From the NCBI GenBank assembly GCA_029891345.1, contig CM056994.1:143800457-143864456 (forward strand): a stretch of 64,000 nt of DNA. The letters run 5' to 3'. Below are positions 1-64,000 of the stretch, one piece after another (position 1 is the stretch's first letter; each line of letters opens with the position of its first letter). The notes beneath the pieces were generated by a model. That model was not told the DNA's origin. It worked only from the letters and a program-made list of their open reading frames with translations, and made no database searches. The DNA comes from Dryococelus australis (taxonomy: Eukaryota; Arthropoda; Insecta; Phasmatodea; Phasmatidae). Position numbers and translations under genes: made by a program.

Positions 1-2209
1 CTAATGGCAAAAAAATTTAAGTGTGTCTATAAATTCAATTTTTAAATGTTCTGTTTCTTTCCCAAAATTAATTAACTTTCCTTCATTACTTTCATGTAAA
101 TCAATATATTTTTCATAATAGGCGAAGTCTTTAACAAATAAATGTGCATCGCATACAGCTAAATTATGGAAATAAATTGGTACAAAGTAATGCAATATTA
201 ATGTATATTACAATTATTACATACAGGATTAATGCATTTTCCAGTAAATTTAATCGTGGTGATGTAATTTTTAATTATCCTTTGAATATTTGGATTCACA
301 TAAAGTATACCATATATATATGGAGTTTTCTTCTTTTTTGATCAGGGGCATTGGTTCAATTTGTAAATATATTTCCCCTATTCTTTCTACTTCTCTTTTA
401 ATTGATTGCATAAAAATGTTTTGAGCATTTGGACCTCTATACGCTACTGGTAGCTTATAATACCCATAAGCAGACACAATATAAAGGCAATGCCAGATGC
501 CTCGTGAAATAAATATTTTCTTGTGTATGATTCGTCGTGTAGCTTTAAATAAATGTTATTTATTTGTTCATTAGTAACATTATATCTTTATTTAAGTACC
601 TCCTTATAAAGGTCCTTAACAATATAATCTTTGGTCAAAATTTAGTATTTTTGCTAAGGTTAAATTTACTAATTATCTTAAGTTTGGCTTTACTGTTGAT
701 ATTTTCTTAAATATTGATTCTAAATTAGCATATATTTCAAACAGAACATTCATTGTATGTTTATAATTTTTGAAAAATATTTTCTCTCCTTTCGAAGATA
801 TATTGAAACTTAATGCTTCATTTTTAGAGCAGTTTTATGTGTGTTTACTTAATTTCTCTTGAGAATAAAAGAATTCATGAAACATATCACGTATATAAGT
901 TTTATGCTGTTGATTATTTTCTTGTGCTGAAAGCAGTTTCATTATATATTTTATCAAGAATAATGCAATTTTTGCACAGCTGCATCTGCTTTATTATCTT
1001 TAAAATAAATTAAATTTATGTGCTAATGCTTTTCACTTTTTGTAAGCTTAAGTGGATAAACTGCGAAGTACTTACCTTCAGTATTTATAGATACATCAAT
1101 TTGCTGTTCGATTTTTGGTATATCGTCAATTTTAATAGGATATTCATATCTATCTATTATTTTATAAATATTAAGGCCTAAATTTTTTATTTAGTTTTAA
1201 TGTCTCAAATTTTGTCTGCTGGAAACAGTGCATATTATATTGCCCAAAGAAAGCATTCTTCATCATATTTTTAACATTTATTCATGCTTTATTATTCGTA
1301 ATGACTTCTGGTAATTCTATTTATGATGAGCCACTTAATGGAATATACTTATTTAAGCTAATTGTATTCCAATAATTCTGTTTAATGCCCAGATTGAACC
1401 AACATCTTTGAAATTCAGTTAATTGTGTAGTTATTTCTTGTATTATAAATTTGTAAATCCGTTTAATATCTCCCGCGTCCAATACTGAAAAATTGGGTTT
1501 AAAATGTAAATAATTCGACATGATTATTATCTTGCTAATGGCAATTGGTATATCATTTAATATTGATGTTTAGCCCTCTAATATTCCTATGATTAGTGTG
1601 TATTATCTCTAATATGTATTTTTTTCTGAAGACAAAAAATGAATAGGCTGTACTAAATTAAAGGTATTTTAGATGTTATAAGTTGATATCCTACATTTAA
1701 AAGCTTTATTAACTAAGAATTATTGTATTGTTTCTTGTTCTATTTCTTCTGTTAAAAAATAAATTATTATAGAACATAAATATTTATTTTAATATTTTCT
1801 GTCTTGATATTGACGTCAGGTAAAGGCAAAATTGTAAAATTATTCTTTGCTATACATTCAGATATTTCCTTTCTTTTTTTCTAGGCATTTCAAATTAGTA
1901 GGTAAAAAAGGGGGAATATTGCCATTAATTCCCTTTTCTCTTGTTTTACAAATAGATTATTAGAGAATGGAAATATTATTTTCAGTGTGTTTCCATCTTT
2001 CTTATATAATTCGTTGATAAGGGACAAGAAATTGGCAAATTTACGAAGTTTCTTCTTCTTTGCCCGTCAATAATAAATGTTATAAGAGTTCCAATTAAAT
2101 CATCTTTCTTGAGCCAGTTTGTATATTTTGTTCCAAAATCTCTAGCTATAATTTTCAAATCCCTCACTGTCCTATTGCTCAACTCAACTGTTAGATTATT
2201 CGTCGCCAT
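1..2209 (-). pseudogene. Polinton-type protein-primed DNA polymerase B, 5' part (copy 1)
   Basis: This is the N-terminal and exonuclease part of a family-B, protein-primed DNA polymerase of the Polinton/Maverick type, which would replicate the element's linear DNA. It reads leftwards and runs off the window. From its start it shows a SAP-like segment (residues about 1-45, with RDLKIIARDFG), then the N-terminal block ending in PLSGSS near 1325, a zinc-like segment, the Exo I block near 716-755 (reads YANLES, where the family has YADFE, so the catalytic Asp is Asn), the YRGPNA block near 430 and the Exo II block (FHNLAVCDAHLF) near 150-185. Pieces lie in several frames with many stops, so it cannot make a full protein. 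The palm domain lies outside the window. Family assignment rests on motif order and spacing; I am confident of it, less so of the exact start. Confidence 0.8.
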
Positions 2210-2289
2210 AATACTTTATCTGTAAGAAATAAAAATTTATAAATAAATTATAAAATAATGGTAATTGGAAAACTCGAAAAGTGCATAAA

Positions 2290-2545
2290 TTATTGGGAAA
2301 CTACATTACACTACTTGTTTTCATAATATTTCTTTGTGTATTAACTAAAACCTATTTGTTTTTTTATATTTACTTGTTTGTCCTTAGTAGTTTTATTAGG
2401 AGCAAAAAAAATAGATTAATTCTCATTACACACTTTACATATTTTTGTTGGATGATATTTAATATTTTTGTGCTTTTTAAGAGACGCATGATTAACTTAT
2501 ATTCCACAGTCACACATTACTTTCTCATCTTTTAACCTATAACGA
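2290..2545 (-). pseudogene. Broken small zinc-binding protein of the Polinton
   Basis: Read on the minus strand, this segment holds a CDC...H...H cluster followed by CKVCNEN and then FAPN and TTKDK, with in-frame stops at two places. The CxxC / FAP / TKDK spacing repeats that of the intact small gene just upstream on the same strand, so this may be a second domain of the same protein or a tandem copy. The order (CxC...LxxH, then CxxC) resembles small virus-type zinc-binding proteins, but I cannot name a family. It lies between the polymerase start and the element end. Function unknown. Confidence 0.45.
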
Positions 2546-2556
2546 CTACTAGCATA

Positions 2557-2700
2557 TTAACTACAACCTTTTTTACAATTGTTAAAATGCTTATCTTTTG
2601 TGTGTTTGTGTGGTGCAAAATTCCCCGTGTTTAATACTTCGCAGCACTTTTTACATTGCTTGGATGTGTGATCATTTTCCATTTCAAGTGTCGGTCCCAT
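2557..2700 (-). CDS. Small CxxC zinc-ribbon-like protein (47 aa)
   Basis: A short intact frame of 47 residues with a CKKCC pair near residue 16, NFAPHKHTKDK in the middle and a second CKKGC pair at the end, as in small zinc ribbons that hold one metal between two Cys pairs. It starts at the only nearby ATG. It sits upstream of the polymerase on the same strand, inside the Polinton terminal region, which suggests an accessory gene of that element rather than a host gene. The next segment downstream repeats its CxxC/FAP/TKDK pattern in broken form. The product is not recognised; it is short enough that chance preservation is possible. Confidence 0.4.
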   Translation of the reverse strand: MGPTLEMENDHTSKQCKKCCEVLNTGNFAPHKHTKDKHFNNCKKGCS

Positions 2701-3097
2701 TTTAGTTATACAGAAAAAAAATTTATAAAGAGAATAAATATTTTATAGTATTTCAAATTTTGCAGTATTATTCAATTTATTTCGTTTTAAATAACACAAA
2801 GTAAAATGGAAGCACTCCTCAAGAAGTTAAACAATTTATATGAATTGACTGTCTAATCTCGCAATTTATATATGTTATGAAGGTACAGAATTTCAAATAT
2901 ACGAATCTGTCTGGCAAATAAATAGTAGCATTCTAGATGGCAGATACAAAATCACTTTACCAGATCACTACGCAAATAGCTTAAAAATGATGAACTAAGT
3001 ATGATATTGTATTTATTCAACAAATTAGATTCTATCCATTGTCTTAAAAAAAAATTTTCACTGGATTTTATCTTAATTTTACAAATTTTGGCATAAA
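2701..3097. other. Subterminal region of Polinton copy 1
   Basis: Between the small zinc-ribbon frame and the terminal repeat there is a plus-strand stretch (about 2806-2996) that can be read as short peptide blocks in shifting frames, including YEGTEFQIYESVWQ, but with stops. I do not recognise it. It may be a further decayed accessory gene of the element. Confidence 0.3.
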
Positions 3098-3275
3098 TTT
3101 GGTTGATTTAGATTACTTACTCGCAAAATTAGTATTTATAGAAAGCGAGAAATTTGCGTGTTTTTTGCTTAAATTATGCTGTAATTTTAGTTGGCACAAA
3201 TCCTGCACGAGATTGAAAATAATGCAAAGTTTGCTTGATTTTGACTCAAATTTGCCTGTGAGAATGATGAGGAAC
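3098..3275 (+). repeat. Polinton terminal repeat, copy 1 (right end)
   Basis: This stretch matches 54603-54840 in order and orientation: both share TTGATYTAGATYRCT, CTYGCAAAATT, GCGRGAAATTTGC and TTTTTTGCTTAAATT with similar spacing. In both places the element body lies to the left and unrelated sequence to the right. One copy is next to the polymerase and the other next to the capsid gene, i.e. opposite ends of the element, so the same outward sequence at both is what a terminal inverted repeat predicts. The exact end base is not clear. Confidence 0.6.
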
Positions 3276-3299
3276 TCCTGTAATGGAATCCACATCTAA

Positions 3300-4723
3300 A
3301 AATAAATTTATTTATTACCACTTGTAAAAACAAAAACGTTTAATACATTTTCATTCGCTCAGGAGGTCGCTGCAGCACTTTATTGGATATAGCAATTACG
3401 TCAAATTATAAGCTGTGTTGAAAACACACATAGGCTACATTTGATTATAGACTTATAGAGTAGAAATATTTTCCATTATTTTGAAGTTTGCACACGTCTA
3501 TTATTTTTTGAGTACACCGTGCATTATTCGGCTAGGATTCCCAAATGTGGATTTCCAAAACTAATCAACATATGTTCACGAGAATTTTTATTAAACTTTC
3601 TCTGCAATATGTTTTCGACGGATATCTTGATAAAATTATTTCGTATCGATAAACTGTGATTGTGTTAAGAAACTTAGTATTGATTTCATAGGTTTCCTTC
3701 GATGAGTGCGTGGACTCTTTCATTGAAGTCGTTTGGTTAGTATTCGTATATTTATTCATTTTGTTACAAAATTTATATGTATTATTCATTCAGGTCGTTC
3801 GTCTAGACCGTGATTAGGTAGTATTTATACATTTTCTCACAAATTCTTTGCAATAATTAAATGTTGTTAAAATATATTTGTTTGCAGCAAACGTCTAGAC
3901 ACTTGAGAGTCTAAAAGTTAGAATTCTTCAAACATTCCCTACCACGAAGGTTTGATGGCAGCTGACGAGCTCTAGGTAAGGCGAGTCAGGGGAAGGGCTG
4001 GGCGGGGGGAATAACTATTCGTTTCACAGAACCGGACAGGGCAGATTTTTGGGAGACTCTACAATTCATGGGTAAAGCATAGTTTTGCAAAGAAATAAAC
4101 GTTTTTTAAGAGGCGAACTTGGTGTCTTAAGGGGGTGTTTGGGAGGAGGAGAGCCCCCGAAGTAGTTGGTCAGAAGACGCGATCTTGGCTGGTGCAGGGG
4201 GAGGGGACTGCGTGCCCTTGTAGAGGTTTTGCAGAGAGCATTGCTGTATCAATAGCGTGGTTCGTAACCTTGAACAGAGCAGTCCTCCAAAAACTGCACT
4301 CTGTGTTGGACGGGGCTGCATGTCCTTGGATAGAAACTCTCTTTTCGGACAAAGTCATCTTCTCGATGGGCGGAGGAGGGCAGGGGCGCAGTGAGGACCA
4401 ACGTGAACAGTTCTCGCTGTCCGTCGCCATGTTAGTTTCACGACAACCCTCCTCCTGCATAGACGCAATAATGGACACCGGCTCTCTCGACTTCATAGGG
4501 CGCGGCGGTTAGAAGGTTTTGGAGAGTGATAGCCAAGATTCTCATTTTAATATATTAAGACTTTTTTTTTTAATTTTAATTTAGCGGGGAAAAATGATTT
4601 TCATGTAAACTATGTTTCTGAGTTCGGTTGACAAAGTTGTTATGATTTTCAACTGTCGTTTCAGTAACTAATGCCTTGAATTTCACAGACTGAATGGAAA
4701 AATTTGTAGTACTTTTGTTATAT

Positions 4724-4808
<85 letters not shown>

Positions 4809-5168
4809 CTCTCGACGTAAGCTCGACTCATTCATTCTCCAGCCTCCGAGGCAGACGGATGTGTTTTAAAAAGATTTAAGATATGTACAAATAAGAGGGA
4901 GACATATGCTGTTGTGTATGTTTAAATTTAAATTCTATATTTAAAAATGCGAGTTTGGAAATCTTAATTTGTCCGTATAACTGGAAGTGATAAATCGTTG
5001 TTTGTATGTTTGGTACTTGAATTGCACATAGTTTATAGTAATTTAGTAGGAATACCCTTTTTTTTTAGTTATGGTTCAGGATGTCCTGAAAAAATTTCAA
5101 ATATTATTGAATAAAACTATTCGTGTTATTTAAATTGTGTTTTATTTCACGTTTCCCTAAATTATGCA
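3300..5168. other. No recognised gene; contains a GC-rich island
   Basis: Mostly AT-rich sequence without a supportable gene. A GC-rich block (about 3960-4520) stands out and is open in two overlapping frames, 125 aa on plus (4135-4512) and 108 aa on minus (4170-4496). Neither shows a family motif, and open frames on both strands are expected in GC-rich DNA. It could be an old promoter or CpG-rich repeat fragment. Confidence 0.4.
4721..4807. repeat. (TA)n(GA)n compound microsatellite
   Basis: About 54 bp of TA dinucleotide followed directly by about 33 bp of GA. The reverse-complement arrangement (CT)n(TA)n occurs at 23605-23684 in the left arm of the second palindrome. Confidence 0.95.
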
Positions 5169-5345
5169 AGTAGTAGGAGCACACGTGTTTCGCCACACTT
5201 TTGGTTAATAAAAAGGGTTAAATTGATATCAAAGGGTCAATTAAATTTATTGAAATGGTTGATAAAATTGAAAGACTTATATTTATTGAAAGGGTAAAAT
5301 TTAGTGAAAGGTGTAAATGTATTGAAAGGGTTAATTTTTTAAGAA
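5169..5345 (+). repeat. Terminal region of element 1 with spaced GGGTTAA motifs
   Basis: It starts AGTAGTAGGAGC, then shows CACACTTTTGG, TTGATATCAAAGGG and repeated TTGAAAGGG/TTATTGAAAGGG units about 20-25 bp apart. The outer ends of element 3 (32913 onward, and the complement of 38377 leftward) show the same layout: AGTAGTAGGGGC or AGCAGTAGG, TTTGATATCAA, then GAAAGGGTTAGTAAA. Such subterminal repeats are typical of transposase-binding ends; that role is inferred. Confidence 0.6.
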
Positions 5346-6189
5346 TTTTTATGTGTATAAGTAAATAGTCCCTACAGCAGATCTGCTTACTTTTACTGTC
5401 ACGAAAAATATGGCATACAAGCGCTCATTTCGCCGAGCATGGCAGTTCACGTGAAGGTCTTTCCACAGAAGCGACGCTTATAATAATGGAATGGATCAGC
5501 AGAGGTGGTTGACAATGCAGCTGCTGCTGCAACAAAGAATGGTGGTTCAGATGGCGATGCTGATGGAGTTGTTGTAGGAGGCCGACCTGAAGAAGTCGAG
5601 GGCACTGTCAACGTCATACATCAAGTCAGTGATTGCTACAGTACTATAGGTGACCCATCCAAATAACTCGATGGTGCTGTCAACACCATGCTCGCAGAAG
5701 TCGACGGCACTGCTGGTAGCACTCTCGAAGAAGTCGAAAACACTGCCATATATACCATTAGCTCAGGGCTGCCCGAGAACATTGCACATACAGAATAACA
5801 CTTTGATGCAAAAAGGCAAAAGCTATCCGAGACGATCCAACTTTCACGACAGCCGTTGTCAAACTATGCCTCCCAGCTTACCTACCTACTGCTTATAGCA
5901 AACGCTTATGCAAATGCTATGATATCATATTGACTTAGAACCAATTTTATTAACCATTATTAATACATTAAGCGGACACCGACTTGTCAATAACAAAATT
6001 AAGACATGATTGCATTTGTCCAATCACATGCAGGAACTGAGACATTGCACACAGGCAGGTAGGCAGGTTTTGATGCTAGTTTCTTGATCACATTGCCTTT
6101 CAGTTATATTTTCAACAGTTTCTTCCAGACAAGTTCTTCGCTCACCTAAAATGATGGTCACATTTAAAGTAGACAACTGACTGATGTTG

Positions 6190-6265
6190 ACAGACCTACC
6201 TCTCACAAACTGACCATTGTCCCATTGACCAAGTGACCAAGTGACCAATTGACCCATTGACCCAA
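6190..6265 (-). repeat. Short tandem CAATTGGTCAATGGGT-like units (left arm)
   Basis: On the minus strand this repeats units like those expanded in the right arm at 7893-8008. Only about four degenerate units are left here, so the array length differs between the arms of one palindrome. Confidence 0.7.
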
Positions 6266-6289
6266 TTAAAGAGTTACACACACTAACCC

Positions 6290-6590
6290 GTGGTCCCCTG
6301 GTTGCGGCACTGATTGCGATTGCTGTGCTAAGTGCAGTGCTTACTGCGGTGTGGATTGCAATTGCGATGCTAAACACTGTGCTAAGTGCACTACTATGTA
6401 TAGTGCTAATTTAGATTGCAGTTATTAGTGCAGTACTAAGTGCAGTGCTGTTTGCGATTGCGGTACTACATGCAGTGCTGATTGCGATTGCAGTGCTAAG
6501 TGCAGTGCTAAGTGTGGTGTTAATTGCGATTATGTTGCTAAATGCGGTGGTAATTTCGATTGTGGTGCTAAGTGTGGTACGTGTGTGTGT
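6290..6590 (+). repeat. Degenerate minisatellite (GTGCTAAGTGCA-type units)
   Basis: About 300 bp of diverged units built on GTGCTAAGTGCAGTGCT and GATTGCGATTGC. They lie where the right arm has only a few such units (AGCACCGCGATG near 7875), so this array is an arm-specific expansion. The open frame across it encodes only low-complexity hydrophobic repeats and I do not treat it as a gene. Confidence 0.8.
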
Positions 6591-7309
6591 GACTCTGAAA
6601 TTTAAATATATTCCGTCTGTTTTAAAATAAAGTGATATAATTCTACATCCAAAAGCCGAAAGTTGAAAATTATTTAATAATCTCGCTTTAAAAATGTAAA
6701 TATCTAAGTCCCTCGGTATATTTCATCGCTTCCTGGGTTCACTTTATTTTCACTTTGTAAGTAAAGTACCTCGAACTACAGCAGGCTCTCACCATGCTTC
6801 GCTATTGGTCGATCCATAACATGGACTTTGTATTGGACAATGCAGCACCACGACATACCTCCACCATTCTTCTCAATTGATCGTCGTCGCGTGAAAAGGA
6901 CTCTTCATACAGGCCGTTCTCTCATGCCAACGTGCAATTGAACATAGGTGAAAACTCTATCACAGAATCGGCACTGCCTTCAGGCAGTTACCAATTATGC
7001 AGGTTCTGGCTGCATGGACGTCGAGGTCAAACGGTGCGCCTTCGTGTATTCACAATTAATATTTCCGGTATGGGAGCACTCTTTGAAAACCCAAATACTC
7101 ACTCGCCACAGAAGAAAACACACTGGTACTCTTGTACATATATATTTTAAAGAAAAATGCACAATTATGTATATACTAATATATCAGTAAGGAATGTACA
7201 TATATATGATATGAATATACATAATTATGTGATTTTAAAGAAGAGGAATATACATATATGTTAGCAATATACATAAGTATGTATATAATAAATTAACACC
7301 TGTGATTTT

Positions 7310-7765
7310 TGTTCTGTGGAGAACGAGTATTTGGGTTTTCTCAGATTGCTCCCATACCACGAAGGTGAATTATGAATACGAAGGTATGCCTTTTGACCTC
7401 TACAAACATGGCGCCGCCAGCTGCATCATCGCTAACTGGCTGACGGCAGTGCCGATTCTACGATCGAGTTTTTTTAACCCGTGTTCAAAATGTACGTCGA
7501 CATGAGAGAATGGCCTGTACGAAGAGTTATTTTCGCGCTTCGATTACCAGTTGGGAAGCATGGTGGTGGCCTGTCGTGGGGCGGCATTGTTCAGTAATAA
7601 GTACATTTTGTGTACCGACCAATGGCGAAGCGTGGTGGGAGCTGCTGTAGCACTAGGAAATTTTATTGTGAAGTGTAAATACAGTTTACCCAAGAACCAA
7701 TTAAATATACCGAGGGCCTTGGATATGTATTTTTTTAAAACGAGGTAATTAAATGAAATGTTCAC
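7310..7765 (+). pseudogene. C2H2 finger fragment, inner right arm of element 1
   Basis: Reading plus, the segment holds a finger-like block (RQCRFYDRVF, then about ten residues, then NVRRHER, then CTKS) in one frame near 7440-7530. The second Cys of the CxxC pair is Tyr. The same block, also damaged, is found at 6780-7110, 24250-24400 and 55260-55400, which shows a common ancestral gene. It would be an upstream exon of the gene ending at 9043. Frames on either side are interrupted. Confidence 0.5.
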
Positions 7766-7892
7766 CTATAACCTTTTGGAGGTAGGGATATGTCATTCTA
7801 TTTAAAAATAAAGGGAATTTATTTTGACTTGAGAGCCACAGACACACGCACCACGCTTAGTACCTCTATCGCAAATAGCACCGCGATGTGCC

Positions 7893-8008
7893 AATGAGTC
7901 AATTGTTTAATGGATCAATTGGTCAATGGGTCAATTGTTCAATGGGTCAATTAGTCAATGGGTCAATTGGTCAATGGGTCAATTGGTCAATGTGTCAATT
8001 GCTCAATG
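7893..8008 (+). repeat. 16-bp tandem repeat, GGTCAATGGGTCAATT
   Basis: About seven to nine near-perfect units of a 16-bp motif. It sits between the finger fragment and the terminal exon of the right-arm zinc-finger gene, perhaps inside a former intron. Confidence 0.85.
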
Positions 8009-8187
8009 GGTCACTTGTGTCCATGTGTTAGTCTTGTGAGGGATCGGTCTGACAACAGGCGTCAGTTGTCTACGTTAAGTGAGCTCATGAATTATTGCGA
8101 AGAACTTTTCTGGAAGAAACTTATGAACACATAGCAACAAGGTAATGTGATCAAGTAACTACCATTTATAGCCTGCCTACCTGCCTG

Positions 8188-8421
8188 CGGGGGCCACGAT
8201 GGCTGAGTGTTTAGCCTGCTCACATCCCACCAAGACGATCCGTGTTCAATCCGCGGCCGGGTCACTCCAGATCGTGCCGGACGATGCCGTTGGTCGGTGG
8301 GTTTTCTCGGGGATCTCCCATTTCCTAGCCCTTTCATTCCGGGGCTGCTCCATACTCACCTCAAAACCTTCATCGGCTATCAAAACCTCGTAGTTAAGAG
8401 TCGTTCAAATCTCTTCACTCA
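8188..8421 (+). mobile_element. tRNA-derived SINE with 11-bp target duplication
   Basis: A 234-bp insertion flanked by a perfect direct repeat CTACCTGCCTG (8177-8187 and 8422-8432). It interrupts the palindrome: the mirror site in the left arm (near 6045-6060) carries the target without the insert. The head looks tRNA-derived, with an A-box-like TGGCTGAGTGTTTAG at 8200 and a B-box-like GTGTTCAATCC at 8242. The body holds GGTGGGTTTTCTCGGGG. There is no poly-A tail; the 3' end reads GTTCAAATCTCTTCACTCA. A diverged second copy lies at 40945-41104. Confidence 0.85.
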
Positions 8422-8665
8422 CTACCTGCCTGTGTGCAATGTCTAAATGCCTGCATATTATTGGAGAACTGCAATCGTGAGGTAACCCGGTGATTATCTG
8501 GTCGGTGTCCGCATAATGTATTGATGCTATAATACGATTGGTTCAGAGTCAATACAACATCATAGGGTTTGCATACGCGTATATTATATGCATTAGGAGG
8601 TAAAGTGGAGGCTTTGTTTGACAGCGGCTTGTGCCTCTCCGCATCAGTCTTATCCTTTATCTGCA

Positions 8666-9043
8666 ATGTCTTCGGGCACCCCAGAGCCAATAGTAGTTAC
8701 CGTAGTGCCATCGACTTCTCCAGGAGTGGTACCAGCAGTGTCATAGACTTCTGCGAACATGGTGTCGACTGTACCATCAACTTCTTCGGGTGGGTCACCT
8801 ACAGCAGTGCATCAATCGACATCAGGCATGACGTTGACAGTGCCATCGACTTCTTCGGGTGGACCTCCTACAGCAGCTCCATTGGCATTGCCAACTGAAC
8901 CATCGACCTCTGTCCCAGCAGCATCTGTATGCTCAACCACCTCTGCTGAACCATTCCGACATTTTAAGTGTCGCTTTTGTGGAAAGACCTACACGGGCAG
9001 CAGCCATGCTCGGCGACATGAGCGCTTGCATGCCATATTTTAG
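8666..9043 (+). pseudogene. C2H2 zinc-finger terminal exon, right arm of element 1
   Basis: The frame opens at ATG 8666 with one stop at 8744. From ATG 8759 it is open for 94 residues, so a single substitution separates it from a 125-residue frame. The N-terminal part is Pro/Ser/Thr-rich with repeated VPSTSSGG units. The end is one canonical C2H2 finger (CRFCGKTYTGSSHARRHERLH, spacing C-2-C-12-H-3-H), and all four zinc ligands are present. It faces outward and has a mirror copy in the left arm (broken finger). It is likely the 3' exon of a longer gene. Whether it is transcribed cannot be told from sequence; the better-preserved finger suggests later decay than in the other arm. Confidence 0.55.
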
Positions 9044-9389
9044 TGACAGGTGCGGTAAGCAGATCAGATGTAGTTATCATTTAATTAGACCTATTAAAGA
9101 AAATAGTAATTTTTTGAGGGCCCTATAGACTGTAATAAATTAATTGAATATAAAAATGCCTGGGAAAGAATTGGTGTTTTATTTCATGTTTTCGTAAATT
9201 GCCAGAATATGATTAAAGTTTAGATGGTGCAGAAACAAATAAATTCTTATTAATTTTTTTTATTAATAGTAACATTCTACTATATGTACAATGACATCAT
9301 TAAATAAAATGTTTTTAAAATGGAAGATCTTAAATTTTTAATAACAAATATATATTTAGAAAATTATGCATGTCGTCAAAGTCCCGCAT

Positions 9390-9860
9390 CATGCTTGTAG
9401 GTATTCTGCTGATTGGCAACATAATTTTTTATGTAGGGTGTAAATTTACAAGTCTCAGTACGCCTCTAAATATAAGGCCAATCAGCTCGCTTGGTCTGCA
9501 TCATGCATACTTATATGTATTATTTCTCGAGCTTTTATTTTCAAGGTCAGGGCTCAAGGTCAAAGCAATCAGCGTCTAATGTGGTGGTGGTAGTCTGTAA
9601 TGTAGTATGCTTGCTGACTTTTATGTTTTTTTTTTTTTTTTAGTTTTTGTTTTCGCGGTGACTGGGTCAAAATCAAGGTAGTTTGCATCTAAAATGATGG
9701 TAGTAGTTAGTAATAAGATATGCTTGTTGACTTTTACCTTTTTTTTTCTAGTTTTTGCTTTCAAGGTTCTCCAAAGTCGTGAAGTCAAGGTTGAGTAAGT
9801 CTGCATATAATATGGTGGTTGTAGTTAGCAATTTTATAAGCTTAGTGACTCAGTATGGAT
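9390..9860 (+). repeat. Subterminal tandem array with TCAAGGTCA motifs (element 1)
   Basis: Three to four diverged units of about 100 bp. Each contains a version of TCAAGGT(C/T), then GTAGTCTGCATCTAAT, then ATGGTGGTAGTAGT, then GCTTGCTGACTTTTATG and a T-rich tract. The same unit is arrayed at 26880-27320 and, inverted, at 21850-22330 in element 2, always between the zinc-finger gene and the element end. Confidence 0.75.
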
Positions 9861-10387
9861 CTTGGGGGGTGGGGAGAGTTGGAGGCCTGTCGACTGATTG
9901 ATTTGGACGGGAAAATAGGGGACCTTAAGAAATTAAAATTTTGAAATACGGTTTTAATAACATTTAGTGAATACATTTTTGAGGTTTTTTTTTTTAATTC
10001 TTTGGAAAATTTTGGGTTTTTGGGTCAAATCTCAAGGTTAAAGGTCAATGGTCCTGAGTCCAGCTCTTCCAGCTGGAGTTACTGACCCACCTCGCCGATG
10101 TCACGAGGCCACCTCACCTGCTCTGGGAAAAACTGGAAATTGCTGGGTGCCTTTTTTTGCAAATGGGTGAAAGGGAAATGTTTTGGGAAAAGAGAGAAAT
10201 GTACTAAATCACTTTACCCATGCTGATTGTTTCTGCATATCAAATTGATGGGGAATGTTATTTGCATCAGCATTCTACGCCAGTCTTCTAATATCATACA
10301 TTGTTTGCCCAAACAAACGTTTATCCATATTCCAGCAATGCTACACATGTTGTTTTTGTGTTTCTCTATAAAATGTAGGTCTTCTCC

Positions 10388-10642
10388 TTAGCGGAATGTT
10401 GAGCATTTCATAGACACCCAAGTAGAGATTTTCGTTTGCTTTCCTAACCGCAACTCTGTAGCTCTAGGAACACCAATTGTTTTTTGGACTTTTAAGTACA
10501 TCATTTCCTTTGCCTGGACGGAGCTGATTGCATTGGCCATTTTTTCTTTGTCCAACCTACAGCTAGGCGAAATTTTGACTGCCATCTGTAAATCATTAGC
10601 GACATTATGATAATTATCAGGCTTATGTATATAACAACACAA
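10388..10642 (-). pseudogene. Pogo/Tigger-type HTH (Psq) domain fragment
   Basis: An 84-residue frame whose middle reads LDKEKMANAISSVQ...VQKTIGVPRATELRL, the pattern of a Pipsqueak-type helix-turn-helix at the N-terminus of pogo/Tigger transposases and CENP-B-like proteins, which binds transposon ends. No DDE catalytic domain can be read downstream on the minus strand before the sequence becomes unassignable. It is probably a transposase fragment; a host exon of a domesticated gene is a less likely alternative. Confidence 0.5.
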
Positions 10643-13600
10643 TTAGTAATTTTTCGAGTTTTTCCCACGTGAATAATGAAAGTAATTTTAGTGTGTACAT
10701 TATCAAAGAATTTGAACAGAATTTCTTGTTATAATACAGAAACTAATATAGAAAATAAGGTGTATCCTAAAGTGGAATGCTCCAGATTATACACTTTGCT
10801 CTATTTCACATTGGGCACAACACGCCATCTTGAAGTCTAGCAAATAGTAAACACGTGTTAATTTCATTGCTGTATATTAAAATAGTTTCGAAATACTCCA
10901 ACATCACACTACTTAAATAAGAAAAAACCACGTTCATTATAATTGGTCATGTGTTCAACAAGATAAAAATCGTTCTCAAAAGACTTGACTTTCCGTAAAA
11001 AATTATACCACTCCCTACACTTCTCGTGTTGGTGTGGCATTATTAAGGGCGTATTCTGACAGATGTCATGAATCCCTCCATTTTTAAACTCAGTATTTCA
11101 CATTGCGGAAGTATTCCACAATGGGTGCATCCACCCTAATACGCAAATTCGCAAATTTATATCTGAAAACCAAGAAGCACTTCCTTCAGTAACAATAAAT
11201 GTATATATTGGACTCGCGAAGGAACGCTAAGTTGTACGGCTACTCTATATTTATTTATTCACTACCAATCTACCTGGGAACCTACACGCGAATGTGAGCT
11301 GAAGCACTCGCGCAATTTCGGGTGGTGATTATTTCCAGAGGTTTATTTTAAAAAGTGCTCACGTTACCGACGACACCCTTTAAATAAATTATATATATAT
11401 AAATCAAAGTTTGCATGTATGTACAGTATATATGTATGCATGCATGTGTGTGGCGTGTGTGTATGTTCCTTACACAATTATACAAAATTTCGATGGATCT
11501 TAACAAAATATCGTATGTTTACTCTTTAGTTTCCAATTTAAATATGCTCTACGCCAAAATTAGCTCTGGTCCTTATTGAACCCGTAACCCCCATAAAAAC
11601 ATTTTACGGGTTTATGTATCTAAATTCTACATCGTCCGATGTATTGGAGTCTAATTTGGCAGGAATGCCCATTAAATTCCAACTAGAAATGCTGCATCAA
11701 AATGTTCTCTGGCCACTTTGGACCGGAAAACCCAAAACAAGTTAGTGAATCTTTGGAATCCTATTGGGTCTGAACTGCCTAAATGAGATAAAGCTTCGTC
11801 TATTTCCCTCTTGTTTCCGGATAACGCTGGGTAGTTCTGCTGGAATTTTCATACAATGAAACGTTTTAAATTTACAGCTATGCAAATAGTTCCCGTTCAG
11901 CAGGTAAGACTACCTCTTTTACAACTTAAAGAACTTATGGTGCAAAGAACTGAAGACAGTCTGTATCCATCCTAACACACCATAGAAGAAGTTAAAATGA
12001 CGGAAGAAACTAAATTATGTAAATTATGAACAATGTGCTGTGAATTGACATCCTCAATTTCAGAGTAAACATAAGCTTAAAACGTTCAATGTTGGTACCC
12101 AAATGGAGCGACGGTGCAGAGAGCTGAGTGTTAGAACAGCATGAACTACTAATGTCGCCATGCTAAAATGAGAGTAGTGTGTTAGTTTTCTCTGAAGTCA
12201 GTAAACCACATATTTTTGTATTAGCGCCTTGGCAATGCCATGGTACTAAATTGAAGTTGTAACTCGAACAAAAATATTGTTGTGAGTTTTCAACAAATGA
12301 GCCGCCATTGTCGAGAAATTAATATGTAATATAGGAACAATGAACCGCAATGTTAGCCGTGATAGACCAGTACGCATTAATTAGTCGAAAACGGTTGCGT
12401 ATAGGTCAAAACCCAAGAAAAACATTTTGTTTGCCACATACCGTAGATAACTCACCAGCAGGGAACAAAGCTAATATGGCGGAGTGTTGCAGATTTAATG
12501 AACGAGTGGGGTTTCAACCAGGCCTTCTTTATGGAATGGGGTTGGCCTTCATACCAAAATATTTATCGTTTGCACTTTTCTATAAATAAGGCACTATCCA
12601 GAGACTCACAGATTCAGTTTTCGTATTTTTCGTTCTCGTAATGTTATTAGCAATAAACTTCTGCTTCACTACAACTTCAGTGGTTGTTACATACGTATGA
12701 AATATATAGGGCCTCTTAGACTGCATGTCTTACATATATTTCCGCCCTTTTTTAAATTAGGAATCAGTAAATTTCAGTCCCACTCTGGATATGTAATCAT
12801 ATCTTAGTGAGGAAACACAATAAATTTAGTGTGCACTTTCATCTTGACAGACTGAAGCATTTATAGAATTTTTAAACAAAAATCTCCATTAGATTGTCGC
12901 AAATAAAAGGCAAGGTACCCAAAAATATAAATAACTGCTTGTTGGCGCAGTTCCGTAGTTTTATAAAATAATGATGAACATAGTTAATGGAAATACTGTT
13001 GTTGGTGTTTATATATGCTCATACTGAAGTCACGTGGTGAAGATGAAACACAGAGGTCATTCAGAAATACCATAACTATAAAAATACGTGTGCTATGATG
13101 CTGCGGAACTCGCGTACTGGTATATAAAGGGAACGGAAACGGAACTGAGGAAACTGTATAAATCACCACCAGTGGTGGAATAAACCGTGCTGAAATATTC
13201 ATCTAGGAAAGCGCTCTCGCACTAAGAGAGCCCACCTCGGTCGAGGTGCGTGTGCGAGTGAGTAGAGGCGGTATGATCGGCTCTCCCAGGCATGTTACAT
13301 TACTCTCGTTATAGTGGACACGCCTAGAGTCACAGGAAGCCTTTGAAGTAATAATCATGATGTGAGATTATGTAATGTCCTGAGTTAAGCTCCTTCTTAA
13401 ACATTTACGTTTTGCCCATCATTGCATGCGTTTACTTTAATAATTATTGTTTTTATTTTTCGGGGCGTACCTAAAATTTAGTTACTTCATTTGAAAAATT
13501 TATAGTAGTTTACAATTTTAAACAATACATTACTATTTTAATGATGTCTGCTGCTCCATATATTCTGCATCCCACTAATGCATGTAGCTGATGTAACAGT

Positions 13601-16600
13601 TGGTCCTGTTACCTTCTACACGCGTCAAACCTGGAGAGCGGAATGGCTAAGGAAGGCACACCACTTCGAAGTCTGTACTGTTTGTAGGCGGGCATTATAT
13701 TTTTGTAACATTGTTCATTGGACTCACACCCTTTAAAAGGAGAACATAAAAACCGCAGAACCTCTTGAACGTACAGTTGCAAGATTAGTGTTCACTCAAC
13801 CACTACCATGCTAGACCGAAAATCATAATTTCCTTCTCTCCACATAGTGATGCTCCAGTTCTAGCGATAAGGCATTTAGCTATAACTTCTGTATATATGG
13901 GCAGTGTAGTATCGTTCAATAATTGAGTTTGATATCATATGTTAATGGACAAAACGTGACATGACCACTAAACATTATGCATAGCTTTTCCTCAGCTGTC
14001 AAAACATAGCAAAATACGTTGCAAAATGCGTCGCTGTTGCAGAGATGTTAATATAAGAAGGCGTCTGCAAGTTACGTCGCAATACTGCGGGCATAAATGG
14101 GTTGTCCCTGGATGATGGAAGGGAGGCCATAGTGTTTGAGATCGAGCCTGCTGGACGATGAAAATATCTTCTCTTTTGTAGATCATCGTATAGAAAATCT
14201 CCCAAAGGCTATCCAGCATCTGTGTATTCCTTCGTGTTCCTAATACACAGTTCATTCGCAACGGTCCAGGTTTCAAGTAATACGTTTAAAGACCACCCTA
14301 CCTCTACTAGTCCAATAAATCATCCTCTTACAAACTCTGTGTAAAGTTTATGTATGAGTGTTGAATGAAAGTCATGTTAGCTACTCACTGACTCTCACTC
14401 CACATGCATATTGATTATTTTTCACACATTTCTGTCCACCAACTGTTCGTGTAGCCATTGTTGTAGTGATGGTGGTGCCTCTTGATGGTATTTCTACATG
14501 GCCTATCGCAGCAAAACATGAACTAGTTGCAGTATTATTTCTCTATAGCGACCTTCATAAACCAGTTGCAGTATTATTCGTCTGTAGAGACGTTCACTAA
14601 TTACTAACAGTCCGCTTTGTGTGCAAGTATATTTTATGTATATGATTTTAATTAAATGTAGTTATTCTAAAGTATATCCAATGACAGCTAGAAAAAAAAT
14701 ATTACAGCACTTATACTCTAAGAAAATGGTATACACGTGGCAGGAAACCAGGAAAAAATTGTTCTTTATATGGAAATACACAGACATTTGTGTATCAATT
14801 AAGTAAAACAGGCTGAAAGAAAAATTGGAATCTGCTTAATATGTATTGCCACACCGACTACGTGGATGGATTTACCGAGTGCTCTTGGAGGAAAGATCCT
14901 GAATAACTCTTGTCGTATCGTCACCAAGTGACATATTTTCCGTGATATTTTGGAATTGGTGAACTGGCATCGAAGACTCGTATAGCTAAACAAACTGCAT
15001 CCCAGTGGCATCACCCTATAAACCCTGTCATAATAGGTTGTGATAAATACATATAAATGTACAACAGTCGGGCTGCAAAAAAATTAGCTATAATAGGCCA
15101 ACTCTGAAATCTAAACAGTGGCAGGTCCGAAGTGAAACTAAAATTCATCAGTATGTCTGTGAAATTTGTTCATTTAGATTAAAAATAAATATGTCCCATT
15201 GTTTCAGTGAATTGACGGCACTGAATTACTTTCCCCCTTGAAATGATTAGATAACACGGAGACCCGGAGCTAGGACGATTACTGTAATTATGCAACATGG
15301 TTAAGTTCATTATTTTCAAGAAAATACTAATTGTTTCGATGAACATATCGGTAGTGTGCAAAGTCACCATGTGCAGCAAAACTGTCTACACATTGGGACA
15401 CTGGATAAGGAAACTTATCTGGTACAGGTGCCTTGTCGACGATCTCTATGGAAAGCAAGTTCCAGACAAATCTCTAGAGAATATATCGCGTGATATTGCG
15501 GGCTATGAAATGAGAGGCAGCTGCTAATCTTGAAGTATCCTTGTATATAGGGTCCGGCATTATCATTTTGGAATATTATCCGTGGACAGCATTGAATTTA
15601 GGTTTTAACTTCTGGCTCTAAACAAAATCCATAACGTACAGCTTTGAAAATGCGCTCTCATCGGATCAGGCGGGACCGCCATTTGTATCCATTCAATTAC
15701 TCTCTAAAACAAACATTGAGCATTTGCTCCTGTACATGATGGTAAGTGTGCCTTTAAAGTGTCGATCATTACGTATGCGGAACCATCGCGATTTTAATAG
15801 TTGAATCCATACTCGTGCGAGAGACGATTTCTTGTTAGTCTTTAGGCCAATGTTAGTATTAGAGTCTTTATTTCAGTTGGAGATGGTTAAGAATTTAAGA
15901 TATTCACACACAATGGAAGGCAAGCAAAGAATCCTTTTTGCAGGAGAGGGCGTATAACACTTCTTGAAGACAAAATGTGACCAGCAGTAGTGTTTCACTT
16001 CTCTAACAGCATATTGGATGTCGTTGTACACTATTTGGTGGTCATGCGGTAGAGGTGTCTACTTCCCTCCCAGTACTGTGTTTATCAAGTGTGATTCTTG
16101 TGTTGTTTTTGTGTACGACCCTCACACGTCTAACTGCCCACTGACGTGATGAGCGCATCACTCTACTAGTAGATCATCCAGTAGGCATGTCAAACAGGAT
16201 GTAAGATAACCCAACCATTCGTATTCCAATGATCCAACAATCCTGCCATGCTCTGGGTACTGCAGTATTACAGTAGATCATGAAACATCCTACCTGGTGC
16301 GACAGGGTTATATTTGGTCAAATCGAAACATCCACCTTTCCCTGCTTATTGCCTCTCCAGTGTGCCATTTATAGTTATGTTGCTGCTACATGACCTCACA
16401 GGCAGTGACACATTAACGTTAATCATTTAACATGATAAAACTAACCTTCAGGCCGACAGCCCCCTTCTGTTTGGTGTAACAATTCCCGAACATAAATGTA
16501 CTAGTCATTTACATTGATAAAGAGACAATTTCACTTTTCTTCGGCAATTATTTATTAGGCCTATATATTTGCCAATTATTCGTCACCTACATTACGGGCA

Positions 16601-16950
16601 GTAGTGCATTACCGATTGAAAGCAATGAGTATGCATTATATGCAACGTATTGCATAATATTTTTTCCCATTTTCTTCCACAAGTTGATTCCCAGGATTAG
16701 TTTACTTCCACAACTAATGTCTCGAAGTGAAAGAAGCTTTTAATTTAACTGTTGGCTTCCTGGAAAATCAGAAAAGAATGTTCCTCGTCAATCTTTTATA
16801 GTTGCATACAAGCTAGAGAAACAGTTTAGGATAGTTACATACATCGACACAAAACTGTAAATCGTATATATTTATGCATCCTACTAGATCGATAAATTTA
16901 CTATCCTTAATTTATTGCTTCGAATATACATATATCTAAAAAAAAAATAA
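10643..16950. other. No recognised gene
   Basis: A long AT-rich stretch with only short open frames (for example 12350-12589 plus, 13992-14276 minus, 15297-15527 plus) that carry no motif I recognise. Part of it (about 11375-11720) resembles a Helitron 5' region and is listed separately. Confidence 0.5.
11375..11720 (+). mobile_element. Possible Helitron 5' end
   Basis: The order TATATATAAATCAAAGTTTG, then ATGTATGT-type repeats, then a TTCGATGGATCTTAACAAAAT block is similar to the start of many insect Helitrons, which open with an ATATAAA tract followed by GTTTGTATGTATGT and a conserved GATTTT block. No matching CTAG hairpin end was located nearby, so this is tentative. Confidence 0.3.
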
Positions 16951-16956
16951 AGCCTA
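16951..16956. repeat. 6-bp target site duplication, left (AGCCTA)
   Basis: AGCCTA immediately precedes AGTAGTAGG and is repeated exactly after CCTACTACT at 27855-27860. The pairing of exact flanks with exact inverted termini defines element 2. Confidence 0.85.
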
Positions 16957-16998
16957 AGTAGTAGGAAATAGAGAAGCTGGGGAAAACGACACCGGCGT

Positions 16999-19900
16999 CA
17001 ATGGCTGATCACAAGGGAGGGGGGCAGTAGAATGTGCGCCCCTCCCCCCTGCTCGAAACGCCAGTCATCTGCCACATAGATATTCCTGATAAGTGATAAC
17101 AACGGCGCTCCTTTGTGTTGGCAAGTCTTTGCCACATTCATGAATGTGGTTAATGTATTATCGTGTAGTGTAGAATAGCAAAATAGTGTGAGAAATTTCC
17201 GAAATAAAAATATATGCGATTTGAGACTAAAATTTATTTATGTTATAATTTTATAGGCTAACTTTGAAAATAAAGTTTGAGAACATACTGTACAGATCCC
17301 CAATCAGCATATCATTTCACTGACACTGTACTACCTTTCCAGGTTCTATGTTTTCTGTAAGACTATAGCCTCGCACATGATGCCACATAGAAGCACCTAA
17401 AAACGAGTGTTAATGACCATCGGTACTAGTCATCAATATCGGGACGATAGTCGAGTTTACTGAAATGACTGGTCAGTGAAATCATCTAGTATGGGAAGGC
17501 AGCCATGGAATGCAATGGGTAAATGGTAGTAAGTGCGGACGGGAGGTTTATCCCTTCCACTTCCGTTAGGCTGCTAGCTCGCTACCTGCTAAAACGCCCG
17601 GACACCCCAACATTGTTGAACCGAACTCAGGAGGTTGAAAATAACTTGCGGGAGTGCTCTGTAGTTTCTCGGATGTTAATACGTACAAAACCTCACATGA
17701 TCGAAGGCATTTTACGATGTATTGATTTTGTGACTTCTGAAGTTCTTTCTCTGCATGGTGGAATTATGGTAAGTAATTAGAATTTATATATATTAGTTCA
17801 CTTATTTTTCTGTATGTTTCCTAATATACTGAAAAAGTTTTCAGTGATTGGTTTGTAGTCAAAACAAAAAAATAATGCTCAAAGCGAATGAAGTGCATTT
17901 ACCGAATGCGTAGGGCTATATGTGTAAACTCAGCCTCATTCGGACATTTGTATGCATAATATTGTTACATATCTAATTTTTCAGAATTTCCGAAAAAAAC
18001 AAGCGGAGCAACACAAGTAAGATTGAATCATACTTTCAACCTGTTCCAAAAAAAGAGTAATCGACATCAGACACAAGATGACAACTCTCAGCATCAGAAT
18101 GACTGCCTTTGTGCTGTCACTATGGAAGGTACCTAATAAGAAAAATTAATAAATCACATAATTACACCTTGTCGCTCGTGGTTCTCATATGAGAATGGAA
18201 ACTAAACATTATGATAGCTGCAAAGTTTTACATTAATACTGTACTGAACATTGATAAAGCTAGTAATGTGCCACATTATGCAAATAAAAAATAAACTGAA
18301 TGATTTTTTACAATTAATGCCCATGTTTAAATATTCCCAAGTGCATTAGATTGTAAGCATTAAAATCACCATGAGAATTCAATATTAAGAAATAAATTTT
18401 TTAATATTCAAGAAATTGTGTACACTGATGTTTGCACATATTAATACACATGTACTTAATTGTTGTTTTATGACCAATTACAACAAATGAAACGGTCTCA
18501 TGTGAACTTTCCACATACAAAATTTCTAACACAGACAGTACTTCACATAGTGAGTCTACAACTCCTTAAGCAGTACCAAATGATGTTCCTACGGAGTCAA
18601 CACCTAAGAATCTGAACGACATAGGTCTCCACACAGGGAAGAAAATAGATGACTTCACCAAGTGTCTACTTCTTGAAAAGCCATAGCATCCACCAGATGA
18701 CTATCGCTACCCTTGCTCAACACACTCGAAAGGTGAGGGGAAAACTGTTAGACGGTATCTTTCTAAATCGCACATTGATAAATACCATTGGCTGGTATAC
18801 TCCGACGTGAGTAGAGGTTTGTTTTGTAAATACTGTGCTCTTTTCGCACAAGAAAAAGTAGGAAACAACCGAGTGGTCAAAGTTAACAGAATTGTAACAA
18901 AGGCTTTTACAGTATTTAAAGACATCACAGCAAAATATGGCTAATTTGAAATGCACGAAAGAAGTAACCACCACCAAATTTCTGTTGCATCAAGTAAGGA
19001 TTTCCTCAGGACATACCATGCTCAAGAAAAAGAAATTTTGAATCAAATCAGTGCTCAACGACTTCTCTTAGTTGAAGCAAATTGTGCCAGGCTGCGCCCA
19101 ATAATAGAGACTGTTATATTTATGGGTCGTCAGAGTGTACCTTTAAGAGGTCACATGGACGATGGAAACTTTATTCGGAATCGCTAGCAGTAAGCAATGG
19201 AGGGAATTTCAGAGCACTGCTTAACTTTCGGAATCAGGCTGGGGATGAAATACTACAGGAGTATCTTCAGAATACTTCTTCTCGGGCTATTTACATAAGT
19301 AAGACTGGACATAATGTTTTAATTCATTGTTGCACAAAATAAATTTGTAGTGTGATTGTTGAAAGGATTAAGAATTCTAAGCACTGGTAAATATTTTTTG
19401 ACGAAAAAATAGATATGTATAGAATAGTTCTGTAAGGGAGGATTTTCTTTACAAATGCATTTCAACCATTTCATAATTAAAAATTACGTAACCAGTTCAC
19501 ATGTAGATGAAGGCAGTCAATTTGTAGTTCTAAAAGAAGTAAGGTTAACAGGAAAAGCTCTAGGTCGAATACTTCTTGATTATACAAAGGACTTTTGGTC
19601 TTGATCTTCGATACTGTGTTGGGGTTGGTACAGATGGGTGTATAGTTATAACTTCCGAGAAATGTGGTGCTGTGACCGAAATTCTTCAAGTTGCTACGAA
19701 TGCCAAGCATGTATCGTGCTAAAATCATGCATTAAACAATTCTATCTCAAAATCATCAAAGATTCAGAGGGTAAGGAATTTTACAGCTATTATGAAATAA
19801 ATCATTGCTTTTTTCAGTTAGTCTGCTAAGAGGAATTCCATCTTGAAAGCTCATGTAGGCTCCCAACGTGTACGCTTGTGTGATACTCGCTGTGTTGGAA

Positions 19901-21215
19901 GGCATGATGCTGTAATCCTATTTTGTAATGTCTTGCCAAAAATTGTAGAAGCATTGACAGAAATGGGTGAGTGGTCTGAATCTGAGCCTGCATAAAAAAC
20001 TGCGCTCTGTACCAACTCTCTTTACAGCACAGAATTCATATTTGCCTTAATTAGCCTGATTGATGTACTTAAGTGTACTCTGCCACTGAGTCGTCACTTA
20101 CAGCCCCATTCACTTGATCGAAAAGGAGCCTCTGATGCTGTACAGGATACACTGGCTACACTGCATACATTGCGACATGATAGTGAAAAATCTTTTTCAG
20201 TACTGCATAAGGATGCTGCATGTACAGCTACATAACTGGGAGTTGACGTAATGCCACGCCTTGCTGCAAGACAAATACATCGACAAACTATGACGCCAAC
20301 AGCAACGAGGATTACTACAGAAAATCTATTTATATTCCATTGTAGGAAAACGTCTTCACTGACCTGGAGCAACGCTTCTCACAAAATGCCTTACAATGTT
20401 ACGACCTGCGCCTTTTGTTTTTTGCCTCTTTTCATTATGTAGGGAGGTCACTGCGAATCAAGGATTATTGCTCTTGTGTATTGTTACAGTCCTCTTCTTC
20501 AACGATGTAACCGATTCCGAGGTAGAACTACCGCAACTCTTCTGGATGGTGAAATGTGCATTTGGAAGGAAAAGTGGAAGAGGGAGAGTAAAGAAGGTCA
20601 CCTATTACCAGAAACTGTGCTGAGTGTGATTGACTCTTGTGACCTTGATTTATTTCCAACCATTCGATGATTTTGGAAATTCTTCTCACTTTGCCCGTCA
20701 GTGTTGCAAGTGTAGAAAGATTTTTCAGCAGCCTACAACTTGTGAAATCATTGCTACGTACGAGAATGGCAGAGGAAAGTTTGAATGGCCTGTGTATGTT
20801 ATTTATCCACCATGATATAAATGTTGATGTTGAAAAAGTTATTGAACGTTTTGCTATAGGGGGTAAACGAAGGATTGTCCTTGAGTTTATTGTGTAGGTA
20901 AACTTTTGTCTTGCCTTGGATGTTCACTAAACCGAATTTCAATTTCTACAGTTTTTTTAGTAAATATTCGGTTTTATTATTTGTGTGACAAAGTGTGTAT
21001 GTATTTTGTATCATTAATACATTTTTTTCCTAAGTGGGTTGTGTTTTTAAAACTAAACCCACATTATGATACAGCAGTTCCATTAGCACGATAGAAGCTG
21101 GTTGCCTGGTTGTGTGTAAATCAAATTTAAATAATGTACTTAAATAAATATTACTTCTATCCACACTTCAATCCTAGAGTGTCCCCTCCGAGGAAAACCT
21201 TTGCATCCACCACTG
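16999..21215 (+). mobile_element. hAT transposon nested in element 2
   Basis: The left end CAATGGCTGATCACAAGGG and the complement of the right end CAGTGGTGGATGCAAAGG match at most positions, as in hAT elements whose ends read CAGTGGCGGATCCA. The flanking 8 bp are ACCGGCGT (16991-16998) and ATCGGCAT (21216-21223), 6 of 8 identical. Both differences are C-to-T or G-to-A at CpG sites, as expected from methylation decay. A G/C-rich hairpin-like segment follows the left end. The insertion split the outermost 42 bp of the host palindrome from the rest; deleting it restores the match to the right end. Confidence 0.85.
17990..20897 (+). pseudogene. hAT transposase remnant (ZMYM1-like, TTF zinc finger, DUF4371)
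   Basis: This is the plus-strand transposase of the nested hAT. In order one can read an N-terminal KIESYFQPVPKK-type start near 18020, a TTF-type zinc finger region (SKGEGKTVRRYL, KYHWLVYSDVSRGLFCKYC) near 18725-18840, a long helical region with HERSNHHQ near 18950, a first catalytic-Asp block (FFDEKIDM) near 19400, the VGVGTDG block near 19620 (second Asp), LCDTRCVGRHD near 19880, an MPRLAARQ block at 20251, and the C-terminal dimerisation region with SVASVERFFSSL and LNGLCMLFIHHDI (20690-20830). Many stops and frameshifts separate these, so it is inactive. Order and spacing match hAT proteins with DUF4371. Confidence 0.8.
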
Positions 21216-21849
21216 ATCGGCATTCTAAATCGGATTCGCCCCGCTGCCATGTTGTTACATCACCTGTCTATATGATCTTGACTTTGACCTTTGAACATTG
21301 ACCTTGACTTCGGTAACCTCCGACCCCAAAAACAGAATTTTTTTTAATTCTTAAAAAATTCTTAAAAACTGATTTCAAAAAATTTTATTGAAATGTTGGT
21401 TAAAGTCTATTAGTAAAATTTAATTAAATATTGGTTTTTAAATAATAGTTTGGAAAAAAATAAAATTATAACAAAAATTTATTTAAAACTTCGTTATAAA
21501 TTTTTATAAAATGGTAAAAAAGTATACAATAACGCTTTCAATTTATATTAAATATAACTAATTAGTTATTAAAATTATTTAAAAAAATTTATTTACAGAG
21601 GTTTCCCCCAACTCCGTCACCAAAGAAATTAGTCTGCAGGCCTCCACCCTCTCGCCCATACCCATTCAGCCATCTTGGTATGCGACCGCCATCTTGGTAG
21701 ACAACACCTGCCTTGGAAGCAAGTTCCCACTATCAATAGACATTTAACCTTTGATCGTTCCCTCCTGCCCATGATTTTGTCCTTGACCCCGTGATCTGGA
21801 ATGAACTTGTAAACAAAACTCGAAGAAAATACATAAAAGTCAACAAGCA

Positions 21850-22330
21850 TAATACATTACTAACTACTACCACCATGTGAGGTGAAGACTACCTCGACCC
21901 CGTGACCTTGAATGATGTTCAAAGCAAAAATGCGAAATATGAGGCATAAAAGTCAACAAGCATAATACATAACTAACTATTACCACAAAATTAGATTCAG
22001 ACTATCTCGATTTTGACCCCATTACCTTGAAGTACCTCGAAAACAAAAGCTCTGGATAATAAATATAAAAACAGCAAGCATATTACATTACAGACTACCA
22101 CCGAACATAGTAGATGCAGACTACCTCGACCTTGACCCCATGAACTTGAATGACTTTGAAAAAAAAGCTTGAGAAACAAGGCATAAAAGTCAGCAAGCAT
22201 AATACATTAAAGAGACAACTACCACCGTATTAGATGCAGACTACCTCAAGATTGGCTCTATGGTCTTGAATAACGTTGAAAACCAAAATTCGAAAAAAAT
22301 ACACAAACGTTAATAAATTTACAATGTCTT
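21850..22330 (-). repeat. Subterminal tandem array, left arm of element 2
   Basis: About four to five units of roughly 100-110 bp on the minus strand: TCAAGGTCA-like motif, GTAGTCTGCATCTAAT, GTGGTAGTAGT, TATGCTTGCTGACTTTTATG. It is the mirror image of the right-arm array at 26880-27320. Confidence 0.8.
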
Positions 22331-23604
22331 ACTACTATGTTAATGTCTTGATTTCACTGCCACGCGAGCTATCGGCACCTAGAGTTAGAGACATTAAAAA
22401 ACCTGCAATTTTCCGTTCTGTTTAAAAAATATATTTTATCCAATCAGTAGTACAGCTAGATGCATGATGCTGGACTTAGGCTTAATGCTTAATTTATTAA
22501 ATATATAAAATACGTATTTTTTTAAAAACTTTAAAGCCATTACAACGATAAATTGAAAAAAAGAAAAATAAATTATTCTGTAATAGTAATTTATTATTAT
22601 TTTGTAATTATATTTACAAAAGAAAGCAGTTCATCGCATCATCTGATATAACCTCTATCCTTAAGTTAACTTATGATTGAAACCACCTCTTTCATGTTCA
22701 AGTAATCCTCACATTGTTGCTAATCGAGCAAAGATCCAAGTCTGTCTACAAGTTGTTGAAATGTTCGGTAAACATATAGTTAGTATAATCGACGTCCTCT
22801 GTCTTCGTCACATCACTTGTCGAAGGAAACTCGCTGAAGAAATGTGTGGGAACGTCGAGGGAATCATAATCCTTTTCAACACTATCACTGTCCTTATGGT
22901 AATCATCAATGCTGTCTTCATGGTGTTATGTTGGCGTGAATGTGCCTTCAATTACATCATCGCCTGATACCGCCCTATCACTTAAGTACAAATCAGAGAG
23001 GCAAAAGGCGTACATTGTATCAATGATCGTCTTCACTTCCTGCTTCACCCTCAATGTCAAATTTACTATTCTTTGTAGCAGGAGTTGTATGTTCATCAGT
23101 ATATAGAGCTGAAGGTTGTTTGTTTTGAATTTCGCCGTCGTCATGCACACACCTTGAAAGTGTACATTCCGCACAAACCGACACAGTCATTACATCTTTA
23201 GCATTAACTGATTCGTCATAATCGTTTGCGGAAACATTAACCATCGATGTAGCAGGAGTTATTCACGACAACGCTGGCTGGCCCCCAGTAGACGAACCCT
23301 TGCAGATTTCAGTATGTTCCTTCATTGTATCGCATTGCACAAACTATATGTGCCCATTGACATAATGCTTCATAGCGCAAAAAGGATTATTCGTGCAGGT
23401 CGTTCTCTCATGTCGCCGGGTACGGCAGTTTTCTCTGAAGATCTTTCCACAGTAGCAACACTATTTTCGATGTAATTTTCTAGCAGTGGAAGAAGATACT
23501 TTCTTAGAAGTAAGCTCTACAACCATTGGATTGCATCATATTCATGAAAAAACCCTAAATCTTTTCCACAGTGGCGAAATGTTTATCTACTTTGTCTAGC
23601 TACT

Positions 23605-23684
<80 letters not shown>
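23605..23684. repeat. (CT)n(TA)n microsatellite
   Basis: About 33 bp of CT joined to about 46 bp of TA, within the left arm of element 2. The right arm has no equivalent tract, so it arose after the arms formed or was lost from one. Confidence 0.95.
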
Positions 23685-23687
<3 letters not shown>

Positions 23688-24058
23688 GTACTAACATATT
23701 TCGTCAGAAAGAATTAACAATTTTTCTCTCCTTTTATGCTTCTATTCAAACATACATTTCATGTAGTTTCTTGATCGCATTGCATTGGACTTATGTCTTC
23801 AACAGTTTCTTCCAGACAAGTTCTTCGCTCACCTATAAATCATGGCCACAGTAAAAGTAGACAACTGACTGCTGTTGTTAGACAGACCATTCACAATACT
23901 GATCCATTGACCCATGTCACATGATCCACGATCCATTGACACATAACCTGTTCACCCATAATGACCCCTGATTACGGTGCTGTTCCCTAACGAGTCCAAA
24001 ACGACTCCTAAAATACCCATAAATGACCTCCAAGGACACAAAAATGAACTCTGATCGC

Positions 24059-24107
24059 GGAGGAGGAGGAGGGGGAGGAGGAGGAGGAGGAGGAGGAGGA
24101 GAAGGAG
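24059..24107 (+). repeat. (GGA)n trinucleotide repeat in zinc-finger gene
   Basis: About 16 GGA units; on the minus strand they encode a Pro run after the CDFC finger. The right arm has a shorter, interrupted CCTCCGCC tract at 25370-25410. Confidence 0.95.
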
Positions 24108-24499
24108 TCAACTGTGTAGGCGGATCCGATTGTAGTAGCAGTGAACCAATGGTAAAAGTTTTAGAATGTCTCTTCAAAATATCACTCCGTATAAACTGCC
24201 TCCAGCAGAAATCGCACTGAAACGTCATTATTACCGTTTCCATACAGAAGGTTTTCGTACAGACCACCCTCTCAAGCCGACGGGCATTTTGAACATAGGC
24301 GATAACTTGATCGCTGAATCGAAATTGGCGGCAAACAGTTAGAGATGATACAGATCGCGGCTCCTTGGTCGTCGAGGTCAAAGGCAGGCTTTTGTATTCG
24401 TAATTTGTTTTCGCGGTATGGGAGCACTCTGAGAAAACCCAAACACTCGTTCGCCCGGGAAGAAAACATGCAGTTTCTTTGTAATAATATGTTATTTAA

Positions 24500-24840
24500 A
24501 TATTCTTTTAGGTCTGTGTATATACCTTAAATACAGACATTTGAATTAACTTTACATTTACTTATTTACTTAAGTATAAATAGATATGTATAAATTTAAT
24601 TTACAATACATTATATATATACATGCTCATATGTATATTACTATACATAAAAATTTAAAACGAGAGTAATTTCATATTTACATACTTATATGTACATAAC
24701 TATAAGGAATATAAATTAAATTGAAAATGGTTTTGATTTGTATACTTATATAAAAATATATATACATATATGTACATATATACATATATATATACAAATG
24801 AAATTGAAAATAATTTTAAAATTGCACATTTATATACCTC

Positions 24841-24930
<90 letters not shown>

Positions 24931-25204
24931 AATTTAAATTGAAAATAATTTTATATTTACATACTTATATGTACATAACTACATATATAATTAAACTAAA
25001 AATGGTTAAATTTACATACTTATGTAGCTATACATATGCATAGTTATTTACATATATCTATACATAATTCTGTATAGGAAATGAAAAAAAAAAAGTATAT
25101 TTACTTATTTAAATAAATTATTTAAAATGTAAATATTTATATAACTATACTTAATTATTTGTGTTCCTATCTTACATTAATACATATTTATATATAATTC
25201 CGTC
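24500..25204. repeat. AT-rich centre of element 2 with long (TA)n
   Basis: The loop between the palindrome arms consists of ATATATGTACATA-type repeats and an 87-bp (TA)n at 24844-24930. The TACTTATATGTACATAACTA unit recurs several times. The Tyr-Ile frames read through it are artefacts of the repeat. Confidence 0.85.
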
Positions 25205-26410
25205 ATAAACTGTTTATATGAGAGGGTGGCCTGTACGAAAACCTGCGGAATGAAAACTTCAAGAATTATCATTATGTGCGATTTCTGCCAGAGGCAGTTT
25301 ACACAAACGATATTTTAAAGAAACATTCTAAAACATTTAGCAATTGTTCTCTGCAATACAATCTCATTCGCCTCCGCCTCCGCTTCTGCCTCCGCCTCCT
25401 TCTTCGCATTCAGGGGTAATTTTGAGGTCATTGGGGGTCATTTAAATGTCATTTAGGGATACTTTTGGGTCAATAGATCAATCTTGTGTGAGGTGGGTCT
25501 GACAACAGGAGTCAGTTGTCTACTTTAACTGTGACCATAATTTATAGATGAGCGAAGAACTTGTCTGGAAGAAACTGTTGACGATATAACTGCATTTTTA
25601 TGTGATCAAATAATTAGATGAAATTACTTTTTGAATGCGGGCGTAAAAGGAAAATAATTGGTTAATTCTTTGTGACGAAATATGTTTGTAATTTTATATA
25701 TAGAGTAAGGGCAGTAGCTAGACATAGTAAATACACATGCCGCCACTGTGGAATGGACTTCGGGTTTTTCCATAATTATGATGCAAGCCAATGATTGTAA
25801 GAAATCTACTGTAGAGCTTACCTCTACGAAAGTACCTTCTCGCACTGCTGGAAAGTTACTTGGATTACAGTGTCGCTACTGTGAAAAGATTGTCAGCAAA
25901 AACAGCCAAGCCCGGTAACATGATAGAACGACCTGTACGAATAATCCTTTTTACGCGATGAAGCATCACAACGATGGGCACATATAGTTCGTGGAAGGCA
26001 ATACAATAAATGAACACACTGAGATCTTCATGGGTTTCTCTACTGCAAGCCAGTAAGTGGTGCATTCAATAACTCCTGCTACATCTATGGGTAATGTTTC
26101 AGCAGACGAATATAACAAGACAATTAATGCTGAAGACGGAATGATTGAGTCGGTTTGTGCGGAATGTACACTTGCAAGGCATGCGTGTGACGACGACGAA
26201 CTTCAAAATAAACGACAGTCAGCTCTAAATACTGATGAACATACAACTCCCGCTACAAAGAAAAGCAATGTTGATGTTGAGGGCGAAGCAGGAAGTGAAG
26301 ACGACCATGAAGACAGAATTGATGATGACTATGGCGACAGTGATAGCACTGAAGACGATGATGTTTCTCTGGATGTTCCTCTGGACGTTCCTACACATTT
26401 CACCAACTAG
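25205..26410 (+). pseudogene. C2H2 zinc-finger gene remnant with acidic tail, right arm of element 2
   Basis: The mirror copy of the left-arm gene, reading outward. Pieces in order: a finger CDFCQRQFTQTIF near 25290 (stop in place of the helix end), CRHCGMDF near 25740, CRYCEKIVSKNSQAR followed by a stop and HDR near 25885, then an open 117-residue frame from 26057 to 26410. That last frame contains a CAEC pair and a strongly acidic C-terminus (GSEDDHEDRIDDDYGDSDST). The multiple fingers plus acidic tail look like a DNA-binding regulator. Stops between the exon-like pieces make the whole inactive unless spliced. No family name can be given. Confidence 0.55.
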
Positions 26411-26879
26411 TTTTCTTCGACAAGTATTGTGAAGAAGGCAGAATACGTTTATTATACTGACTATATATGTGCTATAGATACCAACAAATATGTATTGCTC
26501 ACTAAGCAACACCTTGGGGATCACTCGAACATGAAAGAGGTGGTTTCGATCATAAGATAACTTAAGGATCAGGGTTATATGAGATGATGCGATGAACTGC
26601 TTTCTTCTTAAAATGCAATTACAAGATAATAATAATTTATTATTATAAAATAAATGTTTTCTTTATTATTTGCATTGTATCCTTCTATCGGCCCTAAAGT
26701 TTTATAGTAAAAAATATGTATTATATATATTGAAGTTATGAAGCATGTAGCCAAAGTCCTGCATCCTGCTTGTAGCTACGTAACCGATTGGGAATTTTTT
26801 AAAAATAGGACGGAAAATTGCAATTTTTAAAGTCTATAATTAGAAGTGCCGACAGCTCGCTGGGTAGTGAAATCGAAAC

Positions 26880-27320
26880 TTTAACTTAGTTGTCAGTAAC
26901 ATAGTATATTTGTTGACTTTTATGTATTTTTTTCGAGTTTTTGTTTCCAAGGTTGTTCAGGTTGAGGTTGTTAGGGTTGAGGTAGTCTGCTTCTAACATG
27001 GTGGTAGTAGTCTGCATTGTGTTATGCTTGCTGACATTTATGCCTCGTTCCTCGAGCTTTTGTTTTCAAGGTTATTCAAGGTCATGGGGTCAAGGTCGAG
27101 GTAGTCTGCATCTAATATGTTTGGTGTTAGTATGTAATATACTATGCTTGCTACCTTTTATGTATTTTATCGAGTATTTTTAAGGTCATTCAAGGTCACG
27201 GGGTTAAGATCTAGGTAGTCTGCATCTAATATGGCGGTATTAATAATGCATTATACTTGCTGACTTTTTACGTATTTTTCTCGATTTTTGTTTTCAAGGT
27301 AATTCAATATCTTGGGACAA
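26880..27320 (+). repeat. Subterminal tandem array with TCAAGGTCA motifs, right arm of element 2
   Basis: Four to five units of about 100-115 bp. At least two contain exact TCAAGGTCA (near 27073 and 27190). The rest of the unit reads GTAGTCTGCATCTAATATG, GGTAGTAGT, TATGCTTGCTGAC(T/A)TTTATG, then CTCGAG or similar and TTTTGTTTTCAAGGT. The mirror array is in the left arm. Confidence 0.8.
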
Positions 27321-27854
27321 TGTCAAGTCAGAGGTCAAAGGTCAAACGTCACAGTTAATTTGCTAATGGGTACTGACTTCCAAGATGGTGGACAGGTGAT
27401 GTCTACCGAGTGATGGTCGCTTAACAAGGTAGCTGACTTGGTATGGACGAGGGGGTGGAGGCCTGCCGACTTATTTTTTTGGGGAGGGTGGTGGGGGGAA
27501 CCTCAGGAAAATAATTTTTTATGACCATAAATAATTTTAATGACCTTTTTATATTTTTTAATAATTTCAATATTTTTAATTATTTAAACAAATTTTCAAT
27601 AAATATTTAGTAACACATTTTTTTAACAAATTTTTTATTTAACTTTTTCGTGATAAATTTTCTATTTTTTAAAATACTTTTTTACAATTTTTGGATTTTT
27701 GAGGTCAGAGGTCACCGGAATCATGGTCAAGGCCAAGGGTGAAAGGTCAAGGTTATGTGGGACAAATATGACGGACAGCTGACGTAACAACATGGCGACC
27801 GGGTGAATCCGATCGCCGATGCCACTGGCCCCAACTTCTGTAATTCCTACTACT

Positions 27855-27860
27855 AGCCTA
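27855..27860. repeat. 6-bp target site duplication, right (AGCCTA)
   Basis: An exact repeat of the 6 bp preceding the left end of element 2. Confidence 0.85.
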
Positions 27861-28481
27861 CTATAGCTGGAAAAGAAATAACTATCCTTCCCCGTTTTTG
27901 TTCTGCACAACGGATGCCTTCCCCTACTTTAGTAAGGAGGGAGAGGGGAGAAATTGTGTCACGGTACTCGTGTCTGTATTACATGAGCAGGAGTGCATCT
28001 CGAGAATTTTATTTCTCAACTTGTTCATCCATCACGTAAATGAATCTGTATTTCGGTATGGTTTAAATGTATCAATAGGAGCCAGCACATCTAACATTTC
28101 TGTTGTAATCCTTATAGTAGGTAGTACTTGAGTCACTGTTTACGGTTCAAAACGGAATATAAGCCTCTTTGATACGAGCATATAAATATGATAGGCACAT
28201 GCAAGGCTACGAAACTAACCTTCGACGGGTCGAACCCACTGTGTGGAGTAGCATATAAAAGTAATCTAGGGTTAAAAACGGCAAGTCGTAATGCAAATAC
28301 TTACCATGAGAAAACAGATAATACTTTACCATGTTTGTCAAGCAAATAGTGAACACATATTGACATATACTGTAAAAATTCGGAACAATAGTACATAGTT
28401 TATTATAAATGCGGCATGTCAAACAATTGCGATACAAAACTAACCAATATGAATGTAAATATACAAACACAAATGATGCAC
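27861..28481. other. No recognised gene
   Basis: Unassigned AT-rich sequence between element 2 and the Tc1-type transposase. Short frames on both strands carry no motif. Confidence 0.4.
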
Positions 28482-29830
28482 CTATTCCGATTCAGAGTCT
28501 GTGTCACATGGAGAATCTTAGTCAGTTGAATCTCAGTCTCCACCGTTCATAATTATCCTGTCAATTTTAATGTCAAGTAACCCATAACTCTTCAAGTACT
28601 CGTCTTCAATTTTCTGTACAAGTTTGCAGGACTATTTCAATTTATCTACAGAGAAACATCTGAACAACCCCTCGCACAATTTCTTTTTATCATCGAGGGA
28701 TGAAGAAATTCCCTCGCGAACATTCCTTTTAATATCCGACAATACTAGCTCAATGGGGTTCAGCTCGTCGTGATATGGAGGCAGACGAATGACTTCATGA
28801 CCATGTGCATTTATTAATTCACCAATTTTAAATGTATTTGTGTTTCGTGCGCTTTTGACCAAAAGCAACAAATCCGCTTTTGTCGTTTGCGGAGTGAATC
28901 CGACATTACTATTTGTCAGCTAGTCTTGAATGATTTGTTTTCAAGATGATGATTATGCTTTTTATTCAATTATACGTTATTATATGTTGCATTGTCTAAT
29001 ACAACGACAGAGTTGCTAGGTACACTAAGTAGTAATTTATTTTTCACCCACATAGCGAGAATTGTCGTAGTTCATGTCGTGATGAAAGTCTGCCGACCTT
29101 TGTTTACATTTAAAAATAAGCACACCATTCGGGACAAACCCTACCTCTTCACGAGCATTCACAATAATTAATCGTGGACATTATTTTCCAGTTGATTTTA
29201 TGAAGCCTTTTTCTGTATCTGATTGCCAGCAAGAACTTACTCTGTGGGTAGCATGAATATACATATCATCAACATAAACTGTGACCCTACAAGCCAGCCG
29301 ATAAGCACGTATGTCCTCTAGATAACGCCCCCTCCAAGCTGTCATGTCAGGCTTTTCAATTAAAATTATTCGTTTTGGCTAATATTTTCGCCAGCGGAAC
29401 CCAAGTTGCTTCAACAAATTTTGCTAGTTTTCCCTGCTACAATTTCAAATGCTGGCTTCAAGCAGAGCCTTATTCAACTTTTGCGATGTCGGTACATATT
29501 TTCGCAATGTGTAAAATTCGTGTATTTCTCAACTCGCACAGCACAGCATTTAAAATCGTCAATTTCGGTAACTTTCTTGTTCTATGTTTTCTTTCCATTA
29601 GGTGTCTAAAAGGTCGAACATATTTTACTTATTATCTTACCCTCTGCCAAAATTCGTTTAACTGTTGACTCTGAAACCCCAGTTGCAGTACCTGTTGCTT
29701 CGATGATGTTGTACATCAGTTTATACGTCTTTTTTTTTTTGTTCACCGAGATGCTTTGCCACATTATATATTATCTTGCGTGCTTGTCCCCACAATGGTG
29801 TACCAGACTTAATACATTACTTAAATCCCG
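28482..29830 (-). pseudogene. IS630/Tc1-type DDE transposase remnant
   Basis: It reads leftward. Near 29640-29720 there is a helix-turn-helix (ATGVSESTVKRILAEGK). Then come a spacer and the block PKRIILIEKPDMTAWRGRYL near 29330-29390, and the first catalytic block VYVDDMYIHATH near 29250-29285, with the Asp retained. A middle region whose second Asp block is degraded lies near 29000. The C-terminal block GHEVIRLPPYHDELNPIELV lies near 28740-28800 with the final acidic residue present, in an 80-residue open stretch. An acidic tail ends at a stop at 28482. This order matches DDE transposases of the IS630/Tc1/mariner superfamily. Stops and shifts are scattered through it. Terminal repeats were not found with certainty. 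Confidence 0.75.
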
Positions 29831-30088
29831 AAATGACAGTAAGTCATACCGTTTAACTCGAGTCGCCCAACAACCGTGCCGGAGCGATCCCGCAGTGCCG
29901 CTAGCTGCGAGTGACTGATCCCTTCCACTAACTCAACTGCTCCTCACTTGACTGCCCGCTGACACTGACGTCTGCACAGGTTCTTTTGTCTCTTGTCCCA
30001 CTATATAATTTAGTTATCTCAATTTCCTCAATAAATAGCCGTCATAACTGGTGATAATAAATTGAATATTCTTAATTTCTCTACACTC

Positions 30089-31329
30089 TAAATTTGAATC
30101 AGTGAGTATTTCACTGTTTCAATCAGTTAACAGTATCTGAATGACTCAACAGTTACTTCAGTGAAATTGACTGATTATTTAGTTGAAAATGCAATTTTTC
30201 CTTCACTTATTGGTTCAATGAAGTTTTCCACTGATTAATTACTGATTTTCTTTACTGTTTTCAGTGATTGGGTTCTTTTTTTAAAATGATGTATCAGTTA
30301 AAGAGCTTTTAATAGGGACGTCAAACAACGTGTGATAATCGCCGTTAAACAACGCGAAACAAGTGAAACTACAACGCATAAACTAATATAAACAATACAA
30401 AAATCTTTCTAAAATGTGTTTCGTATTTCAAAACACCATCTTTATATGTAACATAAACAATCAGTCTTTCATTCCGAATTAAGTCTTTCATTTCGATTAA
30501 ATGCAATTATCATCCCGCTCTGCTTGAAGTTTTAAACTGCATATAATGTGTTGAAGAGAGCGCACTCATATGCACTATTCGTTTTAACATTCCTAACATT
30601 ACCAATTAAACAAAAACAAAAATTAAGGTAATACAATTTAAAACTACACGATGTCGATGAGACAATATAAGATATATTATTTTCCTCTTTAAAATCAAAT
30701 CGACTTGGTTGCTCAGATGATAATCTGCCCCCATAGCTCAGGGACAGAGTTACAGACTTGTAGTCGGAGAGTCAGGAAATGGCGGCCTGGTACCTCCGCG
30801 GCACGTGTTCAGTCCGCATATCGCACACATGTGTACTGTGAATCTGTCATCAAGTCAGTCAAACTAGAGCTCGTCACACTGTAAACTACACAGTCTCAAA
30901 ACGTCACTCATGCTCTGTCTTACCACAGCTAATGTCTCGATAAATATAGTCAACTTAAGACAATGGTAAGGGAACGGTCTAAAAGCGAATCGGAAAGGAA
31001 GTGTGAGTTCAAACCTGGCCACCGGCAGAAAAGTTTTTTACTTTTTTAAGTAACTGACTATTGCGCAATGTTAATAATTAACTATAGTAAATATTTTTAA
31101 TTCTCGTAATTATTTAGCTAAATTAAATCATATCAATATATAATTCACCGCTGCAAATGGCCGTCATTAATTCAATCAGTGAAATTGTTTCACGTCACTA
31201 ATTCAACCCATGAAATTATTTCACTGAAACAGTCAGCGGTTTTCCACTGTTTTAATGTCGAGCCATTTTACTGACTCGAAAAGTTGAAATTATATTGTAA
31301 ATCAATGGTTTTCCACTGATTCGAATTTA
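30089..31329. mobile_element. MITE-like element with CAGTGAAAT subterminal repeats
   Basis: The left end TAAATTTGAATCAGTG and the complement of the right end TAAATTCGAATCAGTG are inverted copies (15 of 16). The first and last roughly 200 bp are filled with variants of TTTCACTGA and TTCCACTGATT in both orientations. No transposase frame lies inside. A tRNA-like stretch occurs near 30731-30815 and another B-box-like motif (GAGTTCAAACC) near 31010. A TA target duplication is possible, because the ends begin and finish with TA. The superfamily cannot be assigned. Confidence 0.5.
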
Positions 31330-32912
31330 GAATATATAGTTTATTTCTCTCATACTAATTTTAAAACAATACTATATAAATTCACAACGCAGTATTAATG
31401 AATAACTGTTAGGAAGACTGCTCAAAATTGACTCATCAATTATAAAATACGAGTATGACGAGACAAAGTCACAGAAAAGAAATAAGAGTTTCTCATACAA
31501 TGTGTTTAATGGTTTTGATTAGTGTAGTTAATAATATATATTGAGTCCGCAATAATTAATTTGTTTATCATTAATATTGACAACTAATACGAACAATTCG
31601 GCACTAAGCTAACACACCTTAATATGTTCCATAGTTTTGGTTGGCATGGATATAAAAAATGAAACTTTAAAAACTCCTTCTGATTTTACATGTATAGAAA
31701 AAAGAATGAGGCATTAAAAAGTTAATAATTAGTCATTTTCTCACGCGCTCATAATAACTGGTAGTGAGAATTGAATTCCACGATCATTTTTTATTATTTC
31801 AATAGCAAGTAATGTTAAAATTTTGAAAAGGAAAATATGTTTGATATTGTCTACATTTATTTTAAAATCTAAAGAAAGAGTATTTATTATTTGGTGCCAC
31901 CATATTTAAATGTTTTTAAAGATAAATGATGAAACACATTGTAGGGCTTTCTAGCAGCTATGGGTAAAAGAATTAAACACCTGTGTCGACAAAACACGCT
32001 TGCTTCCAACCCTCTTATTCTGCTGGGAACTCAGAAACGAGGTGCCTTTCGGGGCGTTTACTAAATAATTAACTGAACAGCAATAACACGCGCGGTGTCT
32101 GCAGAATGAGGAACTAAAGACATGCCGAAACGCCACATAAGCACATTACAACAGATGTTTTACTAGCCCTGAACAAACTCCTCTGCGAGCGAAACGTGAA
32201 GCGAAAAGCTCTGTGGGAGGGAAAATTGATGGAAAAAGGGGGCTGGGGTGTGGACGAATCAGGAGGTACAGAGGAGATTGAGTGATTCCCGGACCAAGGA
32301 ACGATGCCAGATAGCATCAGTACACAGGAGAACCAACTTGCTGGCTTCTCAGACCCTGGCCCGCCGTTGAATTACCGGCGACTCGAAGATGTTTAATATT
32401 TAACAAGCCTTCGCTTCGCGGTGCGGCAGAAGGGAGCATAGCAAGCGCTGCCAGCTATTAACGCGCGCTCTCCCCTTGTTCACACGCCTTAGGGGAATCG
32501 CGGTAAACATTTCCGTAAACCCACAAAACTTGCTATCAAACCGTTCAAAGGCCTATTAATATTTTCGAGAGGGATCTCGCAGAAAAATAATCTTGGTCCA
32601 AAATATTGTATTAAAACACAAATCAACTCAATACTCACAAAATAAAAATTAATAATTAAAAAAAAAAAAGGGTTCAGATTTATACGTCGCACGGTACAGT
32701 ATACAGTCTTAATGCCGCACTATCACTTAATAACTTAGTTGGCGATGAAGTAAATTACTAATTGAATATACAAGTTTTGGAAGAGAAATTTAAATTAATA
32801 ATATGAACCTTCGTACTTAATAGTACAATATTTTCTCCTCTTAAAATTTTATCTTTATTATTATTTTTTCTGCAGCAAAAAAACCAAATCTAATCAATCG
32901 TGAAGCCATGTC
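31330..32912. other. No recognised gene
   Basis: Unassigned. A moderately GC-rich patch at about 32030-32480 has short frames on both strands with no recognisable motif. Confidence 0.4.
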
Positions 32913-33136
32913 AGTAGTAGGGGCGGGCTGATCCTGCCCAACTTTTGAATAATTGGGATTTTCGATTTGATATCAAATTAATTGAAAAGGGTTAGTAAAA
33001 GGAGGTTAGTCCTTAATCCTATTTTAATCAGATGAAAAATTCTGAATCTGATTTTAATATGAATAAAAAATTCTTTATCCGATCTCAATACGATATAAAT
33101 GGAATGGGTTAAATTGATTGAAAAAGGTTAAATTTA

Positions 33137-33436
33137 TTAAAAGGGTAAATTTTTTTCTTGTACTTTCTTTTTGGGTTTTGGAGGGGGTAGCTGGATATCT
33201 GTACAATGTTGACGGCGTGGTGTCCTAGAGGCGACTGACCACACTGGTGGGATGCAATGTCTTATATAGGTGTAGAGTTCAGTGCAAGAATGTGCTAAGC
33301 ATAATTTTAAAATTTTTAATCTTAAGGTGTATGGAGGGATGTTTGCGGTAGATAGGCGATTTTTACGAATATATTTAACAGACAAGAGAAATGCAGAATA
33401 TTCTGTGTATGAAAAGTTACAATCATCGAATCGCAA
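33137..33436 (-). CDS. Hypothetical outward-facing frame, left arm of element 3
   Basis: A 99-residue frame that starts MRFDDCNFSYTEYS and ends in a Pro/Lys-rich segment. It aligns in frame over about 90 residues with the right-arm frame at 37816-38250 (shared VKYIRKN, LAHSC, TYI(R/K)HC, VAS, RQH). A one-codon length difference between them keeps phase. It may be a real small gene of the element or simply a frame that survives because the arms are similar. No family recognised; unusually rich in Cys, His and Tyr. Confidence 0.35.
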   Translation of the reverse strand: MRFDDCNFSYTEYSAFLLSVKYIRKNRLSTANIPPYTLRLKILKLCLAHSCTELYTYIRHCIPPVWSVASRTPRRQHCTDIQLPPPKPKKKVQEKNLPF

Positions 33437-33825
33437 ATTTCAAATGACTATGTGAATAACAAGTGCAATAACATGAGTCTGAAACATAACATGAATCTCG
33501 AGCTTAGAAATAAAATTTCCACCAGACAGAGAATTTTAGCTACTTGAATAACATCTCGTGTCGACAAGTGCAAACTCACTAAACAAAATCCAGTTAGCCA
33601 GTATGAAATTACACAAGGCAGAGTCTTTAAACGAGTTCTATGTATGAATTAACAACATGAACAAACTACACGTTTCAGCCTGGAGAATGATATCTTACAG
33701 CAAAATACTCTGAATATTATTTCAACCAGACACAACAGCGTACATCTATTCTGATAAGAAAAATATATAATGATAGAAAGTCTTACTTGAAATGATTTAT
33801 TTTAAAATAACTAACTTGTGCAAAT

Positions 33826-33882
<57 letters not shown>

Positions 33883-33902
33883 GATATACATATATATATA
33901 TA
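33826..33902. repeat. (TA)n microsatellite in left arm of element 3
   Basis: Two TA tracts separated by TTAAGATATACA. The matching place in the right arm (about 37360) has only ACACATATATATAG, so the tract expanded in one arm only. Confidence 0.95.
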
Positions 33903-34109
33903 AACTGCACAAATATCCTCGAAGAGAAGGTATTTTTTTTTTAAATAACAAAAGTACTCAATATTTTCATAAATCGAGCACACTTGTTAACACAAACTGT
34001 ATTTTCGTCTACCGAACACAGAAATTGAAAATCTTATCCAACATTTACTTAACACAAAAATTTTTATTTCCCCAGTAAAATAATTTCATATTCAAATGCG
34101 TACATTATA

Positions 34110-34760
34110 AAATGTTAATCGCGGCTTTCACCAGAGATGAAGGTAGATCCGTAGCTGTAGTAACCAGCAATCATGAACTCGGCGGCTGCCAAAAACATAC
34201 CTGCCTGATGAAGACAAGAGAGAAAACTGTACACATCTGGATCCTCTGAGCTTCTATCATGAACTGAATATGCCGGAGCGTGGATAGCTGAGGGCACTTC
34301 GCTCCAAAACTCCCTTCACCCCCTCCCTCCAAAACACCAACCTGTCGCCAGACTGCTACCCCAGACTGCTCGCAATTGTAAATTTTTTCAGCACTAAAGC
34401 AAGATGACATCAACTGCCTACTTGCGCTCAGATCGGGCCGCACTCGCCTGTAGGCATCCCCTACCCTCCCAACACCTCGCTATCAGAATCGGCCCGAGTG
34501 CACCATGACAGTCCCCCCACCCTCCCCTGCGAGTTCCTGGGGGTAATTCACCCATCTGCCAGCGATTATCATTTTTTGCAATTGAGTCAAGATGGTGAAA
34601 ACTGCCTACTTGCATTCACATTGGGGGTTGGCTGCTCATAGCCACCCTTCCCCTCCACCCCTCGCTTTCAGAACTGGCCAGAGTCGAGGCTAGCAAATAT
34701 GCACCCCCGTACTTCACGGTGAGTTCAGAGCGAGCGTTCTACTGGCTGGAGAACTCCTCG
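34110..34760. repeat. GC-rich tandem units, left arm of element 3
   Basis: Two to three diverged units of about 200-250 bp sharing AACTGCCTACTTGC, a CCCCTCCACCC(C) run and CAGAA(C/T)(T/C)GGCC. The right arm carries the inverted counterpart at about 36380-37080. Frames through it differ between copies and are not treated as genes. Confidence 0.6.
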
Positions 34761-35010
34761 GTTCAAGCACTCTGCCCTTGCTGCAGATCCATGGTTACAC
34801 AAGAGCCTGGCGTATTCTCAGTGAATTAAAATTTTGCTACCAAACTCCAGCCAATGAAATTTTATATCCCTGAAATAAAGTTTTTTTAATCCCTAAGACA
34901 ATCCCTACATTAATATTCCAACTAATTTTATATCTTAACCCAAGTAACGAATTTGAATCCAATAAACTTTATCCCATTTTCCAGAAAACTCATTTAAGTA
35001 TTTCCAGGAA

Positions 35011-36199
35011 ACTCTTGCTTCACTCTGTGGGGCTCTTCCACGAAGGTCAAGGGACCTGTTCGCCTGCCCATCGGTTATGCAGCGATGGTGAAAACAACCG
35101 TCGTCGCCTGCCACAAAAGTTACCTGCGGAATTCGCTCGACTGCTTGCTCGATAGCTTGCTAGGCTACCGGACAAGATCCCAAGGACCTCCCGAGGGGAT
35201 TGCGAGCACCCGCCCACCAATCTGCCCCGACACTCACATCATGGAGTAGGTTAGTGCTCAGCTCGACTGACCTGGGTTCGCACCTCCTTCATCAACCAAC
35301 ATCTTTGCTACAAGAGTTTAGGTAAGTGAATAATTAAAAATAAAAATTAGGGTTTTCGGTAAAATTTTTTTGCATTTTCTTTAAACTTTCATTAAATTGT
35401 ATGAATTTTTTTTAAACTTTTGACAAAATCGTTAGAACTGAATGAAATTTCTTCAGAAGTCATTAGAACTGCATGAAATTTTTTATAATCATTATAACTG
35501 AATGATTGTTCTTAAAAACTCTTAACGGTCTTCTGTTTGAAATATGCAAATGCAATATGAATTACATTTTTCCCACTAACTGTCGTCTGATAATTAGTTA
35601 TGTCGATTCCTAAGTTGTATGGAATAACGTTAATTGTCTTGGATATGTCTTTAAGATTTAAATAATTTGTTGACAATCGGACAGTATTATCCTAAAAGAT
35701 GGGATTTACAATTACAAAATTGCCACCATGTTACTTTAAATTTTGCCCAAATATATTGAAATATCGTGGAAATTGATATATTCAAACTCTGATAGAAGTC
35801 ATTTGAACCTTTATTCATGCTATTTCTTTAATATTATGTCCAAATATATTTTCTTGGGAAACTGATTTTTAAATAAGTTTGAGTATATACATGTTTCATT
35901 TTTGACAGTGTATCTAAAAATCTCGATGGGGAAGCTGTGAAATGAAACTTTGTTTATAAGTAAGTTTTATTGTGTTAGACAAGTCTACACATTAAGTACG
36001 ATTTTTTCTCTTCTATACACATATATTTGAAAAACAGATAGTAAAGTTTGAATATTTATGCATGCTTCATGTCTTCCATCATAATAGTCGAAACTTCGGT
36101 AACTTGGAATGAGACATGTTTGAAAAACAGTGTTCTATAAATGTTGAAAATTTTTGCGAGTGAAAATGTTTCTTATACGAAAAATAAACTTAGTTTCCT
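35011..36199. other. Loop of element 3, single copy
   Basis: Sequence between the arms. A GC-rich start (35035-35330) ends in a tRNA-like GACCTGGGTTCGCACC, perhaps an old SINE fragment. The rest is AT-rich with no gene seen. Confidence 0.4.
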
Positions 36200-37815
36200 G
36201 GAAATATTTAAATTAGTTTGCTGGTAAATGATGTAAATTTATTGAATTAATATAATTTTTTTTTGTTTAAGATATAACAATTCTTGGAATTTTAAATCTG
36301 GAGATTATCTCGGGGAGTAAAAAAACTTTATTTCAGGAATATAAAATTTCATTGGTGGGAGTTAGGTAGCAAAATTTTTATTACCTGAGAATGCGTCATG
36401 CTCTTGGGTAACCTTGGATTGGCAGCATGGGCGGGTGTGCTTGGACAGGGGAGTTCTCCAGCTTGCAGAATGCGAGCTCTGGGCTCACAGTGAATGGCAG
36501 GGGTGCGTAGTGCTAACCTTGACTCGCACCAGTTCTGAGGGCGAGGGGTGGAGAGTAGGGTGGCTACGAGCAGCCAGCTTCGCATGTGAATGCAAGAAGC
36601 AGTTGTCGCCATATTGGCTGTGTTGCGAAGAATTACAATCGCAGGCTGATAGAGGAATGACCTCCAGGAACTCTTAGACACTGCTTGGGGGATAAGGGTG
36701 GTGCAGGGGGCGGCTGTCATAGTGGAGTCGGGCCAGTTCTGAGGATGAGGCGTGGTATGGTAGGTGGAAGCCTAACAGGCGAGCCGGATCCGATCTGTGC
36801 GCAAAGAGGCAGTTGATGTCATCTTGCCGTAGTGCTGAAAATTGACTATCGCGAGTAGCCTGGGGTAGCAGTCTGGCGAGAGGTAGGAGGGTAATAGTGG
36901 GAGGGGTCTTAGGGAGCTCTGGAGCGAAGTACACTTAGCTATCCACTCTCCACCATCTTCAGTTCGTGATAGAAGCTAGGAGAATGCAGATGTGTACAGT
37001 TCTCTCCCTCGTCTTCTTCGGGTGTATAGGCAGTTGGCGGCCGAAGAGCTTACAACCTCGGGTTACCACAGTTACAGACCTACCTTCATCACTAGTTATA
37101 GCAGCGATTAACGTTCTATAGTGTACACATTTTAATATGAAGTATTTTATCGGGAAAATATAAATTTTTTTTGTTAACTTCTTTTCGGATCGATATATAG
37201 CATTTTTTATAAGTTATTTATTTATATGTTCGGTAGATGAAAATACTGTTTGCGTTAACAAGTGTTCTCTATTTACGGAAACGTGTAGTACGTCCGTTAT
37301 TAAAAAAATAATAATTTTCTCTTCGAAGAAGTTCGTGCATTTTTTCGTTACACACATATATATAGTGATGTGGGATTATGCTCTACACATGTTGGTTATT
37401 TTGAAACAAATCATTTAAAGTAACATTTTATATAGTTATATATTTAACTCATTAGAATATACACATGCTATTGTGTGTGGTTTAAATCGTATTCGGAGTT
37501 TTTGCATTAGATATCATTCTCCAGGCTAAATCATGTTAATTATTTATACTGACTAGCTGAAATTCGTTTAAAGACAGCAGTTGTTCGTTATACTTGTCTA
37601 TCGTGTTATTCATTCGTACATAGAACTCGTTTAAATGCTCTGCCTTGTGTAATTTCACACTGGCTAGCTGGATTTCATTTATTGAGTTTGCACTTGTCAA
37701 CATCTGATATTATTCACATAGTTAAAAGTCTCTCTCTTGTGTAAATTTTATTTCTAAGATCAATACTCGCATTATATTTAAGACTCATGTAATTGCACTT
37801 ATTGTTCACATAGTT

Positions 37816-38250
37816 GTGTTAAATTTGCGATTCGATGCGTGTAATTTTTCATACATAGAACACTCCGAATTTTGCTCGTCTGTTAAATATATTCGAAAAA
37901 ATATCCTATTTACCCCTTGCATCCCTCGGGCACCCCAAATTAGAAAAATTAGAAAAAAATTACCCTTAGCTCACTCTTGTGCTAAATTCTACACCTATAT
38001 AAAACATTGCAACCCGCCACTCTGGCCAGTCGCCTCCATAATACCGCACCGTCAACATCGTACAGATCTCCTGCTAACCCCCTACCCCAACCCAAAAAGA
38101 AAGAAGTTAAAAAAAAAGTATAGAAAAAAACACTTTCATAAATTTAACCCTGTCAATAAAAATATCCCTTTCAACAAATTCAACAGTTTCCATTTTTTAT
38201 CGGACAAAGATTGGATTAAGAAATTTTTAATCAGATTACTATCGGATTAA
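37816..38250 (+). CDS. Hypothetical outward-facing frame, right arm of element 3
   Basis: A 144-residue frame with the same body as the left-arm frame (RFDACNFSYIEHS, VKYIRKN, LPLAHSC, TYIKHC, VASI) and a longer, Lys/Phe/Asn-rich end that runs into the terminal AAAGGGTTA-type repeats, so the last 50 residues are probably not genuine. It faces outward, as do the zinc-finger genes in elements 1 and 2. Its product is unknown. Conservation of reading frame between two arms that have clearly diverged is the only support for coding. Confidence 0.35.
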   Translation: MLNLRFDACNFSYIEHSEFCSSVKYIRKNILFTPCIPRAPQIRKIRKKLPLAHSCAKFYTYIKHCNPPLWPVASIIPHRQHRTDLLLTPYPNPKRKKLKKKYRKKHFHKFNPVNKNIPFNKFNSFHFLSDKDWIKKFLIRLLSD

Positions 38251-38377
38251 ACGTTTTTATTGGATTGAAATTGGATTAATGATTAACCCTTTTTTACTAA
38301 CCCTTTCAATTAAATTGATATCAAATCGATAATCGGATTAATCAAATGTGGTGTAGTACCGGCCCGCACCTACTGCT

Positions 38378-40944
38378 CGTGTAACTCTATGAGAGGTTTG
38401 CCAAACATCTTTGTACCTGCACTTGAAAATATTTTAACTGTGCATTAAGGTACGTGTATTTATCTCTGCCAAAATCCCATACAGAGTGATCACAGAAAAA
38501 CATTTTAACATTAATATTTTATAGATGCCGTTGGTAGGCCATATTATGCACCGTTTCGCCAGATTTATTTCTATAGTAAATAAATAGCAGAGTTTGTTTT
38601 TATTAACAACTTATAAAGTTAACAGAAATTCCAAATTTAAAAAAAATGTTTCGAAAAATAAATGACACGGAAAAAGACACATAATACCTTTTATTTTCGT
38701 GAAAATTAAACAAAAATATTCAATGGAAATAAACTACTGAACTGTTTTATCAAATAAGTTGTTACAAGAGGTTAGCAATAGTTGTAAATATTAACCATAA
38801 AATTAAAAATGCTCAACAAGTGCGATGTAAAAATTATTATGCAGCCCTTAATGTGTATTAAAAAAACTATCCATTGCTGCTTTTTATGAATAAAGAAACA
38901 GAAACAACATAAATTATTTAAATATTAGCTGTTTATATATATATGTGTGTGTGTGAGTGTATATTATTTATATATATATATATGTATGTGTGTTTGAGAG
39001 TGTGTGTAAAACGATTACTTCCCTTAATATTTATTTCTTCTGTTGTATTTCAAGAATTCAAATTATATACAGCAAAATGAGACTTAAAATTTATCGTGAC
39101 ATGGTAAATATATCTTTAGAGATATTGTCTAGAGCCTCCCTGTGCTTAATCGTGTAATTCATAACTGCGACTTGGAATAATTTCAATTTTGAACAAATTT
39201 TTAGTTTATCCCCATCATAGCCTTCCGTAGTGTTGGGTTTTAGTGGTAACTGGTTTTGTAAATTTCACGTTACTCCATGGATATATGTGTAAATTAGCTA
39301 TAACTCACATAAGTTGGAAAAGTAAGTTAACCGTAAACTGTACAGCCATTGCCTTAGAATCCTGATTTATACATCACGGAATTTTTAGTACACAAGTTGC
39401 ATATTGTCATCGACCTGTAGCTAGTGTTATAGTTTGCCATGTATTAGGAGAAATAGCAGCATTCTCAGTGGTAGATAATGATTATATTCAGTAACATTCG
39501 GTTTAACCTGTCCAAAATTTTATATAGGTTCCTACTAGCATGAGTGCATAGCGGAATTAATTTGACAGGCTACCTGATAAAAGAGAAGGGTCTGCAACCA
39601 TTAAGAAAAATATTGTCGCTATTTGATGACATGTGCACATCGCATCTATTACAAAATAAGGGTTTTGTATAAACGTATTAATTCCCTTTAAATAAAAGTA
39701 ACGTTTTAATACTTAGTACTCATACTGAAAAGTATTTGTGTGGATAGGGGTTGCGAATACTAAAGTTATATGAATTATTTTTTATAAATCACAATAAATG
39801 CTATTATATCTAATGTCTGTTGAACAGATAAAATATTTGAAGAACAGTAAGCATACATACAACAGTAAGTCATTATGAAATACTCAGAAATTATCGTGTT
39901 TAAAAACGCATTCAAAACTGATTTAAATTTTGATTGTCTATGCCTATCCTTTTACCCAACAATTAGGTTACTAGATCATTATTAAGTCCGTAAAGTAGTG
40001 TCTCTTATAAATAATATTGTAGGTATAAATCTTAAAAGATTGTTCACTAAACGCCAAAGAATCAATTCAAAATCCATATAACCTACTAGCAAATTGATAG
40101 AAGAAAGTTTACGAACTTCTACACGTATAAAGAAAAAACGCTAAACTTTTTGTGACTGGAATTCTTGTGAACAGTTAAATGAAAATAATAAAATAGTTTG
40201 AGGTTAACATTGGGAAGTAATTAATACGTGAGCCTTGAATTTCGGTATTTTTGTCTTATCATGCATCTGCCATGGCCAGGAAATAATTCGAAAAATATTT
40301 TCTTGTTTATATTTCTCCTAAAGAAAATTCAATTAGCTCTGCTTTCAGAAAATTTTTTAAAATCTTATATGCCATTTTTTACGTGTTTGGGAAGGACTTT
40401 GTTACTTTTTCGGTGAATCGATTCTTCTAGAAAGGCTAAATGACATGCATAAAGTCACATACAAATTGTAAGGTTGTGCGAACAGAATAAATGTTACAAG
40501 TGCAGTAATTCTTTGGTGTATGTGAGCCATGAGTAACTAATGTTGCTGTTAACATAAAAAACTTTAATGATTTTATTATAAATATAATATGAAGTAATTT
40601 TGCAATCATGTTACCTCCTTACTGTTCTGTTAACATATAGGTAGTGTTTACGTTACAGCAAAACAAATTTTGTGTTGAATTGATGTTAACACTCGTGTTA
40701 AAATTTTTATTTTCTTTACATTGTTTTAAAACAACAATCCAATGTAAAATAAATAAAGTATAGTTATTTTGTCACATAAATAGGAATTACCGATGAATAA
40801 ATATAGAGAGGGGTTGGGGAAATCTACCCCGCGTCTCGTGTGCATGACGACTTGTATTTCACGAAAATCTACGTCTTACCAAATGCTGTATTTTGACGTG
40901 TCTAGTTCCGTTTCATACTGTCGGTACTCTACTAGATGTAACGA
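38378..40944. other. No recognised gene
   Basis: AT-rich, with a TG/TA-rich simple repeat at about 38934-39007. No gene or repeat family seen otherwise. Confidence 0.5.
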
Positions 40945-41104
40945 CAAACTGCAATCGTGCTGAATGATGAGGCTGGTCGGCGAGTTCTCTCAGGAATCTT
41001 CCCTTTTCCTCGCCCTTGCATTCGGGCGCTGAAGCACTCTCATCTCATTTCGCCATTATTGGCTCTCAAGACCTCGTTGTTAAGAGACGCTCAAATCTTT
41101 CAAC
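40945..41104 (+). mobile_element. Diverged, 5'-truncated copy of the tRNA-derived SINE
   Basis: It matches the body and tail of the SINE at 8188-8421: GGTCGGCGAGTTCTCTCAGGAATCT, then CCCTTGCATTCGGGCGCTG, then AAGACCTCGTTGTTAAGAGACGCTCAAATCT. The tRNA-like head is missing and flanking duplications are not visible, so this is the older copy. Confidence 0.65.
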
Positions 41105-44050
41105 TCAACGAAAAAATACAGTACTCATTCGTTATGTGTAAATACTTTTTCTCTAGAAATGCATGCATATTTGGCAAATGTAAGCTGCTTCGCAAGGTTT
41201 TAAAGTTTATCTTTGTTACATTTAGTTATATTTCTGTACTTAAAATTTAAATAGAGTGGTTTCATTGCACGAGGTAATCGCTGTTTACCAGTATCCGCCA
41301 TTTCACAATGTCAGGTCTGAGTAATCTGGTGTTGGCTGTATATTACTTTAATGTCGTAGCAGTTGAAATATTTAGTTCTTCCTGTATTTTAAAGTGTAAT
41401 ACAACATTTGGTTGCAGCTACATTACTTATTAGAGGCTTTGTTAACATTAACAATCCTACAGTAAAATAAGACTTTGTAAATGGTTGACATCATACATTT
41501 TAAATTTTTGAAGGTAAATGACAGTGGTGAGTTAATTTTATTTTGTTGGTAAGATTTGTACGGTCGTCAATGGACACTGTCCAATCATGTCAGCATAATA
41601 ATATTATTAACTTTGTCACAAAATTTTTACTTTTACTGCAACATAAACGTTGAAAGGAATGCTTCAACAGTAATTTATTTTTTTGAATGAACCTAACTCT
41701 TTTCTGTGAGTTGGTAGTATGTTATCTGAGTACGCACGATCGTAATTTAAAGTTTTTTTTTTTTCATTGCATGATGTATGTGTTTTAAATGTAATGCATG
41801 TTTTCTTAAATGAATAAACCCATCTTCGTACACTCCTCATCTCTCGCAACTAGATAGAAGAACGACATAAAATTGCGTATGTTAATAAGCTGAAATATTA
41901 ATTAGCACCATCAAATTGTTTCCATGATGAAGTGAAATTCTCTAACATTTTTTTATATTCTAATGGGAGAGTGAACTATGTCAATTAGTTTAAACTTTTG
42001 TAATTCTTTCCTTTATAGTGTACAATTTTTATGTGAAGACTTAATCGCTTTTAATAACTGTTTTCATTGTTACAAAACTATTTATGATAATTTTATTCCC
42101 ACACGTTTATTTAAAATATACATATCAGACTGCATAAAAGTCAGAAATAGTATATTGGGTAAAATATTGTGTAAATCTTTCTAATAAAATTCCATTAAAG
42201 TAGTTTTATCAATCATATAACTACAAAAGGAATTATAAGATTGAAACATTCCTTGGGCCAGCAATCTAAAAACAAAATAATTTTGGAAGTTATCACGTTA
42301 TACCTATGATGACTTTCCAGATGTTATTTTATTAAAACTGTGCTTGTGTCGTCCTGTGTTCGGACTATGATATAAAAATAAAATATTGTCATTGATATAT
42401 TTTGTTACTACATTGGTAATAAAATGCGTTCCAGAAATATTGGCGATATAGGATATTATTAATAAATCATTAATTTTGTTTACTTAATAGTGAATTCTCT
42501 ATTCAGCTCAGGGATTTAAAAAAATTAACTATCTGCTATTGGTAGAGCATGGATTACTAGTTGAAAAATAGATTGATGTAAATGGTGTTTGTATATTTGG
42601 CCAACGCCTCCAACTGTTGGCTTTTGTTAGATAATGTGAGAAACATGCAGTGTTGGAATTAAAATATTTAATAAATTTTTTGGAATAGAATTATAAATTT
42701 TATGTTTATTTATTTCTCTTTTCGGGTACTTAACATCCCAGGTGTAGCGAATTTATGTAATTAATTGCATAATGAATTTTAAAAACTGAAGTTTGGTTGG
42801 TGTGGTGATATAAATATTGAGTAATACGTCATTTTAAAATATGAACAGGCATATACTAATCATAGCCAGTTTTGTTACAGCTTCATGCAGTGTATTGATG
42901 TGCAATAATATATTTTGTGCTAGTTCGTTATCACAACCTATGAAGTCAGAGTAGTGTATTGGCGGAATATATAGCTAATAACTTAAAGGGCTTTAGTTCG
43001 AACCCAAAGTCAGCCAATGAAAATTATTACTTATGATACGAAAAGAAAAGAGATGTTTGTTATAGTGTCGAAACAAGTGATTCTTTTTTTTGTAACTGGG
43101 TAATTTATATTTTCTACTTGTAACAAGTGATGGGAACATGTGGTTTACTAGTTGATATTATGTATGTTTTTACACATATTGCCAAAAAATTACAAAATCA
43201 TTGGTTGGTATATGACTGTGATTCCATTCTGAAAGAAAAATACACTATCACTTAAAATATACATGTAGCAATAACATTACGATAGGCCAATGTTGTATTC
43301 CAGGTGACAACCAACAAAAGTTATGTTGGGCCTAGGTAGGTCCGTGTGACCTTTCTGCATTGGATCAACCTAGTATGACAACTTTAGCCCAACGATAGCG
43401 CCAAACATTGCGCCTTCAATGGCGTCAGCCAAGTTGCTACTGGGGAATTTCATATTATTTAGTGTCTGGATCGATTCAAATTAATGCAAATAGTTGTGAA
43501 GAACCCATTTAAATTGACTGCATCTCAAAAATTAACGAAAAAATCTGTTAGCTCAATCAGTGCTGTTACATGATAAATTTGGCAAAACGTAGAATATAGT
43601 GCGAGAATGTTCAAAGTTTCTTAACAAAAACAAAGAAAATGTATCGAATTTTTTTCAGTTTAACAATAATTTCTCAGATCGTTGATCACTGGTGCTGAAA
43701 TTCCCAAAGCGCATGACAGATTAAATGGCATTATATTAAAACTGTTTGGAAGATTAGTGGGTAATGTTTAATTATTGAGAACCAATACATTTTTGCCGCT
43801 TCGGACATTTTAAGTGACAAAGTGTGCGCAGTGAGAGAACGACGCGATTAAAGTGTCCAATTTATGCCATCGAAACACAATTTTCGTATCTAAATATCAT
43901 AAATCTACGGGAGCGCATCCCTCCTTGCCATAGCAGTGCAAACTTTCTCCCGCAAGAATAACAGTAAAAAATATTCTTAGATTTGGATGGTGTCTGAATT
44001 TGCTAACGGCTGACATAAGTAATTACCAAATATTATGGTACCTACACAAA
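41105..44050. other. No recognised gene; one hairpin-rich repeat
   Basis: AT-rich and unassigned. A segment at about 43300-43450 contains GTTGGGCCTAGGTAGG...AACCTAGTATGACAACTTTAGCCCAAC, which can fold on itself and resembles short MITE fragments. A tRNA-like AGTTCGAACCC occurs near 42993. Confidence 0.4.
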
Positions 44051-44544
44051 TCAAATAAAATTAAAAAGTCGGACGATTTCGTGTCTAGTTGAAGGCGGCA
44101 GATATACAATCCAAGGACGAGGCACATAATTTGAATAGCAGCTGTGCATTCCTCCATGCGCTTGTCCAGTCAGATTCTGACCTGTCGCAGACGTCTCGGT
44201 GATGGTCGTCGTAAAGTTTCGCCTGCTTGCGCAGCGAAGGACAGCCGTTCTGGCACTGCACATCTATGATTTCGACTTCGTTTTCACAGAAGTCGCTAAG
44301 CCATTTCTTCTGCTCGGGCCCTGTCATGCAAAACATACTGCATCAGCATGTCGTCCAGCTCGTTTCCCACTTTGGTACGGAATCTTGCCTTCGTCTCACT
44401 CCAACCCGTGGTGGTACTTGGTCAGCCAGTAGTTCGTCTTCTTGCTTTTCTTGTCTAATGGTTTCCACGAATAAGGGGGGCGGAATAACCGGGTGCGCGT
44501 TTCGCCACCGCCATCAACAGTTAGGCCAAACCAAAGAGAATTAA
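44051..44544 (-). other. Unassigned higher-GC block, coding-like on minus strand
   Basis: About 490 bp near 50% GC, unlike the AT-rich flanks. The minus frame at 44085-44336 reads a Cys- and charge-rich peptide (PEQKKWLSDFCENEVEII...CPSLRKQAKLYDDHHRDVCD) without low complexity, and related frames run upstream with shifts. It may be a decayed exon or a transposon fragment. I do not recognise the family. It ends where the Polinton polymerase fragment begins, so it could mark an insertion or deletion joint. Confidence 0.3.
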
Positions 44545-45860
44545 GTAAATTTAACCATATCACAAAATTAACAATATCGACCGAATATATTGATAATGGC
44601 CTCTGTAAGGAGGAACTTAAAAAGAGAGATATAATTACTTATGAACAAATAAATAACATCGATTTAAATTTGATTGACGAATCATATACTATGAAATATC
44701 AATTGCATGAAGTATGTGGTTTGTGCTATTATATTGTCTCTGCTTATGGTGATTATAAACCACCAATAATTTAACGATGTCCAAATGTTCATAACATTTT
44801 TATACACTCAATTAAAAGAGAAGTAGAAGAAATTGGGGAAATGTATTTACAAATTGAACAAATGCATCCAATGACAAAAGAAGAAAATGTGTTATATAGT
44901 AAATAAAAAAATGTACATTATGTGAATGCTTACATACAGAAGAGAATAAAAGAGTATACCATCATGATCATGTAAATGGAAAATTCATTAATCATTTATG
45001 TAATAATTGTAATCAAATATTTAAATTGCCCAACTTTGTACCAATATATTTTCATTATATATCTGGGTGTGATGCACATTTGTTTATTAAAAAGTTAGGC
45101 TATTATGAAAAAGATATAGATTTAGTAGCAAATAATGAAGTAAAGTTTATTACTTCTGGGAAAGGAACAGAAAATTTAAAAATTAAATTAATAGACACAT
45201 TTAAATTTATGGCAAAATGTAAATTTCAAGAAAATTACTATATTTTATGAGCATCTTGCAGCTATATATGTGAAGAACACAAGTGTAAAATCTAGTAAAC
45301 CTATTTATGTTGGTAGCTCAAATTTGGGCATATCGAAAGACCTAATGTATGATTTTCATTGTAAATTTATGAAACCAAAATATGGCAATAAATTTGAATT
45401 ATGTTAGCATGATACCAATTCGTACATTTATAACATAAAAAACAGAAGATTTTTACAAAGACATGAAAACATTGATAAAAAATCTGTTACAAGTGATTAC
45501 CCAAAATATTTACATAACATATCTTAAATAAATAAAAAAGTTTAAGGAAATATGAGAGACGAACGTAATGGCAGAGTAATGAAAGAATTAGTTGGTTTAA
45601 GAGCAGAAATATATGTGTATATAGTTGACGATAAAAAAAACAAAACTCAAAAAGAGTAACGAAATGTGATGTTAAAGCGCGAATTATTTTGATGATTATA
45701 AGAATCATTTTTTTGAAGAGAAAATAGAGTATAGAACAATGAATTTAATAAGAAGCAAAAAGCATGAAATATATACTTTCGAAATTTAATAAAATAGCAT
45801 GAAATCCTTATGATAACAAGATAATTATAATAGAAAATAAAATAGATACAGTGCCATATA
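44545..45860 (+). pseudogene. Polinton-type DNA polymerase B, internally deleted (copy 2)
   Basis: This begins abruptly in the region after Exo I, then shows the zinc-like CTLCEC...CNNCN segment near 44910-45015, a degraded YRGPNA block near 44775, and Exo II (YFHYISGCDAHLF, first Asn changed to Tyr) near 45045-45090. At about 45240-45260 the sequence jumps to the C-terminal third: DLMYDFHCKFMKPKYG near 45335 and the motif C position (family DTDS) reading DTNS near 45412, so a catalytic Asp is Asn. Further C-terminal blocks (GLRAEIYVY, EIYTFEI-like) follow in shifted frames to about 45860. The palm core between is missing. The homologous 5' part is in copy 1 at 1-2209. Confidence 0.75.
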
Positions 45861-45878
45861 TTATCGAAACAGAGAATT

Positions 45879-46493
45879 TTAAACATTCTTAATTTCTAAA
45901 AGAATATCGATATCAGCACCATCAAAATCAATTAATTCGCCATTTTCGCCTCTAATTTCTAAAACAGTGTGATTCAATCGCTCATTGTTAATTTGATAGA
46001 AAATTGGATATGCAGGTTCACAAATTATATAATCTCCAAAACCAAACATAGTGTTTGGTGGAAAACTAACAATTATATGTTTCGATATGGTTAGAAACAG
46101 TATACTATATAGAAATTCCATATGCTAAATTACAGTGGTCATATAATGTTTTGAATATATTAAAAATAGGTAATTTAGTACCTAGAGCCATTTTGTCTCT
46201 TTCTATAGTTAATTTTCTTTCAAAACCATGAATTTCAGATAGTCGGTCATTAAGTTTAATATCAAACTTAGATTTGGCAGATATAGTATTTATCACATAT
46301 CTGCTGTTAATTCAATGCTATTTGTTGTAAATGGATAAATCGAATTTATATTTTCTTTCAAAGAGTTAACATTGTATTGGCCTCTGGAAATAGTTATGTC
46401 TTTTTTATCAACAACATGGTTTAATTTTTCAATTGTTGTTATAGTATTATTGTTTATACAAGATGTTAAAATTTTCGTATGAAAGATGACCAA
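45879..46493 (-). pseudogene. Polinton structural protein candidate (single jelly-roll/penton-like?)
   Basis: Three adjoining minus-strand frames form one gene with two shifts. The N part has DITISRGQYNVNSLKENIN, the middle has NDRLSEIHGFE, and the C part has SFPPNTMFGFGDYII, PAYPIFYQIN and LEIRGENGELIDFDGADI. In Polinton-like elements a protein with this order (ITIPxGxYxIxxLxxxI, LGF, SFxPNxxxGY, IRxxDxxGxPIDFxGE) is common and is thought to be a capsid-associated protein. Whether it is the penton is uncertain. It lies convergent to the polymerase and divergent from the ATPase, a usual Polinton arrangement. Confidence 0.55.
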
Positions 46494-46599
46494 AGCAATT
46501 GATATTTAATTATGGATGATATCATAATGAAGCTTCTTCTTTAGAACAGAGCTGTTAGCAGCTAATGTGAATACTTTATTATCCATTAATATATAAAAT

Positions 46600-47301
46600 T
46601 ATCTTATTTAATGGTAAAACGACAGCTAAAGCTGCCTAAAGTTGATTGTGGAGTTGGCATCTCAATTTCAGAAGAACTATACGATATTAAAAGAATGAAG
46701 TACTATTACCTGGTAATATTGGAGCAAAAATTGCAAGCCAAGCAATTGTAGAAAAACGAGTTTCATGATTACTTTAATTCTTAAGCTAGGATGGATAAAC
46801 TTTAGTAAACTGTATGTTAGTTCAAAAAGTTTAAATCAGCCCAAATATTTTCAGTTACAAAGTGACATCGATGAGGCATCTGAAATAATAAAAATTTAAG
46901 AAAAAATTGCATATATTTTAAATAAATCTATGGAAATGCCCACTTTAGACGAAAGTGAAGATGGCTCTCTACTTATATTTGACAACATAATTTTGGGGAA
47001 TCAGGACTTTATTCGCGATTGTTTTATTAGAGGAAGACATAGAAATATAGAGGTATTTTATTTAGCTCAAACTTATTAAAAAATACCAAATCAATTGGTA
47101 AGTGATAATACAAATTTCCTGTGTATTTTTAGACAGAACAACACAAACTTAATGCTTATTTATAACAATTTTGTTAGTAAGGACATGCCCTATGAGGAAT
47201 TTAAGGTCATATGCTCAACTTACTGCAATAAAAATTATGGCTATATTATGTTAGATTTGAGTAGAAAAAATATGAATGGGATTAACAGAAATAAAATTTA
47301 A
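46600..47301 (+). pseudogene. Genome-packaging ATPase remnant (FtsK/HerA, A32-like)
   Basis: Packaging ATPases of this family drive DNA into the capsid. Visible parts are KSLNQPKYFQLQSD near 46825, LLIFDNI near 46970 (the Walker B position; the acidic residue after Asp is Asn), FIRGRHRNIEVFYLAQTY near 47020-47075 (the arginine-containing strand and sensor region), then an open 68-residue C-terminal stretch with DNTNFLCIFRQN and KNYGYIMLD. No Walker A (GxxGxGKT/S) can be found in the upstream part, where frames are broken. The order and wording match Polinton ATPases well. Inactive. Confidence 0.75.
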
Positions 47302-47416
47302 AACTTTATTAAATTTTTAATATTTTTGAAAAACATGTTTACGTTAAAACTAACGTTAAAACAAGTATAAATTTATGAGTGTTGCATTTTTGCATTCAAA
47401 ATGAAAAAAAAAATCA

Positions 47417-48270
47417 CTAAACTAATGTTTTATTATTCCATGAGTTATATGTGTTATCAAAACCTAACCATTTGACATAAATTTTATTACCTTTAGTTGT
47501 TAAGACTTTTTTGACGAAATATTCATTGGGATAGTCTGTTTTCATAGTTAAATGTTTATAAAAAGTACACATTATTTCTTCTCCTTTAGTATATTTTTTT
47601 GTAAGTAGGCATACCATAATTTTAAACTTTACAAATAGTAAACATTTCTGTAGACCAAATTACAGTATTAGCCTCCTCGAAATTTTTTTTTACTTTGCTT
47701 ATACGAACAACATCGCCAAGTGGTATGTTTTGTATTGTTGTATTCTTTCACTAATTCATCTAATATACTGGCCCACTTATAATTTCCATTGAAATAAAAA
47801 CTCTTTCTCATGTAATTTTTCATTATGCAATTAAGTCTTTCAAAAACATTTGCTTTCAATTCACTAAAAGAAGAACAATGATTAATTCTATATGTTTGAA
47901 TTAGTTTATGAAATATTTTATTATATATTTCGGATCCTTTTTCGCCTTGAATATTGCGAAGTTTTCTTTTAAATAATATGGATGATAAAGCAATTTCTAT
48001 ATTTTTAGCTGTTTGGTCTTTAATAGATACAGAAAATGCAAATATTGAAAATTCATAAATAATTGTCACAGTGTATGTGTATCCATTGTTTATGTGTGAT
48101 ATGCCTTTAAAATTGCCAGTATTCATCCCTACAAGATCAATTTGCCATAAGTCATCAATACCACTCAAAATTACTTTTATTCTTGGGAAAATGTTTCTTG
48201 CAGGCTTGTATTATTCATTTATTATTCCCTCTCACGCAATGGGTAATTTTTTTTCATGTTAATATATTAT
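47417..48270 (-). pseudogene. Retroviral-like integrase with chromodomain (Polinton INT) remnant
   Basis: The minus-strand frame 47668-48168 is an integrase core: DDLWQIDLVGM (first catalytic Asp), GEKGSEIYN (where the family has TDKGxEF, so the second Asp is Glu), and FERLNCIMKNYM (third, Glu, retained). Just upstream KPARNIFPR precedes it after a stop. After a shift, 47417-47617 gives the C-terminal chromodomain (YFVKKVL...KIYVKWLGFDNTYNSWN), which in such integrases targets chromatin. This enzyme family makes the 6-bp target duplications of Polintons. The changed second Asp and the breaks indicate loss of function. Confidence 0.85.
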
Positions 48271-48348
48271 ATATTGAGCATATACTTTTCTGACTAATCA
48301 TCCATTTTTGTGATTTTAGTTTATATTTTATTATATTTAGTGACTTTT

Positions 48349-48520
48349 TTAAACTTCAAGCACCAAGTGTTCTCCATTTAATAAGAATAAAAATAATTTG
48401 TCTTTATATTTTCCCAATAGTCCTGTTATGGTTTTTTTAAATATTTTAATACTTAAACTATCACCTTTGCTAGCATCAAAAGACTCACAGTGATCTATTT
48501 TTGTAGCCCCCTAAATAATG
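48349..48520 (-). pseudogene. Unrecognised small Polinton frame
   Basis: A short minus-strand frame reading KIDHCESFDASKGDSL and then KTITGLLGKYKDKLFLF, ending in LVLEV and a stop. It lies between the integrase and the fibre-like gene. I do not recognise it; it may be the tail of a small accessory gene. Confidence 0.3.
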
Positions 48521-48648
48521 ACTTAATCACTATGTGAAAGAAACTTAGTAATAACTATTTTAAAAACTATATAAGCCATCAAAAAAATAAAGAAAATTAT
48601 GTTAATATCTAAGTGAAAAATATAAGTTTTATTCAAATTTACAGATCA

Positions 48649-49330
48649 TTAAAATATGTTTGATTGATTTAAATGTTGTAATTTAACATATAATTCTTCA
48701 TCAGATTCATCTTTGTTTTTTTCAACTTTCAAATCAACAAGTTTATCTGACAATAAGTCGAAACTGTTTGGCTTAAATTTTGTAATTTAACATAATTTTT
48801 TTATCAATAGCTTCTTTGCTTTTTTCCACTTTCGAGTTAACATGTGTATCACAATAACTCAAAACTGATTGGTTTACAATTTGCAAATTATCAGGTATTT
48901 CTCCATCGTAATAACTTTTATTCACAGCATCCGTTCCATCTAAGGGTCAGCCATATTATTGATTATACGATTTTGAAGAGAAACATACTCTGTTGTATAT
49001 ACAAAATCTTTGCTTATTTGGCCTGGTAAAGGAGAAACAATGATATTAAATTTTGGTTCTGCATATGTTTTTAAATCATAAGCAACAATATTGTATTTTG
49101 AATGTACGACCTTTTTTAAACATATTCTGCTATATGTTTATCAAAAAATCTTTTTTGACAGCAGCTTTTCCATTAATGGTATCAGCTATATTAACAACTC
49201 TATGATCTAAAAACGAAATATAAGATTTTTAAAATCAAAGCAATTAGTTAGTTTACTTTGTGAAGTAAATACACTCGAATTTGCACTGCGAATCAACATG
49301 TGTTTTAAAAAGTGAAAGCATTTGTTTCAA
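48649..49330 (-). pseudogene. Fibre-like protein with DAVxKxY repeats, Polinton
   Basis: Two blocks of the type DxxxxxDAVNKxYxD are visible: VNIADTINGKAAVKKDF near 49145-49205 and PLDGTDAVNKSYYDGE near 48905-48950. Such repeats are typical of trimeric fibre and tail-spike proteins. Downstream are two Lys/Glu-rich, probably coiled-coil, segments (VNSKVEKSKEAIDKKI and VDLKVEKNKDESDEEL) that look like a tandem duplication, then a stop at 48649. The frame is interrupted several times. It may form a surface fibre of the virion; the role is inferred from the repeat type. Confidence 0.45.
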
Positions 49331-49399
49331 AAATTTTATTTAAATATTTTATTAATGGTTTCCCAAATAATTCTGTAATTTAATAATATAGAAATTATA

Positions 49400-49667
49400 T
49401 CCTTAAACTTAAACCATTTAGGAAAAATTTAATAGAATTAAAGATAGATGTCCACAGATAACAGAATTAAAATTCTTAATTCGATCATCATAGTAATAAA
49501 CATTGTTATTTTTTAAATAATTAATTAAATTATAAGCAATATTACCTCCAAATGGATCAAAATGGTAATAAATTGTTGTTTGCTTTAAAATAGCAAACCC
49601 TATGAGTTCCTAGATTAGATGAATATCGAAATTAACCACAGCACATTTCAATATCGATATTAGATAG
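49400..49667 (-). pseudogene. Adenovirus-type maturation cysteine protease remnant (Polinton PRO)
   Basis: Not visible as one open frame, but three catalytic blocks of this Ulp1/adenain-like protease lie in order on the minus strand with correct spacing: GTHRVCYFK with the His codon at 49602-49604, then FDPFGGN near 49555, then VICGHLSL with the Cys codon at 49454-49456. Upstream ECAVVNF (the strand before the His block) is also present. Frameshifts separate the pieces. It would process capsid proteins during assembly. It sits directly downstream of the pX-like gene, as in many Polintons. Confidence 0.7.
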
Positions 49668-50080
49668 TTGGTATATATTCAATTTGTTTTCGCCGTCCTC
49701 TTTTTAATCCGCTTACAGATTTATTTTTCAATGCTAAATTGTGTCTGTGTTGTTCTTCTAATTGTTTTTGTTTTTTAATTCTGTCAACAGAGTTATAAAT
49801 TGTACTAACTTCTCCAGCTAAACCCCCAAGTGCACCTAAAGAAGCCAATATAAATGGTATAATTCCTCCAAGAAGTAAACCACTTCCAGTTATTTCTTTG
49901 GCCTTCATTATAACTATTAGTAATTATAAAGTCAATTTGAAACATTTGCCTTCTTACAATATTTTATCTCTCGATTTGATGGTTTGTTAAAATTTTATTT
50001 ATACCCAGATATTTTAATTCCTCAAAGGGCTTCGCAAGTTATATTTGTTATCGTCATTTATAAGTGAAAAAATATGTATA
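49660..50080 (-). pseudogene. Adenovirus pX-like small hydrophobic/basic protein (Polinton)
   Basis: The open part (49660-49908, 82 residues) has a Gly-rich hydrophobic stretch GGIIPFILASLGALGGLAG (residues 14-32), then a Lys/Gln/Glu-rich helix ending LEEQHRHNLALKN, then a basic tail (KRGRRKQIEY). This order is seen in Polinton and adintovirus proteins compared to adenovirus pX. Upstream, a broken LTNHQIERLN stretch near 49985 is probably the N-terminal part of the same gene, so ATG 49908 is likely internal. The Helitron insertion point (50088) lies close to the original start. Confidence 0.6.
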
Positions 50081-50087
50081 TTTAATA

Positions 50088-51425
50088 CTAGCGACCCGCC
50101 CCGGCATCGCATGGGTGCAATTAAGGTAAAAAAACTGCTTAACCCGGCGTTAATATGGTTGGGTAAACTCTCCTAAAGCATTAAAAAAAGCACATTATAA
50201 TTTAATAATTAATAAAATAATTTATAATTTAAAGTTTTTTTGCTATATTTATTTGATATATTTTTTTACTTTTTTATAATATTTCATATTAATATACATT
50301 AAATTAGAATGCAATTTATCTGAGATAGAAGTATTTAATATGGTATTGGCTAAGTCGTTCTCTGTAGACAATGTTTGACGTCCTGTGATTGTATGGTAGC
50401 AAAATGTACTGTTTCTCGGGACTTCCAACTAGTGATAAGCCAACATGTAGTTGGCTATGGGAAAAACACTCTTTTCGTAGATCGATTCGAACCAAAGAGA
50501 AAGTATGACCCTGGGACTTATTAATAGTAATCGCGAACAATGTTTTTACGGGAAATTGCAACCGTTTGAAAGATATTGGCACATCCGTGGGAATCATGGG
50601 AATCCTCGGGATGTTTGCCAGCTGGCCGGCTGCTGGACCGGTGAGGATGGTCGCGACAATCAAATTTTCTTTCAAGTCTTTAATGAGCAATCTTGTGCCA
50701 TTACACATGTTAGGAAGGCTTATATTCCTTAAAAGCATGATAGGAGTACCGACTTTTAATGATAGTTCGTGAGGTGGCAAGTCAGAAGGATTAAGTGAAT
50801 TTAGAAAATCTTGAGGAAAGTGGATGACATCGTCAACATTGGTGACTGTGTCAAACGACTTATAGGTTTTGACTTGGCCGGGAACTCTTTGTATAATGAG
50901 ATTGTTGATTTCATTGACAGTGTCGTTCCTAGGCGATACTATTGCCCTGGAACACAACCAGTGAAAGTCTCTTTCTAGTAAATTTTCGAGGCCCGGATAT
51001 ACTGCTTCTATAAGATGCTGCAGACTGTGGACTATCTGACCTAATATCTCATTTAAAATTATTTCAGCAGAATTAGTGCCCAAATTTAGAGAAGGAAAAA
51101 CTCCTTCTCCAAGTCTGAGCAATTGTTGTGGGAAATCTTTATGCGTGTCTCCACCAAGATAGGCTCTCATATGCGTTCGCAAATTTAGGTGTTGAATATA
51201 ACTCCATAAGGGAGATGATTTAAGACATGCTTTAATGATATCTGCATTTGTTTTATATATTGTTTTATAAAATAAAATATAGCCTATGACACTCAGTGAT
51301 AACGTAGCATTGTACTGTTGAAAGAATTTTTTAAATCGGATGAGTAATTTCAAAGATTACCTCCTACATCCAGACACAAAAACACACAAAGTTACAGACA
51401 CTACCTATTTATATATTAGTATAGA
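50088..51425 (-). mobile_element. Internally deleted Helitron inserted in the Polinton
   Basis: On the minus strand the 5' end is TCTATACTAATATATAAAT at 51425, followed by the GTGTCTGTAACTTTGTGTG and CATCCGATTTAAAAAATTCTTTC blocks usual for insect Helitrons. The 3' end carries a CCCATGCGATGCCGGGGCGGG hairpin-type segment and finishes in CTAG at 50088 with T as next base, as Helitrons do. Only the 5' end, the helicase C-terminus and the 3' end remain; the Rep domain and helicase N-terminus are deleted. It separates the PLA2-domain gene from the pX-like gene. Confidence 0.8.
50316..51353 (-). pseudogene. Helitron Pif1-like helicase, C-terminal part
   Basis: The longest open frame in the window, 345 residues. 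Residues 1-33 come from the Helitron's 5' non-coding end, fused by an internal deletion. From about residue 34 it is the C-terminal half of a Pif1-family helicase: LNLRTHMRA (57-64), RDFHWLCSRAIVSPRNDTV (128-146), VGTPIMLLRN (201-210), motif V FAITINKSQGHTF (273-285) and motif VI QLHVGLSLVGS (301-311). In motif VI the family's LSRVGS Arg, which contacts ATP, is Leu. Walker A and B motifs lie in the deleted half. It cannot be a working helicase, although the frame is uninterrupted. Confidence 0.85.
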
Positions 51426-52725
51426 AAACATTTTAATCCCCCAACCTAATTTTCTTTTTGTAAACATATTTGAGGCAACAGCAACAGAAGCAATTTTTTC
51501 TCCTATCGGAGTATTTTTTATTATCTTGATTTCTTAAGCTTCTTTTTGTAAAATTTTATCCGCATCATGTCTAGATTCTAAATCTTTATGGTCTCTGTAA
51601 GCAAATATCGTAATATTTGCACGCTTCAACTAATTTATTTATTCGTGTGTCACCTCCTCCTAATTTTTCGTTTAATTTTGTAAATGGGCCACAGTAAATA
51701 TTGCCAGGCAAATGCATTTTGGGTAAATTTAAACAGTTTAATTACTAGTTTATAATGCCTTCACTTAAGATGTTCAGAATTCCAACATGAGAGAAGGAAC
51801 TGCATTTAAAGCTCTTATTATACAAGAAATTTCTTACGGATTTTTTATAACAAAATCAGAAAAATTATTGTTTAACATATTCATTTTACTTACTCTTTTG
51901 TTGTAATAATAGTTATTTCCAGCATTTTTACACTGTGAATAATTAACAATCTATCGATAAACTTTCTAACATCGTACATCCAAATATGTTCTTTTGGCAA
52001 ACTATTGAGTTTTTTTTAGACCATCACACGTTCTAGAAGTTCTTGGAGAAATATTTTTTCTGGTGTGTTGATTTTTTTGTATAGTTATGATAATTTGGTC
52101 CAATAATTTTTTTATTTCCAACCTTCACTCGAAGCTATCTTTTTATTAGGATTATATTGTTGGAATGCAGAATTGGTTGTTTTAACGATTTCTGCATATT
52201 TTTCATGTTCATTAGCAGTGTATTTACTCTCAAAGACTTCTTGTGAATTTTCTGTTAGCAAATTACAAAGTCCTGGTGTTAATTTATATTCTTCATTCTT
52301 AACAAATAGTGTATCATAATTATCGTTACCATATTTTTCATCAATAACATTTATACTTTTTGCAATTTCTATTCCGAGATTTATAGTATAAACACTTGCT
52401 ATAGGTGGCAAATCTTTTAATGGAATAATACCCATTTGCTCTTCAAATTAGGAGATTCTCGTTCTGCAAATAATTCTCTTTAAAACGACGTTTCTTCAGG
52501 AGTTGGCGGATAATCTAATATTTTTACTGAAACAGGAACTAATGTTGTTATTAAATTTTTGTTTTCTTCAATAATTTATCTATTTTTACCAATATTTAGT
52601 AATTCGTCAATTAATGGTGGTTCTTTCTTCTTATTTCTGCCATATTCTCTTTCATGACGGTTTACATATTTTTTATATCTTTCAATAAGTAATTTAACTC
52701 TAGAAACTCCCTTCTATTCTGCCAT
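51426..52725 (-). pseudogene. Minor capsid protein with C-terminal PLA2-like domain (Polinton)
   Basis: One long gene, broken by several shifts and stops. It starts at ATG 52725 (a stop follows after three codons), continues as KLLIERYKKYVNRHE, then an open 107-residue stretch (52112-52435) with EEYKLTPGLCNLL and SSEGWK. It ends in a phospholipase A2-like domain at 51430-51717, with PGNIYCGPFTKLNEKLGGGD (Ca-binding loop type), then KLVEACKYYDIAYRDHKDL. In active viral and secreted PLA2 the second motif contains a catalytic His-Asp (HD); here it is Tyr-Asp. PLA2 domains of this type help parvovirus-like particles leave the endosome. The Helitron inserted right after the KLGWG tail. Confidence 0.7.
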
Positions 52726-52750
52726 TTATATATAAAATTTTTACTTATAA

Positions 52751-54040
52751 ATGAGTTATATAAATATTGAGAGTATTGAGAGGCAGAAATGTCCCCCAAT
52801 GATCGAACTAGGGGGAATTTTAATGTTTACAATAGTGGAATCGAATTTAATATTCCAAAGGAGATGGCTTTTCTTTCCCAAATAATGCTTATGTTTATGA
52901 ATAATTTAGTTTACTAAAGAGAGATAAGGTTGAAGGTGAGGCATGCTATGATGAATCAGATAATATAAATGTTTGTTCAAACTTTTTCCTTTCCAATTTT
53001 CTAAAGCAGAAATCTCAAAACATCGAAATATTATTGAACCTGTTGATAATACAGGTATAATATCAACAATGATGAATTCTTGATTAAGGTCGCTAAGTGA
53101 ACAAAGTTATTTATAAATTACTGGTGTTGGTAATCTATATCGAAATTAATCCGTTTCTAGTAATATAACCAAATAGGTTAGAACTGTTTCTAGTAATAAT
53201 ACGAACGAAATAATGCATCCTCTTAGATATCTGTTTGGCTTTGTTCGTGATAACAATGAATTTTATTGTAATGGTGGCTATAAAATTACATTTTTTCGTA
53301 ATTCATCTGATACCAACTGTTTATTTCTTTATGAAATTTTAGATGAACATGATAAAGTTGCGAAAAATCGTCCTGATACTGGTAAAATTGTTATTGACAA
53401 ATTAAAAATTATGTGGCCTATTGTTGAATATGAATCGAACACGGCAATTGCAATTAAAGAGAAAATATATAAAGAACCTAACACACCTATTAGTTTTGAT
53501 TATTGGAAATTTTTAGAAAAAAATGTTCCTAAAGGAACAAATATTTCAGCTTTGATATAAAAGATCAGTTAAATAATTAAATATTTGATATTTCTGATTT
53601 TGTAATTGTAGGTTTTCAATTTAATAGAAAAAATTCGTGCTGAACAGCATAAACACGCTACTAAGTTCGATCGTTGTCAAATGAGAAATATTTATGTTAA
53701 AAGCGGTAGAAAAGAGATTTTTTCCAACGAAAACTGGAATGTGAACATTGAGAACAGTATTTATCTGAAACAATTTCTTGTTTATAATGATTTTAGAAAA
53801 TAAAAAACCGAATACGTTACCGACTAAAGAAGTTATTAACTTGATTTTAATTACTATTCATTTTGGGGGCGAAGGCCTTTATATGTCATTGATTTTTCAT
53901 ACAGAAAAACAACTGCAGTTTAAAAGAAACTAATATAAAAATTGGTTTTGATTTTAATAAATATTTGAAGAAACTGTTGCAATTTGTAATATTGTTTTAC
54001 TTAGTCGAAGGAATCTTACTTTCGATCATTTGAAATAAAG
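52751..54040 (+). pseudogene. Major capsid protein remnant (double jelly-roll type, Polinton)
   Basis: On plus, decayed pieces of the Polinton capsid protein occur in order: SGIEFNIPKEMAF near 52845, NTGIISTMMNS near 53050, then a 115-residue open stretch (53213-53560) starting PLRYLFGFVRDNNEF with KIMWPIVEYES and SFDYWKFLEKNVPKGTNIS. After that come KFDRCQMRNIYV near 53660, ENSIYLKQFLVYNDF near 53755, PLYVIDFS near 53875 and VAICNIVLLSRRNLTF near 53975. The blocks match the family order (IEFxIP, GIxST, LFGFxEDY, FDHCxxxNxxV, PLxVxDxS, TAYxLIxxDR). At least six shifts or stops separate them. It lies next to the PLA2 gene, divergent from it. Confidence 0.65.
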
Positions 54041-54240
54041 AATTACTGAAGATTTATAAATTTTTAATATAATTGAATGGGGAAATCAACAAATTGTTCC
54101 GATTGTTTAACACAATATTTTTTTGACTTATAGTTGAGTGAATAAATATAAAGATTTTACGAATTTTTTTAAAATATAGATGAATTATTTGATCGAATAA
54201 AAAATCGCAATTCTATTTAAAATTTTCTCATTACCTATCA

Positions 54241-54600
54241 CTCTTTTTTTTATAAAACGTATATAAATTTTTTAATATTATAAATGGATCAAATTATAAA
54301 ACTTTTTGAACTTTGGGATAGTGAATATTAAATTATGAAAACAGCAACTTCCATTGATAAAGGATGGGACATTTGTAATTTCAAAACTGTTTTAAAAATC
54401 AATTAAAATAATTTAAGATCAGAAAAGTTTATAATTTTGAAGAAAATGTTAATGATTTGGATTTTTGTGATGGATGGGATTATGGAATAAGAAATGGCTA
54501 TGGTTCAGATTTTCTTTATTTTTAGACTTTAAAATGTCTTATGGGTGTTTTACTTTTGTAGAATAAATATATAAATGCTATTAATTTGAATATTTTTATT
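54241..54600 (+). other. Unassigned end region of Polinton copy 2
   Basis: Short plus-strand frame from ATG 54285 (MDQIIKLFELWDSEY) with stops, and another readable block NDLDFCDGWDYGIRNGYGSD near 54455-54520. It may be a small accessory gene. Not recognised. Confidence 0.3.
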
Positions 54601-54602
54601 TG

Positions 54603-54840
54603 ATTTCTAGCTTAATTTGCTTGATCTAGATCGCTCGCTTGCAAAATTGACATTTCTATAAAAACGTGAAAAATTACTTGGAAAGCGGGAAATTTGCATA
54701 ATTTTTTTGCTTAAATTTTTATGCTTTTTTAAGTAGCTCAAATTGACACGGCATATTTGGCAAAATTTAACTTAAATTTACATGATTTTCGAGAAAAATT
54801 GCTTTTTTTGGAGAGTTCCTGTCTATAATTTTTTGTCTAA
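54603..54840 (+). repeat. Polinton terminal repeat, copy 2 (right end)
   Basis: It matches 3098-3275: TTGATCTAGATCGCTCGCTTGCAAAATT at the start, GCGGGAAATTTGC and TTTTTTGCTTAAATTT in the middle. Located beyond the capsid gene, whereas the copy 1 repeat is beyond the polymerase, so these are opposite ends of the same type of element. Confidence 0.6.
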
Positions 54841-54899
54841 ATTTAGCCTCAAAAACATTGATTTTAAAACGAAAACCCTCGAAATTTCGATGAACATAA

Positions 54900-55440
54900 A
54901 GAGTGAGCCAGGATCGGCGTTATACATCTACTGGTATGTTCATCAGTATTTATAGCCGATGACTGTTTATTTGGAAGTTAGTCAACTTTACATTAACGTC
55001 TTGCACGAGTACATTCCACTCCTACTGACTCTACTGCCCGCAGTAGAGTCAGTAGTTTCTTCTTTAACATTAACTGTCTCATCATTATCGTCTGCGGATA
55101 TAGTACCCATCGATGTAGCAATAGTATTGCGGCAAAACTTACTGGCTCCCAATAAACGAACGCTTTCAGTTCTCGATTTGTTCCATCTTTTTTTTCGCCT
55201 GGCGCAAACTTCATGTGGTTATTGTCAAATTCTTCATAGCGCGAAAATGTCTCTTCCTACAGGCGGTTCTCTCATACAGAAATGCATTTAGACCATATGT
55301 GAAAACTTTATTGAAGTATCGATACCAACGACATGCAGTTAGCGTTGATGCAAATCGCGGCTTCTTGATCGTTGATGTCAAAATCAGGCCTTCGGATTTG
55401 CAATTCATCTTCACTGTATAGGGAGAGAATACTTCGAAAT
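54900..55440 (-). pseudogene. Zinc-finger element fragment beside the Polinton end
   Basis: This resembles the left arm of element 2 (23090-23290 and 24250-24400) in the same orientation. Shared blocks are GTTCATCAGTAT(T/A)TA, TTAACATTAACTG, TCATAATCGT/TCATTATCGTC, CCATCGATGTAGCA, AAACGAAC and then, on minus, LTACRWYRYFNKVF...LYERTACRK, a damaged version of the CRQCRF finger. All zinc ligands but a few are lost. Its left border coincides with the end of the Polinton terminal region. No AGTAGTAGG end is seen nearby, so it is a truncated piece. Confidence 0.6.
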
Positions 55441-55989
55441 CGATGTTAACTTTACAGTGTCAGAATATCAACTATCATTTATTCTATATAGATGTGGTAC
55501 TATATATACTTTCTCCCATCACTCGGAAAATGCCGTCGGATATGTTTCTAACAAGAAGAGAAAATTACCATTATGTTAATAGTTTCGGGATTTGAATTAG
55601 TGTCCCTACGTCATACATAACAGTTACAGAGTGCTTAAAAATTTGTACGAGTTGTGCATGAATACTAAACAGTGCACGAACTTCGCTAATAGCTACAAAA
55701 AAATTGCGGTATTTATAATATTACAAATTGTGTGGGGTAACAGCACCGTCACAGAGCTGTAAACATGTATTTACTGGCTGTTTGGTGTGCTCTTCGTCCA
55801 ACTCTCCCCCTTCCTTTGTTGTCCCTTCTATTGTTGCGACAACCAACCCCTCCTTCCCCACCATCGTGGTCTCCAGTGACGATGCATGCTATAATTTTAT
55901 CGGCATGCTACTGTGTACAGGGAACATTTGGTCTCCCCAATTAATGGTGAGGGGGCTCCAGGGGTCCGCCCTCGGGAAAATTTGGATTT
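55441..55989. other. No recognised gene; repeat-like GGGGGCTCC end
   Basis: Unassigned, apart from GAGGGGGCTCCAGGGGTCCGCCC(T)CGGGAAAATTT at 55947-55985, a pattern seen near hAT ends. It may belong to the hAT fragment that follows. Confidence 0.4.
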
Positions 55990-56830
55990 CAAGGTGCAAA
56001 ATAGTGCCATTTAAACATTTTTTCGTACGTAAATATAAATTACACCGCTTGTAAATATATTAATATTTTTAAACAAAAAATTTTCCCGAGTGAAAATTAT
56101 TTCGAAGATACGTTCATCAAACCCGGAATCTTGTCCAATTAAAGCAATTATAGCAAGTAACTCAACATAATTGCCAAAGTTGTCTGATTCTTTTCTCTCA
56201 TCATGACCACGGAGACGCAGTTTCTGTACACTCAAGAAACAAACAATATATATTAAATGCTCCGAAATATGTCTGTTTCGTTTAACTTTTTCATTATATC
56301 GTTGTGAGCTTAGTTGTTTGGATCTATCTAGACAAAAATCAACTCTATTTTTACCTCATTCTTTAAGAGACAAAAACGAATTTATGTGAATTTCAGAATG
56401 CTCGTGTTTTTGAAAAGCATTGCACAGTTTGTTAAGGTCACAATATCCAGTTGCAGTCCACGTGTTAACATCTTTTGAAAACAATAATAATCACCACCAA
56501 AACAGTTTGTTTAGACTGTTACATCCAACTAACCACAAGTGTTTCTGATAACATTTTTTTCGGAAATGACGTGCAAAATTGCCTTTCTTGCATGTTGTTG
56601 TGATCGTAAGTTCAGGTGTCAGCCTACCCTCTTTTATGATGTCACATATTTCCCGAAAAGTTAAAGCACTGTTGGAAAAATGCTCCACTCATGATCCACA
56701 CACACCACACTTACATCCACATGTTTCTGTTGCGCTAATTCTATCTACTCGGTTCTCAGTCTCACAAGGTAATTTTATAATTTTTATGTAGGGCATACAT
56801 CGCGTACGAATATTTATAACATTCTCAGCA
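55990..56830 (-). pseudogene. Second hAT-type (ZMYM1-like) transposase fragment, N-terminal half
   Basis: On the minus strand from about 56800 leftward: a short Cys-rich stretch (CGCKCGVC), LTFREICDIIKEGRLTPELT, KCYQKHLWLVGCNSLNKLFWW (the TTF-type zinc finger start), TGYCDLNKLCNAFQKHEHSEIH near 56400-56450, and finally VQKLRLRGHDERKESDNFGNYVELL near 56155-56230. This is the standard order of the N-terminal half of ZMYM1-like hAT transposases. The protein stops being readable after that point, so the catalytic half is deleted. It is distinct from the hAT in element 2, whose zinc finger reads differently. Confidence 0.7.
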
Positions 56831-59800
56831 ACAAAACTAAATTTAAAAAAAAAACAATACGATTCGTTTTGTATGCGTAAACTTGCCCACGCATCGATCT
56901 AGTTACTGTAAACTACACGACGCCAACTGCCTGCGGCTAGGCCACCTTCTGCTATGTCCGCTTCAGTTCGGTGAAGAAAGCACTACCACCGTAGTTTCTA
57001 ACACAGGTTGACGCAGCCATTTGCCCCCTCCCCCTCTACCATGCCGATATTCTTACCCTGCCACTCCTCCGTCGGCGGGGAATCTACTGCGACCATCTAC
57101 ATCTTGGTTTTGCTAGCCAAATAGTTGTTTTCTTATCATGTGCAGTATTGTTTCCTGAGTAGAATGTGTACCACATGAGTGAAATGTTACCTTAAAGTAG
57201 CCTAAATATAAGTTGGAATTTAATATTTATTTCAAATATAACATTGTCAGGAAACTGTCTGGGCAAGCACTGCTAGTGTTGCTTGCACTAAAGAGACGCC
57301 ACTGGAGGTCACTCATTTGCTGGTCTGTTTCCCTGCTATATCATTCTGCTTCCCGAGTTCAGAGCGACGACTTCGTTGAGGCCCGATATTTGTGGGGCTA
57401 GTTTAGAACCATCATGTTGGGCAGTTGACGATTGTGGCACTCGTTTGGGAATATAATTTGGCTTTGTACTTTGAGTTATGAGTGAGTTTTACCAGTTATG
57501 CTTTTGTGTATTGAGTTGGTATGGCTTTATGTTTAGAAATAATTATTGATTCAGGCTTCCTTTGCCATGTTCTCATGATTTTGGGCGATTCACATTTCTG
57601 AAGCATATCATTTCCGCCAGTATCTCTCTACTGGTTAAATGGTTTGATAGTGACCAATACGACTACACTGCTTGGGGATTGTTGTTGCTGCTAAGGATTA
57701 GTATTGATTTTGCTAGCTGCGGCATTTTATAGCATACAGTTACATTATGCTTGTTTTGAATATTTTTAGCGAAATGTTGATGGGATTACATCTGTAACAT
57801 CTGTATCATTGAATTGACGTGCCTACAAAGTGGGCAGTAGAGGATAGGGCATGATAATGCTAAATTTTTGTAATGAATTTAATCTGTGCTAAGAAGATGT
57901 GAGTCCCCCTGATTATTAGGGAGAGTATTATGATTGAATTTCAGGTTTCGCCTTTTAAATGAAATATTTGTTTTTCATGTGTTGAACACACTACATTACT
58001 ACGTGCTGCAACTAACCCTTTTCAGGACGCTTCACTGGGTTCAGTATTATAGTACATGAAGTCAATCGACGGGAATTTCAAGTTAATAGATGTATTAATT
58101 TTAGTGTTTGTTTCACTCCTGGGCGAGATTTATTGTGGGGCTTTTTTATCTTAAAATATCGAAACTATTTTCCCATTAACGAACGGCTGTGTTAAATGTT
58201 ATGTTTGATTGTCAAATGTGCTTAGGGCAGATTGTTTTAACGTTTAAGGTTTAAAACCGTTTGAAAGTACGTTATTTAAAGGAAACTCTTTATTCAAATC
58301 AATTTTCTCTGAACTCAAAATTTACGCTATTTCAGCGCTTAAACGATACAAGTGTTTACTTGATTGCATGGAAACATCAACTATTTTTAAAACGCGTGGG
58401 TGGTTATCTGCTTGGAATTTTGTGAATTTAATGAAGGAGGGTAATTTTTAATGTTCAATCGTACATCGTTAGCCCATTGATAAATGACGAAATTTTTTGT
58501 GTATTATCCTTCCAGAGCTTCGTGACAGAAAAAATTTTTAGTGACTTTATGGTTTAAAGGTTTGGGAGCAAAATATTTTATAAAAACTTGTGCGATATTA
58601 AGAGAATCGTTTATATTAGAGACAATATTTAAAATTAATGGATTACGTTCTTATGAACGATTATGAACACTAAATAATTCAATAATTCACTGCCCATTTT
58701 GTGTAATATAGAGTTCTTTCTGTCATTTCAATAAACGTGTGTTTTGATATATTCATGGCATTTTTCTTGCATAACATTGAATAATGACATGTGGAGCATG
58801 AAATAATGATAATACGTTGTTTTTTCAAGTGTATCACTCATGTTGTTTAAAATAAACATTAGCATTTATTGAGATATTGCCTTGCTCTGTTCTAAATACT
58901 TTCTTAAGCCGTAGTTACGGCACACTTGGATTTCATTCCGACTCCAGACTCATTTTCTTCTAAATCTTATATTTAACTTTCATTATATATTCCTGTAATA
59001 TTTAGGTCCGAAAGATAATAAATATTTCTATGGTTCCATGTCTCGAACGTAAGTCCTTGCACAGTGCTTAATTGGTGGATATTGCTTAAACATTTATATC
59101 GGGTGTATGTCATCAGCTAGCAGTTTGCACGCAAACCTCACTGATAAACTTCGAAAACTTGCATCATTAATCGAATAGTGAAACACTTTTTCTACACTGA
59201 TCCGCATATCTGATTGATACAACAACCCTTTTCGCCTTTAATAAAAGTTGATAAAAACAGTCTCTGAATACTTCTTAGTCCAACAGACAGTTAATATTCT
59301 TTCTATTTTAAGGTCTCGAACTCAGGTCCTTGCACCATACCTCGCATTTGGAGATGGCTTAAATCCTTATATAAGATGCACATTAATGCTAAACAAATAA
59401 CATCAGAAGGGCTTAAAATAACTCCCATCATCAATTGGTTACAAACCTGTTATATCACTCTGATTCCTATATCCGATGTCTAAAGCTTCCATTTCACCTC
59501 TGAAATTTTTTCTAAGTCTAAAAGTATATTATGAGTTTTTCAATTATCGGCTCTTGAGCTGGAGGCACTACGACACGCTTAAACGATAGATATTGCTTAA
59601 ATGTATATGTTAGGAGCACGTAAAAGACAGAAAATTACGTATAAAGTTAATGTCTGGAAACAGTGTTTTAAGGATATACCAATTACTCACGGAAATCATC
59701 ACTCACTGGAGAACAGTGCCTTGCAATAAACAAAACAATGTGTACAAGAAAATTTATATTTTACCTGTGTATATTTTTTCCACTTATTGCACTTTACTGA

Positions 59801-61263
59801 ATACTTTTTGCTTAAAAGATGTACATTGCATTTTACTATTTAAAAGAAAAGTTTTAAAAATTTTAATTCAGAATATATATAAGTAAAAAAGTAAAAACTT
59901 TATGTTTCAGGTCACCAAGAAAAACGTTGCGAGTAAAAGCTTGGTAATAAAAAATAAAAGCTCCATAATTAACAAAATGTGAACACAAAATAATTGGATA
60001 ATGAAATTAAAACCCCAGAGATAACAACCCAAGCACAGTAAAAAAATCCACGACTACCCTGCCTAGAATCATGCTCGGTAAGCAGTGGAGAGGTGTCAAG
60101 TCTAAGCTGCCAAGGGCGACCTACTGTACGAACCTGATCAAATGTATAATTTGATAAAAGAATGACATATGTGGTTTGGTGACTCCCACCACGGAAAATT
60201 AGCATTCAATGCACTATTATTCAAATGATATACTCATGTTTCATCAGAATTATTTTTGCGGTAATCTGCTCGTGTTGTATGCAGCTCCAGTTCCTACTAC
60301 TGTATTCGTGAAAGAGATTTTGAGAGCAGTTCGTTCTTTAAACTTATTATTAGTGTTCTGAACAGAAATTATAAATGACTTTGTTCTTTAATAGCGCAAA
60401 ACATTATGTGTACGGTCAAGTAGTCGAAAAGATTTTTACGTGCATTTCTGACGTTTAAAGAATGACACGAATTAAATTTTAAAACAATATTTATAGGCCG
60501 TAAACTTCAATTTCATTTTAAACATATTTGTTTATATGTTAAGTCACGAAAAACATTTACTTTGTGAAGTTTCGGGCTGTATTTTATGGCTTGCATTTCG
60601 AGAGAGTTCGATTGTATCAGTAGAATATATATAAGCATAGTTATATATATATATATAATTTTTCAGTCTTAGAAAATCAAATGTATCACAGATACTGCAT
60701 GAGACGTTAGTGTCTGCAAAGAAATATAGTACCTGGCTAAGTATTGGGCCATTTTACACAAGTTTAGTTTGTGTGCGTGTGTTTAAGAGTGTTATATAGG
60801 AAGCTCAAACTTAGTGTTCGTCTCTCAGGCCTGAAATAAACGGCGCAGTTGGGTGGAGTCTCGGGGCAGGGGTGTGGTCGACTCAGGGCAGGTGATGCTA
60901 GAGCTAGGAAGCTAGGAGCGTGGAGGGGACAGACTCGCATTACCCCTCTCCGTGAAGTGCATCATTCCCTCTCCGTGAAGTGACGGGGTAACATCGCCAC
61001 GGAAAACCCAGACCACCAGTTCCAAGTCCAGTGCTTGAGGCGCGGTCCAGTCTGAACCTACAGGACAATAGTAAAGTTCTCATACAAACATTTTGTGTTG
61101 CTCAAGGGTCTTAAACAGCGCCGAAGCCAGGGGTTGGTCTGGAAAAGGCAAAAGGGGGCCGCTGCCATCCCTGGAAATTACCCCAACTGTAGACCATCTT
61201 GAAGAAAACGAAACGGGAAGTTCTTTCCTATAATTTAAATTATCTTACTTTAATGCGACCACA

Positions 61264-61271
61264 TATTATAT

Positions 61272-61342
<71 letters not shown>
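61264..61342. repeat. (TA)n microsatellite
   Basis: About 79 bp of TA with one interruption. Confidence 0.97.
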
Positions 61343-61345
<3 letters not shown>

Positions 61346-63863
61346 ATCAGGAACGAACTTCATGATCTCTCAAAACCTAAATTAAAGAACTGGCTTCTAA
61401 ATAGTAACATCCAGAAAAAAAAATCATGTGGCTTCGTAACTGTAACAAAATTAGATTGATTCAAAATAATTTACCCTTTGCTGATTACCATTAGGATTTT
61501 TAAATGCCAGTTACATAAAAGCTAAGAGAAATTCCAATTAATATCATTAGTAAAACAGTTATGTCAAGTGTCCTTGTTTCTCAGTAGTGTCGCACATTTC
61601 CTATGTTCCATATGTCTGTGCCTTCATGTTATATTTTAATCATTTTGAAACTTATGCTAATTTATTTGGTACACAAGGTGTGTACCGTAAAGTGTGTCTG
61701 TTGCTAGAGGTGTCCACTATAGACGGAGTATTTCCTGCTCGGCCCAGGTTAGCACCGTGCAAATGTAATTACTAACTGGGTTTGTTACACACTCGCATAA
61801 AAACAGTCGCAATGTATTTTCATTACATTTGGACTACATATTTTACAATATTAATTTTTTTAACATATAATTTTTAATGGTGTGTTCCGCAGTGGATGTG
61901 AGCACCACAAGTAATTTGGTTCAGGCTGGTGTTAAGAAACGAGCCAGTATAATTATCTGTTCCTTCATCAATACGATTGAGCTTGGCAAGAAATTGATGA
62001 TAATCATAAATATATGCACCAAAGAACCCAGCCAACTAACCTACTTAGGGTAACTTCCACAACATATATACACTCACAATCTTCTGTCCAGACAGTGAGA
62101 ATATTCAACATAATACTTGAAACGATACGCAAATTTCGAGTATACACATACTTATTCTACAAAATACCACTGCTGTGATGTGTACTTGCATATAAGATAT
62201 TTATTTAATATTGAAATGTTATTTTACATGTTACGTAGGGTACACGCAGCCAGCTTATGCTCGAATGAAAATATGTTTATAGTCTTACTGTTTTTTTTTA
62301 TGTTCTTAAGTGTGGGATACTATGCAAATCAGCTTAAGTTGGCAATATCAGCTAATATCACTTAGTCTATAGACTTAAGGAATGCACCCGTATTAATTTC
62401 ATATGAATGTACGTAAAATTAGAATTTGTAACTGACAATGAATTGGAATGGTGAACGGAGGCTCTGTTCTCCATCTTGTCTTTATTGGGTCCTTATTGTA
62501 GCCGGCCAGGACGGCCTGAGCTCAGTTTAAAAGGCTAATATTAAGTATGTAAAGTAAATTAACCCCAACGGAAATGTTACGGTCAGTGGTTTTGAACATA
62601 GGCGTATGTGTTAAATGCCAATAAAGGTAGCGGAGTGCTATTTCAGCTAATATACAGCAGCTGAATACGGTATTGTGTATGGTCACTTACATTGACATTT
62701 ACGCAGCGGTGATTTGGAATCGATTGTAAAATATAGCTGCATTCAACTAATAATATTTCCCTGGCTTGTCGCACATGCCTTGAGTAGTGTGTTTAATTTT
62801 GCTCTACTGACTAATGTATAGCTAGCCAGGGTAATTAAAGTAGAGTAATCAGAGACATAGAGCTAAGTCAGTCATCTACGGAGGTGCGAGAACAAGTGTT
62901 AATTTGTGTTAAACTATATATTTTACACTACAAGATATTTTATTTTTAAATACGTAGGTGAGGCACACCAGAAAGACTATGTTTTAATTTACTACACTTG
63001 CTTGCATAACTATTATTTTTAGCAGACATAGGGAGGTGTATTCATTTAAATTTTATTGGTCAGCGGCTGCGTGTATATTTCCTCGTGTTTGTCGTACACA
63101 GCTTTAAGGTCAAGGTCTGGCGTCATATGAATGGAATATTTTAGTCCATCAAATTTGACACTTCACCATTGAACAGATATTCTGATTTAAATGCTACACA
63201 GATTGTCAATTAATTTGTATCCCTCTTGTGTTCGGTTGAAAGTAACACGTGTATAGCTGTTTTAAGGAGCTGAATGCTGTCCGGAACAGGTTTCCTGGCA
63301 TATGTCTGCTGAATAGTCAGTTACGTGTATGCGATTATGTTAAGTGCAATTAGCTTACAATTTGATTGTTAATGTGTCCTTAGCTATAGCCATTTTGCAA
63401 ACAGTTGCAGTGTGTATGGTGTTGGCCTATGCTTATTAAAGGACCTATGTGCAAAAGTATACCTTTGTTTTCACACACTCCTACACACGCTTACTAGTCA
63501 GCTGTAAGCTGCTGTTAGCTCTATGAGTAATCGAACCGAAACTAAGGAAACATTTCAGCACCCACACTACTACAGAGATTTAGATAAATTCTTTTCACAG
63601 TCGTTTGAAAACTACAAATGTTTGTTAAGTTAAAATCTTCCCACAGAAATCCTAAACGAGGAAGAAAATTCACATAATATTTTTTCCAACATAATTGTAA
63701 AGGGTTTGAATGTAATCAACATTTATGCTATTTTATATCTGAAGAATAGTATAATTTTATCTAATTATGTGCTATTTTGGGCGTAAAAACTTTATTCTAT
63801 GATATTCTTATTATTTATAAAATCGCCCTTCAAAACAATTTTTGTAGTTGTACTGTTCAGTGA

Positions 63864-63864
63864 A

Positions 63865-63933
<69 letters not shown>
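63864..63933. repeat. (TA)n microsatellite
   Basis: About 70 bp of TA with one interruption. Confidence 0.97.
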
Positions 63934-63934
<1 letters not shown>

Positions 63935-64000
63935 CAGAAACATGTGGTTTCGCGGAAATCAAAACGATATTGTTATCTTTAACGTTGGTAGCCAGCAACA

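What the first reader, a model, noticed from the sequence alone, without database searches (positions are those of the whole stretch)
16957..27854. Complete palindromic element with AGTAGTAGG ends, perfect 6-bp target duplication and two outward-facing zinc-finger genes
Seen: exact AGCCTA on both flanks, exact 9-bp inverted termini, and mirrored arms covering almost the whole element once the nested hAT is removed (about 6.7 kb). Each arm carries a multi-finger C2H2 gene remnant with an acidic tail, reading outward. Known: 6-bp duplications with AG...CT ends are typical of Polintons/Mavericks. Inference: this is a foldback-like, non-autonomous mobile element that spread a duplicated zinc-finger gene, perhaps using a Polinton integrase. 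I do not know a described family with this structure.
Basis: partly seen in the sequence, partly recalled or inferred. Interest (0 to 1): 0.9.

Follow-up and report, generated by a model that had tools for sequence, protein, structure and literature searches.

The report
Mirror-image zinc-finger offshoot of Polintons
The 11-kb stretch is an old, decayed mobile element built as a mirror image, carrying two copies of a zinc-finger gene; it shares its ends with virus-like Polinton transposons of the same genome and seems to have spread with their help.

Summary
E1 (16957-27854) has an exact 6-bp duplication (AGCCTA), exact 9-bp ends (AGTAGTAGG/CCTACTACT), a nested hAT, and mirrored arms (69% of the rest, about 20% diverged) with two outward zinc-finger gene remnants. 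The host genome (3.4 Gb) holds 531 matches to its first 20 bp against 30 for a control. Of eight paired copies, chosen without regard to flanks, three have exact 6-bp duplications. One of these has a Polinton integrase and packaging ATPase. E1's outer end matches the terminal repeats of this and another integrase-bearing element. So E1 is a non-autonomous Polinton derivative. The zinc-finger gene is probably Polinton material: one finger matches a finger ahead of Polinton ATPases, and its C-terminus resembles, weakly in E1 itself, an ORF beside the integrase. Arms were nearly identical at insertion: differences fall evenly over codon positions, while Polinton ATPase and integrase show third-position excess. 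Palindromes with other contents (E3, mostly P4.1) suggest repeated origin. I propose snap-back replication, as in defective virus genomes; that is inferred. The empty site and copy number of palindromes could not be searched.

The parts
16951..16956 (.). target site duplication AGCCTA, left copy
27855..27860 (.). target site duplication AGCCTA, right copy
16957..16965 (+). left terminus AGTAGTAGG
27846..27854 (-). right terminus CCTACTACT
16999..21215 (+). nested hAT element; 8-bp duplication 16991-16998 / 21216-21223, 6 of 8 alike; hAT dimerisation domain at 20649-20894
   Evidence: ends read; domain
21216..24495 (.). left arm of the palindrome (main part, inside the hAT)
25219..27854 (.). 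right arm of the palindrome
24496..25218 (.). AT-rich low-complexity centre
24254..24495 (-). left gene, N-terminal exon-like part (homologous in E2, P14.2, P3.1, L023, L026, L036)
24118..24222 (-). left gene, finger that matches the finger ahead of the Polinton ATPase of P13.9 (63% over 35 aa, E 1.8e-9)
22640..23523 (-). left gene, C2HC-like finger, acidic tail and C-terminal stretch, with stops
25219..26600 (+). right gene: finger, C2HC-like finger, acidic tail and C-terminal stretch, with stops
27619..27854 (-). terminal stretch homologous to the terminal repeats of the integrase-bearing elements P13.9 (66.8% over 253 aligned bp) and L033 (74% over 173)
5169..10130 (.). E2: related, hybrid or truncated palindrome (left end of E3 type, right arm of E1 type, head-to-head finger genes around 7214)
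32913..38377 (.). E3: second palindrome with AGTAGTAGG / CCTACTGCT ends and other contents; flanks CATGTC / CGTGTA agree at 4 of 6
44475..53560 (.). decayed Polinton: endonuclease-VII-like stretch in a frame read as PolB (recalled; +44.9-45.4 kb), ATPase (+46.7-47.3 kb), integrase with chromodomain (-47.4-48.2 kb), PLA2-like (-51.4-51.7 kb), weak capsid-like match (+53.2-53.6 kb)
54934..55425 (-). fragment of the same finger gene beside the decayed Polinton

Best explanation
E1 is a non-autonomous, palindromic derivative of a Polinton (Maverick). Shown: it has Polinton-type ends and a 6-bp duplication, its outer end is homologous to the terminal repeats of integrase-bearing elements in the same genome, and its arms were nearly identical when it inserted and have decayed neutrally since. 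Well supported: its gene shares a finger with a finger that stands ahead of the Polinton packaging ATPase and, through close relatives, a C-terminal domain with the ORF beside the integrase. Inferred: during protein-primed replication of a parent Polinton, a strand folded or switched back on itself and copied one end region (terminus, outer non-coding part, finger gene) into a perfect inverted duplication with the same terminus at both ends, like a snap-back defective genome. Inferred: because both ends are valid, Polinton polymerase and integrase supplied in trans could copy and insert it, and a burst spread such palindromes while the finger gene was carried along. Palindromes with other contents suggest that the process recurred.
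For: Ends and duplications; 265+266 genome matches against control 17+13; of 8 paired elements, 3 have 6/6, one 5/6, two 4/6 and two 0-1/6, against a mean of 1.48 (none at 6) in 56 cross-pairings. Polinton link: P13.9 has 20 bp at both ends identical to E1's left end, an exact duplication GCCTCC, integrase plus chromodomain, a packaging ATPase (34 of its 54 relatives carry PF04665), and a capsid match; its repeat matches E1. L033, with an integrase frame 2.3-3.2 kb from its end, matches E1's last 167 bp at 74%. P10 carries a double jelly-roll capsid protein (E 5.5e-17). The published vertebrate Maverick end motif is (AGT)2//(ACT)2 with 6-bp duplications (PMC8097293, passages). Finger link; 0 of 54 ATPase relatives has a C2H2-type motif in its first 90 residues by one regular expression. 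Arms: E1 differences by codon position 35/27/31 (p 0.60), E2 23/28/22 and 24/16/16; 19 of 19 finger-gene comparisons between elements show no bias (p 0.12-0.96), while 3 of 3 ATPase comparisons and 1 of 1 integrase comparison do (p 9e-4 to 1e-6). Copies of the N-terminal part differ by 22.9% on average (50 pairs); the two arms of one element differ by 23.0% (E2), 18.5% (P14.2) and 10.7% (L023). Recurrence: E3 (78% mirrored) shares no sequence with E1 or any fetched locus, and P4.1 (66%) shares with E1 only stretches of at most 61 bp and lacks the finger gene and the E2 centre. In L023 the halves differ by 12.9% but by 21.9% from a third copy.
Against: No replication intermediate or perfect young palindrome was seen. 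E2 and P14.2 share the same centre, so most palindromic copies may descend from one founder that moved as a palindrome. L035 (69% mirrored) and P4.3 share E1's outer region, so they do not speak for a separate origin; P4.1's short matches to E1 and longer ones to its relatives (up to 237 bp) leave some doubt there too. E3 has a 1.18-kb unmirrored middle and flanks alike at only 4 of 6; E1 has an AT-rich centre of about 0.7 kb. P4.3 and P0.24 lack a recognisable duplication. The PolB-like queries (two short window pieces) hit neither P13.9 nor P10, and no Pfam polymerase model matched the frames that I call PolB-like. In P13.9 and P10 the finger and the body of the ATPase are in different frames today, so the fusion is likely, not proven. 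The C-terminal match is weak in E1 itself (E 0.12; 0.022 for the C-terminal part alone). Single-gene elements such as P3.1 could be descendants of palindromes instead of their kind of parent.
Confidence: 0.55

Rival explanations
1. One palindrome was formed once, by any inverted-duplication accident in the chromosome, and then spread as an ordinary non-autonomous Polinton derivative; no snap-back replication is needed.
For: E2 and P14.2 are homologous straight across the centre. Copies form a star with about equal distances. L035 and P4.3 share E1's outer region.
Against: E3 has unrelated arms, P4.1 mostly so, and L023 holds a younger inverted duplication. A chromosomal accident would have to put the same terminus at both outer ends each time.
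Confidence: 0.3
2. Two single-gene elements (like P3.1) inserted side by side in opposite orientation and now look like one palindrome.
For: A single-gene element with an exact duplication exists (P3.1).
Against: There is one exact duplication around the whole, no terminus-like motif in the middle, and the same centre in two independent loci.
Confidence: 0.05
3. The palindrome is an assembly artefact of misjoined reads.
For: Inverted duplications are a known assembly fault (recalled).
Against: Arms differ by 20-24% in E1, E2, E3, P4.1 and P14.2, and E1 and P4.1 end at exact duplications.
Confidence: 0.02
4. The element belongs to another 6-bp-duplication superfamily (IS3EU, GingerRoot) or to classical foldback elements.
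For: Those make 6-bp duplications (PMC10045372, passages) or have long inverted repeats (recalled).
Against: IS3EU and GingerRoot end in TA..TA or TG..CA. E1 ends AGTAGT..ACTACT and matches Polinton terminal repeats.
Confidence: 0.04
5. The finger gene is a host zinc-finger gene captured by the Polintons, whose fingers later also reached the ATPase gene; the element spread because the protein helped it, for example by binding Polinton ends.
For: No relative of the right-arm piece was found in the protein collection; 0 of 54 ATPase relatives has such a finger by one regular expression.
Against: No sign of selection on the protein between copies. The C-terminal part of relatives L031 and L037 matches an ORF found beside the integrase in P13.9 and L033.
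Confidence: 0.2

Closest known systems
Polintons / Mavericks
   Same: (AGT)2..(ACT)2 ends, 6-bp duplications, terminal repeat homologous to those of integrase-bearing elements in the same genome, gene parts shared with Polinton genes
   Different: no integrase, ATPase, capsid or PLA2 match in E1; most of its length is inverted repeat, where intact vertebrate Mavericks are 12.7-24.6 kb with repeats of 46-1447 bp (PMC8097293, passages)
Snap-back defective genomes of AAV (PMC8235507, passages) and palindromic defective adenovirus genomes (recalled)
   Same: one end region duplicated as a mirror image, both ends identical, the rest deleted
   Different: those are extrachromosomal virion DNAs; here the mirror images sit in chromosomes with target duplications
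Foldback elements such as FB and Galileo of Drosophila (recalled; Galileo seen only as a citation)
   Same: very long inverted repeats, often most of the element
   Different: other superfamily, with other duplication lengths and transposase (recalled)
Mavirus virophage
   Same: Polinton-type integrase; encodes a C2H2 finger protein MV04 of unknown function (PMC3671162, passage)
   Different: virus of a virus (recalled); no sequence comparison was made here

Membership tests
Polinton / Maverick | 6-bp target site duplication | tested here: met
   AGCCTA twice; of 8 other paired copies 3 have 6/6, 1 has 5/6, 2 have 4/6, 2 have 0-1/6
Polinton / Maverick | AG..CT ends, commonly (AGT)2//(ACT)2 | tested here: met
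   AGTAGTAGG / CCTACTACT; motif from PMC8097293 (passages)
Polinton / Maverick | terminal inverted repeats related to those of integrase-bearing elements | tested here: met
   66.8% over 253 aligned bp with P13.9 and 74% over 173 with L033; also 68% over 223 with the capsid-bearing P10
Polinton / Maverick | encodes integrase, packaging ATPase and capsid proteins | tested here: not met
   tblastn of ATPase, integrase, DJR and PLA2 queries hits the window only at 46.7-48.2 and 51.4-51.7 kb, not in E1; E1 is at most a non-autonomous derivative
Polinton / Maverick | encodes protein-primed DNA polymerase | not tested
   the PolB-like query was run on fetched loci, not on E1
Polinton / Maverick | protein-primed replication | not testable with these tools
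   needs replicating DNA
IS3EU / GingerRoot | TA..TA (or TG..CA) ends with 6-bp duplication | tested here: not met
   ends are AGT..ACT; definition from PMC10045372 (passages)
Foldback (FB/Galileo) | long inverted repeats forming most of the element | tested here: met
   69% of non-hAT length; structural likeness only, no sequence test was made
Snap-back defective genome | both halves derived from one end of the parent, identical when formed | tested here: inconclusive
   near-identity at insertion supported; no undecayed parent end with the same order found, L027 comes closest

The most novel reading that the evidence does not exclude
Polintons repeatedly throw off snap-back, defective-interfering-type genomes that integrate with their own 6-bp duplications and spread as chromosomal palindromes. 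The chromosomes of this animal would then hold a fossil record of such defective genomes, and the finger gene, cut from Polinton parts and present twice head to head, may have acted on the parent, for example by competing for ends or by giving double-stranded RNA from the inverted repeats.
Probability: 0.3. Interest if true: 0.82.

Novelty: new variant of a known kind. Interest (0 to 1): 0.62.

Why it matters
Viral particles of Mavericks have not been observed (abstracts of PMC8097293 and PMC7805220 as shown in the listing), so how these elements replicate in animals is mostly inferred. Integrated palindromes with valid ends would be an indirect trace of their replication errors. They can be counted, dated by arm divergence and compared between species. 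They would also show how large mirror-image DNA is seeded through a genome. In nine searches of the open-access library no title or abstract start that I saw described palindromic or non-autonomous Polinton derivatives; the listings were capped, which asked for six such phrases directly, found no paper. Subscription journals and Repbase were not searched.

Tried and rejected
An E2 right end near 9283 (mirror position of 5169, with a partly matching terminus and flank) was considered and rejected: 5169-5346 and 9099-9283 are no more alike than shuffles. The end-like motif at 60293-60301 was taken as a possible Polinton end; no partner or inverted repeat was found. A Polinton whose own terminal repeat holds the finger fragment at 54.9 kb was considered; the fragment's orientation does not fit. 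Searches that led nowhere: protein search with the right-arm finger gene (no hit), IMG/VR search with the integrase (none), PDB search with the ATPase (none), PHROGs (nothing useful). Not answered: the E1 empty-site search, copy number of E3-type ends, copy number of the finger-gene N-terminal part, and the finger-gene protein search (listed below).

Mended: L035 and P4.3 share E1's outer region and are no longer counted as other contents; the finger hit in L028 lies beyond the accepted second end; the weak standing of the second ends of L033 and L035; the PolB label is recalled; the hAT is now backed by a Pfam match.
Full report
WHAT WAS CLAIMED AND WHAT IS THERE. The element, here E1, spans 16957-27854. 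AGCCTA stands on both sides, the ends are AGTAGTAGG and CCTACTACT, and the first 26 bp agree at 23 positions. By base composition a 6-bp match at two given places has a chance of roughly 4 in 10,000 (my arithmetic). The 9-bp end motif occurs five times in the window against about 0.2 expected. Inverted arms pair from outside to the middle. A mirrored chain covers 4617 bp, 69% of the length that is not nested hAT. The hAT (16999-21215) has a hAT dimerisation domain (E 1.8e-8), and its decayed 8-bp duplication can be read. On each arm a gene remnant reads outward: fingers near the centre, an acidic tail towards the end.

THE WINDOW HOLDS MORE OF THE SAME. E3 (32913-38377) is a second palindrome with the same kind of end and other contents; its arms are 20.8% diverged, its middle 1.18 kb is not mirrored, and its flanks agree at 4 of 6. 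E2 (5169 to about 10130) shares the finger gene with E1 and is symmetric about 7214. Its left end is of E3 type and its right arm of E1 type, so it is a hybrid or truncated copy. From about 44.5 to 53.6 kb lies a decayed Polinton: integrase core (rve, E 5.3e-5, below the cut-off), chromodomain (E 0.0098, below the cut-off), an endonuclease-VII-like stretch (E 9.6e-5) in a frame that I read as Polinton PolB from memory, packaging ATPase, PLA2-like and weak capsid-like matches. The integrase has one relative in the protein collection (43% identity). A fragment of the finger gene lies beside it (54934-55425).

THE GENOME. The window is in a 3.4-Gb genome. The first 20 bp of E1, with up to 2 mismatches, occur 265+266 times; the reversed control occurs 17+13 times. 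The listing showed only the first hundred or so places. By eye I found eight pairs of opposed ends less than 15 kb apart in it, and fetched all eight. Their flanks agree at 6, 6, 6, 5, 4, 4, 1 and 0 of 6 positions; 56 cross-pairings average 1.48 and none reaches 6. The 46 listed exact matches stand for at most 44 elements. Among the 20, a second end was accepted in five: L030, L036, L028, L033, L035. Their flanks agree at 6, 5, 4, 5 and 3 of 6, but flank likeness was part of the choice. The scores of L033 and L035 hardly differ from shuffled sequence, they were accepted on inverted-repeat geometry, and L033 lies in a TA repeat. L020 has a weak candidate that was not counted. The other 14 have no recognised end within 10 kb. 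The integrase query had 20,047 first-look candidates in this genome; 150 were scored, all at E 3.1e-48 or better. Polintons are thus very abundant here.

THE LINK TO POLINTONS. P13.9 (C4:191238750-191252694) has at both ends the same 20 bp as E1's left end and an exact duplication GCCTCC. It carries an integrase with chromodomain, a packaging ATPase and a match to a double jelly-roll capsid protein. The ATPase has 54 relatives, 34 of them annotated with PF04665 (the name Pox_A32 is recalled); the named ones come from ants and aphids. P10 has a double jelly-roll capsid protein above Pfam's cut-off (E 5.5e-17), and P6.3 a PLA2-like domain (E 6.5e-10) and a capsid match to P10. Of the 20 loci, five carry core Polinton matches: L022 ATPase and capsid, L025 and L038 PolB-like, L027 ATPase, L033 integrase. 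Pfam sees only endonuclease-VII-like stretches in the PolB-like frames of L025 and L038. The outer 250 bp of E1's right arm match the terminal repeat of P13.9 (66.8%, 253 bp) and its last 167 bp that of L033 (74%, 173 bp); E1's left arm matches the repeat of P10 (68%, 223 bp). The (AGT)2//(ACT)2 ends and 6-bp duplications are those published for vertebrate Mavericks (PMC8097293, passages). IS3EU and GingerRoot also make 6-bp duplications but end in TA..TA, GingerRoot sometimes in TG..CA (PMC10045372, passages).

THE ZINC-FINGER GENE. Relatives were found in 7 of the 20 loci (L023, L026, L027, L028, L031, L036, L037; in L028 beyond the accepted second end) and in 2 of the 8 pairs (P3.1, P14.2); P10 has one short finger match besides. 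One finger of E1 (24222-24118) matches a finger of P13.9 (63% over 35 aa, E 1.8e-9). In P13.9 that finger, a linker and what reads by eye like the first residues of the ATPase share one open frame of 104 codons; the body of the ATPase follows in another frame, and in P10 too the frames differ now. A like finger precedes the ATPase in P10 and, weakly (E 0.001), in L027; none was detected before the ATPase of L013 or of the window's Polinton, and L022 shows only the linker end. In L027 the order from the end inward is outer part, acidic tail, ATPase, fingers, which is E1's arm with an ATPase added. The C-terminal stretch of relatives L031 and L037 matches the ORF next to the integrase in P13.9 (E 4.4e-6 and 1.8e-8; the ORF also matches P10 and L033); in E1 itself this is only suggestive (E 0.12 and 0.022). 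None of the 54 ATPase relatives has a C2H2-type motif in its first 90 residues by one regular expression; the search returns only proteins of 0.55 to 1.75 times the query's length. I conclude that the gene is probably assembled from Polinton parts; the direction of exchange is open.

HOW OLD AND HOW IT SPREAD. Between the two arms of E1 the coding differences fall 35/27/31 on the three codon positions, and in E2 23/28/22 and 24/16/16. Between elements, 19 of 19 comparisons of the finger gene show no third-position excess (p 0.12-0.96), while 3 of 3 ATPase comparisons and 1 of 1 integrase comparison do (p 9e-4 to 1e-6). The test can therefore see selection where there is some. Copies of the N-terminal part differ by 22.9% (50 pairs, s.d. 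2.1). The arms of one element differ there by 23.0% in E2, 18.5% in P14.2 and 10.7% in L023. Arms of palindromes and terminal repeats of the Polintons are about equally diverged: E1 19.7, E2 21.2-24.2, E3 20.8, P4.1 20.9-22.9, P14.2 20.2-20.9, L035 24.0-29.2, P13.9 18.3, P10 20.5, L033 14.9, P0.24 12.9%. The simplest reading is that halves were nearly identical at insertion, that copies came in a burst from a homogeneous source, and that they decayed neutrally. L023 is the exception: its halves differ by 12.9% but by 21.9% from a third copy, so an inverted duplication formed there later.

PALINDROMES ARE ONE END OF A RANGE. Mirrored fraction of the 15 two-ended elements: P0.24 100%, E3 78, L035 69, P4.1 66, L036 45, E1 42 (69 without the hAT), P4.3 38, L033 37, P10 29, P14.2 27 (interrupted; an integrase core of another element, rve E 4.3e-8, lies in L019; I read it as a BEL-type retroelement from memory), L028 21, P3.1 18, L030 16, P6.3 15, P13.9 14. 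E3 shares no sequence with E1 or with any fetched locus at the thresholds used. P4.1 shares with E1 only stretches of at most 61 bp (624 aligned bp summed over both arms of E1), somewhat longer ones (up to 237 bp) with E1's relatives, and nothing with the E2 centre. L035 and P4.3 share E1's outer region. So mirror images were made from at least two contents, probably three. E2 and P14.2 share one centre, so a founder palindrome also multiplied as such.

MECHANISM. Shown: ends, duplications, terminal-repeat homology, near-identity of halves at insertion. Inferred: the integrase of co-resident Polintons inserted the element; replication used Polinton polymerase; the mirror image arose when a strand turned back during protein-primed copying and kept one end twice. 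AAV makes symmetric and asymmetric snap-back genomes from either end of its genome (PMC8235507, passages); its authors favour end joining as their cause, so end joining between two displaced strands is an alternative route to the same product here. Palindromic defective adenovirus genomes are recalled, not read. I put non-autonomous Polinton derivative at about 0.9, and the snap-back or equivalent replicative origin of the palindromes at about 0.5.

LIMITS. No empty site, no related species, no reads, and no copy number of palindromes: the genome search answered only two requests. The sample was chosen by E1-type ends, so E3-type elements are under-represented. Host identity was not determined.

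Noticed in passing
window 50319-51356 (-): Open 346-aa frame with a Pif1 helicase 2B domain (E 3.1e-16), probably a Helitron remnant nested in the decayed Polinton.
   Followed up: partly
window 13-700 and 44513-45208: Two copies of a stretch that I read as Polinton PolB, 77% alike in inverted orientation: a second decayed Polinton may run off the left edge of the window.
   Followed up: partly
window 44088-44638 (-): Frames beside the PolB-like stretch that read like a protein with motifs NYWLTKYHHGLEWDE and EQKKWLSDF; no Pfam match.
   Followed up: no
window 60293-60301: CCTACTACT followed by GTATTC: an isolated end-like motif without a partner or inverted repeat in the window.
   Followed up: partly
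L033 5556-9800: A 4.2-kb element, probably two-ended, with inverted repeats and an integrase frame between them; of the Polinton queries tried only the integrase and the ORF beside it matched there.
   Followed up: partly
L023 1516-4651: A younger inverted duplication (12.9%) next to an older copy (21.9%) of the same stretch; right end not found.
   Followed up: partly
L017 1-1018 with L016 end; L014 4888-5553; L027 1700-2900: Zinc finger just ahead of the Polinton packaging ATPase, not seen in 54 relatives by one regular expression; in L027 an acidic tail follows the ATPase.
   Followed up: partly
L038 4911-5279 (-): A frame with weak zinc-finger matches (zf-MYST E 0.0013, ZNF462 finger E 0.0092, below cut-offs) just upstream of the PolB-like frame.
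   Followed up: no
window 24060-24115 and 25375-25400: GGA-type repeat in the linker of the finger gene; it has expanded differently in the two arms.
   Followed up: no
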